The translations under genes and the position numbers were made by a program. Under the pieces are notes generated by a model. It was given only the letters and a program-made list of their open reading frames with translations. It ran no database searches and had not been told where the DNA came from. A DNA stretch of 64,000 nucleotides. Origin: Flavobacterium johnsoniae (GTDB taxonomy: Bacteria > Bacteroidota > Bacteroidia > Flavobacteriales > Flavobacteriaceae). How positions within the stretch are numbered: position 1 is the stretch's first letter; each line of letters opens with the position of its first letter. Below are positions 1 to 64,000 of this stretch, piece after piece. The stretch lies in the NCBI RefSeq assembly GCF_030388325.1, contig NZ_CP103794.1, forward strand, positions 4,898,001-4,962,000, written 5' to 3'.

Positions 1-1281
1 TTTGAGTTTACCTATACCCCGATCCGCGACTCCAAAGGCACGATTTACGGGGTTATGGACATTGCCATTGACGTTACCGATCAGGTCATCGCCACCAAAA
101 AACTCGAAGAGACAAGGATGGCGCTCGCAGGGGCTATTGAACTGGCCGAACTCTCCACATGGACGCTCGATGCCGAATCTAAAACCATTACCTGTTCGGA
201 CCGTTTTAAGGAGTGGCTCGGTTTAAGCGCCGGCACCGCAGACCGGGAAGAGTTCCTGCAGCGCATCAGCGAACCCTACAGGCATAAAGTTGCCGCGGCC
301 CTGGAAGAGGCCCTCAGCGGTTCGGCCGAACAATTTTATGATTATGAATTTCAGATTGTAAACAAAATAACAGGACAGCAGCGCATTATCCATGCCAACG
401 CCCAGGTGCAGTACGGCAAGGATGATGTGGTAAAATCACTCAGCGGCACGGCGCAGGACGTGACCAAAGAAAAGGAACTCCAGCAGGAGCTTACCTTCAA
501 GGTAAAGGAGCAGACCGCCGAGCTGCAGACTAAAAATGCCGAACTCGAGGCCAACAACCGCGAGCTTTCGCAGTTTGCCTATATCGCCTCCCACGACCTG
601 CAGGAACCCATAAGAAAAATCAGCGTTTTTACCGATCTGCTGCAGAACAATCTGGGAAAGAACCCCGAGAAGGTAAATACTTATATCGACAAGATCAGCT
701 CTTCTTCCAGAAGGATGGAGAACCTCATTAAGGATGTGCTGCAGTTTTCAAAGCTCACCCATATTTCACATCAATTTGTACCGGTAAACCTCAATACAGT
801 GCTCAGCGAAATATTGGCAGATTTTGAACTGGTCATCGAACAGAAAAATGCCCAGGTAAGCATCGGGCAGCTTCCCCTCGTGCAGGCCATACCGCTTCAG
901 ATGTCACAGCTTTTCGGCAATCTGCTCTCCAATGCCCTGAAATATACCAAGCCCGGCACCAGGCCCGAAATCAGCATTAACGCACAGCCTGTTCCAGAAG
1001 CTCAACTCAGGCTGCATGCACTGGATCTGGAACTTCCCTATATCAAAATAGAAGTGCGCGATAACGGCATTGGATTCTCACAGCAGTACGCCGAACAGAT
1101 TTTCAATATCTTCCAGCGCCTGCATGGAAACGACCAGTATTCAGGCACCGGAATCGGCCTTGCCATGTGCCGCAAGATCATGCAGAACCATAATGGTGAA
1201 ATTACTGCCGCATCGCAGGAAGGCTCAGGCACTGTTTTTACTATTATTATGCCTGCACTGCGCGAAAAAAATGGGGGATGA
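1..1281 (+). CDS. PAS-domain sensor histidine kinase, 5' end missing
   Basis: The reading frame is open from the first base, so the gene begins before the window; a Met at 55 is internal. The visible 426 residues start in the last strand of one PAS domain (YTPIRDSKGTIYGVMDIAID), followed by a second PAS/PAC domain, a short coiled coil, a HisKA domain with the H-box ASHDLQEPIRKI, and a HATPase domain with the N-box NLLSNALKYT, G1 DNGIGF and G2 GTGIGLA. No membrane segment is seen in the visible part, so this portion is cytoplasmic. A CheY-like regulator starts 49 bp downstream and is the likely phosphotransfer partner. The input signal is unknown. Family assignment is firm; the true start is not visible. 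Confidence 0.93.
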   Translation, partial: FEFTYTPIRDSKGTIYGVMDIAIDVTDQVIATKKLEETRMALAGAIELAELSTWTLDAESKTITCSDRFKEWLGLSAGTADREEFLQRISEPYRHKVAAALEEALSGSAEQFYDYEFQIVNKITGQQRIIHANAQVQYGKDDVVKSLSGTAQDVTKEKELQQELTFKVKEQTAELQTKNAELEANNRELSQFAYIASHDLQEPIRKISVFTDLLQNNLGKNPEKVNTYIDKISSSSRRMENLIKDVLQFSKLTHISHQFVPVNLNTVLSEILADFELVIEQKNAQVSIGQLPLVQAIPLQMSQLFGNLLSNALKYTKPGTRPEISINAQPVPEAQLRLHALDLELPYIKIEVRDNGIGFSQQYAEQIFNIFQRLHGNDQYSGTGIGLAMCRKIMQNHNGEITAASQEGSGTVFTIIMPALREKNGG

Positions 1282-1330
1282 TAAAAAATTAGGAGGGAAA
1301 ATAGTATATTTACACTCCATTATTATACAT

Positions 1331-1714
1331 ATGACGACCATTTTTTTAATTGATGATGATCCAGACGACCGCGAAATCTTTGCTGAACTGCTGGCCGAAG
1401 ACCATCCCTCAATTGTACTGCAGCAAGCCATAAATGGCGCAGATGCCTTTGAAAAACTTAAATCTGAAAACTTTACAAAGCCGGATTTGATTTTTCTGGA
1501 CCTCAATATGCCCATAATGGACGGGCGTACCTTCTTGCAGCACATTAAAATGGATCCGGACCTGAAGGATATACCGGTTATCATATATACGACATCCTCA
1601 AGTGATCTGGACAGGAATTTTGCCATGGAAAACAAGGCCGCCTTTTTCCTGACCAAACAATATTCGCTGCAGCAGCAGCGAAAGGATATTATGGCGGCCA
1701 TAAAGAACTTCTAA
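1331..1714 (+). CDS. CheY-like single-domain response regulator
   Basis: A 127-residue protein made only of a receiver domain. The acidic pocket is LIDDDPDD (residues 6-13), the phospho-acceptor is Asp57 in FLDLNMPIMDG, and the conserved Thr/Ser (YTTSS) and Lys (LTKQ) follow. A longer frame extends upstream into the kinase gene, but the domain begins right at this ATG, so I chose 1331. It has no output domain, so it must act by protein contact or as a phosphorelay step. This resembles the Rcp1-like regulators often found beside PAS/phytochrome-type kinases. It probably shares a transcript with the kinase. Confidence 0.92.
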   Translation: MTTIFLIDDDPDDREIFAELLAEDHPSIVLQQAINGADAFEKLKSENFTKPDLIFLDLNMPIMDGRTFLQHIKMDPDLKDIPVIIYTTSSSDLDRNFAMENKAAFFLTKQYSLQQQRKDIMAAIKNF

Positions 1715-2212
1715 ACTCTTGATTCCCCTTACATTGATCAACGCTATTAAAAAAAGAATTATTTCTTACAAAAAACTCCCTTTTTGAAACTTTTAAGCTA
1801 TTCTCATGGGGCTTAATTCATTAAGTGCAGACTCTACTTTACTCCAATTCGAACAGCGTAAAATCTTCTCTCAATTTTGCGTCAAAAACTTAAAGCTTTT
1901 TTCTGCGGCGCAAAAGCAAAATTTCCTGCCATTTCATCATATTGGACTTACTGTTCCGATTTAAACAGTACTATAAAAAGAAATTTAAAAGCAGATTCAT
2001 AACTAAAGCATAAAAACTAATGAGATTTAAAAAAATCTCATTAGTTTTATTACAGTTTTTTTTGAATTCAGATGCAGCGTTACCGCAGCTGAAATTTTTA
2101 AATGCATCACACACAAGGATCCAAATCGCTGTTTATTTTGAAAAAAAATTAAATAAATGTCCAAAACCGGAACACCCAGATGTCTTTAATGAAATTTTAA
2201 AAATAATTTATT
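1715..2212. other. Intergenic stretch, 498 bp
   Basis: AT-rich, no convincing gene. It holds the perfect inverted repeat at 2013-2048 (listed separately). An open frame at 2020-2241 starts inside that repeat, overlaps the next gene and has no recognisable protein character, so it is not annotated. Confidence 0.6.
2013..2048. terminator. Perfect 16-bp inverted repeat, probable bidirectional terminator
   Basis: Arms AAAACTAATGAGATTT (2013-2028) and AAATCTCATTAGTTTT (2033-2048) are exact reverse complements around a 4-A loop. The A-rich left and T-rich right flanks fit an intrinsic terminator usable from either side, although it is poor in GC. It sits 300 bp beyond the response-regulator stop and 165 bp before the YCII gene, so it could instead be an operator or leader hairpin. 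Confidence 0.5.
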
Positions 2213-2569
2213 ATGAAAAAGTTCCTATTATTACTTCATGAAGACATTGAAAAACTAAATGAGCTCTCATCAAAAGAAATGCAGCAGCTGGCTGATGCGC
2301 ATATGAATTGGGCAGAGAGATTAGCCGCGGCAGGACATTTGATTTCAGGCGACGGACTGCAGGAAAAAAGTGTTTTGATCAGCGGGAAAGACTGCATCAT
2401 CAAAGACGGGCCTCATCTGGAATCCAAAGAAATTATCGGCGGCTATTATTTACTGCAGGCAGACGATTTAAAAACGGCTGTCGAACTGGCCAAGGAATGT
2501 CCTGCCCATCTTTACGGAGGCACTACCGAAATCCGCCAGATAATGGAAATGGAAGAATATGGGCAATGA
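2213..2569 (+). CDS. YCII/DGPF-domain protein
   Basis: 118 residues, a single YCII-related (DGPF) alpha/beta domain: the opening KKFLLLLHED strand, a central His-bearing helix (LADAHMNWAERLAAAGHLISGDGL), KDGPHLESKEIIGGYYLLQADD, and a C-terminal helix ending EIRQIMEME. Proteins of this family are small, probably cytoplasmic, and are the standard genomic partner of ECF42 sigma factors; their chemistry is not established. Here the gene overlaps the next one by 11 bp (ATG of the sigma gene at 2559), so the two are translationally coupled. Confidence 0.85.
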   Translation: MKKFLLLLHEDIEKLNELSSKEMQQLADAHMNWAERLAAAGHLISGDGLQEKSVLISGKDCIIKDGPHLESKEIIGGYYLLQADDLKTAVELAKECPAHLYGGTTEIRQIMEMEEYGQ

Positions 2570-3773
2570 AATGTTTTTCGGGGAAGAAAGGAATTATCGG
2601 GCATTATACGGAAAGCTGTTTGCAGCGTTATTAAATCAGTTTGGTGCAGATTATATTTCTGAAATTGAGGATGCCATTCATAATTCCTTATTAAAATCCT
2701 TAAAAATACGCAGCCAGAATACCATCCTGAAAAATATGGAAAACTGGCTTTTCATCGTTGCCCGAAATGACCTGCTGAACCAGATCAAAAAGGATAAAGA
2801 AATAAACAGTTTTTCTGCGCAACATATGGAAGGTTATGCGGCGGAAAGCTGCCAGACTGACCTGCGGCTCCAGACCGTTCTCTTTATATCTGCTGTAGAA
2901 AATATTTCCAGCCAAGCCAAAATACTCTTTGCTCTTAAGGATATTTTTGGGTTAAGCATATCTGAAATAAGCCGCTGCACCTTGATGGGTAAAGAAGCAG
3001 TTTACAAAAGCATTGCCAGGACAAAGAAAAACATCCAGTCCCAATTTAAGGGCAAAACTGTCGAACTGGATTCAATAGCAGCCGTCAGGGAAGATATCGC
3101 CAGGGCAGAAGAAATATTTTATGCTGTTTTTAATATAGGCTATGACTGTTTTGATGAAAAGGCCCAAGGGGTTTTCAATGAAGATTTATGCCTGGACGCA
3201 ATGGCTCTGGCTAAACTTTTATACGGCCGCTATAAGTATGGCTCTACAGGCAGTCTGCTGGCCCTTTTCTGCTTTCATGCCGCAAGAAGTGCAGCCCGGG
3301 TTGTCAATGGCAGGCTCATTTCTTTTTTCAGCCAGGACCGCGAAAAATGGAATACGGAACTGATCGCTTTAGGCTTTCATTATCTTAAAAAACCCAAAAC
3401 CTTAAACCGTTTTTATCTTGAAGCGGTTATTATCAGCAGGTACATGTCCATTGCGGAGCTAACACAAAATGACTGGCTTGATATTGTGAAATTACATGAA
3501 ATCATGCAGCAGGTCTGCCTGTCTCCTATTGCAAGACTGAACTATTGTTTTTGTCTGGCTAAAATTGGAAAAACGCAGCAGGCGCTGCAGATTCTTTCTC
3601 AGATTGAAAAAGAGCTGCCGGCCGAACATATCTATTTTTCTCTGGTAAAAGCTAAAATCCTAAAAGAAACCAGACCTGAAGAGTCCGATTATCTATTCAC
3701 TTCGGTGCTAAGTAAAATGAACCAGAAAATAAGGAAAGAATACCTGCTGGAAAACGAGTCAGTCGGATTATAA
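2559..3773 (+). CDS. ECF42-type RNA polymerase sigma factor with C-terminal TPR-like domain
   Basis: 404 residues. Region sigma-2 is at about 10-85 (NWLFIVARNDLLNQIKKD), sigma-4 at about 120-170 (LKDIFGLSISEISRCTLMGKEAVYKSIARTKKNI in two steps), and a helical tail from about 180 to 400. The tail has the landmarks of ECF42 factors in divergent form: IFYAVFNIGYD, LALFCFHAARSAAR, SQDREKWN and FYLEAVII. ECF42 factors have no anti-sigma factor; the tail itself is thought to control them, and they are linked to YCII/DGPF genes, as here. The target promoter and the signal are unknown. The motifs are weaker than in actinobacterial members, so the class call is good but not certain. Confidence 0.85.
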   Translation: MGNEMFFGEERNYRALYGKLFAALLNQFGADYISEIEDAIHNSLLKSLKIRSQNTILKNMENWLFIVARNDLLNQIKKDKEINSFSAQHMEGYAAESCQTDLRLQTVLFISAVENISSQAKILFALKDIFGLSISEISRCTLMGKEAVYKSIARTKKNIQSQFKGKTVELDSIAAVREDIARAEEIFYAVFNIGYDCFDEKAQGVFNEDLCLDAMALAKLLYGRYKYGSTGSLLALFCFHAARSAARVVNGRLISFFSQDREKWNTELIALGFHYLKKPKTLNRFYLEAVIISRYMSIAELTQNDWLDIVKLHEIMQQVCLSPIARLNYCFCLAKIGKTQQALQILSQIEKELPAEHIYFSLVKAKILKETRPEESDYLFTSVLSKMNQKIRKEYLLENESVGL

Positions 3774-3941
3774 AATAAAAATATTTCAATTGATATTTCT
3801 TTTTTGATTTCTACCTTTTCAGATAAGAGACATGATCTCCAGTGCAGGCTTTAGAACTGTATAAAATTAAAAAAACATTACCATTTAAATGCCGTAAGCC
3901 TTCACTTATTTTCGCCGGGAAATCCAAACACTGAAAAGCAT

Positions 3942-3969
3942 AAAAAAGCCCCTTTAAAAAAAGGGGCTT
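3942..3969 (-). terminator. Intrinsic terminator of the fasciclin gene
   Basis: Arms AAGCCCCTTT (3946-3955) and AAAGGGGCTT (3960-3969) form a 10-bp GC-centred hairpin. On the minus strand it is followed by a run of T residues. It lies 25 bp beyond the fasciclin stop. Confidence 0.85.
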
Positions 3970-3993
3970 ATCGCATACAATCTCTTTACAGTA

Positions 3994-4548
3994 TTACATC
4001 TTTGGAAGCAGGACAGCATCAACCACATGGATTACACCGTTTGACTGGTTTACGTCCGCTATGGTAACCTTAGACTTATTGCCGTTCTCGTCGCTGATAT
4101 ATAAATCCTTACCCTCCATCCAGGCCGTCAGCGTACCGCCGCTTACTGTTTTCAGCACTGCTTTTCCTTTTCCTGCTTTTATCGCTTTTGCAATATCGGA
4201 ACTGTTCATCTTTCCTGCAACCACATGATAGGTCAGAATAGTCTGCAGCATTTTCATGTTTTCCGGTTTCAGTAAATTGTCTACTGTTCCTGCAGGAAGT
4301 TTGCCGAAGGCTTCATTGGTGGGTGCAAATACGGTGAAAGGGCCTTTTCCCTGAAGCGTCTCTACCAGTCCCGCCGCTTTTACCGCCGCCACAAGTGTGG
4401 TATGGTCCTTAGAGTTGACTGCATTTTCTATTATGTTTTTATTTGGATACATTGCTGCCCCTCCCACCATCACGGTTTTCTGGGCGTTCATCGTAAATCC
4501 GAATCCCAATGTTAAGACTGCCAAGGCTAAAAATTTTCTAGTTTTCAT
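3994..4548 (-). CDS. Secreted fasciclin (FAS1) domain protein
   Basis: 184 residues with a signal peptide (MKTRKFLALAVLTLGFGFTMNA, cleavage near residue 22) and one FAS1 domain from about 38 to the end. The domain shows the H1 motif GPFTVFAPTNEAF, then LTYHVVAGKM and the final strand NGVIHVVDAVLLP. FAS1 domains mediate adhesion and protein or sugar contacts at the cell surface. Bacterial single-domain forms are exported to the periplasm or medium, and their partners are mostly unknown. The gene stands alone with its own terminator. Its neighbours give no function, though FAS1 proteins are common in stress and biofilm settings. Confidence 0.92.
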   Translation of the reverse strand: MKTRKFLALAVLTLGFGFTMNAQKTVMVGGAAMYPNKNIIENAVNSKDHTTLVAAVKAAGLVETLQGKGPFTVFAPTNEAFGKLPAGTVDNLLKPENMKMLQTILTYHVVAGKMNSSDIAKAIKAGKGKAVLKTVSGGTLTAWMEGKDLYISDENGNKSKVTIADVNQSNGVIHVVDAVLLPKM

Positions 4549-4704
4549 AATTACATTTTTTTTTAAGTTATAAAGTCATCTACGCTGCAAACTGCTTTAT
4601 GGTTTTACCACAAAAAGGAATAATCGCGAAAAAATAGGCATAAAAAACACACAGGCTTTAAAAACTGGTGTTTATCCCCAAAAAAAAATATTTACTTTTT
4701 ATAA

Positions 4705-4739
4705 TTTTTTTTGCCAATTTTTTTTGCCAATTTTTTTTT
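4705..4739. repeat. Short tandem repeat, T8-GCCAA
   Basis: Two tandem 13-bp units of TTTTTTTTGCCAA (4705-4717 and 4718-4730) followed by a further run of T. It sits in the divergent spacer between the fasciclin gene and the ferritin-like gene. It could vary in length by slippage; no function is shown. Confidence 0.7.
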
Positions 4740-4783
4740 ATTAAAAAACAGCCCCAAATTAAAACCGCATCTTATAAAATTTC

Positions 4784-4814
4784 GTTAATAACATAATATG
4801 ATTATGTTATTAAC
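4784..4814. promoter_or_regulatory. 31-bp perfect palindrome upstream of ferritin-like gene
   Basis: GTTAATAACATAAT (4784-4797), spacer ATG, then ATTATGTTATTAAC (4801-4814): 14-bp exact arms. It ends 20 bp before the start codon at 4835, where a repressor operator or a leader hairpin would act. No T-tract follows, so it is not a standard terminator. Confidence 0.6.
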
Positions 4815-4834
4815 CTTAATAAAAAACCTAGATT

Positions 4835-5581
4835 ATGAAAAACGAAGTTAAAATTCAGCAGGTAAACCCTTCACTTGACAGCAGAAGGAATTTCCTGAAA
4901 ATCAGCGGTCTCACATTAGCTACAGCAGGTTTGGTTTTGGCCGGATGCAGCGACAATGATAATGACGATAACATGGAGGACACTTCACTTCCGGGAATAC
5001 GAAACGGTGTATTTGATTTAGGGTCAGGGGATTTCGGCGTGCTTACATATGCCTACGCCCTTGAACAATTAGAAGCAGATTTTTACACTAAAGTGGTGAA
5101 TGCCTCAAACTTCAATACGGTTTTCAGCAGTTTGGAACGTGAAGTTTTAACAGATCTGTACCACCATGAAGTGGTGCACAGGGATTTCTTTAAAGCGGCA
5201 TTGACCGGAGCGCTTCCCAATCCGGGCTCTCAGCTGCTTCCCTCTTTAGCCTTTAATTACGGTTCCTTGAATTTCAACAGCCGCACTGAGGTACTGGCCA
5301 CTGCAAAGGCGCTTGAGGATACGGGAGTGGCCGCCTACAACGGAGCCGGCAGATTGATAAAAACGGCTGACTACCTATTGCTGGCCGGAAAAATTGTTTC
5401 TGTAGAGGCCAGACATGCCGCCGCAATAAGAAGCCTGATCAATCCCAATTCAAAAGATTTCGCCGGAGATGATATTGTCAATATGTCAACAGGTCTGGAT
5501 GACGCAAAAGATCCTTCTAAGATCCTGCCGATTGCCGCGAACTTTATTACTACAAAATTCACGGCCAAATACCTTCCTTAA
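4835..5581 (+). CDS. Exported ferritin-like domain protein (lipoprotein-type signal)
   Basis: 248 residues. The N-terminus has a twin-arginine-like segment SRRNFLKISG (residues 17-26) followed by a lipobox LVLAGC, so it is probably exported folded and lipid-anchored. The rest is a four-helix ferritin-like domain with typical metal-ligand spacing: EQLEADFY, HHEVVHRDF, ALEDTGVAAY and VEARHAAAIR. The family resembles the plant desiccation-related protein group; activity is undetermined and may be di-iron or manganese chemistry, or metal storage. The next gene encodes a second member 25 bp on, so the pair probably forms an operon under the palindrome just upstream. Confidence 0.88.
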   Translation: MKNEVKIQQVNPSLDSRRNFLKISGLTLATAGLVLAGCSDNDNDDNMEDTSLPGIRNGVFDLGSGDFGVLTYAYALEQLEADFYTKVVNASNFNTVFSSLEREVLTDLYHHEVVHRDFFKAALTGALPNPGSQLLPSLAFNYGSLNFNSRTEVLATAKALEDTGVAAYNGAGRLIKTADYLLLAGKIVSVEARHAAAIRSLINPNSKDFAGDDIVNMSTGLDDAKDPSKILPIAANFITTKFTAKYLP

Positions 5582-5606
5582 TACTAACTGCTAAAACTTA
5601 GAAATT

Positions 5607-6419
5607 ATGAATATCTTAAAATTTATAGAAACTTTTACCGATGATAATTTGATGAAAAGCACCGGCACCCGCAGGGACAGCTTTTCGCAGTTTGGGAATA
5701 TCGGAAAAAATCTAGCCATGGCATCAATCCCTTTCGGATTATCAGCTCTTACCAGCAAAGCTTTTGCTAAAGACATTACAGCAACTCCGGCAACTCCTAT
5801 CGGGGCACTCCAGTTTGCATTGACTCTGGAATATCTTGAAAATGAATTTTATGCTATGGCACTGGATTCAGGGGTGATCCCTGCCTCTGAAAACGGCGGA
5901 CGGGATCTGAAAGTTTTCCAGCAGATTGCAGATCATGAATCCGACCATGTCAAGTTTTTGATTGCAGGACTGGGAGGAACGGCAAGTGCCAATTTTGTTC
6001 CAAAACCTACTTTCGATTTTACAGTAGGAGGAGCTTTTGATCCTTTCAATGATTACCCTACCTTTTTAGCGTTAGCGCAGGCTTTTGAGGATACCGGTGT
6101 AAGGGCCTACAAAGGCCAGGCGGCCAACTTGATAACAGCACCCGATTTATTGACCGCTGCCTTGCAGATCCATTCTGTTGAAGCGCGCCATGCTTCAGAA
6201 GTCAGAAGGCTCAGAGGTCTTAAAGGATGGATTTCCAATTCTGAGAGAGGTGCAGGAATGCCGGCTGCGACACAGGCTGTGTATGATGGAGAAGGTATCA
6301 CGATGCAGGCAGGGTTCAACACGGCCTCTGCATTTGGAGCCGCGGCAGGATCTGAAGCCTATGACGAACCGCTTACCACCCAGCAGGTGGTCGATATCGC
6401 CAACATCTTTATTGTCTGA
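5607..6419 (+). CDS. Second ferritin-like domain protein
   Basis: 270 residues, homologous in its core to the preceding protein: LEYLENEFYAMAL, DHESDHVKFL, AFEDTGVRAYKG, VEARHASEVRRLRG. The N-terminus is unusual. It has TRRDSFSQFG near residue 21, followed by a hydrophobic stretch and an Ala-rich AKDITATPA region, which reads like a degenerate twin-arginine signal without a lipobox. It may therefore be soluble in the periplasm and partner the lipid-anchored protein. It carries a C-terminal extension of about 60 residues after the last helix. The gene ends at a clear terminator. The exact metal and reaction are unknown. Confidence 0.87.
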   Translation: MNILKFIETFTDDNLMKSTGTRRDSFSQFGNIGKNLAMASIPFGLSALTSKAFAKDITATPATPIGALQFALTLEYLENEFYAMALDSGVIPASENGGRDLKVFQQIADHESDHVKFLIAGLGGTASANFVPKPTFDFTVGGAFDPFNDYPTFLALAQAFEDTGVRAYKGQAANLITAPDLLTAALQIHSVEARHASEVRRLRGLKGWISNSERGAGMPAATQAVYDGEGITMQAGFNTASAFGAAAGSEAYDEPLTTQQVVDIANIFIV

Positions 6420-6428
6420 TTTTTACAT

Positions 6429-6465
6429 AAAACGCTTTCATAGTAAAATGAAGGCGTTTTTTTTT
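6429..6465 (+). terminator. Intrinsic terminator of the ferritin-like operon
   Basis: AAAACGCTTTCAT (6429-6441) pairs with ATGAAGGCGTTTT (6448-6460), with one G-T wobble, and is followed by further T residues. It begins 9 bp after the second ferritin-like stop. Confidence 0.85.
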
Positions 6466-6622
6466 CATAAACCCAGGCAGCAACTTCTTGAGGCAGGAAT
6501 GCTTTTATAAATGGGTAAATCCAGCGCTCCAGCGCAAATGATTTTAAAGGCATTTTAGAGAAAGACATTCAAAATTGGCATTACATTAACATTTTATTCC
6601 GGGCATAACCACCCTTCTGGTT

Positions 6623-6630
6623 TATCTTTG
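6623..6630 (+). promoter_or_regulatory. Flavobacterial -7 box (TATCTTTG) of the ClC gene
   Basis: TATCTTTG matches the Bacteroidota -7 consensus TAnnTTTG and lies 28 bp before the ATG at 6658. I found no clear -33 TTG at the usual spacing. Its position argues against the alternative TTG start at 6628, which overlaps it. Confidence 0.5.
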
Positions 6631-6657
6631 TATTTCCACACAATTCCATCCAGGACA

Positions 6658-8442
6658 ATGTTCAAAAAGCAGCTCATCAAAGCAAAACAGGTATTGATGC
6701 TCGGACAGCGGCAGCTCTCCCGCAAACAGTTTATATTTCTCTCAAGTGTTCTTATCGGCATTACCGCATCCTTTGCGGTAATCTTTCTAAAGGCTTTTGC
6801 CCACTGGGTATATTCATTTGCAACCTACATCAACGGAACATTAAAATTGAGTTTCCTTAACAGCATACTGCCTGTTGTTGGAATCCTGCTTACTGTTCTG
6901 GTAGTGAAAAAAGCATTGGGCGGGACCCTGGAAAAGGGGACTTCACAGATTTTGTATATAGTGGCTAGAAAAGCCAGCATTATCCCTAAAAAGCAGATGT
7001 ATGCCCAGATTATCACCAGCTCGCTGACCGTCGGACTTGGAGGGTCTGCCGGATTGGAAAGCCCTATCGTGATCACGGGCGCCGCATTCGGTTCCAATTA
7101 TGCCCAGCAGTTCAGGCTGAGCTATCAGGAGCGCACGCTGCTGATTGGATGCGGGGTGGCAGCAGGCATTGCCGCCGCATTCAATGCCCCCATCGCAGGG
7201 GTGCTTTTTGCCATCGAGGTGCTGCTTGTCGATGTGACCATTTCGGCTTTTACCCCCATAATGATTGCCGCGGCCACAGGTGCGCTGGTTTCCGCAATCG
7301 TCCTGAATGAAAACATACTGCTGGCTTTCCGCGAAAAACAGACCTTTGACTACCATAATATTCCCTTCTATGTTTTGATGGGGCTTTTCACAGGCTTTAC
7401 AGCGGTATTCTACGCCCGCAATTTTTTAAGGACCGAACATGCCTTTGCGCATTTAAAATACGGCCCCTATAAAAAAGCACTTATCGGCGCCTGCATTCTG
7501 GGTCTCATGATCTTTATATTTCCCACCCTTTTCGGAGAAGGATATGAAAGCATCAAAACTCTTGCTGATAAGGATCCCGGAAGGCTGCTGGAAAACACGC
7601 TGTTCTCGGATTTGGCGTCCAATGACTGGATGCTGCTGGGCTTTGTCGGGGCTTCCATGCTGCTCAAAGCTTTTGCCTCAGGCATAACATTGGGAAGCGG
7701 CGGCAACGGGGGGAATTTTGCCCCTTCCCTCTTCCTTGGCTCATATGCCGGTTATTTCTTCTCAAAACTTTTAAACCTCTCCGGTCTTACCGATCTGCCT
7801 GTGGGCAATTTTACCCTGGTGGGTATGGCCGGGATTCTCAGCGGTCTTTTTCATGCGCCGCTGACCGCCATTTTCCTTATTGCGGAAATAACCGGAGGAT
7901 ACGATCTGATGATTCCCCTGATGATTGTCGCCTCGGTAAGTTTTGCCGTTTCCAAACGTTTTGAAAAGCACTCCCTCGATGTAAAAAACCTGGCCAGAAA
8001 AGGAAATGCCTTTACAAGCAATAAGGATTCTAATATCCTCTGCACCCTAGAGATTGAAGACCTGATAAAAAAAGATTATCTGACCGTGGAACCCGATCAG
8101 CCGCTTGCAGACGTCGCCGGGCTTCTGGCACATTCCGACCAGGTGATTTTTGCAGCCGTCGATAATGAGAATGAGCTTCGGGGACTGGTTTACTTCAATG
8201 ACATAAGGGAAGTGATTTTCGATAATCTCAAAACAGAAAGCATTCTGGTCAAGGATATCATGACACAGCCCGTGCAGCCCGTGCATCTTTTTGACAGCAT
8301 GGAAACGGTGATGAAAAAATTTGAGAAAAGCGGCAAGGTCTTTCTTCCGGTGCTCAAAAACGGAAAATATTACGGCTTCATAACAAAATCAGACGTTCTG
8401 GAATCCTACCGCAACAGGCTCAAATCAATGATTTTCGAATAG
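6658..8442 (+). CDS. ClC-family chloride channel/transporter with CBS pair
   Basis: 594 residues from the ATG at 6658; an in-frame TTG at 6628 overlaps the promoter box and is rejected. About ten membrane helices carry the ClC selectivity loops: GLGGSAGLESP (with the gating-type Glu), GCGVAAGIAAAFNAPIAGVLFA and GSGGNGGNFAPSLFLG. The cytoplasmic C-terminus (about 470-590) holds two CBS domains, starting near KKDYLTVEPDQPLADV and VKDIMTQPVQPVH, which in this family bind adenine nucleotides and tune gating. It lies in the inner membrane and exchanges or conducts chloride or a similar anion. The next gene (DUF389) may be separately transcribed. Confidence 0.93.
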   Translation: MFKKQLIKAKQVLMLGQRQLSRKQFIFLSSVLIGITASFAVIFLKAFAHWVYSFATYINGTLKLSFLNSILPVVGILLTVLVVKKALGGTLEKGTSQILYIVARKASIIPKKQMYAQIITSSLTVGLGGSAGLESPIVITGAAFGSNYAQQFRLSYQERTLLIGCGVAAGIAAAFNAPIAGVLFAIEVLLVDVTISAFTPIMIAAATGALVSAIVLNENILLAFREKQTFDYHNIPFYVLMGLFTGFTAVFYARNFLRTEHAFAHLKYGPYKKALIGACILGLMIFIFPTLFGEGYESIKTLADKDPGRLLENTLFSDLASNDWMLLGFVGASMLLKAFASGITLGSGGNGGNFAPSLFLGSYAGYFFSKLLNLSGLTDLPVGNFTLVGMAGILSGLFHAPLTAIFLIAEITGGYDLMIPLMIVASVSFAVSKRFEKHSLDVKNLARKGNAFTSNKDSNILCTLEIEDLIKKDYLTVEPDQPLADVAGLLAHSDQVIFAAVDNENELRGLVYFNDIREVIFDNLKTESILVKDIMTQPVQPVHLFDSMETVMKKFEKSGKVFLPVLKNGKYYGFITKSDVLESYRNRLKSMIFE

Positions 8443-8579
8443 GGCTTCAACCGCACTTTGGCAGATCAGGCGTCCCTGGCTCTATCTTTTTCCTATTCTG
8501 TTTCCAATTAGCAAAATTAGCCTTATCTTAGTAATGCATGCCGCAATTAAGAAAACGCAAACTTTTGAATTTTAAGATT

Positions 8580-9890
8580 ATGAGAATACTAACAGATTTG
8601 CTGAACCTTCATGAAGGGGAGGACGACAGGGCAAAAACACTCGAAGCCGTTAAGAAAAACATCACCTTCAAAGGTGCCAATCTCTGGATTCTGGCCTGCG
8701 CCATAATCGTCGCCTCGGTCGGGCTCAATGTAAACTCCACCGCGGTGATTATCGGAGCCATGCTGATATCCCCTTTGATGGGGCCGATAGTAGGCGCCGG
8801 GTTTGCTTTGGGCATCTATGACTTCTCACTGCTGAAGAAATCACTTAATAACCTGCTTACGGCAACTGCTGTAAGTCTGGCGGTATCCACCCTTTATTTT
8901 TACCTGAGCCCCTTTAAGGATGTGCAGTCCGAACTGCTGGCCAGAACCTCTCCCAATATTTACGATATCCTAATAGCCTTCTTTGGAGGCCTTGTGGGGG
9001 TTATTGCCGTGACCAGGTCCGAAAAAGGGAACCCGATTCCCGGTGTGGCCATTGCAACAGCACTTATGCCGCCGCTCTGTACGGCAGGTTACGGACTTGC
9101 TACCGGACAGTGGAAATTTTTCCTGGGGGCTTTCTACCTCTACAGCATCAACTGTGTCTTTATAGGTATCGCAACCTTTCTGATTATAAAATACCTGAAC
9201 TACCCTGCCGTAAAGCAGATAGATGAAAGCCATCAGAAAAGGGTCAAATACACCATCGCCTTTCTAATCACTGTTATGCTGGTGCCCAGCAGCTATCTTG
9301 CCTATTCGCTTTACAGGGAACAGCAGTTCAAAAAAAATGCGGATCTTTTTATTGAAAATGAGTTTTCCGCCAAAGGATATACCATCGTGTACAGAAAGAC
9401 GGACTTCAACCCTAAAAACAAAAGGCTCGAACTGGCATTCCTCTCAAAACGCTTTTCTGAAGCAGAAATAAAAGACCTTGCCGGAAGACTCAGCCGGAAC
9501 AAATACCTGGCCGGCACCCAGCTGCTCATTAGGCAGGACAGTACCGACCGTTTCAATGCCCTGAAGGGAGATATTCTGAACCAGATCAAAAGCAGCGAAA
9601 ATGAAATGAACCTGAAAGATGTCAGGATCATGCAGCTGGAGAAAGAACTGGCCAGAAACCAATTTGACAGCCGCCAGATCCTCAAAGAAACCCGTGCGCT
9701 CTATCCTGCAGTCAATTCATTATCCATCAGCAGAAATACCCTTGTAAGCCCTAAAGACAGCATTACTTCGGTAACGGCTGTTATCTATGACGCATCAAAA
9801 GACCTTTCCAAAACAGACAGCGAAAAACTGCAGAAATGGCTCAATGAACGCTTATCGGTAAATGATGTGGAACTCTTCCGCAAACACTAA
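8580..9890 (+). CDS. DUF389 (TIGR00341-type) membrane protein
   Basis: 436 residues from the ATG at 8580. An upstream in-frame ATG at 8538 is less likely because a TATCTTAG -7-like box at about 8524 would leave almost no leader. The N-terminal half has the DUF389 signature with several helices: SVGLNVNSTAVIIGAMLISPLMGPI (split as NSTAVIIGAMLISPLMGPI), GVIAVTRSEKGNPIPGVAIA and ALMPPLCTAGYGLA. After residue 270 comes a large non-membrane C-terminal region with a coiled-coil stretch. The family is widespread and of unknown function, possibly transport. It neighbours ClC and NhaA, so an ion-homeostasis role is an inference only. Confidence 0.88.
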   Translation: MRILTDLLNLHEGEDDRAKTLEAVKKNITFKGANLWILACAIIVASVGLNVNSTAVIIGAMLISPLMGPIVGAGFALGIYDFSLLKKSLNNLLTATAVSLAVSTLYFYLSPFKDVQSELLARTSPNIYDILIAFFGGLVGVIAVTRSEKGNPIPGVAIATALMPPLCTAGYGLATGQWKFFLGAFYLYSINCVFIGIATFLIIKYLNYPAVKQIDESHQKRVKYTIAFLITVMLVPSSYLAYSLYREQQFKKNADLFIENEFSAKGYTIVYRKTDFNPKNKRLELAFLSKRFSEAEIKDLAGRLSRNKYLAGTQLLIRQDSTDRFNALKGDILNQIKSSENEMNLKDVRIMQLEKELARNQFDSRQILKETRALYPAVNSLSISRNTLVSPKDSITSVTAVIYDASKDLSKTDSEKLQKWLNERLSVNDVELFRKH

Positions 9891-9895
9891 GCTCC

Positions 9896-11080
9896 CTAAA
9901 ATCTCATTTTCTGTTTTCTGCTGTACAGCCGCAGAATGGAGAAGCCTGTGATGCCCGCCGCCGTGGAAGCTGCCAGTATGGCAAATTTGGCTTCGTTCTG
10001 CAGCACCGCATCGTTAAAAGACAGTAAAGCAATAAATATCGACATCGTAAAGCCTATTCCTCCCAGCAGTCCAAGTCCTAGCACATGCACCCAGGTGACA
10101 GATTCGGGCAGTGCGGCTATTTTCAGCTTTACCGACAGCCAGGACATGATAAAAATCCCGACAGGCTTGCCCAAAAAAAGACCCAGGACTATCCCAAGGC
10201 CCAGACTGCTGAAAAGCCCCTGCAACATAGCAGGTTCAAAGGTTATATTGGTATTGGCAAGCGCAAAGACAGGCATAATCAGAAAATTGACAGGACACGC
10301 AAGGAAATGCTCCAGTTTTTCAAGCGGCGACTCGGTATCGTCTTCATTGGTTGGTATGGTCATCGCCACCAATACTCCGGCTATGGTCGCATGGACCCCG
10401 GAATGATGTATAAAATACCAGATCAATATCCCCGGGAGCAGGTAAAACAGCAGGTTTTTAATACCTGAGCGGTTAAAAATGACCAATAAAACCAGCAATG
10501 CTCCCGCATAGCCCAGATACATAAAGTTCAGCTCCGAGGAATAGAATAAGGCTATCACTAAAATTGCAATCAAATCATCGACAATTGCAAGGGCGGCCAG
10601 AAAAATCTTCAGCCCAGAAGGCACTCTGCTGCCCAAAAGCGATAAAATTCCAAGTGCAAAGGCGATATCCGTAGCCATAGGAATGCCCCAGCCTTTAGCT
10701 GTTTGGGGATCCGAAGCATTAAAAAATGCGTAAATCAGGGCAGGGACCGCTACCCCTCCCGCCGCGGCAAGGACAGGCAGAACCGCATGTGAAAAGGTGG
10801 AAAGCTCCCCTTCTATTACCTCCCGTTTAATCTCCAGACCGACCATCAGGAAGAAAACCGCCATCAGCCCGTCATTGATCCAAAGCCCTACAGGATATTT
10901 TAAATGAATCCAGGCTGTATTGAATCCCAGTTCAAAGTTAAGGATCCCTTTAAAACCTTCCGACCAGCCAGAATTGGCAATGGCCAAAGACACCAGCAGG
11001 GATGTTATCAAAAAAATGCCGCCTGCCGAGGAGGAGCGGAAAAAATGCGCGAATATTTTTAAGTTGATCAGTTTTGTCAT
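9896..11080 (-). CDS. nhaA: Na+/H+ antiporter NhaA
   Basis: 394 residues, the usual family length, with about 11-12 membrane helices. The NhaA core is plain: FFLMVGLEIKREVIEGEL, GWGIPMATDIAFALGILSLLG and LAIVDDLIAI, whose paired aspartates are the Na+/H+ binding site. Residues near HHSGVHATIAGVLVA match helix VIII-IX, and GGIGFTMSIFIA lies near the end. It works in the inner membrane, exporting sodium in exchange for protons. It is convergent with the DUF389 gene (stops 5 bp apart) and begins next to the composition change at 11.1 kb, so it appears to be the last core-genome gene before the galactan locus. Confidence 0.96.
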   Translation of the reverse strand: MTKLINLKIFAHFFRSSSAGGIFLITSLLVSLAIANSGWSEGFKGILNFELGFNTAWIHLKYPVGLWINDGLMAVFFLMVGLEIKREVIEGELSTFSHAVLPVLAAAGGVAVPALIYAFFNASDPQTAKGWGIPMATDIAFALGILSLLGSRVPSGLKIFLAALAIVDDLIAILVIALFYSSELNFMYLGYAGALLVLLVIFNRSGIKNLLFYLLPGILIWYFIHHSGVHATIAGVLVAMTIPTNEDDTESPLEKLEHFLACPVNFLIMPVFALANTNITFEPAMLQGLFSSLGLGIVLGLFLGKPVGIFIMSWLSVKLKIAALPESVTWVHVLGLGLLGGIGFTMSIFIALLSFNDAVLQNEAKFAILAASTAAGITGFSILRLYSRKQKMRF

Positions 11081-11338
11081 ATCCGCAAATTTAAAACTTA
11101 ATTACTGTTATTCCAATCGTAAAATTGAGGATATGAATTGGCCTGATTCAGAAATTGCGGGGCTTATCCAAATCAAAGCTTTGAATGCAAACGATATCAG
11201 CACCATATAAATCTCTTTAAATTTTAACAGGGGAATCTAGCTGCTGTTTTTTTTCGTTAATAAAATTTAGAATCATTCTACTGGTTTTCACCAAATAAGA
11301 AAAGACATTTTGAATTAATTTTATTTTGAATTAAACCG

Positions 11339-11746
11339 ATGAAAATGAATGCTATTGATAAAGAGTCGCTTCAGGATGCTCTAAAAAGCATAGATGAAAA
11401 AATTAACCGGCTGAACAGACAAAAAATAACGGCTTTATTTGAATCCTTGGGTCTGCTTGAAAGAAATGATATTTCCAAAGAATATCTGAACTGGGAAAAT
11501 GTGCTGATAGTGGTTCCGAGCCGGGATATTTTTAATGAAATAAAAAAATATAAAGATCTGACCTCAAGGCTTGCATTGGTCATAAACACCAATGCCGATC
11601 AGATTCATATTTATGATTTTGCTCTTTGGGATAAAAGCATCAGGAACAAGACAAAATTTCAAATCAGGGAACTGCTCAAATCAAATTTTGGCGGCACCGA
11701 AAAAATCGCTGAAAAACGTGACTGGGTTAAACTGCTGCTCAAATAA
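11339..11746 (+). CDS. Small protein of unknown function
   Basis: 135 residues, no signal peptide, no membrane segment, no family I recognise. The first 30 residues are a charged, probably coiled-coil helix (DKESLQDALKSIDEKINRLNRQK). The middle reads as an alternating alpha/beta fold (NVLIVVPSRDIFNEIKK, LALVINTNADQIHIYDF). The coding style is intermediate between the GC-richer left region and the AT-rich right. It stands alone after a 258-bp spacer from NhaA. Confidence 0.6.
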   Translation: MKMNAIDKESLQDALKSIDEKINRLNRQKITALFESLGLLERNDISKEYLNWENVLIVVPSRDIFNEIKKYKDLTSRLALVINTNADQIHIYDFALWDKSIRNKTKFQIRELLKSNFGGTEKIAEKRDWVKLLLK

Positions 11747-12570
11747 AAAAGGCACATCGAAAACCATTGCACAAATAATTGGTATGCTTCTTTAATGGAG
11801 GTCTATAATACTGCCTGTTAAAACTTGCACAGTACTGATTAACTTTTAGAATCTTCAAATCCTAAGACATGTTTTGTATATACTTTTTGATTTAAAACTG
11901 CTTAAACTTTAACATTCAGTATCATATTGAAAACTTAAATAAAATGAATTAGTAAAATAAGGGATTGCTTCCTCTTTTTTAGATCATTTAAACCCAACAG
12001 GCCATATAAGCCCCAACCTAATCAAAAATTAAAACATATTTTTTTTGGGTTGCCTGCAATTTCACCAAAAATTTAAAAGCGTTTCTAATGGCAATAAACC
12101 ATCAAAATTTTGTGGAAAAACTTTAATAAAATCTGTTGATTAAAATAAAAAATTAAAACAATCAATAATTGATAAGCGCATCTTCGAATGTATATTGGAC
12201 ATTTTTGAACGGATAAAATATTGAAAATAGATGTTTGACTCTTGGTGCAGAATCGGTGCACGCACATTCAATACACCACCTAATACACTATAAAACAACT
12301 ACTTGAATCCCTAAGTTCGAAACATTACTAAACATCAAAAATATTATAGCAATCACTCGTTTTAGAATTGCAGCAAAATGATGGCACATGATTTTTTGGA
12401 AAATAGAAAGTAAGCAAAATCAAGTGCTAACAAGTTTAGATTCAAAACTATTATACATTACTTTATTTAAAAGCATCTCGCGAATAGCAGCATATTCACT
12501 GTATCTATTTCGAACAAGAGATTAAATCTAAAAAGCAGATAACTTTCATGAAAATGTTATAATTACAGCT

Positions 12571-12850
12571 TCACACATCTAAAATTGACGTGATGGCAAT
12601 AGACCTCATTCCATCTTTTCCACTTGTTCCCATCATATAACGAGTGAAGTATTGATCGGCGAATAAAAAGATCCTCCACATCATATAGTCCGTCATCGTT
12701 TGGAGCGTATTGTACTGTTGCTGCAATTCCTTGAAACCGTCATATCCAGTATCTGCCACTTTTATATAGAAATGTCTTGACAAATATTAGCCAGAAATTT
12801 CCCTTTGGATTTTAATATATAATCATCAGGCAGTTCAGGTACATTTAAGA
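12571..12850 (-). pseudogene. Decayed coding remnant, family unknown
   Basis: On the minus strand a 70-residue frame (12571-12783) and a second frame overlapping it both read protein-like. In the second frame phrases such as APNDDGLYDVEDLF and NVPELPDDYIL appear, interrupted by stops and frame changes. This is what a rotted gene looks like, not a functional short protein. I cannot name the family. Confidence 0.3.
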
Positions 12851-12963
12851 AATATAATCAAAAAAAAATATTTTAACCTACAAACTCCATCCTGCTTGCA
12901 AAAGTTGATAAATGATGATCCTGTTCTACAGTATTGCTGAGATATTTTTCTAATTGTTACTAT

Positions 12964-12982
12964 TGTTCAGTTTATATCTAGT
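12964..12982 (+). promoter_or_regulatory. Shared 19-nt motif, copy 1 (GH16 agarase A)
   Basis: TGTTCAGTTTATATCTAGT, 78 bp before the GH16 start codon. Identical copies occur at 23222-23240 and 56931-56949, and a one-mismatch copy occurs on the minus strand at 54676-54694. Each precedes a galactan-locus transcription unit. Confidence 0.65.
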
Positions 12983-13026
12983 CCCGTAAACATTCACTTA
13001 CACCTTGAAAAAGTAAATTGCGGGAC
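12981..13026 (+). promoter_or_regulatory. Leader inverted repeat of GH16 agarase A
   Basis: GTCCCG (12981-12986) pairs with CGGGAC (13021-13026); allowing a wobble, the stem extends to nine pairs. An inner pair CTTAC/GTAA lies within the loop. The hairpin ends 35 bp before the start codon. In the second agarase copy the left arm is GTCCCC, so the stem is weaker there. Confidence 0.35.
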
Positions 13027-13060
13027 CAAAAAAAGATTATAATTATTTAAACAAAGAATA

Positions 13061-14311
13061 ATGAAACTAAAATTAATTGTACTGCTTACTTTATGTATGT
13101 CTCCATTTTTATACTGTCAAGATTGGAATGGTATTCCCGTTCCTGCAAATGCTGGAACAGGAAAAATTTGGAAAATTCAGCCACAGTCTGATGATTTTAA
13201 TTACACCTATAAAGCGTCCACTAATCAAGCAACGATTGGCGGAAAGTGGACTAACTTTTATCACAACACTTGGGATGGTCCAGGGCCTACAAAATGGAGG
13301 TATGAGAATACTACCGTTAGCGGAGGAAATCTGCATGTTTTTGCAACTAGACAGGCAAATGAAACTAAGACTTTTACTGTAGATTGTGATGGAGATAATG
13401 TTGCCGAAAGCTGGACTATGGCGGCTACAAGAGCGGGCTGCATTACATCGAAAACAAGGGTAAAGTACCCTGTATATGTAGAAGCGCGTTTTAAAATCGC
13501 AAATGCAGTTATGGCTTCTGATATTTGGATGCTTAGTCCAGATGACACCCAAGAAATCGATATCCTGGAAGCATACGGCGGAAAAGCAACTAGAAATGAT
13601 TGGCTAGCACAACGTTTGCATTTAAGTCACCATGTATTTATTAGAAGTCCGTTTTTGGATTATCAGCCTACCGATGCCAGCACATGGTACACGGGAGCTA
13701 CAAAAACCTATTGGACAGACAAATGGATTCGTCTTGGTGTGTACTGGGCTAGTCCAACTCGGTTAGAATACTACTTGGATGGTCAATTAGTCAAGGTAAT
13801 GGACAATCTAGATACTGTGAACGGCAAAGACGGAATAGACCCATTAAATTATACCTCAACAGCTACTCCAAGAACTGCCGCTACACGCACGGGACTGGTA
13901 AAAGAAATGGATATCATTATTAATATGGAAGATCAAAACTGGAATGCCTGTAAAGGACGTACTCCTACTGATGAAGAAATTACAAATTTTGACAATCATA
14001 ATTTCAATATCGATTGGATTCGAATTTACAAACCTGTGACCGATCCAAATTTAGGGAAACAAGATGCCAAGATTGAAGAAAAAAAATTGATGCTATTTCC
14101 AAATCCTTTTAAAGATTCTATTCAAATAAATTCAGAAAAAAACATAAGCACTGTCCAAATTTACAGTTTAAGCGGAACTAAATTGTTGGTTGAAAAAATC
14201 AATAATACCAATGCTACTATTGCTACTAAAAACTTAAGCGCTGGAATGTATATTGCAAAAATTAACTGGGAAGATGGCACTACAATTTCCCAAAAGGTCA
14301 TAAAACAATAA
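13061..14311 (+). CDS. GH16 beta-agarase, copy A, secreted by T9SS
   Basis: 416 residues: signal peptide (1-19), GH16 catalytic domain (about 20-335) and a type-A T9SS sorting tail (about 345-416: LFPNPF, SLSGTKL, GMYIAKI). The catalytic signature is EIDILE, with nucleophile Glu165, Asp167 and acid/base Glu170. The flanking DWNGIPVPANAG, SGGNLHVFATR, SPDDTQEIDILEAYGG and HLSHHVFIR strongly resemble Zobellia AgaB-type endo-beta-agarases, so cleavage of beta-1,4 bonds in agarose is expected at the surface or outside the cell. A small insertion with DCDGDN (108-113) is noticeable. The protein is 97% identical (11 differences) to the copy at 23319. A porphyranase role cannot be fully excluded. 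Confidence 0.9.
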   Translation: MKLKLIVLLTLCMSPFLYCQDWNGIPVPANAGTGKIWKIQPQSDDFNYTYKASTNQATIGGKWTNFYHNTWDGPGPTKWRYENTTVSGGNLHVFATRQANETKTFTVDCDGDNVAESWTMAATRAGCITSKTRVKYPVYVEARFKIANAVMASDIWMLSPDDTQEIDILEAYGGKATRNDWLAQRLHLSHHVFIRSPFLDYQPTDASTWYTGATKTYWTDKWIRLGVYWASPTRLEYYLDGQLVKVMDNLDTVNGKDGIDPLNYTSTATPRTAATRTGLVKEMDIIINMEDQNWNACKGRTPTDEEITNFDNHNFNIDWIRIYKPVTDPNLGKQDAKIEEKKLMLFPNPFKDSIQINSEKNISTVQIYSLSGTKLLVEKINNTNATIATKNLSAGMYIAKINWEDGTTISQKVIKQ

Positions 14312-14312
14312 A

Positions 14313-14375
14313 GCTCAAAAATTTCAAACTAAATTTACTTTTCTCGAAAAAAATACAACATTTGAAATCTTGAGC
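14313..14375. terminator. Hairpin after GH16 agarase A
   Basis: GCTCAAAAATTTCAAA (from 14313) pairs with TTTGAAATCTTGAGC (14361-14375) with one extra base, leaving a loop of about 30 nt. It begins immediately after the GH16 stop. There is no strong T-run, so termination strength is uncertain. Confidence 0.45.
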
Positions 14376-14380
14376 ATTAG

Positions 14381-14419
14381 TAGCGTTGGAGATTAACTAT
14401 AGATCAGTATCCAACGCTA
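14381..14419. terminator. Second hairpin in the convergent spacer
   Basis: TAGCGTTGGA (14381-14390) and TCCAACGCTA (14410-14419) are exact reverse complements around a 19-nt loop. It sits between the convergent GH16 and GH117-like genes and may insulate the two transcripts. Confidence 0.45.
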
Positions 14420-14454
14420 ATTGGATCAATAATGTGAGCTTTTGCATGCTGGAT

Positions 14455-15735
14455 TTAGTTTTTATCCTTTTTTATCCGTTCCAATTGCTCTACTGAAAGT
14501 TTTTGCGAAAAATATACTTCTGGTTTCAAAAAGAGATTCGTGTTTTTCATTTTCGGGTCATAGATATCTAAACTTAAATCACAATCAAAACGACCTAGAA
14601 TACTATAGTTTTTATTAGGACCACCCATATCTGTAAAATGACATAATCCCCAACTTATACCACGTCCGTTGCCGTTACTTGTAAAAGCATCGGGTACATA
14701 AGCCCCCGCAGCAGTAGGCAGCAAAGCCGAAACCGAAGCAATATTAAAATTGACTCCATCCTTTGCATATTGGATAGTGTTGCTTTCATTTCCGTTACTT
14801 GTAATCAGGGCAGCAATACCCTCTTTAAAAGGAAACAAAGCGGTTTCGTGACCTGAATTGAATAAAGGATTCAAAGGATGCTTAGTGAATGGTCCCAAAG
14901 GATTATCGGCCATAGCCAAGCCATTCCCAACTAAATAATCAGGCCGATCACCATAAGCCGCCTTAAAATACAAGTAGATTTTACCTTTATACAATAAAGG
15001 ATACGGATCATGAATAGAAAATTGATCCCAAGTCCCTTTATCACCATTTTCGACAATTATTTTATTTGCCGCTATCCATGGGCCATCTGGTGAATCAGAG
15101 TATGAAGCAGTCACAGGACAATGATCTCCTTTTTTTCCGCTGGCTTCCATAAACCCTTGGTAATACAAATAAAATTTTCCTTCCCATTTTAAAATATCAG
15201 GAGTCGCTACTGAGCGCCATCCTACTTGTGGCAGTAAAGGTCTTTCGATTGCCACGCCCTGTTCTTCCCAAGACAAGCCATCTTTACTGGTAGCGTACCA
15301 TATTTCACATAAATCCCAATCGGTTGAGGGAATGTTTTCGGTACTTTCACTAGCTCTACTAGCACCTACAGGAGCTGTTTCTGTATCTCTTTTAGTGTAC
15401 CAAACATAGTATTTTCCATTTTCGAAAATAATTTTGGAAGGGTCACGTCTTGAGATTGTTCCGTCTCCATTATGATAATCAAATCCTTTGAGTTCTGTAT
15501 ATTTAAAACTCGAAAAGAGTTCGTTATCCTCCGGTCTTGGAGTTAAATAATTGTCATACAAACGCTCCATAGCCGCACTCAAAGCTCGGTTTGGTTTGGT
15601 TTGTGGAATATCCCATGGATAACCGACAATCTCTTTTTGCTTCGAACTTCCACAAGAAGTGGCTAAAAATAAAGTAACTAATCCGATAGAAATTGTGGTC
15701 GTAATTCGGTTTTTATTTAAAATAGCTAACATCAT
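14455..15735 (-). CDS. Divergent GH117-family glycoside hydrolase, lipoprotein
   Basis: 426 residues with a lipobox (LATSC, Cys28) and a five-bladed beta-propeller of the GH117 type. The three catalytic landmarks of the 3,6-anhydro-L-galactosidase family are present: RRDPS (Asp98), IHDP (Asp243) and SGHE (His296/Glu297). It also has the repeated [17 protein letters not shown] and GKIYLYFK blade motifs. It differs greatly from the second GH117 in this window (50518-51768), which is the closer match to Zobellia AhgA. I infer a related but distinct substrate, such as a substituted or sulfated anhydrogalactose terminus. It is the last gene of the SSS/FAD/GH2/GH117 operon, 46 bp after the GH2 gene. 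Confidence 0.85.
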   Translation of the reverse strand: MMLAILNKNRITTTISIGLVTLFLATSCGSSKQKEIVGYPWDIPQTKPNRALSAAMERLYDNYLTPRPEDNELFSSFKYTELKGFDYHNGDGTISRRDPSKIIFENGKYYVWYTKRDTETAPVGASRASESTENIPSTDWDLCEIWYATSKDGLSWEEQGVAIERPLLPQVGWRSVATPDILKWEGKFYLYYQGFMEASGKKGDHCPVTASYSDSPDGPWIAANKIIVENGDKGTWDQFSIHDPYPLLYKGKIYLYFKAAYGDRPDYLVGNGLAMADNPLGPFTKHPLNPLFNSGHETALFPFKEGIAALITSNGNESNTIQYAKDGVNFNIASVSALLPTAAGAYVPDAFTSNGNGRGISWGLCHFTDMGGPNKNYSILGRFDCDLSLDIYDPKMKNTNLFLKPEVYFSQKLSVEQLERIKKDKN

Positions 15736-15781
15736 TTGTATTTTATTGAGTTTGTAAACTGTTTAATAGTTTTTGTTTAAA

Positions 15782-17479
15782 TTATTCTTCCCATTCTTTA
15801 TAAAGGGCTTTCAATTGTGCATACGCTTTCTTTTTCTTTTTTCGAAAAGCATCTACAATTCCCCATTCTCTATAACCCGATGTGGGTGTGCCTTTGTAAT
15901 TACTTCTATAATCATTGTAACTCCATAGCGATACACCCGAAATCCAAGGAAATTGTTTTAATTCCTTGATATAAGTCACCAATTCTTTACGCAGTTCCGA
16001 ATTGGGTTCATTACCAATCTGGCTTAATCCAATTTCAGAAACAAAAATGGGTTTGCCTTGGAATTTTTCATGTGTTTTTTGCGCCAATACGGGAGCATTT
16101 CCATAGCTATTCATCGAAATAAAATCGACTTTTTCGTAAGGTTCGGTGCCAATTTCTCCCTTACGATAAGACGTAATGGTAACATAGGTTTTGAGGCGGG
16201 TAGTATCTAAACTAGCCACATAATCGAGCATCTCATTTACATAATCGTATTGGTCTTTAGTCAAAGCTTTTTCGTCCCAGTCTGCTACAGCATCCCGTAA
16301 TTCGTTCCCCACACTCCAAGCCACCACTGAGGGATGATTAAAATCTCTTTCGATCATATCGGCCATCCATTTTTTGGTTACTGGATTATTTGGAAACGAT
16401 TGAGGGTCATCATCGCCCCAAACCGGAATTTCTTCAACTAATAGAAAACCATTTTTGTCACAATAATCCAAAAGGTTTTTGGACAAAGGCGCATGCATCA
16501 ATCTCGAGAACGTACAACCTAAAGACTGAATGTCTTTCATGTCTTTTTTAATCAATCCATCTGGCTCGGTATTGCCGTATTTAGGATGGTCGTGTACCCG
16601 ATTGACTCCATTCATACGTACCGCTTGATTGTTCAAATAAAACTGTTCGCCACGAACTTCAAACTTTCGAATACCAAAATTATCTTCGGTAACATCCATT
16701 TTTTTTCCCTCTACTTGCAGTTCGCTCGTCAATTGGTACAAATTAGGACTATCAAAATGCCAAAATTTAAAATCAGCTAGTTTGCGTTTGAATTTTATTT
16801 CAGCAATAGCGGTTGCATTTCGGTTTATTTTTACCGAAACAGGAGCTACATCAATCCCTTTAATTTTGGGTAGAATTTGAGCTGTGGCACTATTGGTACC
16901 ATTATTTTCCACCTTGTATTTTATAGAAAAATTGATTTCTCCTTTTTCAAAATCAGGTATGGATGCAATATGTTGGTAAACGAAACGCAAATCTTCAGTA
17001 GCTACCAACCACACCTCACGGCTAATACCGCCCCAAGCCCACCAAGCGCCTCGTTTGTAAGAGTTATCAGCCATGACAATAATCGAATTGCTTTCGCCTA
17101 GTTTTAGAAAAGGAGCGATGTTAAATTCAAAAGGCAAATAGCCTCCAACATGTTTACCTAGTAATTTCCCGTTGACCCAAACCATAGCGGTTTCATAAAC
17201 AGCTTCAAACTGAACTCTGATTTGTTTTCCTTGCCATTTTTGAGGAACTCTAAAGTCTTTTTGATAATAGCCTTTGCCCACATAAGTTGCATATTTTTCG
17301 TGAGTATCCCAATTCCCCGGTACTTGCATAGTATCCCAATTAGAAAAATCCGATTGCAACAATTCTGATTCAGAAAGACTATTCGAAGCCTTAAACTTCC
17401 ATTTTCCATTTAATGAAATTGTTTGGGCATTAGAAACTATAAAGCCTAAAAATACCAGTATAATTAATTTTGTTTTCAT
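15782..17479 (-). CDS. GH2 exo-beta-glycosidase, short form
   Basis: 565 residues with a signal peptide (about 1-18), a GH2 sugar-binding jelly roll (to about 165), an Ig-like domain (about 170-270) and a TIM barrel. Acid/base Glu393 is in SVGNEL and the nucleophile Glu482 in FVSEIG. Its length and architecture resemble beta-glucuronidases and compact beta-galactosidases. In this setting a beta-galactosidase acting on agar- or carrageenan-type oligosaccharides is likely, but a uronic-acid specificity is not ruled out. It is periplasmic by its signal. It is co-oriented with, and lies between, the FAD oxidoreductase (109 bp upstream) and the divergent GH117. Confidence 0.87.
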   Translation of the reverse strand: MKTKLIILVFLGFIVSNAQTISLNGKWKFKASNSLSESELLQSDFSNWDTMQVPGNWDTHEKYATYVGKGYYQKDFRVPQKWQGKQIRVQFEAVYETAMVWVNGKLLGKHVGGYLPFEFNIAPFLKLGESNSIIVMADNSYKRGAWWAWGGISREVWLVATEDLRFVYQHIASIPDFEKGEINFSIKYKVENNGTNSATAQILPKIKGIDVAPVSVKINRNATAIAEIKFKRKLADFKFWHFDSPNLYQLTSELQVEGKKMDVTEDNFGIRKFEVRGEQFYLNNQAVRMNGVNRVHDHPKYGNTEPDGLIKKDMKDIQSLGCTFSRLMHAPLSKNLLDYCDKNGFLLVEEIPVWGDDDPQSFPNNPVTKKWMADMIERDFNHPSVVAWSVGNELRDAVADWDEKALTKDQYDYVNEMLDYVASLDTTRLKTYVTITSYRKGEIGTEPYEKVDFISMNSYGNAPVLAQKTHEKFQGKPIFVSEIGLSQIGNEPNSELRKELVTYIKELKQFPWISGVSLWSYNDYRSNYKGTPTSGYREWGIVDAFRKKKKKAYAQLKALYKEWEE

Positions 17480-17588
17480 ATTTTCAATATTTACGCCTGT
17501 TTATTTCCGACCAATAGCTTCCTCTATTCTTTGTTTCTTTCTAGTTTTAAAATAAAAGACTGACTTATTCTATCCCTACTATCAATGG

Positions 17589-19868
17589 TTATTGGCAAAA
17601 AATTTCAAAAACAGCTACAGGCACATTTGAATGGCTTTGTTCCAATTCGATGCTAAATCCTTTGGTTGTTATTTTTGAATCGAAAGTCCAAGTATTAATT
17701 GCTTGACAATTGTTTTTTTTTTCGAATAAAACTTTTCCACTCCTGTCTTTGATGGTGTAATTCTGCACACAAAACGGAACCACTTCTTCGGGATGTCCCA
17801 TTAAGGTCGATTCCATGGGGTGGTCGTAATCAGGGTCTAAGAATAGTTTTATTTCAGAAAGTGCTACTTCGGTTTCCCATTCCACTTTTAGCGTTGGTTT
17901 GGTATCAGTAAGATCAGCCAACCAAGCATTGGCACTGCCATAAGGACGTACAAAACCATTGGTTAGATTTTCTACTCCAAAACACGCTATGGTTGGTTCG
18001 ATTTGCATGGCAATATTCTGTCCTTTGGGTCTGCGAAACGGAATCCAAAATTCAAAAGCATCAATTCCGATGTTGTCAGGAGGCGTTTGTTTTCCGTTAT
18101 TATTTACCGCTTTATTTTGTCCGTTGAAGACCGAAAGAACTCCTGTATATCGTTTTGTACTGCTTTGAATACTCAGTTTGTCATTGGATAAAAAAGTAAC
18201 AAAAGCATACTGATTTTCAGTCGTGGCTGTTTTAAATTCAAAAGCTACTTCTTGTTCGCCCGGGTTAATTTTTATTTCTATCGTTTCTAAAATAATATCA
18301 GGCGTGTAATTTCTGGCTTTGGACGAAGTACGCAATTGTACTGTTAGCATGGTAGCTTCTTGCGCTTTTACTTTTACTTTAAAGCCATAGTTTTGATGGG
18401 CTTTGAAAGGCAATAATTGAGCAACCGCCACTTCTAGAGATGTATATTCACCGTCAAAATCTATTTGGTTTAATTTTAAAGTAGAAGAAGCTTGGATGGT
18501 TGCTTGTTTCAATAAATTTTGAGTTTTATCAATGGCTATCCCTGGAATGCTTTGCCCATTGATGCTCAAGGTTTGTTGCAATTCTTTTAGATTATCAGAA
18601 ATTAGCAATTGGGCTGGTTTCAAATTATTTTTCACACATTGTGCCGCTCCGTATCCAACAGCCTGTGCGGCATGAGCACAAGTTGCCATGACACGAGTCG
18701 AACCAAAAGCTACGTGAGTAGCGCTAATGATACGTCCGGAAAGAAATAAATTCTCTATATTTTGACTTATCATGGTGCGTAGCGGAATCTGATATACCCC
18801 TTTAGAATGGTATTGGGTACAACCCGGACGGCTGTCATAGACCCCATCCGAAGGATGTAAATCGACTGCCCAGCCTCCAAAAGACACCGCATCCTCAAAC
18901 GTATTTTGTTCGATTAGATCTTGTTGTTTGATCATATAATGTCCCTCAAAACGGCGGCTTTCTCGTTTACCAGGAATCGTTCCAACCCACTCCAACGTTA
19001 GATTTGCAGCATCAGGAAATTCACCCGAGTTTTTGATGTAATCCCAAACTCCATAAACTACTTTCCATAGTTCCCATTTGATGTCTTCAGATTCGTGAAT
19101 GGTATCTTTTCGTCCGCCATATTCCAACCACCACAAACGACAACCCGAATCTTTATCACTCAAGCTTTTATATCGTGGAATTTCGGTAATGTCTTTTAAG
19201 GCAAATTCTGGAGCGACATATTTTACTGGTGCTCCCGTATCTTTACTGTAAAAATAAATGGTATGTCCTAGTAATTCACCATAGGATTGGTCAGGAGCAA
19301 ATTTCTCTCCAAATTCTTCCACTTTTTCAGCACCCATTCTAAACGCAGCGCCAGCCTGAAAACCCACAATTCCATCTCCCGAAGCGTCACAAAATAAATT
19401 GGATTTAAGGATATAAGTAGTTGAGTTTTGGCTACAAAAGGCAGTAACTTGACTAATGTTTTTGGTATCCGCTTTTTCTACCTCATAAACTGCGGTGTTT
19501 AATAACAGCGTTAAATTTTTCTCATTCGAAACTTTTTCTAACAAAACCGTATCAAATATAAGTGCATTTCCTTCTTTATTTCGATATAAATTTTCGACTA
19601 AAATCTCATCGATGATACCGCCCTCACGAGCCCAACGGTTGTTGTTTCCCATATGTGAAGTTGCGCCCAAAGTCCACAAACGAACTTCGCTTGAAGCGTT
19701 ACCACCCAAAACAGGTCTATCTTGAACAAGAGTTACAGTTACACCCTCACGGGCAGCTGCAATGGCCGCACAAACACCAGCTAATCCTCCGCCAACAACG
19801 ACTAAATCAGATTGAATTGTAGTAATTTTATTGGATCTTACTTTTGAACTAAAGCTTTCTACTTGCAT
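17589..19868 (-). CDS. FAD-dependent oxidoreductase with C-terminal beta domains
   Basis: 759 residues. No signal peptide is obvious, so it is probably cytoplasmic. A Rossmann FAD-binding motif VVVGGGLAGVCAA (about 24-36) is followed by RPVLGGNASSEVR, as in the FAD_oxidored (PF12831) family. Further family landmarks are DASGDGIVG and SGRIISATHVAFGSTRVM. After about residue 440 the chain turns into beta-rich domains resembling discoidin or carbohydrate-binding folds. The reaction is not established. By context it may oxidise a sugar hydroxyl, which could assist glycosidic cleavage by elimination, or process an unusual galactose derivative. It sits between a sodium:sugar symporter and two glycosidases under LacI control, so a carbohydrate substrate is a reasonable inference. 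Confidence 0.82.
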   Translation of the reverse strand: MQVESFSSKVRSNKITTIQSDLVVVGGGLAGVCAAIAAAREGVTVTLVQDRPVLGGNASSEVRLWTLGATSHMGNNNRWAREGGIIDEILVENLYRNKEGNALIFDTVLLEKVSNEKNLTLLLNTAVYEVEKADTKNISQVTAFCSQNSTTYILKSNLFCDASGDGIVGFQAGAAFRMGAEKVEEFGEKFAPDQSYGELLGHTIYFYSKDTGAPVKYVAPEFALKDITEIPRYKSLSDKDSGCRLWWLEYGGRKDTIHESEDIKWELWKVVYGVWDYIKNSGEFPDAANLTLEWVGTIPGKRESRRFEGHYMIKQQDLIEQNTFEDAVSFGGWAVDLHPSDGVYDSRPGCTQYHSKGVYQIPLRTMISQNIENLFLSGRIISATHVAFGSTRVMATCAHAAQAVGYGAAQCVKNNLKPAQLLISDNLKELQQTLSINGQSIPGIAIDKTQNLLKQATIQASSTLKLNQIDFDGEYTSLEVAVAQLLPFKAHQNYGFKVKVKAQEATMLTVQLRTSSKARNYTPDIILETIEIKINPGEQEVAFEFKTATTENQYAFVTFLSNDKLSIQSSTKRYTGVLSVFNGQNKAVNNNGKQTPPDNIGIDAFEFWIPFRRPKGQNIAMQIEPTIACFGVENLTNGFVRPYGSANAWLADLTDTKPTLKVEWETEVALSEIKLFLDPDYDHPMESTLMGHPEEVVPFCVQNYTIKDRSGKVLFEKKNNCQAINTWTFDSKITTKGFSIELEQSHSNVPVAVFEIFCQ

Positions 19869-19894
19869 TTTTTTCTTAATTAAATCGTATGTAT

Positions 19895-21541
19895 TTATTC
19901 TTTATTTTTATAAACTATGAAGATGCCCAATAAGCAAACTGCTGCTCCCACTCCTACCACGATAGAAATTAAAATAGTAGAAATAAATTCTAATGAAAGT
20001 ATTAAGGCTCCTGTTAAGGCAACTCCAATTCCAATGACTCTTCCCCCTTTTTTATTACTTCCATCCGAATCATCTTCATATACATTTTCACCAATAGCTG
20101 TTTTTTGTACATAAGCTTCATAAGTATCTTGGGATGGATTGGTTTGGATTAAATAGAATTCTGATACCAACATTAATACCATTGGAACAGCAACACCTAG
20201 AATCATTTCGGCACTACGACTCAGGGTTATATCTAGTAATTGTGGAGCTAAAAATTTGAAAAATCCCGTAATCAATAAGGTGATTAAGGTAACCGATAAC
20301 ATACTAGTCCCTGTTTGTTTTTTAGAGAAAATAGTCCACAACGGAGGCAAAAACATGGCTCCTCCTGTTACCGCTGCTAAACTCAAAACAAAATTGACAA
20401 CACCTCCTAAAAGTGGTACAACCAAAGCTACCCCAATGGTAATCAAGCCTAAAACAACGGTAGCCGTTTTCCCCACACGCATCAATTGAGCGTCACTTGC
20501 CTGAGGTTTGAAATGTTTAAAAAGGTCATTGGTAAAAACTCCTGCGGCGATATTTAAAGTGGTATTTACCGAACTAGAAGTGGCAAATATCATCCCAACG
20601 AGCATTAAACCGAGCATTCCCGCTGGTAAAACTTCTTTACACATTAATAAATAAGCACCTTCTGACTCTACTCCATCAAGATTTGGGTTTAGAATGCGGT
20701 AAATCATAGGAGGTAACATCCAAAATAACGGACTTATCACATACAAAGCTCCAAACAACCAGCCCACTTTTTGAGCGTCTTTGGGTGTGGCAACAGAGGT
20801 GTAACGTTGTACATAAGCCCAGTTTCCGGCCAAAAAAAATAAATTATAAAGTCCAAAAGCAATTATAAAAGCAATAGAATATTCTTCGTTTACCAAATTG
20901 AAAAAAGCATCAGGCGAAAGTTCTATGAATTGGCCTACTCCTCCAATTTTATCAAAAGCCAATGGAACTATGATTATGACAACGGCTGTTAAAACCACAA
21001 ACTGCAACACATCGGTAACGATAACTGCCCAAAGTCCTCCCACGGCGGTATAGATTAAAATTAAGATCCCTAAACTGATGATGCTGGTATAAATAGGAAT
21101 CCCTGTAGAAACCTCTACAATCTTGGCCACAGGGTATAAAAATGCTCCTGTGGTAAATAATGAAGTCAGTAGAAATAAATAGGTATATGTTTTTTGAATT
21201 TTAAAACCATAACGATTGGTTATGTATTCGGCTACGGTTAGCGAATTTGTTTTACGCCATTTGGGAGCAATAAAAAAACCTATAAGGATACCTGCAATAG
21301 CCATAGTCCATTGAATACTTACAGCTACCCAACCACTTTTGTACGCTATAGAACCCCAAACAACAAAGGTTCCTGCCGAGAAAAAACTCATGAATAAAGA
21401 CAACCCACTCATCCACCAAGGCAAGGCGCCTCCAGCAGCAAAATAGGATTTCATGTTTTTTCCTGTTTTAGAAAAAGCCAAACCGCAAACAAAAATGAGT
21501 GCAGAAAAAATCAGAATCACCCAAATATCAATGTTTTTCAT
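19895..21541 (-). CDS. Sodium:solute symporter (SSS family)
   Basis: 548 residues with about 13-14 membrane helices. SSS features include the early FAAGGALPWWMSGLSLFMSF segment, VAEYITNRYG, and a helix with YTAVGGLWAVIVTDVLQF. It lies in the inner membrane and imports a sugar or sugar acid with sodium. It is the first gene of a four-gene minus-strand operon, 26 bp before the FAD oxidoreductase, and faces a LacI regulator across a 284-bp spacer that holds two operators. Its cargo is most likely the mono- or disaccharide handled by the FAD oxidoreductase, GH2 and GH117 enzymes. Confidence 0.9.
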   Translation of the reverse strand: MKNIDIWVILIFSALIFVCGLAFSKTGKNMKSYFAAGGALPWWMSGLSLFMSFFSAGTFVVWGSIAYKSGWVAVSIQWTMAIAGILIGFFIAPKWRKTNSLTVAEYITNRYGFKIQKTYTYLFLLTSLFTTGAFLYPVAKIVEVSTGIPIYTSIISLGILILIYTAVGGLWAVIVTDVLQFVVLTAVVIIIVPLAFDKIGGVGQFIELSPDAFFNLVNEEYSIAFIIAFGLYNLFFLAGNWAYVQRYTSVATPKDAQKVGWLFGALYVISPLFWMLPPMIYRILNPNLDGVESEGAYLLMCKEVLPAGMLGLMLVGMIFATSSSVNTTLNIAAGVFTNDLFKHFKPQASDAQLMRVGKTATVVLGLITIGVALVVPLLGGVVNFVLSLAAVTGGAMFLPPLWTIFSKKQTGTSMLSVTLITLLITGFFKFLAPQLLDITLSRSAEMILGVAVPMVLMLVSEFYLIQTNPSQDTYEAYVQKTAIGENVYEDDSDGSNKKGGRVIGIGVALTGALILSLEFISTILISIVVGVGAAVCLLGIFIVYKNKE

Positions 21542-21707
21542 ATAAGTAAATTTGTTTTTTAGTGGTCATTGATAAAATCGCTTTTTAACCAATTTTATTT
21601 GCATATGCAAAGCTTTCTTAAAAGGCGATTTCATAACCTTTTTTTAATTTTTATTAAAAGTAAGAATTGAATAAATGGAATTAAATTATATTTTTTACAA
21701 ACCCTAC

Positions 21708-21754
21708 CGAGAACGTTACCGAAGCTTGTTAAATCTTTCGAGAACGTTACCGAA
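21708..21754. promoter_or_regulatory. Paired LacI-type operators
   Basis: CGAGAACGTTACCGAA occurs twice, at 21708-21723 and 21739-21754, in the same orientation with centres 31 bp apart (about three helical turns). Each is an imperfect palindrome around AACGTT, the core typical of LacI-family sites. They lie between the SSS operon and the divergent lacI-type gene and could bind that regulator as two dimers. Confidence 0.75.
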
Positions 21755-21825
21755 AATTATTGTACTTTTATAACCTATTAATCATTTTCATTTGTAAAAT
21801 AATCTTTTCAAGTTGTTTAATTCGC

Positions 21826-22851
21826 ATGAAATATATTACCATCAAAGACATTGCTAAACAATTGAACACTTCAGTTTCTACGGTTTCAAGAGCCTTCAAC
21901 GACAAGGCTGATATCAATCCTGAAACCAAAGCATTGGTTTTAAAAACGGCCAAAGCATTAGGATATCGTCCTAATCCTATTGCTAAAAAGTTAATGCAAC
22001 AGCGTTCTTTTACTATTGGTATTATTGTACCTGAGTTTATCAATGCATTTTTTCCTGAGGTCATCATAGGGGTTCAAGAAATTTTGTTTGAAAATGGATA
22101 TCAAGTGCTAATTGCTCAGTCTAGCGAATGTTTTGAAACTGAATTAAAAAATATCAAAACCTTAGAAGATAGCATGGTTGATGGCTTGATTGTTTCATTA
22201 TCAAGTGAAAGCAATAATACCGATTATTATCAAAATTTAATTGCGTCGGGCTTTCCAATCGTGCTTTTCAATAGGGTAAACAATCAACTCAATTGTTCTA
22301 AAGTTGTTTTTAACGATTACAAATGGGCCTTTTTTGCCACCGAGCATTTGATTAATCAAGGTTGCAAGAATATTGTACATCTCAAAGGTAGGGATGGCGT
22401 TTCATTGACAAATGAGCGTCTAAGAGGGTTTTTAGACGCTCACCAAAAATACCAATTGAGCTATAATAAAAATCAAATTGTAGCTACGGGATTCACATTA
22501 GCCGATGGTCAAAAAGCGGCGCAAAATATAATAGACTCAGGAAATATTCCTGACGCTATCTTTGGAGCAAATGATCCGGTAACTATTGGAGCCATGCAAG
22601 TTTTTAAGAAAAATGGATTTTCTATACCAAATGACATTGCTTTTGTTGGTTTTACCGATTCACAAATGGCAACTATAATTGAGCCTCCACTGACTTCTGT
22701 TTCGCAACCTGCAAGGGAAATTGGTGAAGAAGCTGCTAAAATACTTATTGAACAAATTGAAACAAAGAAAGGTTTCCAGCCTAAAAGCATTACCTTAAAT
22801 GGGCAATTAAATATACGTGCTTCTTCTCTAAAAATCACTTCATTGAAGTGA
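21826..22851 (+). CDS. LacI-family transcriptional regulator
   Basis: 341 residues from the ATG at 21826. A TTG at 21760 in the same frame would add a hydrophobic leader foreign to the family. The N-terminal HTH reads ITIKDIAKQLNTSVSTVSRAFND with the hinge helix GYRPNPIAKKL. The rest is a periplasmic-binding-protein fold for a sugar effector, with IGIIVPEF, GLIVSLSSE, GANDPVTIGAM and PPLTSVSQPAREIGEEAA. It probably represses or activates the divergent SSS/FAD/GH2/GH117 operon and itself through the two AACGTT sites just upstream. The effector is unknown. Confidence 0.93.
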   Translation: MKYITIKDIAKQLNTSVSTVSRAFNDKADINPETKALVLKTAKALGYRPNPIAKKLMQQRSFTIGIIVPEFINAFFPEVIIGVQEILFENGYQVLIAQSSECFETELKNIKTLEDSMVDGLIVSLSSESNNTDYYQNLIASGFPIVLFNRVNNQLNCSKVVFNDYKWAFFATEHLINQGCKNIVHLKGRDGVSLTNERLRGFLDAHQKYQLSYNKNQIVATGFTLADGQKAAQNIIDSGNIPDAIFGANDPVTIGAMQVFKKNGFSIPNDIAFVGFTDSQMATIIEPPLTSVSQPAREIGEEAAKILIEQIETKKGFQPKSITLNGQLNIRASSLKITSLK

Positions 22852-23318
22852 CGAAAGTCATTTTATAAATTTTAGCAATGTGATAAATTATTAGCTATTA
22901 AATATTTTGCATGAAGAAGCTGGAGCTATTCTTGATCCAATTGTTTTTAACATTATTTCTGCAATTATTTCTTTCATAAAAACAACAACTTGCCTATACC
23001 GTCAAATCTTCAGTACTTCATCACTATTGCGACAACTAATTTTTTTAATCTTATTATATTACATTAAAAGTATAGGTGTTTAGAATACTATTGATTTTAA
23101 ATAAAGACTTATTATAAGCTACTAACTCTAAAGATATAAAATTCCTCTATGGCAAGGTAACCAGTAGCAATCCAGTTTTACACTGAAAACCTTTAATTCA
23201 TTTTGTACAAATTATTCCTATTGTTCAGTTTATATCTAGTCCCCTAAACATTGACCTACACTTTGAAAAAGTAAATTGCGGGACCAAAAAAAGATTATAA
23301 TTATTTAAACAAAGAATA
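22852..23318. other. Intergenic region before GH16 agarase B, 467 bp
   Basis: No convincing gene. It contains a short peptide-like stretch near 22908-23080, which is probably chance or a faint remnant. Its last 100 bp are duplicated from the region before the first agarase copy, including the 19-nt motif at 23222-23240. Confidence 0.5.
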
Positions 23319-24568
23319 ATGAAACTAAAATTAATTGTACTGCTTACTTTATGTATGTCTCCGTTTTTATACAGTCAAGATTGGAATGGCATTCCCGTTC
23401 CTGCAAATGCTGGAACAGGAAAAATTTGGAAAATTCAGCCACAGTCTGATGATTTTAATTACACCTATGAAGCGTCCACTAATCAAGCAACGATTGGCGG
23501 AAAGTGGACTAACTTTTATCACAACACTTGGGATGGTCCAGGGCCTACAAAATGGAGGTATGAGAATACTACCGTTAGCGGAGGAAATCTGCATGTTTTT
23601 GCAACTAGACAGGCAAATGAAACTAAGACTTTTACTGTAGATTGTGATGGAGATAATATTGCCGAAAGCTGGACTATGGCGGCTACAAGAGCGGGCTGCA
23701 TTACATCGAAAACAAGGGTAAAGTACCCTGTATATGTAGAAGCGCGTTTTAAAATCGCAAATGCAGTTATGGCTTCTGATATTTGGATGCTTAGTCCAGA
23801 TGACACCCAAGAAATCGATATCCTGGAAGCATACGGCGGAAAAGCAACTAGAAATGATTGGCTAGCACAACGTTTGCATTTAAGTCACCATGTATTTATT
23901 AGAAGTCCGTTTTTGGATTATCAGCCTACCGATGCCAGCACATGGTACACGGGAGCTACAAAAACCTATTGGACAGACAAATGGATTCGTCTTGGTGTGT
24001 ACTGGGCTAGTCCAACTCGGTTAGAATACTACTTGGATGGTCAATTAGTCAAGGTAATGGACAATCTAGATACTGTGAACGGCAAAGACGGAATAGACCC
24101 ATTAAACTATACCTCAACAGCTACTCCAAGAACTGCCGCTACACGCACGGGACTGGTAAAAGAAATGGATATCATTATTAATATGGAAGATCAAAACTGG
24201 AATGCCTGTAAAGGACGTACTCCTACTGATGAAGAAATTACAAATTTTGACAATCATAATTTCAATATCGATTGGATTCGAATTTACAAACCTGTGACCG
24301 ATCCAAATTTAGGGAAACAAGATGCCAAGATTGAAGAAAAAAAATTGATGCTATTTCCAAATCCTTTTAAAGATTCTATTCAAGTAAAATCAGAAAAAAA
24401 CATAAGCACTGTTCAAATTTACAGTTTGAGCGGAACTAAATTGTTGGTTGAAAAAATCAATAATACCAATGCTACTATTGCTACCAAAAACTTAAGCGCT
24501 GGAATGTATTTTGCACAAATCAATTGGGAAGATGGCACTACTGTTACTCAAAAAATTATTAAAGAATA
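23219..24568 (+). repeat. Long direct repeat, right copy
   Basis: Near-identical to 12961-14310 and in the same orientation. The two copies bracket the SSS/FAD/GH2/GH117/LacI cassette. Confidence 0.9.
23222..23240 (+). promoter_or_regulatory. Shared 19-nt motif, copy 2 (GH16 agarase B)
   Basis: TGTTCAGTTTATATCTAGT, identical to copy 1 and at the same distance (78 bp) from the start codon. Since this is part of the duplicated block, its independent support comes from copies 3 and 4. Confidence 0.65.
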
Positions 24569-24569
24569 A
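23319..24569 (+). CDS. GH16 beta-agarase, copy B, secreted by T9SS
   Basis: 416 residues with the same layout as the first copy: signal peptide, GH16 domain with EIDILE (Glu165, Asp167, Glu170) and a T9SS tail. Differences from copy A are Ser19, Glu51 and Ile113, and then eight changes after residue 355, mostly in the sorting tail (for example GMYFAQI against GMYIAKI). Enzymatic properties should therefore be almost the same, with surface or secreted endo-agarase activity. The CRTAC1-like lipoprotein gene begins 1 bp after this stop codon, so the gene heads a five-gene plus-strand operon that ends with KDG kinase and KDPG aldolase. Confidence 0.9.
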   Translation: MKLKLIVLLTLCMSPFLYSQDWNGIPVPANAGTGKIWKIQPQSDDFNYTYEASTNQATIGGKWTNFYHNTWDGPGPTKWRYENTTVSGGNLHVFATRQANETKTFTVDCDGDNIAESWTMAATRAGCITSKTRVKYPVYVEARFKIANAVMASDIWMLSPDDTQEIDILEAYGGKATRNDWLAQRLHLSHHVFIRSPFLDYQPTDASTWYTGATKTYWTDKWIRLGVYWASPTRLEYYLDGQLVKVMDNLDTVNGKDGIDPLNYTSTATPRTAATRTGLVKEMDIIINMEDQNWNACKGRTPTDEEITNFDNHNFNIDWIRIYKPVTDPNLGKQDAKIEEKKLMLFPNPFKDSIQVKSEKNISTVQIYSLSGTKLLVEKINNTNATIATKNLSAGMYFAQINWEDGTTVTQKIIKE

Positions 24570-24570
24570 A

Positions 24571-26772
24571 ATGAAATTCATCAATCTAACCCACCAAACA
24601 CTCCTGACCCTAACTCTTTCACTTTTATTAAATAGCTGCTCGAGTACCACTAATCAAACATTAAAAACTCCTATAGCTGTTCATAACGAACCGGTAGAAA
24701 TCCAATATACAGTAGAAGGAAAAACGGAACGGATAGTCCACCTGAAAGTAGATTCCAAAAATAACTATTCTAACTTATCCTTAGTTTGTGATAGCCAAAT
24801 TTTGGTAGACAATATTGATATTCCGAACGCTGGTATTGTTACTGTAAACGCATTAGTCGATTTTAAAACAGAGGGAGAAAAGAAAATTAAAATACTCAAA
24901 CAAGGTGGTGAGATCACCCTTTTGGATATAAAATTTAACGCTACAGACATTCCAGCTATCCCGCAATTTAAAGACATTTCGGATGAATCTGGATTAAAGA
25001 CAGAATATACTTGGAAATACGGCGGTCCATCGGTGGGTGATTTGAATAATGATGGTTTGTATGATTTTGTTTTAAACAACCACGACAAAGTGCCTGCCAA
25101 ACTTTTTTGGAATCTCGGAAACAACAAAGTTCAAGAACATTCCGAAATACTCAAGCAATGGGACATACACGGTTCTGCAGTCGGCGACTATGACAATGAT
25201 GGCGATGTGGATATTATTATTGCACAAGGCGGTGGTAATGGAACTGACCCACAACCGCCTCATTTACTACGCAATGACAATGGAAAATTTACAGAAGTTT
25301 CGATCGAAGCCGGAATTACACACGGCTCACGCGGTAGAGCAGTTCGATGGATCGATATGGATTTGGATGGCGATTTGGATTTATTACTTATCAATGCCGA
25401 AGGAATTAATAGTAGTTCCGGAAGTCAACAAATTATATACACAAACATAGGAAATGGTCATTTCAAGATTGCACATAGTAAAGCAATTGAAGGTGCCAAT
25501 GCCGAACGCGTTTTAGTGACGGATATTAATGGAGATCAAAAAGACGACTTAATTCTGTTTTCGCCTATATCGGTTTGGGTTGGCAATGGCGATTTAACCT
25601 TTACTGATGTTACCAAGCAATGGGTACCCGAAAATCTTCAAAAAACAGATTTGATTACCGGGGCATGCGAAATAGATATTGACAATGATGGAGACATGGA
25701 TATTTATTTAAGTAGAGGAAAACCTAGCTACGAAATAGCCAATAAATCTTTGGATTACAACCCTATTACCAAACGTATGGATATGCGAGACGAAGGCAAC
25801 AAAGGCATTACCAGCATCGACTTTGAGGCTCCGGGTCACATTACCTTATCGGGTATATTTTTATGGTATCGTATGTATAATGATGGATTTCCTTTGCACT
25901 TAGGCGCTTCCAAAAAAGAGATCCTGGACGTTCAGGAAAAGGACACCATAAAAGTAACCCCAGAAATGGCCAAAGGATGGCCGAATGAAAGAAAAGAAAA
26001 TGGTTGGTATCTTGGTTATTTAGGCAACAACAAATGGCGATTGGAATCTGTTAGAAACGGCAATATCTATTGGGAAATTAGAATATCTATTGATGGAGTT
26101 CAATCTGTACATCCAGAATGGACACCGCAAAACAGAAATGTTCAGGATGTATTATTTAGAAACGACAATAATCATTTTACCGATGTTACCACCAAGTGGA
26201 ATGTACCTTTGGGAGGAAATAATCAAGGGGTGGTTGCAGCCGATTTTAATAATGACAGTCATATTGATTTGTTCGTATATAGGTTTGGCTTTTTGAAATC
26301 GAGCGTGAGTGATTGGCTTTTGCTAAATAACGGAAAGGGGCAATTTGAAACTACAACGCTTCATAATGCTCATGACCCTAATGATCCTGGACATGGGGAT
26401 ATGGGGCAAGCTTTTGATTTTAACCTTGACGGAAATATCGATTTACTAAACGGAAGCGATAATTATGGAAAATGGTATCTGTATGACAATAGTTTGATCC
26501 AGAATAAAAACTATGTGCTAGTTCGCGTAAATTATTCCGATTTGCATCATATTGATCCGATGTCTGCTACTGTAACGGTCACTACACCCTCTAAAAGCTA
26601 TACCAAAAGAGTAGGATCATCAGGAGAAGTATTTTCGCAAAGTTTATTGAATACCGTACATTTTGGTCTAGGTGATGACGAAACAATTAAAAGCATCACC
26701 GTTCGATGGAGAAATGGCGAGACTTATACTGCAAAAAATTTAAAGGTAAACCAAGTTTATACTACTCCGTGA
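24571..26772 (+). CDS. CRTAC1-like FG-GAP/VCBS lipoprotein with ASPIC/UnbV domain
   Basis: 733 residues from the ATG at 24571, one base after the GH16 stop; an in-frame start at 24511 lies inside that gene. The N-terminus is a lipoprotein signal (LLLNSC). After a beta domain (about 30-135) come repeated FG-GAP blades with calcium-type loops: GDLNNDGLYDF, GDYDNDGDVDI, DMDLDGDLDL, DIDNDGDMDI, DFNNDSHIDL and DFNLDGNIDL. The C-terminus (about 650-733) is an ASPIC/UnbV domain (VGSSGEVFSQS, VHFGLGDDETIKSITVRW). The likely form is a beta-propeller anchored to the outer membrane. No enzyme activity is known for the family. Its place between two GH16 genes suggests galactan binding or display. Confidence 0.88.
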   Translation: MKFINLTHQTLLTLTLSLLLNSCSSTTNQTLKTPIAVHNEPVEIQYTVEGKTERIVHLKVDSKNNYSNLSLVCDSQILVDNIDIPNAGIVTVNALVDFKTEGEKKIKILKQGGEITLLDIKFNATDIPAIPQFKDISDESGLKTEYTWKYGGPSVGDLNNDGLYDFVLNNHDKVPAKLFWNLGNNKVQEHSEILKQWDIHGSAVGDYDNDGDVDIIIAQGGGNGTDPQPPHLLRNDNGKFTEVSIEAGITHGSRGRAVRWIDMDLDGDLDLLLINAEGINSSSGSQQIIYTNIGNGHFKIAHSKAIEGANAERVLVTDINGDQKDDLILFSPISVWVGNGDLTFTDVTKQWVPENLQKTDLITGACEIDIDNDGDMDIYLSRGKPSYEIANKSLDYNPITKRMDMRDEGNKGITSIDFEAPGHITLSGIFLWYRMYNDGFPLHLGASKKEILDVQEKDTIKVTPEMAKGWPNERKENGWYLGYLGNNKWRLESVRNGNIYWEIRISIDGVQSVHPEWTPQNRNVQDVLFRNDNNHFTDVTTKWNVPLGGNNQGVVAADFNNDSHIDLFVYRFGFLKSSVSDWLLLNNGKGQFETTTLHNAHDPNDPGHGDMGQAFDFNLDGNIDLLNGSDNYGKWYLYDNSLIQNKNYVLVRVNYSDLHHIDPMSATVTVTTPSKSYTKRVGSSGEVFSQSLLNTVHFGLGDDETIKSITVRWRNGETYTAKNLKVNQVYTTP

Positions 26773-26819
26773 ATCATTTAACAACTAGATTAAAAAACAC
26801 AATTATCCTAAAAATATAA

Positions 26820-28079
26820 ATGATGTCTATAAAAAGAATAATGATACTATTGGCGTTTGCTAATTTACATTGGGTTCAATCTCAAACGATAACATCTGGT
26901 CCTCCAGAACCGCCCTTGGGGAAAAGATGGGTTCTAAATCCCGAGCTTTCAGATGAGTTTAACGGAACGCAAATTGATACAACCAAATGGTTTGATTACC
27001 ATCCGCAATGGAAAGGCAGAGTTCCTGGCTTGTTTCTGGCTTCTCAGGTTTCCGTAAAAGATGGTTTTTTACAAATTAAAGGGGAAAAAATGAAAAAAGA
27101 CACCCTTATCAAAAACGCCAACGGGGAAGAAAAATTTACTATCGCAGGCGGAGCGGTTGTCTCCAAAAAAACAGTGTTATTTGGGTACTATGAATCCCGA
27201 ATTAAGGCTGCGGCTACCACTATGTCGGCTACTTTTTGGTTTTCTACCAATGGAAAAACGAAAAGTCTAAAAGAGTGTGACAAATACAGTTTAGAATGGG
27301 ATATTCATGAATCTATTGGCAGAAATGGACCTTTTGAAGGCAGTTATTTTGCCAATGGAATGCATTCTAACTCTCATTATTGGTACACAGACTGCAATGG
27401 AGAGGTTCATGATTACCGCGCTCCTCAAGTTGTTTTTCAAAATGCGGAATTATCTTCTGAAAATTTTAATGTGTATGGTGGATGGTGGCGCGATGAACAA
27501 ACAGCAAGTTATTACTACAATAATGGTGAACCAAAACATCAAAAATTTTATTCCGAAATAAACAAAAAACCGTTTGACAGACCAATGCACATGCGTCTGG
27601 TATCAGAAACCTACCCTTTTCCTTGGATTGAGTTGCCAAATGATGCTGAATTAGCAGATCCAACAAAAAATACCGTTTATTATGATTGGGTACGCGCTTA
27701 TAAATTGGTAGAGGCTAATATGCCAATTCCGTCTTCTAACAACGAACCGGTTATCCCTCTTTTTAATGAACAAATTCTTTTTCACGTGGCTATTATAAAC
27801 TTAGTTTCTAAAACAATTTTAAAAATCCCAATACAATATAAGGCCATTGAAGATCGTGAAATACTACTAAAACTATCCGATCCTGAAGGAAAACTAATTA
27901 AAGAAACTAAATTCATTGCCTACACTGGTTATGCTAATTTAGAATACGATATGAGAATAGATAAAAAACTTGAACCAAAATCTGGATATTCATTATTGGC
28001 TATAATTCGACCATTGAACACTAAAGATCCTGTTGATATTGATTCTAGTACATTGATTATTAATTTAAAAAGCAAATAA
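26820..28079 (+). CDS. GH16 agarase/porphyranase-like enzyme, second type
   Basis: 419 residues with a signal peptide (cleavage near residue 21). It has a Pro-rich start, PPEPPLGKRWVLNPELSDEFNG, then a GH16 domain with Glu159, Asp161 and Glu164 in EWDIHE. It differs strongly from the two AgaB-like copies and is closer to the GH16 group containing beta-porphyranases and agarases of marine Flavobacteriia. A beta-sandwich domain of about 110 residues follows (310-419). No T9SS tail or lipobox is seen, so it is probably periplasmic and works on imported oligosaccharides. The exact substrate (porphyran, methylated agarose or agarose) cannot be read from the sequence. It lies 47 bp after the FG-GAP gene. 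Confidence 0.83.
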   Translation: MMSIKRIMILLAFANLHWVQSQTITSGPPEPPLGKRWVLNPELSDEFNGTQIDTTKWFDYHPQWKGRVPGLFLASQVSVKDGFLQIKGEKMKKDTLIKNANGEEKFTIAGGAVVSKKTVLFGYYESRIKAAATTMSATFWFSTNGKTKSLKECDKYSLEWDIHESIGRNGPFEGSYFANGMHSNSHYWYTDCNGEVHDYRAPQVVFQNAELSSENFNVYGGWWRDEQTASYYYNNGEPKHQKFYSEINKKPFDRPMHMRLVSETYPFPWIELPNDAELADPTKNTVYYDWVRAYKLVEANMPIPSSNNEPVIPLFNEQILFHVAIINLVSKTILKIPIQYKAIEDREILLKLSDPEGKLIKETKFIAYTGYANLEYDMRIDKKLEPKSGYSLLAIIRPLNTKDPVDIDSSTLIINLKSK

Positions 28080-28096
28080 TTAAACTATAAATTAAA

Positions 28097-29119
28097 ATGA
28101 CAAAAATAGTCACTTTCGGTGAAATTTTACTGCGTCTTTCAACGGAAAGACATTTAAGGTTCTCACAAGCAGAATCGTATAAAGCTACTTATGGCGGTGG
28201 AGAATTTAATGTTTCTGTATCTCTGGCAAATTATGGTCTGAATACAGAATATATTACACGATTACCAAATAATGAATTAGGTAATTGTGCACTAAAAGAG
28301 ATGAGAAAACTTAATGTCGGCTGTCAGAATGTGCTCTTGGATGGTGATCGAATTGGGATTTATTTTCTAGAAACAGGAACTAGTACAAGAGCCAGTAATA
28401 TTGTTTACGATCGCGAAAATAGTGGAATGTCAACTTTAAAAAAAGGAATGATTGACTGGAAAGAAATTCTAAAAGATGCCACTTGGTTTCACTGGAGTGG
28501 CATTACTCCTTCCCTATCTGAAAGTGCCGCTGAGGCTTGTGTTGAGGCTTTGGAAATTGCAAAAGATATGGGCTTAACAATTTCTTGTGATTTAAACTAC
28601 AGATCAAAACTTTGGAAATATGGTAAACATCCAAAAGAAGTTATGCCTAAAATTCTGCAATATTGCAACGTAATTTTAGGAGATCTAGACACTGCAAATT
28701 TCATGCTGGGCCTACCACAAATGAATCCGGATTATCAAAATCAGGAATCACTGCCCGTGCTGTATGATACCATTTTTAAACTAATTCCGTCGTTAAAATT
28801 TATGGCAACCACATTGCGCTATTCTGTAAGTGCTTCTCATCAACGTATAGGAGGAATTTTATACGATGGAAATACAATTTATGATGCAGACGTTCAAGAT
28901 GTAACTCCGGTTGTAGATCGTGTTGGAAGTGGTGATGCTTTTATGGGAGGCTTAATTTATGGATTAAATGAAGAACCACTAAACAAACAAAGAGCCCTTA
29001 ATTTTGCTGTAGCAGCCTGCTGTCTGAAACATACTATTGCAGGCGACTATAACTTAGTAACACTTGAAGAAGTTGAAAAATTAATTGGAGGTGATTTTAC
29101 AGGAAAAGTATCAAGATAA
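28097..29119 (+). CDS. kdgK: 2-keto-3-deoxygluconate kinase (PfkB family)
   Basis: 340 residues, a cytoplasmic PfkB sugar kinase. It has TYGGGEFNVSVSLANYG near the N-terminus, SCDLNYRSKLW in the middle, and the ATP/anion-hole motif DRVGSGDAFMGG, with catalytic Asp280. It should phosphorylate 2-keto-3-deoxy-D-gluconate (KDG) to KDPG. In agar degraders KDG is the end product of 3,6-anhydro-L-galactose conversion, and the aldolase that uses KDPG is the next gene, 7 bp on. KDG kinases of alginate or pectin pathways are similar, so the substrate rests partly on context. Confidence 0.9.
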   Translation: MTKIVTFGEILLRLSTERHLRFSQAESYKATYGGGEFNVSVSLANYGLNTEYITRLPNNELGNCALKEMRKLNVGCQNVLLDGDRIGIYFLETGTSTRASNIVYDRENSGMSTLKKGMIDWKEILKDATWFHWSGITPSLSESAAEACVEALEIAKDMGLTISCDLNYRSKLWKYGKHPKEVMPKILQYCNVILGDLDTANFMLGLPQMNPDYQNQESLPVLYDTIFKLIPSLKFMATTLRYSVSASHQRIGGILYDGNTIYDADVQDVTPVVDRVGSGDAFMGGLIYGLNEEPLNKQRALNFAVAACCLKHTIAGDYNLVTLEEVEKLIGGDFTGKVSR

Positions 29120-29126
29120 TATAAAT

Positions 29127-29792
29127 ATGGCACAATATACCCGAATTGAAGTAGCTCAAGCGATGAAAAATACTGGAATGATTCCACTATTTTTCAGTAA
29201 TGATATCGAATTAAGTAAGAATATTTTAAAAGCGTGTTATGATGGTGGTGCACGTTTGCTGGAATTTACAGCTCGTGGCGATTTTGCGCACGAAATTTTT
29301 GGCGAACTTACCAAGTATGCAATTAAAGAATTACCTGGAATGATAATGGGGGTTGGCTCCGTAACCGATGCTGCAGCTGCCTCGTTATACATGCAACTTG
29401 GCGCAAATTTTATTGTAACTCCAGTATTACGTGAGGATATTGTAATAGTTTGTAACCGACGCAAAGTTTTATGGTCTCCTGGGTGCGGAACACTTACAGA
29501 AATAACAAAAGCAGAAGAATTAGGTTGCGAAATCGTTAAACTTTTTCCGGGCGATATTTATGGACCTGAATTTATAAAAGGAATTAAAGGTCCACAACCT
29601 TGGACATCTATTATGCCAACTGGAGGAGTACATCCAACAGCTGAAAATCTGACTTCATGGTTTAACGCTGGAGTAACTTGTGTAGGAATGGGATCCCAAT
29701 TAATAACTAAAGAGATTGTGGCAAATAAAGATTTTAAGGAATTAACTGAAAAAGTTAAAGAAGTTATTGAAATTATTTCGAAGTTAAAATAA
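29127..29792 (+). CDS. eda: KDPG aldolase
   Basis: 221 residues from the ATG at 29127, seven bases after the kinase stop; an earlier in-frame ATG at 29085 lies within the kinase. It is a class I KDPG/KHG aldolase with catalytic Glu46 in LLEFTARGD, Schiff-base Lys138 in EIVKLFPG, and the phosphate-binding MPTGGV. It cleaves KDPG to pyruvate and glyceraldehyde-3-phosphate, closing the anhydrogalactose route whose earlier steps are encoded at 42.2-50.5 kb. It ends the plus-strand operon and is followed by a strong terminator. Confidence 0.93.
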   Translation: MAQYTRIEVAQAMKNTGMIPLFFSNDIELSKNILKACYDGGARLLEFTARGDFAHEIFGELTKYAIKELPGMIMGVGSVTDAAAASLYMQLGANFIVTPVLREDIVIVCNRRKVLWSPGCGTLTEITKAEELGCEIVKLFPGDIYGPEFIKGIKGPQPWTSIMPTGGVHPTAENLTSWFNAGVTCVGMGSQLITKEIVANKDFKELTEKVKEVIEIISKLK

Positions 29793-29807
29793 TTATATCT
29801 AAATATA

Positions 29808-29849
29808 AAAAGAGATTGTGATAAAATTATTTTATTCACAGTCTCTTTT
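29808..29849. terminator. Bidirectional terminator between aldolase and ferredoxin reductase
   Basis: AAAAGAGATTGTGA (29808-29821) pairs with TCACAGTCTCTTTT (29836-29849) with a single wobble. There is an A-run before and a T-run after, so it can serve both convergent operons. Confidence 0.88.
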
Positions 29850-29901
29850 CTACTTTATAACTCGTTTTATTTTTTTGAATATTCGCTTTTTTAGTTCCAA
29901 T

Positions 29902-31149
29902 CTAGTCCGCTACAATAGTATCTAACTTTAAAATAGAGGTACTATCAAATAATTTCCATTTATCAATTTTAATTTTCTGCTTAATAGCTTTTGTACCTAA
30001 TACATAAGCCTTGGCATTATTAACCGCATCTACGGACAATAAAGTATCTTCATTAAAGTACCAAACTGAAAAACTATTGGGCTTATCTTCTTTTCTAACC
30101 ACGACCTCGGTATAGCCTTGTGACAGACCAACCATTTGTAATTTGAGATCGTACTGATCCGACCAAAACCATGGAATGGTGTCGTAAACCGAAGCACCTC
30201 CACATATTGCAGCAGCCGCGATTTTGGACTGATCTACGGCATTTTGAACCGATTCTAAACGGATAAAGCGGTTGTAATGCGGGTTAAAATGATACGTACA
30301 ATCACCAATTGCATAAATATTGGCCTCACTGGTTTGCGCCTTTTCATTGACTATTATCCCATTTTCAATTTTGATTCCTGCTTGTTCTGCCAATTCTTTA
30401 TTTACCAAAATACCTACACCCACAATAATCATATCCGCTGGATAACGAGAACCATCGGTACAAACCACTACGTTTGAAGCGTCATTATTTTCAATTGCGC
30501 TTACATTTTTAGCCGTAAGCACTTCTACCCCATTTTGATGATGCAACTCATGAAAAAAACTAGACATTTCTGGAGCAGTCACTCGTGCTAAAATTCGAGA
30601 TTCACGTTCCAATACCACCACCTGAGCACCTAATTTTTTTAAGGAAGCAGCCGTTTCTAGTCCGATATAACCTCCACCAATCACAACAACACGTTTGGTA
30701 GCGCTCGCATTGATGCCCTTTTTGATAGAAGCAACGTGCGCAGCGGTACGCAAAGGAAATACATTTTGAGCAGTTGCTAATCCTTCAATTGGCGGTACAA
30801 TTGGTCTTGCTCCCGTAGCCAAAACCAATTGATCATAAGACTGTTGCGTTCCGTCTTCCAAAGTAATGGTTTGCTCTTTTGCATGTATTGCGACCACCTT
30901 TACCCCCAAATTCAAGGTGATGTCTTCTTTTTGGTAGCTTTCTGCTGATTTTAAAACATTCTTATCAATACCATCATCACTTGTCAAATAGGCCTTAGAC
31001 AAGGGTGGGCGATGGTATGGCAACACAGGATCGGCATCAAAAAGCAATATGTCGCCTTCCCAGCCTTCTTTTCGTATAGCCGTAGCACAATTTACGCCGC
31101 CATGGCTCGCTCCTATAATCACACAAATTGGTTTCTTAGTTTCAGACAT
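29902..31149 (-). CDS. NAD(P)H:ferredoxin reductase for P450
   Basis: 415 residues, a putidaredoxin-reductase-like flavoprotein. It has an FAD motif near the N-terminus (GASHGGVNCATAIRKEGW), HRPPLSKAYL, an NAD(P)-binding VVIGGGYIGLETAASLKKLG, and the second FAD contact NIYAIGDCTYHF. It passes electrons from NAD(P)H to the 2Fe-2S ferredoxin encoded 14 bp upstream, which feeds the P450. The three genes match the three-component 6-O-methyl-D-galactose demethylase known from porphyran-degrading Flavobacteriia. Cytoplasmic. Confidence 0.93.
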   Translation of the reverse strand: MSETKKPICVIIGASHGGVNCATAIRKEGWEGDILLFDADPVLPYHRPPLSKAYLTSDDGIDKNVLKSAESYQKEDITLNLGVKVVAIHAKEQTITLEDGTQQSYDQLVLATGARPIVPPIEGLATAQNVFPLRTAAHVASIKKGINASATKRVVVIGGGYIGLETAASLKKLGAQVVVLERESRILARVTAPEMSSFFHELHHQNGVEVLTAKNVSAIENNDASNVVVCTDGSRYPADMIIVGVGILVNKELAEQAGIKIENGIIVNEKAQTSEANIYAIGDCTYHFNPHYNRFIRLESVQNAVDQSKIAAAAICGGASVYDTIPWFWSDQYDLKLQMVGLSQGYTEVVVRKEDKPNSFSVWYFNEDTLLSVDAVNNAKAYVLGTKAIKQKIKIDKWKLFDSTSILKLDTIVAD

Positions 31150-31163
31150 ACAACATTTTTTAA

Positions 31164-31472
31164 TTATTTAGCCACACGAAGCACTACTCCGTCCAACGCT
31201 TCGGTAATTTCTAATTGACAACACAAACGGCTGAATTCATCCGCATCATCATCTAATTCTAGCATATCCGTTTCAATTTCGCTAGCGGTTCCCGTTTTTG
31301 AAACATGTTCTGGTAAAACATGTACGTGACAAGTAGCACACGAACATACCCCTCCGCAATCACCATCGATTCCTTTGATACCATTGTCAACTGCAAGTGC
31401 CATTACGCTACCCGATGTTCCTTCTAAAGTTATTGTTTCATCATCGCTAGTGATAAAAGTTATTTTTGCCAT
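31164..31472 (-). CDS. 2Fe-2S ferredoxin, adrenodoxin type
   Basis: 102 residues. Cluster ligands follow the vertebrate/bacterial P450 ferredoxin pattern: Cys39, Cys45 and Cys48 in DCGGVCSCATC and Cys85 in RLCCQL. An acidic patch (residues 65-79, rich in Glu/Asp) is typical for docking to reductase and P450. It is the electron shuttle of the demethylase system, encoded between the P450 (17 bp upstream) and the reductase. Confidence 0.94.
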   Translation of the reverse strand: MAKITFITSDDETITLEGTSGSVMALAVDNGIKGIDGDCGGVCSCATCHVHVLPEHVSKTGTASEIETDMLELDDDADEFSRLCCQLEITEALDGVVLRVAK

Positions 31473-31489
31473 TTTCTTTATTTTTTTAA

Positions 31490-32641
31490 TTAATTAAATT
31501 TTACTTGTAAGCGGTGAAAGCCAACTTTACGTTTGAAATCACCTAAATCTTCGATATTTTCTTCGGCACTCACAATTTCCATAGTGCTCACTTTTTCCGT
31601 TAATACTTCCACCGCTATTTTCATAATTGTACGAGCGTGGGTTGCTCCCAAACAGTTGTGTGTCCCGAATCCGAAGCTCAAATGCGGGTTCATTTTACGA
31701 TCTAAAACCACTTCATTTGGATTTTCAAAAACAGTGGCATCTCGATTTGCAGACGCCCAACACAAAGAAGCTCTTGTATCTGCTTTTATAGCATGTTCAC
31801 AAACAGCAGAATCAGTTTTGGCTACTCTTCCCATCTGAGTTAATGGCGCAAAATAGCGAATCAACTCTTCAATAGCTTTGTTTCTTATTTCGGGTTCTAC
31901 ACGCAAACGATCTAATGACTTTGGGTGCTCTGCAAAATAAGCAATGGAATTTGACACCGCATTGATTACCGTATCACGGCCACCTGCAAACGTCAAAATC
32001 ATCACGCCTTTCACTTCTTCTTTTGTTAATTTTTTGCCATCAACTACAGCATTCAGTAATACTGAATACAAATCTTCTCCATTCTTGGCAATGGCTTCAT
32101 CAATTCGGCCATCGATATAATCATACAAAATAGCCGCTTTAGCACCATCTAAGGCTTCTCCTTCACTACGAAAAACGTGAGTTCCCCATGAAATCCATAA
32201 GTCAGCTTCTTCATAAGGCGTATTTAGTAATAAAGTCAAGGCTCTTGACTGTAGTTTTAATGAAAATTCACTGATTACATCTACCGAATCTTTGGCTAAA
32301 ACCTCATCAACTAAAGCACTAATTTGCTCTTTTAATTTGGCTTGGTATTCTTCCTCTAAAGGTCTTTTGAACCAAGGATCCAAAATAGCTCTAAAGTCTT
32401 TATGTTGCGGCGGATCTACTTCAAACGGAATCTGACGTGTTGTTCTGATGTTCACTTCTGAAGGAATCACAATACGACCTGGTACCGCCCCTGATTGAAA
32501 GGTTTTCCAGTCGTGAGCTCCTTTGCGCACATCTTTGTGACGCAATAGCATGGTTACAGGATCATTTTGATCGTCCATTTCTCCAAAACCTTGGTTTACA
32601 CGTGCTTCTTCAAATGGATCGTTAAACTCACTATTTTTCAT
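31490..32641 (-). CDS. Cytochrome P450, probable 6-O-methyl-D-galactose demethylase
   Basis: 383 residues, a soluble bacterial class I P450. The I-helix has the oxygen-activating AGGRDT, the ExxR pair is in EELIR, and the heme loop is FGFGTHNCLG with Cys330 as axial ligand. With its own ferredoxin and reductase beside it in an agar/porphyran locus, it fits the family shown in Formosa and Zobellia to oxidise 6-O-methyl-D-galactose to galactose and formaldehyde. Substrate identity here is by context and family resemblance. A 176-bp spacer separates it from the esterase gene upstream, so it may have its own promoter. Confidence 0.9.
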   Translation of the reverse strand: MKNSEFNDPFEEARVNQGFGEMDDQNDPVTMLLRHKDVRKGAHDWKTFQSGAVPGRIVIPSEVNIRTTRQIPFEVDPPQHKDFRAILDPWFKRPLEEEYQAKLKEQISALVDEVLAKDSVDVISEFSLKLQSRALTLLLNTPYEEADLWISWGTHVFRSEGEALDGAKAAILYDYIDGRIDEAIAKNGEDLYSVLLNAVVDGKKLTKEEVKGVMILTFAGGRDTVINAVSNSIAYFAEHPKSLDRLRVEPEIRNKAIEELIRYFAPLTQMGRVAKTDSAVCEHAIKADTRASLCWASANRDATVFENPNEVVLDRKMNPHLSFGFGTHNCLGATHARTIMKIAVEVLTEKVSTMEIVSAEENIEDLGDFKRKVGFHRLQVKFN

Positions 32642-32817
32642 CTTTTATATTTTTATTAGTATCTTTTTTTTCAACCTGGTACGTTTTAAATGCTGATGAC
32701 AACACACCTACAACGTCTCGAAAAAGACCTTGCAGGAACATTAACTAACATTATTTATTAGTACTAAACTTTTCATACTGATCATTAAACTCAGCTTCTT
32801 AAGTCTATTTTCAGTTT

Positions 32818-33615
32818 TTAGAACCCATTAAAAAACAACAAACTGTCTTTGATGTGTTCTTGCCAGTATGGCCATTCGTGTGCGCCTTCAAATTCTTGGT
32901 ATTGATGGTTTATATTGGCATCTGTTAAACCTTTATGCAGATTCCGATTGTATTCGATGAGTAAATCCTCTTTGCCACAATCAAAACGTATGGGTGGCAA
33001 TTGCTTTTTATTTTTTATAATCAAACTTAAAACGTCTTCGTTAATGGGGTCAAATTGATTGAAATTGCTCTCGTTTTCTTCAACAAAAAGATGCATTTGA
33101 TTTTTATTGGTCATCGAAGAATGTCCCGTAATGGCTTGGTAACGCTCTGGAAATTTGGCTCCCAAACGCAAAGCGCCATACCCGCCCATCGAAAGCCCCG
33201 AGATAAACAATTTGGATTTTTCGCTGGTGCAATCGATGTTTTCTCTCACGGCATCAATCACATCTTCGACAATCCATTTTTCATAATGGGCATTGTTGTG
33301 CGGTAAATATGCCGAACCGTCTCCCCATAATCCATCCGAAGGCATCGCAATTACCATCGGTTTTATCAATCCTTCTTCCATCATTTTTAAAGCTGTAAAA
33401 TGTACTCCTGCTTTGTGCGCCCAAATCCAAGCACTACCATACACCCCATGCATTAGCGTTACAATAGGAAGGTCTTTTAAATCTTCAAAAGGCGGTACAA
33501 AAACACAGATGTCACCTCGCCCATTCAGATTAGGGGTTCTAACCGTAATGAATCGAAGGTTATTGCTCTCAAATTCTGGATTGGATATTTCGGTTGTTCT
33601 AAATTTTGACATCAT
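32818..33615 (-). CDS. Esterase-D-like alpha/beta hydrolase
   Basis: 265 residues, cytoplasmic (no signal). It has an oxyanion region LMHGVYGSAWIW, nucleophile Ser142 in GLSMGGYGALRLG, an Asp in FDCGKEDLL and His in EGAHEWPYW, making a full catalytic triad. Family PF00756 includes S-formylglutathione hydrolase and sugar-ester hydrolases. It begins 8 bp after the zinc alcohol dehydrogenase stop, so the two are tightly coupled. Its job could be detoxification of a product of demethylation or removal of an ester from galactan sugars; the sequence does not decide between them. Confidence 0.8.
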   Translation of the reverse strand: MMSKFRTTEISNPEFESNNLRFITVRTPNLNGRGDICVFVPPFEDLKDLPIVTLMHGVYGSAWIWAHKAGVHFTALKMMEEGLIKPMVIAMPSDGLWGDGSAYLPHNNAHYEKWIVEDVIDAVRENIDCTSEKSKLFISGLSMGGYGALRLGAKFPERYQAITGHSSMTNKNQMHLFVEENESNFNQFDPINEDVLSLIIKNKKQLPPIRFDCGKEDLLIEYNRNLHKGLTDANINHQYQEFEGAHEWPYWQEHIKDSLLFFNGF

Positions 33616-33623
33616 TTCTAAAA

Positions 33624-34739
33624 TTAAAAAGTAATTACACCTTTTGCATTTTTTCCAGCCAACATATCGTCTAAGGCTTGTTGCAATTCTTCCAGAGGAT
33701 ACGTTTTAGTAATCATCTCGTCTAATTTGATTTCTCCTTTTCGATAATGTTCGATAATTTTAGGGAAATCTTTTTGCGGATTGCATTTTCCGTACAACGG
33801 ATTGATGTATTTTTTATCCCATTCGAATAAGGCCATATCAATCAAAACCTCTTGTTCGATTCCGCTAACTTGAACAGCAGTGCCAGCATTTCGAACCATT
33901 GCCAACGGTGCAGCGCCCAAAGCTGGAATTGCAGTACACTCAAAAGCGTAATCGGCACCACGACCAGCTGTCATTTCTTTTACCTTTTGAGCCGCTTGTA
34001 ACAGTCCTTTGTCATTCTTATCGGCCAAAATGGTATGAGTCGCACCAAATTCAACCGCCATATTCAATCGCTCTTGATTGATATCAATCGCAATGATTTT
34101 ACAAGCTTTCGACACTTTTAATCCTTGAATTACATTCAAACCAACTCCTCCTGTTCCAAGCACAACAGCTGATGAATTTTCGGTAACCTGAGCCGTATTT
34201 ACAGCAGATCCAAAACCCGTCATAACGCCACAACTTACGATACTTGCTGCCGAAAAAGACATGTTTTGAATTGGATTTTTAACTACTGCCGATTCTTTTA
34301 CCAGAGTATATTCAGCAAGCGTTCCTATATTAAAGGAGCGAATGATTGGCACTCCATTCAGAGTTGTTCCTTCCAAATGGGCATGTCCGGGGGTGTACCC
34401 ATTTCCTCCTGCTACTACAGGCGAATTATTTTCGCAAATGTGTTCATTCTCATGCTCGCATTGAAAGCATTTTCCACAAGGAGTTGCCCAATTCAAAATC
34501 ACTGCATCACCTACTTGTACACTTTTTACATTTGTCCCAACTGCAGTAACAATTCCTGCTCCTTCATGCCCCATTACAATTGGTTTTCCCCAATTTAAGG
34601 AGTCATAATCGGTATGACACAAACCTGCCGCTTTAATGGCTACTATCACCTCATCCCCTTGCGGATCATTTACTGTAATGGTCTCTATAGAAAATGTTCC
34701 ATCTCCTTTTGCAATAGCTGCTTTACAATTGATGCTCAT
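33624..34739 (-). CDS. Zinc-dependent alcohol dehydrogenase of the demethylation module
   Basis: 371 residues, medium-chain dehydrogenase of the class III-like type. The catalytic zinc site is GLCHTDYDS and GHEGAG, the structural zinc cysteines are in CGKCFQCEHENEHIC, and the cofactor loop is VLGTGGVGLNVIQG. Orthologous ADHs sit beside the P450 genes of porphyran-using Flavobacteriia. As I recall, published work on the Formosa and Zobellia enzymes found them needed for growth on 6-O-methyl-galactose but not active in formaldehyde detoxification. It is the first gene of the minus-strand module and diverges from an AraC regulator across 158 bp. Confidence 0.88.
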   Translation of the reverse strand: MSINCKAAIAKGDGTFSIETITVNDPQGDEVIVAIKAAGLCHTDYDSLNWGKPIVMGHEGAGIVTAVGTNVKSVQVGDAVILNWATPCGKCFQCEHENEHICENNSPVVAGGNGYTPGHAHLEGTTLNGVPIIRSFNIGTLAEYTLVKESAVVKNPIQNMSFSAASIVSCGVMTGFGSAVNTAQVTENSSAVVLGTGGVGLNVIQGLKVSKACKIIAIDINQERLNMAVEFGATHTILADKNDKGLLQAAQKVKEMTAGRGADYAFECTAIPALGAAPLAMVRNAGTAVQVSGIEQEVLIDMALFEWDKKYINPLYGKCNPQKDFPKIIEHYRKGEIKLDEMITKTYPLEELQQALDDMLAGKNAKGVITF

Positions 34740-34742
34740 AGA

Positions 34743-34782
34743 ATACTTTTAAAGTTTATCTTTTTATAAAAGTTAAAAGTAT
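34743..34782. promoter_or_regulatory. Inverted repeat in the ADH/AraC divergent promoter
   Basis: ATACTTTTAA (34743-34752) and TTAAAAGTAT (34773-34782) are exact reverse complements with a 20-bp spacer, directly upstream of the ADH start. It could be an AraC operator or a leader hairpin of the ADH transcript. Confidence 0.35.
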
Positions 34783-34897
34783 ATACTATAGTCATTAGTC
34801 ACAGTACCAATATTGCACAATTAATACCTTATATTGACCTAAAATTTTAAATAAGCTTCTTTTACTAATCAATATTGAATATATTTGAAGAAAAAAA

Positions 34898-35776
34898 ATG
34901 AAAGCACTATTTGAAAAAGTACCCTCTTCGGTAGAAAGTTCTTTTAACGCATTTGTATATGAGGCTGAAAATTTTGAAACACCTTGGCATTTTCATCCTG
35001 AATATGAACTTACTTATATTGTAAAAGGAGAAGGTACCCGTTTTGTTGGTAATAGCGTTCAGGAGTTTAAAAAAAGGGATTTTGTATTGTTAGGTACAAA
35101 TTTGCCGCATTATTGGAAAAATCATGATAACCTAAAAGGCGGAGTTCAATCGATTGTATTGCAATGGGACGATAGCGTTTTGGGCGAAAATTGGTTGGAG
35201 AAAAAAGAATTTCATTCTATAAAAAGGATATTATCAGATGCTTCAAAAGGACTCTCTTTCCGCACTATTGAAAACGATGTGATTCTCGAGCGGCTGCAAA
35301 AAATCATTACCCAAAAACCACTAGAAAAACTACTTGCCTTACTTCTACTTTTAGAAGAACTAAGCAAAATAAAAGAGGTGGAAACCCTTAGTTCAGACGG
35401 TTTTGTACCTAATCTAAACAGTAAAGCAAATGACCGAATAAATCTGATTTATAATTATATACAAGAAAATTACAATCAGAAAATTCGTCTGAATGAAATT
35501 GCCGATTTAGTGCACATGAATGAAGAAACCTTTTGTCGCTTTTTCAAAAAAAACTTAGGAAAGTCATTTTTCACTTTCGTGAATGAGTACCGCATCAATT
35601 TAATTTGCAAACAACTAATTGAAACCAAAAAACAGGTAAGCGAAATTGCCTATGAATGTGGGTATGAAAGTTTGCCTTTTTTTTATCGTCAGTTTCAAAA
35701 ATTCATGAAATGCTCGCCTTTAGTATTTAGAAAAAAATACCATCTAGAGGATGTCGGCACTACTATTGAAATATAG
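34898..35776 (+). CDS. AraC-family transcriptional regulator
   Basis: 292 residues. The N-terminal cupin sugar-sensing domain (about 20-110) has HFHPEYELTYIVKGEGTRFVG and NLPHYWKNH. The C-terminal pair of helix-turn-helix motifs (about 185-285) has IRLNEIADLVHMNEETFCRFFKK and VSEIAYECGYESLPFFYRQF. Divergent to the ADH/esterase/P450 genes, it is the obvious regulator of that module, presumably responding to a methylated or free galactose. It may also activate itself. Confidence 0.93.
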   Translation: MKALFEKVPSSVESSFNAFVYEAENFETPWHFHPEYELTYIVKGEGTRFVGNSVQEFKKRDFVLLGTNLPHYWKNHDNLKGGVQSIVLQWDDSVLGENWLEKKEFHSIKRILSDASKGLSFRTIENDVILERLQKIITQKPLEKLLALLLLLEELSKIKEVETLSSDGFVPNLNSKANDRINLIYNYIQENYNQKIRLNEIADLVHMNEETFCRFFKKNLGKSFFTFVNEYRINLICKQLIETKKQVSEIAYECGYESLPFFYRQFQKFMKCSPLVFRKKYHLEDVGTTIEI

Positions 35777-35896
35777 AAAATATAAAAAAAGATTATAACA
35801 TATAGAAACATAGATTTTATTTCGAAAAATTTCAGGAAAGTTTGCTAGAAGTTTTTTAAAAAAATATCTTTATCGATTAATCCCAAAATCAAAAAA

Positions 35897-36735
35897 ATGA
35901 AAAAAATTAACCTACTACTTTTTGCATCCTTTTTACTGGCGCTTACCTCTTGCAGTTCGTCAGATGATGCTACTGCAGAAACAAATGCCAACTTGATTGT
36001 AAAATTAAAATTTGATGAAAATCAGGTTCGATTAGACAACTTAGGAAACCCTTCGGTTATAGCACAAGGAAATGCGGCACAAACACCTATAATGAATGAA
36101 ATGAGTGCTCACTATTTAGAACTATCCCCTACTGCGAATACTTTAATAGGACAAGGTGAAGTTATTTACAAAGGTGAAGAAACAACCAAGGAGGTGAAAA
36201 AGCTATTGATTTTAGCAAAGAAAATTTTGTGAAAGACGAAGAAATGTTTTTAAAAATCCCTTTAAAAGATATTAAAAAGGGAAATTATGAGTGGCTTCGT
36301 ATATCTGCTTCTTATCAAAATGGAAAAGTAAAAGCACTTTACAATGATGCCGAATACGATGCAATATTGACAAGCTTTTTAGGTTATAACACTTATATTG
36401 ATAATTATACCATAAATGGTAAAAACGTAGTTATAAAAGCTAATAAACTACAATGTTATTGGGGTTTTGAAGCTTTATGGACTGTTATTGATGGTCAAGC
36501 ACCAGCAGGAGCCATAACGGTTCCAAACCCAATTTACCAAACTTCTCCAATTCCAGAAGGTTCTTGCGTCCTGACAAGTAAATTTGATAAAGCTTTAGCT
36601 ATTACAGTAAATGAGACAAAAGATGTAACGATTACTATTTCATTTTCTATAAACAATAGCTTTGAATGGAACGAAGTAAATGTTGATGGAAAATATGAAC
36701 CTGCAGCGGGAGAAATTCCAGTAGATATGGGGTAA
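35897..36735 (+). pseudogene. Frameshifted lipoprotein of unknown function
   Basis: Two overlapping frames together read as one lipoprotein of about 279 residues. The first (35897-36232) has signal and lipobox LLALTSCSSSDDA. The second (to 36735) continues the same kind of beta-rich protein (GEKAIDFSKENFVKDEEMFLKIPL). The break falls near 36187-36200, at AAGGAGGTGAAAAAGC: restoring one base gives a smooth reading KGGEKAIDF. Either a real frameshift mutation, a sequencing error or, less likely, -1 slippage at the GAAAAAG run explains it. The family is not recognised. It resembles small surface lipoproteins common in flavobacteria, and no galactan role is shown. Confidence 0.7.
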
Positions 36736-36846
36736 CGAGGTCCTAAGTTAGCTGTGGATTAAAACCGAAAAAAGCATTATAAAAAATACATAAGAAAGCT
36801 GAAAAATTTCGCTCGTTTTGATTAGCATCTTTTTTCTAGCTTATAA

Positions 36847-36892
36847 AAAAACGCTTATAGTAGGATTTTAAAGTTCCTCTGTCAGCGTTTTT
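36847..36892. terminator. Possible terminator between lipoprotein and GH2
   Basis: AAAAACGCT (36847-36855) and AGCGTTTTT (36884-36892) form a 9-bp stem with a 28-nt loop and T-rich flank, in the spacer between convergent genes. The long loop makes it a weak call. Confidence 0.4.
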
Positions 36893-37003
36893 GTTTTTTC
36901 AACTATATTTACTTTTAAATTCAATCTGAGTGCTCCTTTTAGATTTCATCTTTTCTTGAAGCAATTTTCTATTCATAATATTATAAAGTGGAAATCGTTA
37001 GTC

Positions 37004-39556
37004 TTAATTATTTTTATCATTCTCAAAACCAGTAGCTCTAGGGTTTTGAATTTGACTTTCATATCTCTTTCCATCTTCGCCTGTAAACTCTTTGAAATAA
37101 TGATAGTAAGAACCATAACCTCCATTATCATTTTCTTCTTTTAAACGCAGTTTTTGCCATTCATTGAAATATTTTGTGGCTTCTTTTTGGTCGCCTATTA
37201 AAAAGAAATAATCATTTTTAGAGATTACTTTTCCTAATTTATCAGTCAGTTCCAGATTGACAAAGAACTTTGACTTTACCGTTTTCAGTACTTTTTCATT
37301 TATAGGAAAAAACGATTTGGCACTATTTTCCTCAATTTTTGACACTTCAAAATTTTTGGTTGAAATCACCGCACCCGAGTCATCTTTCATTTCAAACTTC
37401 ACCTTACAGTCTTTATATTCTTTATAAAAATCATTAATGATCCAAATATTTCCAATAAAAGCTTCTTTAGTATCCCAACGGCGTTTTTTGAATTCAAAAT
37501 TTACCAATAAGGGCTGATAAGCCTTTTGAACAAAATAATAGGAGTTTTTTGGTTTTCTGTAATTATCTACAATCGCCCATTTCATATCAGGACCATAAGT
37601 GATATAATGGCACAATGCAATACCACTTAAACTTGGTTTGTCACGTCGGAAATGTTCGATTCCGTTTTGGAAAATAATTCCTTGTGCATCTTGCGTTGCA
37701 TTGACAAACTCTTCCAACGAACCTTTCATTTCACTATTAAAGACATCCCAGTTTTGCATACGCAAATGCGTCAAATCGGCCCAGTGGTGACCCCAGCTCA
37801 ATCCCGGAGGCCACATTTCATTTTCAGGAATAAATTTTTTCAAACTCTCTACCGATGGCACAGAGGTAATAGCAAATTCAGGAACAATTGGAAATCCGTT
37901 TGCATTTGTTTGGTACCAATCTTCGTGCAACCATCGTCCCATTTCATAAAAATAACGCAAAGCATGAACCGCTTCTTTTGGTTTAAATCCCGCTTGTTGT
38001 CCTACATGATCCGTCATTGGTGAATCGGGGACATACGGCAAGTTCACATGAGCTTGCAAGGAATCACCTAAACGCTCCAAAAACTGTCGCCCGAATTTTG
38101 GATCACGGGTACGGAACATCATTTCTTCTCCACCTTCCATCATGATTAATGAAGGATGATTTCTACGAGCCACAACGACCTTCACTCCTTCGTTAAAAAT
38201 TTCAGCTAAGTTTTTCTCATCCGATGGAATATTACCTGTTCCTAGCGGAATGATGTCTTGCCAAACGGTCATACCCATTTCATCACAATATCGATAAAAC
38301 TCAGGAATTTCTGGAGGATGCCATCCGAAAATCCGAATGTTATTCATATTCATTTCTTTAGCCAAACGAATCAACTCTTTGTAATCGCTTATTTCTGTGC
38401 GACCCACAAAAATATTTGGCGGTCCACCCCAACAAGCCGAACGAATGAAATGAAACTTTCCATTTATATAAGTCGAACGCGGAAAACTAACATCGACATC
38501 CTTTACAAAACCAGGATTCCATTTGGAAGTCACCTCACGAATGCCAAAAGTAGTTTCGTTAACATCCTGATTTAGTTTACCATCTTTAATGGCTATTTTT
38601 GCGATATATAAATTTTGATCTCCTAAATCCCAAGGCCACCATAACTTAGCATCCTTTAGATGTATTTTTTGAATTACTTTATGCGTTCCAGGGGAAATCG
38701 TTTTTTTTAAAACAACTTTCTCTTCCTTCATTTTAAAGTTTTTACCATTCAGCACTGCTTCAAAAGAACATTCTTTGGCTACTGGATTGGTATTTTCCAC
38801 CGTAATTTCAAGACTTACATCTGCTGAGCCATCTTTATTAATTTTATTATTGGCATACACATCTTTAAAACGAATCTTACCCGTACGTATCAATTTTACG
38901 GGCCCTACAATTCCGATTGGAGTAATATCTCTCCAATAATCGCCAAACCAAGGTGTTTTTTTACCCGCTACAAAAGCATTCACTTGAGGAGGTGTATCCA
39001 GTTTTACGACCAACATATTTCGTCCTTTGAGGAAATCCCATTTATGAATTCTTAAGTAGTCGTTGACATTGAAAGAAAATGGAGAAAATACCCCTTCATG
39101 CTTTCCTAAGTAATGACCATTTAGCCAGACTTCACAACTGTAATCAACACTTTCAAAAACAAGATCTACCATCTGGTTTTCGATACCTTCTGTTATACTG
39201 AATTGCAAAGCATACCACCACTCATATTGTTGTACCCATTGGGCTTTGACACTATTTCTTCCAAAATGCGGATCCTCAATTACTCCTGCTTTCCATAAAT
39301 CAGTATAGACATCTCCTGGCACTTTGGCGTTGTTCCATACTAAGGTTTCAATATCTTCTGCAGGTAACTTATGAAGCCCTTTTTTCACACCTTCACCGGG
39401 TGCCATCATTTTAAATCGCCATTTATAACCACTTAAATCAAGCATTTGCTGACTTGAATCTTCAAGTGACAAAGTCGTATTGGGTTGTGCGTAACTGCCT
39501 AAAATCCAAAATAAACTTATAAAAAAAGTAATACATTTCACTAACTTTCTTTCCAT
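37004..39556 (-). CDS. GH2 family enzyme, beta-mannosidase-like architecture
   Basis: 850 residues with a signal peptide (about 1-23). The layout is that of large GH2 exo-enzymes: jelly roll with VPGDVYTDLWKAGVIEDPHFGRN (a beta-mannosidase/glucosaminidase hallmark), Ig domain, TIM barrel and a C-terminal Ig-like region. The likely acid/base is in MEGGEEMM, where the usual Asn-Glu is Gly-Glu. The nucleophile Glu is in VPEFAITSVPS. Specificity is open: a beta-galactosidase or another exo-beta-glycosidase of the galactan route is plausible. It is the last gene of a three-gene minus-strand group after the epimerase and permease. Confidence 0.82.
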   Translation of the reverse strand: MERKLVKCITFFISLFWILGSYAQPNTTLSLEDSSQQMLDLSGYKWRFKMMAPGEGVKKGLHKLPAEDIETLVWNNAKVPGDVYTDLWKAGVIEDPHFGRNSVKAQWVQQYEWWYALQFSITEGIENQMVDLVFESVDYSCEVWLNGHYLGKHEGVFSPFSFNVNDYLRIHKWDFLKGRNMLVVKLDTPPQVNAFVAGKKTPWFGDYWRDITPIGIVGPVKLIRTGKIRFKDVYANNKINKDGSADVSLEITVENTNPVAKECSFEAVLNGKNFKMKEEKVVLKKTISPGTHKVIQKIHLKDAKLWWPWDLGDQNLYIAKIAIKDGKLNQDVNETTFGIREVTSKWNPGFVKDVDVSFPRSTYINGKFHFIRSACWGGPPNIFVGRTEISDYKELIRLAKEMNMNNIRIFGWHPPEIPEFYRYCDEMGMTVWQDIIPLGTGNIPSDEKNLAEIFNEGVKVVVARRNHPSLIMMEGGEEMMFRTRDPKFGRQFLERLGDSLQAHVNLPYVPDSPMTDHVGQQAGFKPKEAVHALRYFYEMGRWLHEDWYQTNANGFPIVPEFAITSVPSVESLKKFIPENEMWPPGLSWGHHWADLTHLRMQNWDVFNSEMKGSLEEFVNATQDAQGIIFQNGIEHFRRDKPSLSGIALCHYITYGPDMKWAIVDNYRKPKNSYYFVQKAYQPLLVNFEFKKRRWDTKEAFIGNIWIINDFYKEYKDCKVKFEMKDDSGAVISTKNFEVSKIEENSAKSFFPINEKVLKTVKSKFFVNLELTDKLGKVISKNDYFFLIGDQKEATKYFNEWQKLRLKEENDNGGYGSYYHYFKEFTGEDGKRYESQIQNPRATGFENDKNN

Positions 39557-39669
39557 TGCTTTACAGTATTAAAACAAATTCATAAAACTGATTTTCAAAA
39601 AAAGAGATAAAAACACTTCGTTTTGAATATCAAAATCTGTTAATTACATTGATGATTGCTTCTCTTAAA

Positions 39670-40686
39670 TTATGCTACGCCATTTCCAAAAGCAACAATC
39701 ACAATTCCGATTACCATACAAGCCAAACCCACATACAAAAAATTTCTCGCTTTGTCTGAGGCATTACGCCACTCTCCTGTTACAATACCACTCATAATAG
39801 CGGTAACCACACATGAGGTATTGAATATGGCATAACCAACAGTATTCCCGCTACTTCCTAATTTAAAAGCGGCATACGCAAACAATGCTGAAGCTGCATA
39901 GTGAAAAACAGCCATTACTAAAATTAATATGAAGTTTTGAGAGAAAGCAGGAGTTTTAAAATTTACCCACGCTTTTTTAGTAGACAATTGTCCGATAAAA
40001 TAAGCGGTCATTACTACACCTCCACTAATGAAAATGGGAAACATTACTGCAACAGCGGTAATCCATTCGGCATTTCCATGTGCTTGACAAGCTTCATGTA
40101 AATAAGGTCTTCCGACAGCATTGGCATAACTAAATCCAGTAGCCAATAATCCTCCTACAACAGCGATTATAATACCAGTAGCCATAGATCCTTTTTCAGG
40201 AGCGCCGTCTTTTCCAGTTGATTTTTCAAATTTTTCTCTAATAAGACCTGCTTGACCATTGGCAAAAACCCCAATCAGTACTACAAAAAGTCCTGATAGA
40301 ATAAGTGTTAATTTATTTGTTGGGGGCAATCCCTCTACAACGAAAGGCAATAAGGATCCTACCAAAATAATCGTTCCGATAAACAAAGAAAAACCTAAAG
40401 ACAAACCAATGTGATTAATGGCTTTTCCCCACATCATTACTCCTGTTCCCCATAAGAAACTAGCTAGAGCCATTTTGACCAAAATTTCAGTTGGCATGTT
40501 CAAAAAGATTTCCGAAAAACCCGTAATTAGCGATGCAGAGGCAATAATGGGAACTACAAACATGGTCAACAAGAAGAATAAACTCCAGGTGTTCTCATAT
40601 TTAAAATCTTTTGTAAATTTTTCTGGTAGCGCATAAAGCCCTAACATCAATCCGGCGAAAATTGCCAAAAACATTCCTTCAGTCAT
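39670..40686 (-). CDS. RhaT-like sugar permease
   Basis: 338 residues with about ten membrane helices, of the L-rhamnose/proton symporter (RhaT) type: LWGTGVMMWGKAINHIGLSLGFSLFIG, YANAVGRPYL and GYAIFNTSCVVTAIMSGIVTGEW in the C-terminal half. It lies in the inner membrane. In this locus it probably imports a deoxy- or anhydro-hexose such as 3,6-anhydro-L-galactose, or galactose itself. It lies between the aldose epimerase gene (32 bp upstream) and the GH2 gene. Confidence 0.83.
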   Translation of the reverse strand: MTEGMFLAIFAGLMLGLYALPEKFTKDFKYENTWSLFFLLTMFVVPIIASASLITGFSEIFLNMPTEILVKMALASFLWGTGVMMWGKAINHIGLSLGFSLFIGTIILVGSLLPFVVEGLPPTNKLTLILSGLFVVLIGVFANGQAGLIREKFEKSTGKDGAPEKGSMATGIIIAVVGGLLATGFSYANAVGRPYLHEACQAHGNAEWITAVAVMFPIFISGGVVMTAYFIGQLSTKKAWVNFKTPAFSQNFILILVMAVFHYAASALFAYAAFKLGSSGNTVGYAIFNTSCVVTAIMSGIVTGEWRNASDKARNFLYVGLACMVIGIVIVAFGNGVA

Positions 40687-40718
40687 GTATTTATTTTTTT
40701 TGGTTGTTAATTAAATTT

Positions 40719-41765
40719 TTAAAAGGAAAATTTAAAAATCGTTTCACTTTGAAAATCTTCTTCCTTTTTGGTAATTGATTTTGGTGAATTACTGATGTTC
40801 ATACCGTTTGGATAACGATGTGTTTCACAACAAAAACCTCTATATTTTCCGTACTGCTCGCCAGTCTCGCGCTGCAATGCATCCGAAGTGTATTTTCCTG
40901 TATAAAAAAGCATTCCTGGTTCTGAAGTAAATACGGTTAAAGAACGATTCTTTTCTGCACATTGAAATTCAGCCACTTGTTCAAGTTCAAAATTATTTTT
41001 ATCAAAAATGAAGTAATGTTCAAAACCATCATTCATTTTAGCATGTAAGTCAACAATTTTTTGTGTAAATCTTAAATCATCTACTTGCCCTTCTAAGTCT
41101 ACTACTTTACCCGTTGCAGCACCGGTATGGTCTATTTCTAACTTCTTTGCAGCCTCCACAGTCACAGTATGATTTTCAATCGAATTGGTAAAACCCGATA
41201 AATTAAAATACGTGTGGTTGGTAAGCGACAATGGTGTGTCCGCATCTGTACTTGCTAGATAACGGACACTCAACACATTGTCATTGTCCAAACTATAAAA
41301 ACAAAAAACTTTAACATTTCCGGGAAAACCTTCTTCTAAATCAGTACTTAATAGGGACATTTTCACCCCTACTTTGTCTCCGTTCATTTGGATTTCGCTT
41401 TCCCACATTTTCTTATCAAAACCTACTGCACCTCCATGTAAATTGTTGTTACCACAATTAGCGGCTAACAAATATTCTTTTCCGTTTAAAGTAAATTTAG
41501 AATCCTTAATTTGCGATGAATATCTTCCGACAACTGATCCAAAATAAGGTGCATTATTCTTGTATTCTTCTGAAAAATAACTTTCAAACTTCTCAAAACC
41601 ACATACCAGTTCGTCATGACTTCCATCGCTGTTAGGCACTGTAATTGAAGTTATTGTCGCTCCAAAATCCATTATTTTTACAACCATTCCGTTGTCATTG
41701 GACAAAGTATATTGCGTTACTTCATTGTTATGATGCGTTCCGAATTTTGATTTAGTTACTTCCAT
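40719..41765 (-). CDS. galM: Aldose 1-epimerase (galactose mutarotase)
   Basis: 348 residues, cytoplasmic by lack of a signal. Mutarotase landmarks: GATITSITVPNSDG, GSVVGRYSSQI, LHGGAVGFDKKMWE, the catalytic His in LTNHTYFNLSG and the catalytic Glu in GFCCETHRYPNG. It interconverts the alpha and beta anomers of galactose so that galactokinase can use the beta-galactose released by GH2 enzymes. The Leloir kinase genes are not in this window. It is first in the group epimerase-permease-GH2, with a 451-bp spacer in front that should hold its promoter. Confidence 0.93.
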   Translation of the reverse strand: MEVTKSKFGTHHNNEVTQYTLSNDNGMVVKIMDFGATITSITVPNSDGSHDELVCGFEKFESYFSEEYKNNAPYFGSVVGRYSSQIKDSKFTLNGKEYLLAANCGNNNLHGGAVGFDKKMWESEIQMNGDKVGVKMSLLSTDLEEGFPGNVKVFCFYSLDNDNVLSVRYLASTDADTPLSLTNHTYFNLSGFTNSIENHTVTVEAAKKLEIDHTGAATGKVVDLEGQVDDLRFTQKIVDLHAKMNDGFEHYFIFDKNNFELEQVAEFQCAEKNRSLTVFTSEPGMLFYTGKYTSDALQRETGEQYGKYRGFCCETHRYPNGMNISNSPKSITKKEEDFQSETIFKFSF

Positions 41766-42216
41766 TTTTTATTTTTTTTTATACAAATACTTTATTACAA
41801 ATAGTAGTTGCTAGTCAATATTATACTTTCAATTAAGCTACTATTTTGTTTTGCCACTGATTCAAAGATTAAAATCGATTTAATAAACATTTCGATAACA
41901 AATCTTTTTAATCGAAACGATTTTATCTAACTTCCTTTTAGTTCTATTTATATTAGATTTTTGAGGATGACTTTTTAAACACTATTCTCAATTGCATGAT
42001 AATATTGAGGGTTTAATCAAAATCTAATTTCGGCTAAAGCCATTTTAATTAATTAAATTGAACCTTTAGCTAAAGCTAAAGGCAATTGAATTCAGTTTTT
42101 ATGATCAAAAGTTAGCAACTCTCTGTCAAGTTCGAACGACTTTCTTTATTTAATCCGATTCCTAGTTGATGAAAACATAAGATGACTGTCTACTTTCGTT
42201 TTAGGCTTCACATTAT
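41766..42216. other. Intergenic region between AHG operon and epimerase group, 451 bp
   Basis: No gene. It should contain the terminator of the eight-gene operon and the promoter of the epimerase group. Two short palindromes are visible, GGCTAAAGCC (42032-42041) and the hairpin at 42063-42082. Confidence 0.55.
42063..42082 (-). terminator. Hairpin downstream of the AHG operon
   Basis: CCTTTAGC (42063-42070) and GCTAAAGG (42075-42082) form an exact 8-bp stem with a TAAA/TTTA loop, followed on the minus strand by an AT-rich tail. It lies 134 bp after the last stop of the operon. Confidence 0.45.
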
Positions 42217-43308
42217 TTACATTTTATAAGGTGCTAATTTCTCCCAATTGAATATCACACCCGTGCCGGGATAATCCGGTGCTACTGCTCTGTGATTTTC
42301 TACCACCAAAGGACGTGTAGTATATTCGTCTATAGGGAAACTGTGTACTTCTAACCAACCTGAATTGGGTTGCGAAGAAACCAAACTTACATGTAGTTCT
42401 TGCATTCCGTGAGAGCAAGCAGGAATATTGTGTTTATCGGCTAATCTAGCCGCTGCTAACCATCCTGTAATTCCACCACAATTGGAAGCATCAGGCTGAA
42501 TAAAAGACAATTTTGCTTGGTCAAAAGCGTATTCAAATTCGTGAATGGTGTGTAAGTTTTCGCCCATTGCTAAAGGAAATCCAGTTTTATCAACGATTTC
42601 GCCGTAGCCTTTGTAATCGTCTGGGATGATTGGTTCTTCAAACCAAGTAATATCGTATTGTTTGAAACCTTCAATGGCGCGAATTGCTTTTTCTTTAGAC
42701 ATGGAATAATTAGCATCGACCATAAAAGTTACGTCCGGACCAACAAATTCACGCACTGCTTTGATACGTTGTAGATCCTCTTCAAGATTCTCACGTCCAA
42801 TTTTAATTTTCACCGCTCTAAATCCAGCATCCATGTAGCCTTGCATGTTGCGCAAAAGCTTTTCAATTGGAAATTGCAAATCGATTCCACCACAATACGC
42901 TTTACACGTATTGCCTTCACCACCTGCCATTTTCCAAAGTGGCTGGCCTGCTTTTTTACATTTAATGTCCCAAAGCGCAATATCAATCGTTGAAATAGCA
43001 AATGAAGCAATACCGCCACGACCTACATAATGTACGTGCCATTCCATGAAGTCGTAAATTCCATCAATATCAGTTCCATCTTTTCCCACCAATACCGAAG
43101 CAAAATCATGCTCTACCATTGCTTTGATCGCGTAACCACCTTTACCGCCAGTATAGGTATATCCTGTACCTTCTGAACCATCTTCAAGTGTAATTGTAGT
43201 GGTAACCAATTCAAAATGAGAATGATCTCCGTGTTTTGCATCATTTAAAATTTCAGGTAACGGCACCTTAAATAATTGCACTTTTACATTTTTAATTGCA
43301 GTATTCAT
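42217..43308 (-). CDS. 3,6-anhydro-L-galactonate cycloisomerase (enolase superfamily)
   Basis: 363 residues, mandelate racemase/muconate-lactonizing type. It has a capping domain (to about 125), then a barrel with VKIKIG (general-base KxK), metal ligands in VDANYS, FEEP and MGEN, and His in CSHGMQE. In agar degraders this family opens 3,6-anhydro-L-galactonate to 2-keto-3-deoxy-L-galactonate. The aldehyde dehydrogenase that makes the substrate is three genes upstream in the same operon. Other galactarate- or galactonate-type activities exist in this superfamily, so the call rests on context as well as sequence. Last gene of the operon. Confidence 0.87.
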
Positions 43309-43323
43309 CTGTTACTTAATTTG

Positions 43324-45522
43324 TTATTTTAATTTTATCTTTATTTCTGCTGGTTTTGCAGCTCCTAAATTGGCGCTTCTGTGACTTGGTAATGCATTCG
43401 AAATTAGCAATTTATAATTTCCTTTGATCCATGTTTTTTCACCCTCTAAATTGGTTTGTTTTAAATCTTCTTCAGTCAGGTTAAATGTTAGCTTTTTAGT
43501 TTCTCCTTTATTTAATGGTACTCTTTGGAAACTTTTTAAGGCATAGAAAGGCAAAAAGTCTTTGGTGTCTTCGGGTACTAAGTACATTTGAATCACATCT
43601 TCATAATCTTTGTCCCCACTATTTTTTACATCTACAGACACTGAAATCCTTTTTCCTTTTTTGATAATTGTCTCTGAGGAGCTAGGATTTTTAATTTCTA
43701 AAGTGCTGTACGAAAGTCCAAAACCAAACGGATACATCGGTTCTTCGGTCATGTATTTATAGGTTCTGCCTTTCATGCTATAATCATCAAAAGGAGGCAG
43801 CTGCTCCACATTTTTTGGAAAGGTAATTGGCAAGTGACCAGAAGGTGCTACATCGCCAAAAATGACATCAGCCACGGCATTTCCTCCTTGTTCACCTGGA
43901 TACCACATCAAAACAATAGCATCAACATAAGGTTCTACTTCGTCTAATGAAACGGGACTTCCTGTTCCTAAAACCAAGATAAGCGGTCCTTTTTTGTTTT
44001 TACTTACTGCTTTTATATAATCAATTTGACTTTGCGGTAATTTTAAATCTTTACGGTCTCCTTTGTGTTCCGAAGCAATAGCATCCACTTCTTCTCCTTC
44101 AATTTCGTTTGAAATACCCGCTACTAATACTGTTGCATCAACTGTTTTGGGCACTTGCACCGCCCAGTTCAATGGGTTTAAATTATTTTGAAAAGGCAAT
44201 ACTCCCAAACGATATTCTACAGAAGTTCCTAAAGATACCTTCTCGGTAATTCCTTCTAAAACGGTCACCATATTGGGCGCAGATCCATAATAATTGGCCA
44301 ACAATATATCTGTTGAAGCCGCGAACGAACCTGTAACATATAAGGTTTTAATATTTTTATCCAAAGGCAATACATTGTCCTTATTTTTCAACAGTACAAT
44401 GGATTGCTGCGATGCTTTTCTGGCAACTGCTTTATGCGCATCGGAGTTGATTACTTCAATACCAATGGTATTGTATGGATTGCTTTCGTCTTTGTCAAAA
44501 AAACCTAATTGAAAACGAATTAAAAACAGTTTTTTCAAACGCTCATTAATCAACTCTTCGGTAATTAATCCTTTATCCAGCGCCGATTTTATATTTTTAT
44601 AGACCCAACCACAGTTCAAATTCACTCCTGTTTTTAAAGCAAGTGCAGCGGCTTCCTCCACAGTTTTTACTTTTTTGTGTCCTTTCATAATGTCCACTAG
44701 AGCACCACAATCAGATACGATATAACCCTCAAATCCCCATTGCTTTTTTAAGATGTCATCCATCAAAAGCTTGCTTGCATTGGCAGGATCACCATAAACA
44801 GCATTGTAAGCCCCCATGATTCCTTGTACTTTCCCTTCTTGTACCAATGACTTAAAGGCTGGTAAATAAGTTTCGTACAAATCTAATTTGGAAGGATTGG
44901 CATTAAAACTATGACGCAATGCTTCCGGTCCAGAGTGTACGGCAAAATGTTTTGCGCAAGCGGTGGTTTTAAAATACTTAGGATCCTTACCTTGTAAACC
45001 TTCTACAAAAGCAACTCCAATTTTGGAAGTCAAAAAAGGATCTTCACCATAGGTTTCTTGACCTCGACCCCAACGAGGGTCTCTGAAAATATTGATATTG
45101 GGCGACCAAAAAGTCAATCCCGCATAAATACCCCTATTTCCAATTGATTTTGAAACTTGAAACTTGGCTCTTGCTTCATCCGAAATAGCGTTCGCCACTT
45201 CTTTAATCAAACTAGGATTAAAAGTAGCGCCCATCGCAATACCTTGCGGAAAAATAGTGGCTTTTCCATTTCGGGCAACACCGTGAAGTGCTTCGTTCCA
45301 CCAATTGTATTCAGGAACTCCTAAACGAGGAATTGCAGGGGTATCTGAAGTAAATTGACCACATTTCTCATCAATAGTCATTGCATTCAGCAACAAATCA
45401 ACCCTTTTTTCAAAAGACAATGATTCGTCAAACCATTTTTGGTGCTGACTTTTCACCGTTGATGCTGCTATTAAACAAGCGCAAAGGATTATATTCGAAA
45501 TGTATTTACTAAAAAACTTCAT
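43324..45522 (-). CDS. GH3 family exo-beta-glycosidase
   Basis: 732 residues with a signal peptide (about 1-25), so periplasmic. It has an N-terminal GH3 TIM barrel with NWWNEALHGVARNG and KHFAVHSGPE, a nucleophile Asp in VSDCGALVDI, a GH3 C-terminal alpha/beta domain (MWYPGEQGGNAVADV) and a fibronectin-III-like end. The NWWNEALHG form is typical of the beta-xylosidase-like branch of GH3, so a xylan side role is possible. Its place inside the anhydrogalactose operon, 15 bp from the cycloisomerase, suggests a beta-galactosidase-like or side-chain xylose/galactose activity on red-algal polymers. Specificity is undetermined. Confidence 0.88.
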   Translation of the reverse strand: MKFFSKYISNIILCACLIAASTVKSQHQKWFDESLSFEKRVDLLLNAMTIDEKCGQFTSDTPAIPRLGVPEYNWWNEALHGVARNGKATIFPQGIAMGATFNPSLIKEVANAISDEARAKFQVSKSIGNRGIYAGLTFWSPNINIFRDPRWGRGQETYGEDPFLTSKIGVAFVEGLQGKDPKYFKTTACAKHFAVHSGPEALRHSFNANPSKLDLYETYLPAFKSLVQEGKVQGIMGAYNAVYGDPANASKLLMDDILKKQWGFEGYIVSDCGALVDIMKGHKKVKTVEEAAALALKTGVNLNCGWVYKNIKSALDKGLITEELINERLKKLFLIRFQLGFFDKDESNPYNTIGIEVINSDAHKAVARKASQQSIVLLKNKDNVLPLDKNIKTLYVTGSFAASTDILLANYYGSAPNMVTVLEGITEKVSLGTSVEYRLGVLPFQNNLNPLNWAVQVPKTVDATVLVAGISNEIEGEEVDAIASEHKGDRKDLKLPQSQIDYIKAVSKNKKGPLILVLGTGSPVSLDEVEPYVDAIVLMWYPGEQGGNAVADVIFGDVAPSGHLPITFPKNVEQLPPFDDYSMKGRTYKYMTEEPMYPFGFGLSYSTLEIKNPSSSETIIKKGKRISVSVDVKNSGDKDYEDVIQMYLVPEDTKDFLPFYALKSFQRVPLNKGETKKLTFNLTEEDLKQTNLEGEKTWIKGNYKLLISNALPSHRSANLGAAKPAEIKIKLK

Positions 45523-45541
45523 CTATTTTTATAATTATGCG

Positions 45542-47089
45542 CTACTTTAACTCAAGTTGTTGAACACCAGAATAAGCATCGCCCCGCATTTTTTCAAAAT
45601 CCTTCACCATTTCTGATAATTTCTTCGGATTTGATTTTGCTACATTATTTTTCTGAGCGGGATCTTTTTTTACATTGTATAATTGATAACTTTTTTCCAT
45701 TCCAGTTTCAATCTGAACGTCGGCTATTACAGCGGGACCTTCATAAGGTGGAATCATCAACCAATCTCCCTTTCTCAGTAATGTTTTTGTATTCGCTTCA
45801 AGTATCAAAGAAGTTCTTCCTTTATCACTTTTTCCTAAAAAAACAGGCAAAATATCTTGACTATCCGTTGGACTTGCCTTTGCATCAATTAAGGTTGCCA
45901 ATGAAGCCATCAAATCCATTTGACACACTAAGGCATCGGATACTTTTGGCTTAATCGTTCCTTTCCAATACGTGATGAAAGGAACATGAGCACCCGCATC
46001 TAACAGACTGTATTTGCCTCCTCTTAAACCTCCTTTGGGGTCATGATTTCCTAATTTTTCAACCGCATCATCTTCATATCCATCATTTAAAACTGGTCCA
46101 TTATCACTAGAAAAAACAATCAAAGTATTCTCTAACATTCCTTCTGCTTCTAAACTTGCTACAAATTGACCAATTATCCAATCGGCCTCAAGGATTACAT
46201 CGCCACGTGGTCCCATACCCGATTTACCTACAAAACGAGGATGCGGTGTTCTAGGAACATGAGGTTCTTGTAAAGCATAGTACAAAAAGAAAGGTTTGTT
46301 TTTGTGTTCTTTTACATAAGTGGTCGCTTTTGCTAAAAAATGATCCGCCATATCTACGTCTGACCATTTTGCAGATTGTCCCCCTTTCATAAAACCAATT
46401 CTAGGAATTCCATTGACAATACTATTGTTATGTCCATGGTGCCATTTCATTTTTAGTAATTCAGGATTTTCAATTGCTGTAGGTTCTCCTGGGAAATTCT
46501 TATGGTAATTAACTTCAATTGGATCTTTAGGATCTAAGCCAACCACATTTCCATTCTCAATATAAACCGTAGGCACTCGATCTTGCGTTGCCGCCATAAT
46601 ATGTGAATAATCAAAACCTACTTCATTGGGTCCAGGAGAAATGTGTGCATTCCAGTTCACATTTCCTGTTCCTAAACCTAAATGCCATTTTCCGATAACG
46701 GCAGTTTCATATCCTTTTGACTGAAAAACCTTTGCAATTGTTTCTTGCTCGGTAGAAATCAACAAAGGAGCTGTTCCTGGTAAAATTTTGGCATCTTTAT
46801 TACGCCAAGGATACACCCCTGTTAAGATTCCATACCTACTTGGAGTACAAGTAGCAGAGGTCGCGTAACCATTTTTGAAAAGTATCCCCCCATTGGCCAA
46901 CTTATCAATATTTGGTGTTTGCAATGCAGTAGCACCATAACAGCTTAAGTCTCCATAACCCAAATCATCAAGGTAAATTAAAACTACGTTGGGGCGAGTT
47001 GTTTTAGTAACCTTAGTCTGAGCCAAGCAAGTTGTAGCGATTGTTAAACAAAGAAACGTTGCAAGTTTTAAATAGGGGGTAATTTTCAT
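45542..47089 (-). CDS. S1-family sulfatase
   Basis: 515 residues with a signal peptide (cleavage near residue 23). The formylglycine motif is CTPSR, with Cys81 to be oxidised by the maturation enzyme. Metal and sulfate contacts are in IYLDDLGYGDLSCYG, GKWHLG and FSSDNGP. It removes a sulfate ester from galactan oligosaccharides in the periplasm, for example from galactose or L-galactose-6-sulfate units. The S1 subfamily and position specificity cannot be told here. It is the only sulfatase in the window, which suggests that this part of the locus handles lightly sulfated galactan. It lies 19 bp before the GH3 gene. Confidence 0.92.
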   Translation of the reverse strand: MKITPYLKLATFLCLTIATTCLAQTKVTKTTRPNVVLIYLDDLGYGDLSCYGATALQTPNIDKLANGGILFKNGYATSATCTPSRYGILTGVYPWRNKDAKILPGTAPLLISTEQETIAKVFQSKGYETAVIGKWHLGLGTGNVNWNAHISPGPNEVGFDYSHIMAATQDRVPTVYIENGNVVGLDPKDPIEVNYHKNFPGEPTAIENPELLKMKWHHGHNNSIVNGIPRIGFMKGGQSAKWSDVDMADHFLAKATTYVKEHKNKPFFLYYALQEPHVPRTPHPRFVGKSGMGPRGDVILEADWIIGQFVASLEAEGMLENTLIVFSSDNGPVLNDGYEDDAVEKLGNHDPKGGLRGGKYSLLDAGAHVPFITYWKGTIKPKVSDALVCQMDLMASLATLIDAKASPTDSQDILPVFLGKSDKGRTSLILEANTKTLLRKGDWLMIPPYEGPAVIADVQIETGMEKSYQLYNVKKDPAQKNNVAKSNPKKLSEMVKDFEKMRGDAYSGVQQLELK

Positions 47090-47105
47090 AATAATTGTGT
47101 ATTAA

Positions 47106-48560
47106 CTAAGCTTTATGTCTAATGTAAAATGTTTTCTTTTCTAAATATTGTTCAAAACCATATTTACCATCTTCACCACCAGAACCAGATAATTTATATC
47201 CGTTGTGGAAGCCTTGGTGCTGCTCACCATGACCACGGTTTACATAAATTTCTCCGTACTCTAATTCGTCATTACATTTCATAATCGTGTTCATGTCATT
47301 GGTAAAAACCATCGCAGCCAAACCATATTCACAATCATTGGCAAAACCAATAACTTCTTCAAAAGTTTTGAATTTTAAAACAGGTAAAATTGGTCCAAAA
47401 GACTCTTCGTGAACAATAGTCATGTCTTGCGTAACATTGGTCAAAACAGTTGGTTCAAACCAATATCCCTTTTCAAATCCAGCACCCGTTGGTTTGTTTC
47501 CACCAGTGGCAACGGTTGCTCCTTCTTTGACACTCACAGCAACTAAATGTTCCATTGCTTTCAATTCCGCAGCGTTTACTTTTGGTCCCATATCTGTTTC
47601 TTCCAACATTGGATCACCTACTTTTAACGCTTTTACTTTTGGAATGAATTTTTCCATAAAAACATCATAGATATCCTCGTGCAAATACATACGTTCGTTA
47701 CAAGTACACACTTGACCACAGTTGTCAAAACGCGAATGTAAGGCAGCATCTACAGCCGCATCGATATCAGCATCAGCAAAAACGATAAAAGGTGCTTTTC
47801 CTCCTAATTCTAATTGAACGTGCGTTAAGTTATCTGCTGCATTACGAGCAATATCCTGACCTACAGGTGTAGAACCTGTCATGGTAACCATTTTAGTGAT
47901 TGGGCTTTTTACCAAAGCATTCCCCATAGCTCTACCTGGACCTGTAAGAATGTTGATAACCCCCGCAGGAATACCTACTTTATTGGCAATATTTCCTAAC
48001 TCTAAAGTAGACAAAGGAGTTTCAGAAGTTGGTTTAATAACAATACTGTTTCCTGCAATCAAAGCCGGTCCTAATTTACGAGCCGCTAAAGCAAAAGGAA
48101 AGTTCCAAGCCGTGATGGCAACGATTACGCCACGAGGCACTTTCTGAATCCAAATTTGCTCATTGGCATTATCAGAAGGAATAATATCTCCTTCGATTCT
48201 ACGAGCGCCTTCACAAGCATACTCGATAAAAGATGAAGCTACCGCTACTTCAAAACGAGCTACCTTTAATAATTTACCTTGCTCTTTTACAATTAATTGT
48301 GCTAGGTATTCAGCATTTGCTTTAATTTCGTTCGAGAATTTATATAGTAACTCTGCTCTTTCTCTGGCAGGTTTTTTCTTCCACTCTTTTTGAGCTTTAT
48401 CTGCAAAAGCTAAAGTTTCTAAAGCTTCTTCAGCAGTACCGTTTTGTACTCTTGCCACCACTTCTTCAGTTGCGGGACTTAAAACGTCAATTGTTTCTCC
48501 AGAAGTAGAAGTTCTCCACTCTCCGTTTATAAATAATTGGTATTCTTTAATTTCAGCCAT
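47106..48560 (-). CDS. Aldehyde dehydrogenase, probable 3,6-anhydro-L-galactose dehydrogenase
   Basis: 484 residues, cytoplasmic, close in style to lactaldehyde/glycolaldehyde dehydrogenase AldA. It has AWNFPFALAARKLGPAL, a cofactor-binding MTGSTPVG, general-base Glu251 in LELGGKAP, and nucleophile Cys285 in CGQVCTCNER. It should oxidise 3,6-anhydro-L-galactose to 3,6-anhydro-L-galactonate with NAD(P), the first step of its catabolism. The substrate is inferred from the cycloisomerase, GH117 and sugar-acid dehydrogenases in the same operon. It follows the SDR gene by 25 bp. Confidence 0.88.
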   Translation of the reverse strand: MAEIKEYQLFINGEWRTSTSGETIDVLSPATEEVVARVQNGTAEEALETLAFADKAQKEWKKKPARERAELLYKFSNEIKANAEYLAQLIVKEQGKLLKVARFEVAVASSFIEYACEGARRIEGDIIPSDNANEQIWIQKVPRGVIVAITAWNFPFALAARKLGPALIAGNSIVIKPTSETPLSTLELGNIANKVGIPAGVINILTGPGRAMGNALVKSPITKMVTMTGSTPVGQDIARNAADNLTHVQLELGGKAPFIVFADADIDAAVDAALHSRFDNCGQVCTCNERMYLHEDIYDVFMEKFIPKVKALKVGDPMLEETDMGPKVNAAELKAMEHLVAVSVKEGATVATGGNKPTGAGFEKGYWFEPTVLTNVTQDMTIVHEESFGPILPVLKFKTFEEVIGFANDCEYGLAAMVFTNDMNTIMKCNDELEYGEIYVNRGHGEQHQGFHNGYKLSGSGGEDGKYGFEQYLEKKTFYIRHKA

Positions 48561-48585
48561 TTTACTCCAATTTTAAATATTAATA

Positions 48586-49356
48586 TTAACGTCCCATCCA
48601 GCCACCATCAACAAGCATCGTTGTACCGTGCATGTAAGACGCTGCTTCAGAGCATAAGAAAACAGTTGGTCCAGCAAAATCTTCTGGTTTACCCCAACGA
48701 CCTGCTGGTATTCTTGATAAAATAGATGCAGAACGAATTGGGTCATTACGCAAGGCTTCTGTATTATCAGTATCAATATATCCTGGAGCAATAGCGTTTA
48801 CATTTACACCTTTACCTGCCCATTCGTTAGCAAAAGCCATTGTTAATTGACCGATAGCTCCTTTACTGGCAGCGTATCCTGGAACTGTAATTCCACCTTG
48901 GAATGTTAATAAAGAAGCTGTAAATACTACTTTGCCACTTCCTCGACCAACCATATCTTTACCAATTTCTCTAGTCAAGATAAATTGTGCATTTTGATTT
49001 ACTTCGACTACTTTGTCCCACATTTCATCTGGGTGCTCTGCTGCTGGCGCTCTAAGAATAGTTCCTGCATTGTTTACTAAAATATCAATCTGAGGAAAGT
49101 CAGCTTTGACAGCTTCAATAAAGGCATACAAAGACTCTCTATTACTAAAGTCACAAGCGTATCCTTTAAACTTTCTTCCTAAAGCAGTTACTTCTTTTTC
49201 AACTGCACTTCCTTCTGTTTCTAATGAAGCACTTACTCCAATCACGTCAGCACCAGCTTGCGCTAAACCAATAGCCATTGCTTTTCCAATTCCTCTTTTG
49301 CAACCTGTTACCAAGGCTACTTTTCCTTTTAAACTAAATGTATCTAAAACACTCAT
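48586..49356 (-). CDS. Short-chain dehydrogenase, KduD-like
   Basis: 256 residues, classical SDR. It has the cofactor loop TGCKRGIG (near 18-25), NNAG, a catalytic Tyr-Lys in YAASK, and APGYIDTDNTEAL. It resembles KduD-type 2-deoxy-gluconate dehydrogenases that interconvert 2,5-diketo-3-deoxy-gluconate and KDG. In the anhydrogalactose pathway proposed for agar degraders, a reductase of this type makes KDG from 2,5-diketo-3-deoxy-L-galactonate, which fits its place beside the zinc dehydrogenase that would make that diketone. A 120-bp spacer separates the two genes. Confidence 0.87.
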   Translation of the reverse strand: MSVLDTFSLKGKVALVTGCKRGIGKAMAIGLAQAGADVIGVSASLETEGSAVEKEVTALGRKFKGYACDFSNRESLYAFIEAVKADFPQIDILVNNAGTILRAPAAEHPDEMWDKVVEVNQNAQFILTREIGKDMVGRGSGKVVFTASLLTFQGGITVPGYAASKGAIGQLTMAFANEWAGKGVNVNAIAPGYIDTDNTEALRNDPIRSASILSRIPAGRWGKPEDFAGPTVFLCSEAASYMHGTTMLVDGGWMGR

Positions 49357-49388
49357 TATCTTTTTTTTTTAAATTATTTATTCTTAGT

Positions 49389-49461
49389 ATTAAAAACGAT
49401 TCCCGATACATTTCTTGCTCCTTTTCACTCCACAAAAAACACTCGAACAGACGTTTTTAAT
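49389..49461. promoter_or_regulatory. Inverted repeat in the ADH-SDR spacer
   Basis: ATTAAAAACG (49389-49398) and CGTTTTTAAT (49452-49461) are exact reverse complements 53 bp apart, inside the only long gap (120 bp) of the eight-gene operon. A second promoter or partial attenuator is possible. Confidence 0.3.
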
Positions 49462-49476
49462 AATTACACTAACGGA

Positions 49477-50493
49477 TTACAATTGGCAGTCCATCAATAC
49501 TTTTAATCCTTCTGGATTTTTGTCGATGTTTTCAAAAACCTGTTGAATATTACTTAACGGTTGTACATCGGTAATCATTTGTTCAAAAGGCAATTCGTTG
49601 GCAGTGATCAATTCAATTGACTTTTCATAATCTTCTTTCTCGTAAACACGCGCTCCGATTAAGTTTAATTCTTTCCAGAAAAATTTAAACAAATCCACTT
49701 CTTTTTTAACCCCGTGTATAGCTACCATTACAATTCGCCCACGAATACCAGCTACCTCACACATGATATCTAAAGCGGGCTGTACACCAGCTACTTCAAA
49801 TACAACATCAGCTCTGCGGTTTTCCGTTTTGCTCTTTACATATTCAACTAAATCGACCTCAATTGGACTTACAGCGTCAAAACCAAGTTCTTTTGCTTTT
49901 GCAATACGATTTGGATTTACTTCTGAAATAATAACCTGCGCCCCTACTTCTTTAGCTACCATGGCTACTAATAGTCCGATTGGGCCTCCTCCTAAAACGA
50001 CTGCTGTTTCTCCTCTTACCAATCCACTTCTGCGAACATCGTGTGTTGCTACAGAAAGCGGTTCAATTAGTGCCGCTAATTTTAAATCTGTAGAAGCTTT
50101 TAATTTATGAAGGACGAAAGTGGGCACATTCCAATATTGTTGCATCGCACCTTCACTATCAATTCCGATAAACTTCAACTCTTCACAAATGTGATTGAAA
50201 CCTTTATCAGATGCTTTTACTTTTCTATCATCTAAAGGACGCACTACAATTTTGTCTCCCACCTCAAAATCCGTAACGCCTTCTCCAACTGCATCTACCA
50301 CACCTGACATTTCATGCCCGATTGTTTCTGGAATACTTACGCGTTTGTCCATCATTCCGTGGTAAATGTGTACATCGGTTCCACATACTCCTACATAGGC
50401 AACTTTAATTCGTACTTCACCTTCAGCAGGTGCTACAATTTCTTTATCAATTACTGAAAAGGTTTTATTACCTTCATATCTAGTTGCTTTCAA
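49477..50493 (-). CDS. Zinc-type sugar-acid dehydrogenase, probable L-KDGal 5-dehydrogenase
   Basis: 338 residues, medium-chain dehydrogenase of the threonine/sorbitol dehydrogenase branch. Catalytic zinc ligands are in VCGTDVHIYHG and GHEMSG; the cofactor loop is VLGGGPIGLLVAMV. The usual four structural-zinc cysteines (CxxCxxC pattern) are missing from the lobe around residues 85-115, which has only one Cys (HICEE). Its expected role is to oxidise 2-keto-3-deoxy-L-galactonate to the 2,5-diketo acid that the SDR then reduces to KDG. That role follows from operon context; the sequence alone says only polyol or sugar-acid dehydrogenase. Confidence 0.85.
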   Translation of the reverse strand: MKATRYEGNKTFSVIDKEIVAPAEGEVRIKVAYVGVCGTDVHIYHGMMDKRVSIPETIGHEMSGVVDAVGEGVTDFEVGDKIVVRPLDDRKVKASDKGFNHICEELKFIGIDSEGAMQQYWNVPTFVLHKLKASTDLKLAALIEPLSVATHDVRRSGLVRGETAVVLGGGPIGLLVAMVAKEVGAQVIISEVNPNRIAKAKELGFDAVSPIEVDLVEYVKSKTENRRADVVFEVAGVQPALDIMCEVAGIRGRIVMVAIHGVKKEVDLFKFFWKELNLIGARVYEKEDYEKSIELITANELPFEQMITDVQPLSNIQQVFENIDKNPEGLKVLMDCQL

Positions 50494-50517
50494 TTTATTT
50501 TTATTTTAATATTATTA

Positions 50518-51768
50518 TTATTTATGCATGTTTTCAGCTTTCTCTTCTTTTCCTTTAACTGATTTTTCACCTGGAGCCACGTGAGTTGTTTTTCTTTCCG
50601 ATGAGAAACGCATGATACTTTGATAATTCCAGTTGTTGTATTTATGAGTGAGTCCCCAACGCAAAGCTTCGGTTGGCTCTTTTTCATTATCGGCAGTTCT
50701 GTTTATACCAATGGCATGTGGAGCATCTTTTATAGAAGCTTTGATTTCAAAATTGATTCCGTCAGGTGACCACTGTATCGTGTTTTTTTCAGGTCCATCG
50801 GTCGTGATTAAGGAAGCAATTCCGCCATTATAAGGCCATACACAAATTTCGTGACCACTATTACTAATTGGGTTATAAGGTGATTTTACATAAGGGCCAA
50901 GAGGATTATCTGCTATAGCAACCCCATGACGAATTTGACGACCACCGAAAGTCATTTCTTCTCCCATTTGTTCCCCTTTGTAATACAAATAGAATTTTCC
51001 TTTATAAGGCAAAATACAAGGGTCGTGTGTTTTATGACTATCAAAATCCCCTTTTTTCTCTACCAGAAAACGGTTGTCTTCCGTACCTTTCCATATACCA
51101 TTTTCAGCTGGGGCCAACACTGGAGCATCCAATTTTGTCCAAGGACCATCTGGCGAAGTTGACCAAGCCATACCTACTTTTTCTTTTACACGTACATTGT
51201 ATATTCCTTCGACAGTTTGGTAGCATAAATAATATTTTCCATCCCATTTCATGATTTCAACAGTAAAAACCGAACGATCATCGTAAGAACCTTTTTTCCC
51301 TCTTGCCACTGCTATGCCTTCTTCTTTCCAAGTCCAACCATCTGTAGAAGTAGCGTACCAAATATCACATCGATCCCACGGAAATACTTTTTTATTTTCC
51401 ATATCCCCACCAAAACCTTCAGTAGGTCCGGTGCTTTTAGAATACCACACATAATACTTGCCGTTTTCCTGGATAATTCCACTTGGATCACGACGCACTA
51501 CTCCCTCTTCATAAGCCAAATCACCTTTTAAGGTTTGTGGTTCACCAAATTCAATAAACCATTCGTTTCCTAAAGATTGATCCCATTTTAAGGCTCTTTT
51601 AGTAGCCGCACTTAAATGATCAACATCTTTAATACCATATTTGTCTTGATATTTTATAGCCAATTCTCTAAGCTCTTTCTCCTCTTTTTTAGACTGAGCT
51701 GTAGCCGATGTAAATGCCAACCCTAAAGAGAGCATGCCCATCATTACTGTTCTTGTTGTAGTATTCAT
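50518..51768 (-). CDS. ahgA: GH117 alpha-1,3-(3,6-anhydro-L-galactosidase)
   Basis: 416 residues with a signal peptide (cleavage near TATAQ, residue 25), a short helical N-terminal segment that in the family swaps between subunits, and a five-bladed propeller. Key residues are present: Asp94 in VRRDPSG, Asp249 in THDP, and His306/Glu307 in NSGHE. The text is strongly like Zobellia AhgA ([28 protein letters not shown]). It releases 3,6-anhydro-L-galactose from the non-reducing end of neoagaro-oligosaccharides in the periplasm. Second gene of the operon, between GH2 and the dehydrogenase. Confidence 0.94.
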
Positions 51769-51791
51769 ACGTATCGTTTTTTTTAATTAGT

Positions 51792-54335
51792 TTATTTTTG
51801 AGTAATTTTTATTGTATTGCTTTCTAGATTGCTTGTTTTAGCTTTTATACTAATGTTTGAAGATTGGTCTTTTTTGGATTGTATAATAAATAGGCATCTT
51901 CCTTGACTCAAGACAATTTTATTAGACTGAAAATCCTGTACATTACCCACAGCTCCATTATCAATCCCTAGAACTTTAGCTTTTCCTTCAACCGTAAAGC
52001 TAATCTCAGGATTAAAAGTTTTTATTGGATTACCATCAGCATCAACAACTTGAGCTACAATGTGAGCCACTTGATAACCGTCTGCATTTATCAATGTTCT
52101 ATCCGTTGTCAACTTAATAGCATGGGGTTTTGAAGGCGTTATTAATTTCGTTTGAACAGTTTTTCCTTTATGAGTGCCTTTAGCGTAAAGTGTACCTTTC
52201 TGATACGGAACAGACCACTTGTAAATATGATCTTCAAAATCTGCCAATTTTTTCTTCCCAAGAGACACTTCATTCAAAAACAATTCTACTTCATCACAAT
52301 TGGAATAAATTTCTACTATTGTTCTAGTACCGTTTGCATACTCCCAATGTTCATTTACATCTTGCCAAACCCATAGCGCTGTTTCCCAGGCACCTTTTTT
52401 CTTTTCAACAGGCTGCCCTGTTTTTTCATCAACTTTATAATTTGATTTTTCTTCTGTTTGGGTAGCAATGTATAATTCAGGTGCATCATTCCATAGCGAC
52501 TTCATCATGTGGTAAGAAGGCTTTTCAAATCCCGCAAAATCAAGCATACCGCTGTCAGTTCCTTTTTTTGGCCATCTTTTGTTAGATTCTCCCAAATAGT
52601 CAATTCCAGTCCATAAAAAAGTTCCAGATACAAACGGACGATCCAATATGGCTTTCCATTCATGCCATTGTACCAAATTCTCAGTACCCATTATAATTTT
52701 ATTTGGATAGTTTTTATGTCCGTAGTCATACATTACGCGACGGTAACTGTAGCCCAAAATATCTACTGCATCTCCAAAACCGTTTATATGACTAACCGAT
52801 GGCAATATGGAATTTGCAATAACATATCGGGTTGTATCCATTTCTCTCGTCCATTTTGCCAATTTATGAGCTGTTTCACCAATATTGTATTTTTCTTTTG
52901 GACTGGTTTCATACCTTCTCTTAATTTCTTCTGGACCAATAGGTGGAATAGACCAGAAATAATTACCATCCCAATTCATATTAAAGAAACCCGTTGCATC
53001 AACTGATCTTTGATATGTCCACTCTATTTCGTTACCAATGCTCCACTGAAAAATTGAAGCATGATTTCGGTCGCGTAACATCGTGTTTTTTAAATCACGT
53101 TCTGCCCAGTCCTGAAAATGTTCGCCATAACCACGTGTAATGTAATCTACCGACTTCTCTTTCATATTCAAGCGTTTGTCTTTTGGATTATCCCATTCGT
53201 CAAAAAACTCATCTTGAACCAGAAATCCCATCTCGTCACACAAATCGATAAATTCTGCCGATCCTGGATTATGAGAAATACGAATCGCGTTTACTCCTGC
53301 TTCTTTCAACTTCACAAAACGTCTTCTCCAAACATCCTTAGGCACAGCAGCACCAACCAATCCTCCATCATGATGCAAACACACTCCTTTTATTTTCATG
53401 TTTTTGCCATTCAAATAAAAACCAGTGTTAACATCAAACTTTATAGTACGCACACCAAAAGTCGTAATCGTTTCATCAACCGATCGTCCATTTTGTCGAA
53501 TCGTGATTTTTGCATGATAAAGGTTGGGAGAATTCACATCCCATAAAGCAGGATTTGCAATAGTTGTTCTTAGCGCTAGTTCTTTTTCTTTTCCTGCATT
53601 CAAGCTAAGTTTCGTCGTTTCTTCTGCTACCTTCTTATTAGTAGCGTCTAGAATTTCGGCAACTACTTCAAAATCCTGAGTCGTATCAAAAGCATTCTTT
53701 ACTTTAACTTCTACATTTACTTCACTTTTTTCTTTTGTAACTGCAGGAGTTGTGATATAAGTACCCCAAATAGGAACGTGCAATTTGTTTTTGGCAATTA
53801 ATTTTACATTTCTATAAATTCCCGAACCTGTATACCAGCGGCTGTCAGCGTATCTTGAATGATCTACCTTTACTTTCACCGTATTTTTATTATCACCTAT
53901 ATAAGGAGTGATGTCATAATAAAATGGAGAATATCCATAAGGATGCTCACCCAGCTTTTGATCATTTAACCAAACTTCGCTGTTATTATAAATTCCATCA
54001 AAAAGAATATAATGTAAGGTATTGGATTCTTTACCTAGTGAAAAATCTTTTTCATACAAACCAATTCCACCTACTTTATATCCAGTAGCTCCTTCTCCTT
54101 TAATAGAGTCAAAACTAAAAGTGGCACTCCAATCATGCGGTAAATTAATTTCTTCCCAGTTATTCACACCCGCCTGTTCTGCTCTTTCCAATTTAAACCT
54201 CCAGTCAAAATTAAAATCAGAACTAGTCCCGTCTGTTTTTGAAGCTGTACAACCATATAAAGCCATACACAATATACTTCCGTAAGAAATCTTTTTCAGT
54301 ACATTATACCTCTTCTTTTTTAAATTCTTTTTCAC
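51792..54335 (-). CDS. GH2 beta-galactosidase, lipoprotein
   Basis: 847 residues. After a basic start comes a lipobox (MALYGC, Cys29), then the GH2 jelly roll ([16 protein letters not shown]), an Ig domain, a TIM barrel with acid/base Glu in SIGNEIEW and nucleophile Glu in [10 protein letters not shown], and C-terminal DUF4982 and Ig-like domains. It is the type of GH2 that removes galactose from the non-reducing end of agaro-oligosaccharides, alternating with the GH117 encoded 23 bp downstream. It is anchored in the cell envelope. As first gene of the eight-gene anhydrogalactose operon, it is preceded by copy 4 of the shared motif. Confidence 0.92.
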
Positions 54336-54827
54336 TCTATGTTTTTTTAATTAACTATAAAGAGATTGTTTCTCTTTTAACTATTTGTGTTTTTTTATTG
54401 AGTTTCATTATTCTTTTATTCTGAACATGACAGAATAATCAAATAGACAATCCAAATAAAAAATTAAGTATCGGATTACATTAAGCAACAATGATCGTTA
54501 GTATATTTATTTCACAAATTCATTTCGCAACAAATTTGTCTTTTAATATAAAATTATATATATCATAATTTAAATAGATTTAAATAGCACAATACATATA
54601 AAAACCTTTTATTTTTTATGAATAAACAGCATTAGCAAATATGGTGATAATAAGAGATATAGTAACATATAAGCAACTAGACATAAACTGAACATTGCTA
54701 AAATCGAGAGGTATTGCACACAAAATAAACTAGACAATTTTTATATTGCACTTGTTATTAAGTACAATACTATAAGCAAACCCCATTAACTTACATTTTT
54801 TTCATATAAATTTAATCATCAAGATTT
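54336..54827. other. Divergent regulatory region, 492 bp
   Basis: AT-rich and gene-free; it must hold the promoters of the minus-strand GH2/GH117/AHG operon and the plus-strand regulator gene. It carries motif copy 4 (54676-54694) and a partial copy AACTAGACA at 54729-54737, both on the minus strand. Confidence 0.6.
54676..54694 (-). promoter_or_regulatory. Shared 19-nt motif, copy 4 (AHG operon)
   Basis: On the plus strand ACTAGACATAAACTGAACA; read on the minus strand it is TGTTCAGTTTATGTCTAGT, one mismatch from copies 1-3. It points toward the GH2 gene, 341 bp upstream of its start. Confidence 0.65.
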
Positions 54828-56510
54828 ATGAAATTCCTATTTAACCGACAAGCACCCGTAAAAAGAAAAAAACCAAAGAAATTTGAATTCATTCATTCTT
54901 TGAATTTAAAAAAGTATTTTACTCTACTTATTGTACTCTTTTTTTCATTTTCGACAACCGCCCAGAAAACATATAAAGAAAATGAGTACCTCCGAAAAGC
55001 CAAAGCCATAAAATATATTGACTCGAAAAAAGCCATTTATTATTACAAAAAAAGTATTGAAAAATATAAGATAGAAAAAGACACTTTCAACTTAATACAC
55101 AGCATAAGCGAACTTGCCGATTTATACGGACATAGTGTCGATTATGGAAATTCCTACGATTTGTACTGGAAAGCATTATTACTTGCTGACCAATCTAAAG
55201 ACGATTTCTCCAAAGCCACTATATACCATGCTTTGGGCTGGCTTTATAGTTTTTACCAACGGGATGATGAAGCCTTAAAATATTTTACCCTTTCTCATAA
55301 ATTAAAAGAAAAACTCGTTGCTGCAAATGAAATGGATAACGGATACATTGTGAGCGATTATTTTGCATTAGTAAATTTTTATCGTGTAAATGGGAATTAC
55401 AAAATGGCCAAAATTTACCTTGATAGCTGCTATATCTCCAAACAAAAAACAAAAAACAAAGCCAACAATGGCTATATCGAGGCCGAAGCTGGTTTTCTTG
55501 CCGCTACTGATAAAAAGTTTGATGCCGCTATTTCAAAATTACTAGAGGCAAAAAATTATTTTGAAAAAAACGACAAATCCTACCTTATTATTATCAATTC
55601 TTTATTAGGAAATGTATATAAAATGAAAGGAGATTATACTCAGAGCGAAATTTATTTAGAAAAATCATTAGCCTTATCCAAAATATACAAAAGCCATGCG
55701 AATTATAAATTAATGGATCATACTGCTCTGGCCACAGTTTACTCTAAAAGCAACAAGTACAAACTTGCTTATTTTCATGCAAATGAAGCTATGACATTGA
55801 ATAATAAAATATTTGGCCGAAAAAGCAAGAACAATCAGCACTTATTTGAAATAAATGACAAATACCGCATTCAAAAGCAAAAGGAAAAAGAACTATTAAA
55901 AGAACAGCATATAAAAGAACTGGAAAGCGAAGAAAATATTTGGTTTCTCAAATCGACAATCATGATAATTGTAATTCTATTTTTAATAATCTACGGGCAT
56001 CAGCTGTTTAAAAACATTCGCAGAAAGCATCTTGCCGAAAAAGAATTATTAGCAAAAAAACAGGAGTTAGAGCTGATAAAAAATAGTGAGATTTTAGAAT
56101 TAAAAAATAAGGAACTCACGTCATCTGCCTTACAGCTAATTGAAAAAGAGGAATTTATAGAAAAACTAAAGAAAAGCATTACCGAAAACAAAGAGAATAT
56201 TGACAGCACCTCTATAAACAATATGCTAAAAACTATTCAAGGTTCTTCTGCAAGTAACTGGAAAGAATTCGAAGCCCGATTTACTGCCGTGAACCAAAGT
56301 TTTTATAAAAACCTTAAAGAGAAATATCCAGATCTGGGGCAAACTGATCTCAAAATATGTGCTTTGGTAAAGCTTAATTTTTCCAGCAAGGATATGTCCT
56401 CTCTATTAGGTATCTCTTTCGAAAGCGTACACACCTCAAGATACCGTTTACGCAAAAAGTTTAAGCTGGATAGAAATGAAAATTTAGCCGATTTTATTGC
56501 TTCACTTTAA
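54828..56510 (+). CDS. TPR membrane regulator with C-terminal helix-turn-helix
   Basis: 560 residues. After a basic N-terminus there is a signal/membrane segment (about 30-45, LLIVLFFSFSTTAQ), then TPR-like helical repeats (about 50-340) such as ATIYHALGWLYSFYQRDDEALKYF, a single membrane helix (about 380-398, IMIIVILFLIIYGHQLF), a coiled coil, and a LuxR-like HTH at the end (LGQTDLKICALVKLNFSSKDMSSLLGIS, then SVHTSRYRLRKKF). The TPR part should be periplasmic and the HTH cytoplasmic, so one protein could sense a galactan oligosaccharide and act on DNA. It lies between susC and the AHG operon, beside motif copies 3 and 4, and is the best candidate reader of that motif. Confidence 0.85.
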   Translation: MKFLFNRQAPVKRKKPKKFEFIHSLNLKKYFTLLIVLFFSFSTTAQKTYKENEYLRKAKAIKYIDSKKAIYYYKKSIEKYKIEKDTFNLIHSISELADLYGHSVDYGNSYDLYWKALLLADQSKDDFSKATIYHALGWLYSFYQRDDEALKYFTLSHKLKEKLVAANEMDNGYIVSDYFALVNFYRVNGNYKMAKIYLDSCYISKQKTKNKANNGYIEAEAGFLAATDKKFDAAISKLLEAKNYFEKNDKSYLIIINSLLGNVYKMKGDYTQSEIYLEKSLALSKIYKSHANYKLMDHTALATVYSKSNKYKLAYFHANEAMTLNNKIFGRKSKNNQHLFEINDKYRIQKQKEKELLKEQHIKELESEENIWFLKSTIMIIVILFLIIYGHQLFKNIRRKHLAEKELLAKKQELELIKNSEILELKNKELTSSALQLIEKEEFIEKLKKSITENKENIDSTSINNMLKTIQGSSASNWKEFEARFTAVNQSFYKNLKEKYPDLGQTDLKICALVKLNFSSKDMSSLLGISFESVHTSRYRLRKKFKLDRNENLADFIASL

Positions 56511-56930
56511 TCCATACTACACAATAGGAGACAAATAATCCAAATTAAACTGATATATACTGTCTTTTTACCTTTTAGCAATTAAAATCTTTTTAATGTG
56601 CGTCAACTATATGAGGAAATAATCTAACGCAGAATCTTGGCATAAAAATAAAATCCAAAATCAACTGCAAAACGCATATAAACTTAATACTAATAACTAT
56701 AAAACAACCTCAATTCTGAAAATTAACCTGAATTCATCAAAGATTTATATAAAAACCAAATTTAATTTTACGAGTTTATTTTTAGTTATTCTTTAACTGA
56801 AAAAATCCAGACAAAATAGTACTATATAAGCAGTATTTTATCAAAAATTGAGTTTTGTCAAGATATAGTTGTGTCTAGTTTAGTTAGTTCAGTTGTTAAA
56901 CGCCTTATTTTACTAAAAAAAATGCATGTC

Positions 56931-56949
56931 TGTTCAGTTTATATCTAGT
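56931..56949 (+). promoter_or_regulatory. Shared 19-nt motif, copy 3 (susC operon)
   Basis: TGTTCAGTTTATATCTAGT, identical over all 19 bases to the copies before the GH16 agarases although the flanks are unrelated. It lies 147 bp before the susC start. Confidence 0.7.
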
Positions 56950-57040
56950 TTAAAAAAAACCATTGATAATGTCATTTAAGTAATTTAGCAATCGATAAAA
57001 TACGAAATCAATAAAAAATCCGGACTAAAATTTCATTATC

Positions 57041-57063
57041 AAAAAAAAAAAAAAAAAAAAAAA
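57041..57063 (+). repeat. 23-base poly-A tract before susC
   Basis: An uninterrupted run of 23 A residues, ending 33 bp upstream of the susC ATG, in the leader. It is long enough to slip during replication and so vary between cells. It may also be affected by sequencing or assembly error. Confidence 0.85.
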
Positions 57064-57096
57064 CTAACCGTCAATTAATTTAACTACCAAAACTTT

Positions 57097-60000
57097 ATGA
57101 AAAAAGAGTATAACTTTTGGAAAAAGACATTCCTTATAATGTTTTTTCTCTTGTTTCTTTGTGCATTCGATGTGAGTGCACAAAACAAACTTACTGGAAA
57201 AGTAAAAGATGAAAGTGGGCTACCAATACCAGGGGTAACAATTAAAATCCAGGGATCTACAACTAGTACCTCTACAGATATGGATGGAAGCTATGAAATG
57301 GAGGTGAGTGAAAAACAAACCTTAGTTTTCTCATTTATGGGATACAGAACACTCACAAGAACTGTTGGCACTACTAAAAAGTTAGACATTCAGATGCAGC
57401 CTGATACGCAAATTTTAAATGAAGTTGTGGTCGTAGGTTATGGAACTCAAAAGAAAAAAGAGGTTACAGGTGCTGTTGCTACCGTAAAGGCAGACCTTAT
57501 TGCGAAAGCTCCAGTAGCAGATGTTGGAGAATCATTACAAGGCCAAATTGCTGGGGTTAACGTTCAGGCTGCTAGTGGGCGTCCTGGTGAAGCAACTAAT
57601 ATCCAAATTAGAGGAGTTGGTTCATTGACAGGTTCATTAGAACCATTGTATGTAGTGGATGGAATTCCTTATCAAAGCAACCCAAATATCTCACCTGATC
57701 AAATTGAATCATTAGACGTATTAAAAGATGGTGCTGCTGCCTCCGTTTATGGTACTAGAGCCTCAAATGGTGTTATCTTGATTACTACTAAAAGAGGTAA
57801 AAAGGGAAAAATTAGTATAGATTTCAATGCTTATTCGGGTATCCAAAATATTACTTCAGGTACACCTTTAATGAATACTCAGCAGCAATTGTTTGAGGAT
57901 TATACAACAAAGGCAATGTTGTCTAGCCAGTTACCAACTTTTTTTATTACAACACCAGAACTTTTAGACTATGATAGTGACTACGTTGGCGACGTACAAA
58001 ACAACAATGCTTTAATTACTAATTACGGACTAGGTGTTTCTGGTGGAACACAGGATTTAACATTGAATTTTAATTCAAATTATTATAACCAAGAAGGAGT
58101 TTTAATTAACTCTGATTTTGATAGATTAAGTAACCGCATTAATGGTCAATTTACAAAAGGTAAATTCAAAGCGTTTGTAAGTATGGGGATGACTGTAGAA
58201 AATAGAACGCAAGAACCATGGTCTTTATATGAATATGCTATTGGACAAAGACCATGGCAAATTCCATTAAGCGATGTACAGGGATCCGGGTCTAGTGTTG
58301 ATTATCCTGTAGAAAATGCTATTTATTATGGCTATTTGGCAAGAGAATTACAAAATGTTGACAAAAGAAAAGTTACATCAAGCAATATTGCCGTTAATTT
58401 ACAATATGAAATAGTAAAAAACTTAACCTATAAATTAAATATAGGTAAAAGTAATTGGGATTATAGAAGGTCTTTTTTCCGTCCACAAGTATTGGTATAT
58501 GGTCTTGATGGCTCATATAATGCAACTGCCTCAAGAGCGGATGCATTATTGAACGAAGATTACACTTTTACAGACAGATCTACTATAGAAAACATCCTGG
58601 ATTATAAATTAAATTTAGGTAAACATTCTTTGAACTTTACTGGAGTAGCCTCACGCGAAGAATACAATTCGAAACAAGTTGGTGTAGGTGTAATTGGTTT
58701 ATTAAGCAATGAAACGCCTTCTTTAGGTTCAGGTCAGGCAGGAACAAAACCAACAAGTTATGATTACACAAATAGCATTAGTGGTTTATTAGGTAGAGTA
58801 CAATATAACTACAATGATCGTTATTTAATATCAGCTAGTATTAGACGAGATGGTTCCTCAAACTTTGGACCTGATAACAGGTACGGTACTTTCCCGGGTG
58901 TTTCTGCTGGTTGGAATATATCTGAAGAAAAATTTTTCAAGGATGGTGCTATCAACAAAGTAGTAAACAGCTTAAAATTAAGGGCAAGTTATGCTCAGTT
59001 AGGTAACCAAAGTATCCCTCCATATACGTATGCGGGTCAAATTGAGTCAGGTGTAAATTACTTATTTGGTTCAGATCAGTCATTAGCAAATGGAGCTATA
59101 CAAAGACGTTTCTCTAATCCAGATGTAAAATGGGAAACAAGTATTTCAAATAATATTGGATTGGATTTAGCTATGTTTCAAAACAAGTTAACTTTTACTG
59201 CTGATATCTACAAGAATGACAAAAAAGATATGTTATTGCCTCAGCAAACTCCTGCGTCTGGTGGTACGTACAATCCCAACGCAGTCGATGTGTATAGCCC
59301 AATCATTGTCAATGCTGGAAATATGACTAACAAAGGTATTGAGCTAGCAATGAGCTATAAAAACCAAATGGGAAATGGTCTCAAATATAATATTTCTGGA
59401 ACTTTTACTAAAAACGTAAATGAAATAACTAACCTTGATGGCATTGAAAGAGGTTATGGTAACGGACGTCCTACCAATTCATTAGGGAATGCTGTAGATT
59501 TTACTACATTCTTTGCAGTAGGTCATGAAGCTGGCGCTTACTTTTTACTAGAAAATGCAGGTGTTATAAAAGACGACGCAACTTTACTTGAGTACAAAAA
59601 AATAGAACCAAGTGCAATTTTGGGTGATATGCGCTACATTGATCAAAATGGTGACAATAAAATCACTGACGATGACCGTGTATATGCGGGTTCTGGTCAG
59701 GCAAAATTTGAATCAGGGTTGAATTTAGATCTAACGTACAAAAGTTTCGATTTTGGAATTCAGACTTATTTTTCTTACGGAGCTAAATTATTCAATGGTT
59801 CAAGATATTTTGCATACACACAAGGGAGACATTTAGACCAATATTCTATGTGGTCTCCTGAGAACCCTACTTCTGATGTGCCTTCAGACAGAGGAAATGC
59901 TTATCACAATAACGTTAGAGCAAGTTCTGATTATTGGTTAGAAGATGGTACCTACTTCAGAATTCGTAATTTAACTTTAGGTTATTCATTACCTGAATTG

Positions 60001-60186
60001 CTTATGACTCAGTACGGAATAAGTAAAATAAGATTGTATGTTACAGGTATGAACCCTTTCACTTTTACAAAATATACTGGTTACGATCCTGAAGTTGGTG
60101 GAAATGGAATCAGTACACGTGGTGTAGATAGCGGTAGTTATCCTGTTTCGAGAAGATTTGTGCTTGGTTTACAGGTTAAATTTTAA
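57097..60186 (+). CDS. susC: SusC-type TonB-dependent outer-membrane transporter
   Basis: 1029 residues. A signal peptide (about 1-29) is followed by a carboxypeptidase-regulatory-like domain (GKVKDESGLPIPGVTIKI to about 110), a TonB-interacting stretch (NEVVVVGYGTQKKKEVTGAV), a plug (SLQGQIAGVNVQAASGRPGEA, GSLEPLYVVDGIPY) and a 22-strand barrel ending in ...RRFVLGLQVKF. It imports galactan oligosaccharides across the outer membrane using energy from TonB, gated by the SusD lid encoded 20 bp downstream. It heads an operon with SusD, a SusE-like protein and GH86. Confidence 0.96.
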   Translation: MKKEYNFWKKTFLIMFFLLFLCAFDVSAQNKLTGKVKDESGLPIPGVTIKIQGSTTSTSTDMDGSYEMEVSEKQTLVFSFMGYRTLTRTVGTTKKLDIQMQPDTQILNEVVVVGYGTQKKKEVTGAVATVKADLIAKAPVADVGESLQGQIAGVNVQAASGRPGEATNIQIRGVGSLTGSLEPLYVVDGIPYQSNPNISPDQIESLDVLKDGAAASVYGTRASNGVILITTKRGKKGKISIDFNAYSGIQNITSGTPLMNTQQQLFEDYTTKAMLSSQLPTFFITTPELLDYDSDYVGDVQNNNALITNYGLGVSGGTQDLTLNFNSNYYNQEGVLINSDFDRLSNRINGQFTKGKFKAFVSMGMTVENRTQEPWSLYEYAIGQRPWQIPLSDVQGSGSSVDYPVENAIYYGYLARELQNVDKRKVTSSNIAVNLQYEIVKNLTYKLNIGKSNWDYRRSFFRPQVLVYGLDGSYNATASRADALLNEDYTFTDRSTIENILDYKLNLGKHSLNFTGVASREEYNSKQVGVGVIGLLSNETPSLGSGQAGTKPTSYDYTNSISGLLGRVQYNYNDRYLISASIRRDGSSNFGPDNRYGTFPGVSAGWNISEEKFFKDGAINKVVNSLKLRASYAQLGNQSIPPYTYAGQIESGVNYLFGSDQSLANGAIQRRFSNPDVKWETSISNNIGLDLAMFQNKLTFTADIYKNDKKDMLLPQQTPASGGTYNPNAVDVYSPIIVNAGNMTNKGIELAMSYKNQMGNGLKYNISGTFTKNVNEITNLDGIERGYGNGRPTNSLGNAVDFTTFFAVGHEAGAYFLLENAGVIKDDATLLEYKKIEPSAILGDMRYIDQNGDNKITDDDRVYAGSGQAKFESGLNLDLTYKSFDFGIQTYFSYGAKLFNGSRYFAYTQGRHLDQYSMWSPENPTSDVPSDRGNAYHNNVRASSDYWLEDGTYFRIRNLTLGYSLPELLMTQYGISKIRLYVTGMNPFTFTKYTGYDPEVGGNGISTRGVDSGSYPVSRRFVLGLQVKF

Positions 60187-60206
60187 CAACTTAAAATTAA
60201 ATTAAA

Positions 60207-61937
60207 ATGATACATAGAAAAATAAATATAAAAGTAAAACTAGCATCATTAGCGATATGCACTGTTTTACTTACTTCAGGTTGTAATGATGAGGATTTTT
60301 TGACTCAGGTAAATCCAAATACAATTACAAATCAAACTTTTTGGAAAACTACAAAAGATTTTCAGTCAGCCTTAACTACAGTTTATGGGGCTTTACAATT
60401 TCAATCAATAAGCGGTAATGGCCTAATTGAAGATGAAATTATGGCAGACTTAGGGGGTACTGAATCTTGGTACAGACCCTATGCTTACAGAAATTTCACT
60501 TTTAACGATGCCAGTGAAGCGGTCACTAACAAATGGGCAAATTTGTACACTGGAATATTTAGAGCCAATCAAGTAATAGAAAAAATTCAATCTGCTGACC
60601 CAAGTATTTTTGCTGCCGGTGAAAAAGAAAGTATTGAAGGCCAAGCCCGTACCTTAAGAGCTTTCTTCTATTTCTTAGTAGCTAATACTTATGGAGGAGC
60701 TGTTATTCATACAGAAGTTCCGCAAACAAAAGCAGATTTTAATGTAAAATTTAGCTCAATCGCAGAGGTTAATAGCCAAATTATCATTCCTGATTTGGAA
60801 TTTGCTAAAGCCAATCTGCCAGAAACATGGTCTGGTAAAGACTTAGGTAGAGTTACTTGGGGTACCGCTACTTCTATACTTGGAAAAGTATATTTATTTG
60901 ACAAACAATGGGGACCAGCTGCGACTGAATTTAAAAGTGTAATTGATTCAGGTGTTTATAGCCTGACTGCGAATATCATGGATAATTTTGATGAAGAGCA
61001 CGAATTTAATAGTGAGTCAATTCTTGAAGTTGCCTATAGTGCAACTGAAAATCCAGGTGCTAACGGAAGTAATGTTGACGACACACCTTATGCAGCTGGA
61101 GCAGAAGCTTCAAATTTAGCTGTAGGGCTAGCGCAATTAAATTATGGTGGATTTAATACGATATTGCCTTCTTATTTCTTACACGAATTATACACTAATG
61201 ATGCGGTAGATGTCACAAATCCAATAAACACTACTAATTTACAGTCTAAACGTCTTACTGCTACTATTGCCCCAAAAAATCTTGAAGGACAATATTATTT
61301 AAGAAATGTAGCTGAATTAAAAGGTTGGGGTTATGGTCAAAGTGCCTATGTTAAGAAATATACTAACTGGTATCATTTGGCTAACGAGGACGGAAACTCT
61401 AGAAGCGGAATTAACTGCAGGCAAATTAGATTGGCAGATATTTATTTAATGTATGCTGAAGCAGTTCTTAACAGCACTGGCGATGTAAATGAAGCTATTA
61501 AGTATATTGATTTTGTTAGAACTCGTGCGGGTGTAATTACATTAAAACAATATTTAGCAACAAATAGTAATACGTTTCCACAATTACATATAAGCAAAGA
61601 AGTACATGGTAATCAACCTTTAGTACCTCCTACAAAAGAAAATGTTTTAACACATATTCATAGAGTAGAAAGACCGCTTGAATTGGCTTTTGAAGGTCAT
61701 AGATGGAAAGACTTAGTACGATGGGGAATTGCAAAATCTGTTTTCACTGAATTACTTGCAGATGAAAATTGGAGAGTGAAAAATTTTACAACTATAGCTA
61801 ACAAAGCACCATTGTATATTATAGAAAGAATCAGGGATGATTTCAAGAATGCTGCTGTAACTTATACTCCAGCTAAAAATGATTATTTCCCTATACCATC
61901 GGTTGAGAGACAAACAAATAGTCAATTAAACAACTAA
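60207..61937 (+). CDS. susD: SusD-type oligosaccharide-binding lipoprotein
   Basis: 576 residues with a lipobox (LLTSGC, Cys26). It has the SusD/RagB fold: N-terminal TPR helices (FWKTTKDFQSALTTVYGAL, TLRAFFYFLVANTYGGAVI) and a C-terminal region with IRLADIYLMYAEAVLN and HRVERPLELAFEGHRWKDLVRWG. It sits on the outer face of the outer membrane, captures galactan fragments and closes over SusC. The SusE-like gene starts 19 bp later. Confidence 0.95.
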   Translation: MIHRKINIKVKLASLAICTVLLTSGCNDEDFLTQVNPNTITNQTFWKTTKDFQSALTTVYGALQFQSISGNGLIEDEIMADLGGTESWYRPYAYRNFTFNDASEAVTNKWANLYTGIFRANQVIEKIQSADPSIFAAGEKESIEGQARTLRAFFYFLVANTYGGAVIHTEVPQTKADFNVKFSSIAEVNSQIIIPDLEFAKANLPETWSGKDLGRVTWGTATSILGKVYLFDKQWGPAATEFKSVIDSGVYSLTANIMDNFDEEHEFNSESILEVAYSATENPGANGSNVDDTPYAAGAEASNLAVGLAQLNYGGFNTILPSYFLHELYTNDAVDVTNPINTTNLQSKRLTATIAPKNLEGQYYLRNVAELKGWGYGQSAYVKKYTNWYHLANEDGNSRSGINCRQIRLADIYLMYAEAVLNSTGDVNEAIKYIDFVRTRAGVITLKQYLATNSNTFPQLHISKEVHGNQPLVPPTKENVLTHIHRVERPLELAFEGHRWKDLVRWGIAKSVFTELLADENWRVKNFTTIANKAPLYIIERIRDDFKNAAVTYTPAKNDYFPIPSVERQTNSQLNN

Positions 61938-61956
61938 TTTCAATACCACTTAAATT

Positions 61957-63537
61957 ATGAAAACAAAACTTAAAATAGTAATTGCACTATTTCTTGTTGC
62001 AATAGGGTTATATTCATGTAGTGACATTTATGATTCTATCGATTTGAATGCGGCCAACAGCAGAATTATTGTTAGTTCACAAATGGACTATGGAAATAAA
62101 ATTAGGGTAGGTAGCCACGAAACCTTTGGAGATATTTCAGCGGGGGTTGAGTCAAGACTTTGGACTTTTCCAGAAGGCGTTGTTGACATTGTAGATTCTG
62201 ACAATGACGTTACTTCAACGGAACAGAATGTTAAAGCTATATTTAACGTTGTTGGAAAACATGAAGTAAAATTACATCAAGTTTTTAAAGGAGAAGCTTA
62301 TACTACAGGAAGCACAAATCCTGTTGCCAAAGTATTAGATACTACGATAGTAGTAACCGTTTTAGCTCCAATAAGCATTGTTGTTAAAGCAAATTATTTA
62401 AATACAGACGGTACTTTAGGAGCAGAACTAAATGTAGTTAATGGTGCAAAAAATGAAGTACTAGCAGGAAGAACGATTAGATATACTTTGATTACTGAAG
62501 GGGAACCAGAAGCCTATCTTTGGACTATCGACGGAGGAGATCCTGCGACATCAACAACTGATACTAAAACAGTAGATGTAAGATATAAAAAACTAGGAAC
62601 ATTTGGATTTACTATCAAAGCCAATACCCCTCGCCCATTTGGTGAAGCAACAGTAATGCTTAAAGATTTTATCAACGTAATTCCATCGACTGACCCAGTT
62701 ACCATGGATGACGCTCAAGTAATAGACGATCAAGGAAATATAGCTCTGAATTACAGTAGAGAAATGAATGCTGAAACATTAAAAGCATCTGATTTTTCTG
62801 TTACATTAAAAAACAAATCTGGTGCTACGCTACCTGTAACTATTTCTAGTGCGACAATAAGCCCAACTGAAGGTAATATTGTTCTTTTAAAATTAGCTGG
62901 GCAAACCTTGTACAACGACGACATTATTACTGTATCATACACAAAAGGATCGTTAACCACTGCAGATGCTGTTTTTGCTAGTTCATTTACAGATGTTGCT
63001 GTATCTTTCAAATCCGTTAATATTTTAGCTTCAACTACTTTTGATTATGGTTTTGAAACTTCAACTAGTGCTGACTGGGTATATCTTGGCTGGGGAGCTC
63101 CGTGGAACAAATTTACATCGGCGGTTACAAGTACAAAAGCACATGGCGGCAAAAAAAGCTTGTCCGTTCAAATAGATGCTCGTGGCGGTATGATTTTAGG
63201 TTATAATCATGGTGGCGATAAAGGAACTTTTAGACTTACTGCTGGCAAAACCTATTCTATGGGATCATGGGTTTATGTAGAAAGCTTAGGTGACAAAGCC
63301 TCTGTTCCTGATCTAAGATTATACTTTACTCCAAATACAGACTGGGGAATAGGTCCAAACCCTGGATTCTCAGCAGATTTTGCAGTTGGAAAATGGGTTT
63401 ACAGTTCTGCACTAGTAAAAATCAATACAACTGCTGATTATAGTTTTATGCTTAGAAGTGACAACCAAGGTAACTCCTCTGCTTTAAAATTCTATATCGA
63501 TGACATTACTGTTAGTGAAGCTAAATTAAGACCGTAA
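61957..63537 (+). CDS. SusE-like surface glycan-binding lipoprotein
   Basis: 526 residues with a lipobox (IGLYSC, Cys21). There are two Ig/PKD-like domains (about 30-240; EPEAYLWTIDGGDPA), a bacterial Ig-like domain (about 245-350; MTVSYTKG-type strands, here ITVSYTKGSL), and a C-terminal jelly roll (about 365-526) of carbohydrate-binding type: YGFETSTSADW, SLSVQIDARGG, YSMGSWVYVES and LKFYIDDITVSE. It has no catalytic motif. Position after SusD and a lipid anchor point to a cell-surface protein that binds the polysaccharide. The C-terminal module is the likely galactan-binding part. Confidence 0.87.
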   Translation: MKTKLKIVIALFLVAIGLYSCSDIYDSIDLNAANSRIIVSSQMDYGNKIRVGSHETFGDISAGVESRLWTFPEGVVDIVDSDNDVTSTEQNVKAIFNVVGKHEVKLHQVFKGEAYTTGSTNPVAKVLDTTIVVTVLAPISIVVKANYLNTDGTLGAELNVVNGAKNEVLAGRTIRYTLITEGEPEAYLWTIDGGDPATSTTDTKTVDVRYKKLGTFGFTIKANTPRPFGEATVMLKDFINVIPSTDPVTMDDAQVIDDQGNIALNYSREMNAETLKASDFSVTLKNKSGATLPVTISSATISPTEGNIVLLKLAGQTLYNDDIITVSYTKGSLTTADAVFASSFTDVAVSFKSVNILASTTFDYGFETSTSADWVYLGWGAPWNKFTSAVTSTKAHGGKKSLSVQIDARGGMILGYNHGGDKGTFRLTAGKTYSMGSWVYVESLGDKASVPDLRLYFTPNTDWGIGPNPGFSADFAVGKWVYSSALVKINTTADYSFMLRSDNQGNSSALKFYIDDITVSEAKLRP

Positions 63538-63566
63538 CTAGTAATGATAATTTTAAACAAATAAGT

Positions 63567-63606
63567 GCAAGGGGCAGTAAATAATTTACCTATTTACTGC
63601 CCTTGC
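63567..63606 (+). terminator. Long hairpin between SusE-like gene and GH86
   Basis: The left arm starting GCAAGGGGCAGTAAATA (63567-63583) pairs with TATTTACTGCCCTTGC (63591-63606), with one bulged G, giving about 16 pairs and a 7-nt loop. Only a short T stretch follows. It could be a partial terminator or an mRNA stabiliser separating the SusCDE message from the GH86 gene. Confidence 0.6.
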
Positions 63607-63655
63607 TTTCAAACAGACTTTCTAATACAAGCTATTTTTATACTCTCAAAATACC

Positions 63656-64000
63656 ATGAAAAGAAACAAACGAATAGTGTTTCGTTACGCCATACTACTA
63701 GCGTGTGCCTTTCCTACTTATGCGCAAGTAAATGTAAATCTAAAACTTAACGTGAAACATTCCGTAGGAGGCATCTCTACTTTTGATCGTTCAAAATTCA
63801 TAACAACGCATGCCAATCAAACAGAAACTGAATGGGATGGCGATAATGTTTCGCCCGATTTAAGAAATGAATTTTTAAATGGCCTAGATGTGTACCTAGG
63901 AAGAGATACAGGAGGAATTACTTATGTATTAAAAAATCAATTAAATCAAGATCCTGCCAGACCTGGTTTTGCGAATCCTACTCAAATCACTTCTCTAGGA
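63656..64000 (+). CDS. GH86 beta-agarase/beta-porphyranase, 3' end missing
   Basis: An open frame from the ATG at 63656 runs off the window after 115 residues. A signal peptide (about 1-24, LLACAFPTYAQ) is followed by LKLNVKHSVGGISTFDRSKFITTHA, EWDGDN, and LDVYLGRDTGGI, the characteristic beginning of GH86 agarases and porphyranases. The catalytic residues lie beyond the edge. The full enzyme usually exceeds 600 residues and is an endo-acting surface or secreted galactanase. It is the fourth gene of the SusCD operon, after a long hairpin. Whether it cuts agarose or porphyran cannot be told from this part. Confidence 0.88.
   Translation, partial: MKRNKRIVFRYAILLACAFPTYAQVNVNLKLNVKHSVGGISTFDRSKFITTHANQTETEWDGDNVSPDLRNEFLNGLDVYLGRDTGGITYVLKNQLNQDPARPGFANPTQITSLG

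Follow-up and report, generated by a model that had tools for sequence, protein, structure and literature searches.

The described systems that come closest to the locus analyzed here include the flavoprotein LacA and two GH117 proteins of solved structure (chains 4u6d and 4u6b), which we take to be Zg3615/ZgAhgB and Zg3597 of Zobellia. Another GH117 enzyme, Ahg943 of Gayadomonas, lies outside the AhgA group and is reported to release 3,6-anhydro-L-galactose (L-AHG). The beta-galactosidases ZgGH2_7 and SsGH2_7 have signal peptides and are reported from loci with GH117; they act slowly on pNP-beta-galactoside, and no natural substrate was found (PMC12243196). LacABC, together with DUF1080, has been proposed to cleave glycosides via 3-keto forms in the periplasm (PMC9007349).

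The window (the whole 64,000-nucleotide stretch of Flavobacterium johnsoniae DNA that was analyzed) contains a cassette of five neighboring genes that has features in common with these systems. With 4u6d, 4u6b, and Ahg943, its GH117 protein shares the family and the catalytic Asp, His, and Glu. Its GH2 enzyme resembles ZgGH2_7 and SsGH2_7 by description, in that all are from Bacteroidota, have signal peptides, and belong to GH117-bearing loci (PMC12243196). With LacABC and DUF1080 the cassette would share a redox step in galactoside breakdown, but that system is periplasmic with a three-part dehydrogenase, whereas the flavin protein of the window is a PF12831 protein, apparently unexported, with its own symporter (PMC9007349). 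Relatives of the flavin protein in Formosa agariphila, Pseudalgibacter, and Polaribacter carry a label that matches a published figure-legend entry giving no reaction, the match being one of labels.

The cassette and its hydrolases

The features of the cassette and its surroundings are as follows.

12952..14312, + strand: left copy of a direct repeat of 1361 bp, within which lies a beta-agarase-like GH16 gene
14455-15735, - strand: GH117, 426 aa
15782-17479, - strand: compact GH2, 565 aa, three Pfam GH2 domains
17589-19868, - strand: FAD_oxidored protein, 759 aa, PF12831
19895-21541, - strand: SSS-family sodium/solute symporter, 548 aa, PF00474
21708..21721, no strand: operator 1, CGAGAACGTTACCG, with counterparts in other loci
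21739..21752, no strand: operator 2, identical to operator 1 and 31 bp from it
21760-22851, + strand: LacI-family regulator with Pfam LacI HTH and periplasmic-binding domains, divergent from the SSS gene
23210..24570, + strand: right copy of the same 1361-bp direct repeat

The ORFs, that of GH117 included, and the two identical operators were all re-found, in agreement with an earlier note on this DNA that had described four same-strand genes facing a LacI gene with twin operators. The intergenic gaps in the four-gene run (GH117/GH2/FAD/SSS) are 46, 109, and 26 bp, and the two copies of the direct repeat, one on each side of the cassette, are 97.8% identical. A genome survey, which the earlier note had named as a possible refutation, did not refute its proposal: the four-gene order is conserved, and the exact LacI/SSS/FAD/GH2/GH117 layout was present in 8 of 80 loci carrying this type of GH117. 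The symporter and FAD genes occurred without the window-type GH2 in 5 further loci among the 80, and 59 had none of the FAD, SSS, or window-type GH2 genes. The five neighboring genes are a real, conserved bacterial module.

Pfam assigned the GH117 protein to GH43 only (44 bits), and its homologues are named GH117 by several sources. The nearest solved chains, 4u6d (E = 2.1e-180) and 4u6b (9.1e-169), match it over near full length; other solved GH117 chains gave values of 4e-57 to 5e-62. D98, H296, and E297 are, by motif, the counterparts of the residues (Asp, His, and Glu) put forward as catalytic in Ahg943. In a tree, the protein fell in a clade of its own with 29 rows (97/95) that is tied to the FAD gene; this clade joins that of 4u6b in a 41-row group (95/75, branch unstarred), and 4u6d, in contrast, lies elsewhere. 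Of the divergence previously claimed for this GH117, the retained catalytic residues stand, but the isolated position does not, given solved relatives that match it over near full length and the adjoining 4u6b clade. The N-terminus has a LATSC lipobox by eye, and the protein is probably a lipoprotein.

The GH2 protein belongs to its family by three domains above the Pfam cut-off (PF02837, PF00703, and PF02836). Its two catalytic Glu residues are E393, in GNE, and the one in FVSE, and its N-terminus is of the signal type by eye. It carries the signature W..NDY...R.WG of FAD-linked GH2 proteins, which was present in 50 of the 52 proteins of its neighborhood cluster and absent from the two other GH2 proteins of the window.

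The regulator and the operator pair

Pfam places the regulator in the LacI family (LacI HTH PF00356, 43.7 bits; periplasmic-binding domains including PF13377). The TTG start at 21760 is doubtful, and an ATG at 21826 is the likely start, giving 341 aa. Full-length similarity to the RbsR model was 222.6 bits, under the cut-off of 382, and no equivalog model reached its cut-off. Full-length similarity and CG-centered palindromic operators are shared with the LacI-family sugar repressors RbsR, CytR, and CcpA; unlike these, the regulator of the window has two operators 30 to 31 bp apart in a divergent gap.

In the 5.32-Mb genome, the operator pattern matched exactly at the twin sites only (21708 and 21739). 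Four one-mismatch matches were found elsewhere, three of them within reading frames and the fourth (440846) intergenic and flanked by seemingly unrelated genes. When reversed as a control, the pattern gave 29 matches, and single operator sites therefore mean little. Paired operators 30 to 31 bp apart were present in all 18 divergent LacI/SSS gaps among the 145 loci examined (window included), with at least 2 sites per gap observed versus 0.04 when the gaps were put through a simple dinucleotide-block shuffle. The consensus was drawn up with 17 of the 18 gaps already in view, and there are several near-copies among the gaps. Twin operators were also present in gaps of loci in which no GH117 was seen (L043, L045, and L048). 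The view of the cassette as a single regulated unit is supported.

The flavin protein and its symporter

The FAD protein matched PF12831 with 311 bits (cut-off, 27) over residues 21 to 434, covering positions 1 to 416 of the 416-position profile, and continues into a beta-rich C-terminal region of about 320 aa with sub-threshold similarity to carbohydrate-binding families. Its AlphaFold2 model had a mean pLDDT of 86.4 and a pTM of 0.89. No export signal was seen by eye in this protein or in the other full-length rows shown, and it is probably cytoplasmic. A sugar oxidase of the GMC/AA3 type was considered and rejected, with no GMC family among the seven Pfam families at E ≤ 0.001. An identity as FrdA, SdhA, or flavocytochrome c was likewise set aside: about 40 dinucleotide-binding residues aligned with flavocytochrome c/fumarate reductase chains, and a full-length match was absent.

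Fold comparison of the model gave reductases, monooxygenases, and dehydrogenases mixed, and oxidation is therefore a default for this protein rather than a result. The earlier note had said that no reaction is established for this FAD family, and none turned up in the published papers searched; nor did the open literature searched yield a description of the substrate or reaction of the cassette.

The symporter belongs to its family by PF00474 (SSF, 141 bits in Pfam) and reached 185.9 bits with TIGR00813 (cut-off, 184). An SSS gene lay on the same strand as the FAD gene, at most three ORFs away, in 61 of 73 loci; all 22 loci read from family f10 had this arrangement. The recurrent core is this pair, to which one GH2 type is often added (44/73). 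Among 28 FAD-driven loci, SSS was absent at the cut-off in 5, although in one (L144) the FAD gene begins near a contig end and the SSS gene might lie beyond view. Genes recurrently annotated "FAD-dependent oxidoreductase" or "fumarate reductase" are thus placed in a concrete unit of a transporter, a flavin enzyme, and one GH2 type, with a dedicated repressor in part of the loci.

Many bacteria that lack the algal-sugar enzymes also have the pump and flavin core. The full-length FAD protein is commoner in two other families of Bacteroidota, with 86 of 180 genomes sampled from one and 22 of 176 from the other carrying it (108 in all), and the 43 loci read from these contained no relatives of the window GH117 or GH16 genes. 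A galactan-specific role, as previously suggested, does not survive this distribution: the enzyme is not a galactan specialist. Among the GH117-type loci, 18 of the 28 that belong to the window's own clade had a FAD-family ORF, as did one of the other 52 (Fisher P = 6e-10, relatedness ignored), and the 18 fall in 11 of 18 name-based groups at genus level or coarser.

A proposed route and its alternatives

In the route that we propose, the GH117 lipoprotein and GH2 would act outside the inner membrane on red-algal galactan oligosaccharides, from which they would remove galactose-type sugars in terminal alpha or beta linkage. The symporter would import the product with sodium, and the FAD enzyme would carry out a two-electron oxidation of the imported saccharide in the cytoplasm, most likely at a ring hydroxyl or the anomeric carbon, before its passage to general sugar metabolism. 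LacI on the paired operators would keep the SSS-FAD-GH2-GH117 run shut off as long as neither the imported sugar nor its product is there. This route builds on the conserved order of the genes, the operator pair, the SSS and FAD core, and the N-termini read by eye; the compartments, the symporter cargo being also the flavin substrate, the action of LacI, and oxidation as the reaction are what we infer. Counting against it are the five FAD-driven loci without SSS at the cut-off, the 59 GH117 loci with none of the FAD, SSS, or window-type GH2 genes, the scatter of GH117 over the FAD tree, and the mixed fold matches. Taken whole, as a self-contained catabolic module with one local repressor, external trimming, SSS uptake, and cytoplasmic FAD oxidation, it has an about even chance of being right.

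Judged by eye, GH2 and GH117 begin with export signals but the FAD protein has none, which most likely places the flavin step after uptake. The two hydrolases should therefore not meet the FAD protein in the organism of the window, which argues against the idea that the flavin enzyme assists glycosidic cleavage by them. A modified galactan disaccharide, as first suggested, is a possible substrate. Since the core recurs in loci without GH117, the symporter probably carries a small galactoside or a common sugar of the galactose type, and not 3,6-anhydrogalactose itself. Knowing this sugar would fill a gap in the use of galactose-rich polysaccharides by marine and other Bacteroidota and might supply a natural substrate for the GH2 type and for GH117 clades without one.

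It is unlikely that GH117 frees L-AHG or a methylated form, that SSS imports it, and that the FAD enzyme oxidizes it to the acid, doing with flavin what the AHG dehydrogenase does with NAD and so supplying the apparent KDG kinase and aldolase at 28097-29792. Release of L-AHG by Ahg943, the apparent presence in the window of the usual AHG genes (translations named by eye) with an AhgA-type GH117, and the strong link of the GH117 clade to FAD are consistent with this branch. However, the FAD protein occurs in those 108 genomes, with 43 loci lacking GH117 and GH16 relatives, and an aldehyde-dehydrogenase/cycloisomerase pair for AHG is apparently already in the window.

That SSS and FAD form a general sugar-handling pair beside agar genes, with no substrate in common with GH117, is improbable. 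The GH117 label was scattered on the FAD tree, with 8 changes over 73 rows, and GH117 was present in only 6 of the 28 FAD-driven loci, in line with a loose assembly; yet the FAD ORF is concentrated in the window's clade, the same four-gene order is common to Flavobacteriaceae and Cyclobacteriaceae, and SSS-GH117-FAD runs occur in Alteromonadaceae.

Slightly more doubtful is oxidation by the FAD enzyme at C3 of an imported glycoside, after which elimination or a 3-ketoglycoside hydrolase would cleave it. Such cleavage has a precedent (PMC9007349), and the similarity of the C-terminal region to carbohydrate-binding families, though below threshold, points the same way. Nevertheless, the protein matched no GMC family in Pfam, has no export signal, and had no DUF1080 among the 30 neighbor proteins scanned, a part of all neighbors.

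Reduction of an unsaturated or keto sugar intermediate, in the manner of fumarate or geranylgeranyl reductase, is quite improbable: FrdA was the top Foldseek match (6b58_C, E = 5.7e-11), with geranylgeranyl reductases appearing repeatedly in the 50 matches listed, but the template scores were low (TMt, 0.27 for FrdA and at most 0.47 among the matches listed) with many families tied, and no gene for making an unsaturated sugar was recognized among the recurrent neighbors named.

A long shot is that the FAD protein itself cleaves glycosides inside the cell by having its flavin transiently oxidize the sugar ring (oxidize, eliminate, hydrate, reduce), as a counterpart of GH4 and GH109, which are NAD-using families. 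This would account for the beta-rich tail and for a core of SSS and one flavin enzyme beside which no downstream sugar enzyme recurs among the families that could be named; if true, SSS-FAD would be a new, widespread route of galactoside use in Bacteroidota.

Also against the preferred route of trimming, uptake, and cytoplasmic oxidation, the module looks to be partitioned differently across organisms. In four alteromonad loci, GH117 lies between SSS and FAD, has no export signal, and thus looks cytoplasmic, a placement in keeping with import of a di- or oligosaccharide in these organisms.

The cassette and its flavin enzyme

The window lies at G000 C1:4898001-4962000 within a single-contig genome of 5.32 Mb, and recomputed open reading frames gave the five cassette genes the positions and strands reported in the earlier note: minus-strand genes for an SSS symporter, a 759-aa FAD protein, a 565-aa GH2, and a GH117, facing a plus-strand LacI gene. 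The SSS, FAD_oxidored, GH2, and LacI families were assigned by Pfam and NCBIfam. The Pfam label of the GH117 is GH43; its best solved-structure matches were 4u6d (E, 2.1e-180) and 4u6b (E, 9.1e-169), with other GH117 chains far lower. The genome encodes only one other GH117 at E ≤ 1e-10, an AhgA-type protein that is 42% identical to the cassette copy across the matched part. A direct repeat, each copy of which contains a beta-agarase-like GH16 gene with a T9SS tail, flanks the cassette, which could be deleted through recombination of the two copies.

Features in and around the cassette
12952-14312 and 23210-24570: 1361-bp direct repeat, 97.8% identical, on both sides of the cassette
21708 and 21739: two identical 14-bp sites in the LacI-SSS intergenic gap
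50518-51768: second GH117, AhgA type (3p2n match, 3.5e-211)

When the FAD protein was compared by sequence with solved structures, nothing matched outside the dinucleotide-binding stretch. Its AlphaFold2 model (48 rows; mean pLDDT, 86.4; pTM, 0.89), in which the low-confidence stretches (58-62, 241-243, and 299-303) all fall within conserved parts, has the general FAD fold common to lipoamide dehydrogenases, thiazole synthase, geranylgeranyl reductases, flavin monooxygenases, and FrdA. The structural matches of this predicted model favor no single reaction. Conserved motifs of the full-length group include SHMGNNNRW, GKRESRR, DLHP, and ATHVAFGS, each with minor variants.

Gene neighborhoods of the GH117 and FAD proteins

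An alignment built from 25 GH117 proteins served as the query for a contig scan, and the best 80 of 432 loci were kept. The survey of cassette order that the earlier note had asked for recovered the exact order with a divergent LacI gene in 8 of these best 80 of 432: L059 (Flavobacterium fluviatile, near-identical); L067, L068, L071, L072, and L073 (Aquimarina); L075 (Cyclobacteriaceae); and L076. According to tblastn, the FAD protein (>50% identity, >500 aa) was present in 14 of the 80, 13 of which also had SSS, and FAD, SSS, and cassette-type GH2 were all absent from 59. L063 has the cassette without GH2, and alteromonad loci have the order SSS-GH117-FAD (L089, L091, and L093) or SSS-GH117-GH117-FAD (L082).

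The presence of FAD, SSS, and GH2 near GH117 genes tracks the GH117 tree (95 rows). There the protein of the window sits inside a 29-row clade (support, 97/95) that joins a 12-row 4u6b clade (95/75), with 4u6d outside both. In a profile search (E ≤ 1e-20) of the same best 80 of 432 loci, a FAD-family open reading frame was found in 18 of 28 loci of the window's clade, some of which are short contigs with neighbor genes out of view, versus 1 of 52 others (Fisher, 6e-10, with relatedness ignored). Grouped at genus level or more coarsely, the 18 loci represent 11 of 18 groups. Two of them carry a FAD_oxidored relative of another kind (L064:7070-8872 and L060:660-2453; 29 to 30% identity), and thus different flavin enzymes may substitute for one another beside this GH117 clade.

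A search from the FAD protein found full-length relatives (≥54% identity) in 20 of 299 sampled Flavobacteriaceae genomes; by E-value alone, matches occurred in 8/299 genomes at the genus level and 6/395 at the phylum level, the own genome counted in each. The protein was far more common in two other Bacteroidota families, f10 (86/180 genomes) and f4 (22/176). The first 28 FAD-driven loci contained SSS (23), LacI (11), cassette-type GH2 (10), and cassette-type GH117 (6). The set grew to 73 loci, with neighbor families grouped by single linkage, once six GH117-driven loci, 20 further f10 loci (86 f10 genomes had a match), and 19 further f4 places out of 23 were included.

Neighbor families in the 73 loci
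SSS: 61
GH2: 44
LacI: 24
Unnamed 842-aa family: 23
SusC-like: 22
Unnamed 947-aa family: 15
GH97: 14
GH117: 12
GH43-like: 11

SSS was within three open reading frames of FAD, on the same strand, in all 61 loci that had it, and was the direct neighbor in 37. The 22 f10 loci, most commonly ordered 842-aa, SSS, GH2, FAD, had SSS (22), GH2 (21), and the 842-aa family (19), and in tblastn at E ≤ 1e-15, neither the GH117 nor the GH16 genes of the window matched anything in the 43 f10 and f4 loci. On a quick FAD tree, GH117 occurred in 12 of 30 rows of one side and in 0 of 43 of the other half; the label requires eight changes, and therefore GH117 comes and goes. We conclude that the core consists of SSS and FAD, that a GH2 usually accompanies it, and that GH117 is an extra found on one side of the FAD tree.

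The 842-aa family (L166:16291-18816 and 22 other loci) had no Pfam match over the cutoff and is weakly similar to the alpha/alpha-barrel families GH88, GH76, and GH127. The 947-aa family (L053:15134-17974 and 14 other loci; 12 of 21 f4 FAD loci) had no Pfam match in the one member scanned. Two loci (L052:4205-7140 and L055:1340-4245) have, next to the core, a FAD_oxidored paralogue that bears a signal; after it comes a 372-aa protein containing a flavinylation-like motif (DAVAGATIT in L055). An ApbE-type family (one member scanned) is upstream of FAD in 7 of 22 f10 loci.

The neighborhood GH2 family has W-x-x-[NS]-D-Y in 51 of 52 proteins and, downstream, R-x-W-G in 50 of 52, a signature absent from the two other GH2s of the window. 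By eye against the E. coli enzyme, the cassette GH2 has R-x-W at what we take to be the place of the NxK pair. That pair has been described as a marker of hexuronidases (PMC12243196).

Operator pair and compartments

The 14-bp sites are the sole exact matches to their pattern genome-wide. Among 145 loci examined, 18 had a divergent LacI/SSS gap, and all 18 gaps contained at least two operator-type sites, one pair 30 to 31 bp apart in each, compared to 0.04 sites per shuffled gap. Because the consensus was written once 17 of the 18 gaps were already known, and some gaps are near-copies (the window, L059, L142, and L143; also several from Aquimarina), the pair is evidence of conservation rather than an independent test. 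Loci L043, L045, and L048, in which no GH117 was seen, have the same sites in their gaps, and thus the LacI regulator seems to be part of the SSS-FAD core.

By eye, the cassette GH117 has a lipobox (LATSC), the GH2 has a signal-type N terminus, and the FAD protein begins with a short, polar stretch followed by the dinucleotide fold. In the alteromonad loci the catalytic region of GH117 begins almost at the protein start. Judged from these sequences, uptake should precede the GH117 step there, and thus SSS may carry an oligosaccharide; in Bacteroidota loci, SSS import of a product is enough.

Proposed role and published relatives

Our firmest claim is that the cargo of the SSS symporter is what the flavin enzyme works on; the chemistry proposed for that enzyme is the least firm. 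Among nameable neighbor families, no downstream sugar enzyme was shared by at least four FAD loci; the only hint at a downstream route comes from one locus (L146:48-1816), in which genes for a PfkB kinase and a class II aldolase lie immediately upstream of SSS-FAD.

The component families of the cassette are already known. In CC-licensed PMC papers, no description of the unit, the operator pair, or the spread beyond agar users was found. The nearest mentions found are the abbreviation "fumarate reductase/succinate dehydrogenase" in a legend concerning carrageenan loci (PMC5698469), GH2_7 enzymes in GH117-bearing loci (PMC12243196), and GH117 with GH29, GH95, GH43, GH2, GH31, and GH97 in loci whose predicted targets are fucose-containing sulfated polysaccharides (PMC6298971), the last a set that closely resembles the one observed here.

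Elsewhere in the window (29902-34739), apparent P450, ferredoxin, ferredoxin reductase, esterase, and alcohol dehydrogenase genes were named by eye. Sets of this type are known to remove the methyl group from 6-O-methyl-galactose. Among the best 80 of 432 GH117 loci, tblastn detected P450 relatives in L094, L106, L108, L120, and L132.
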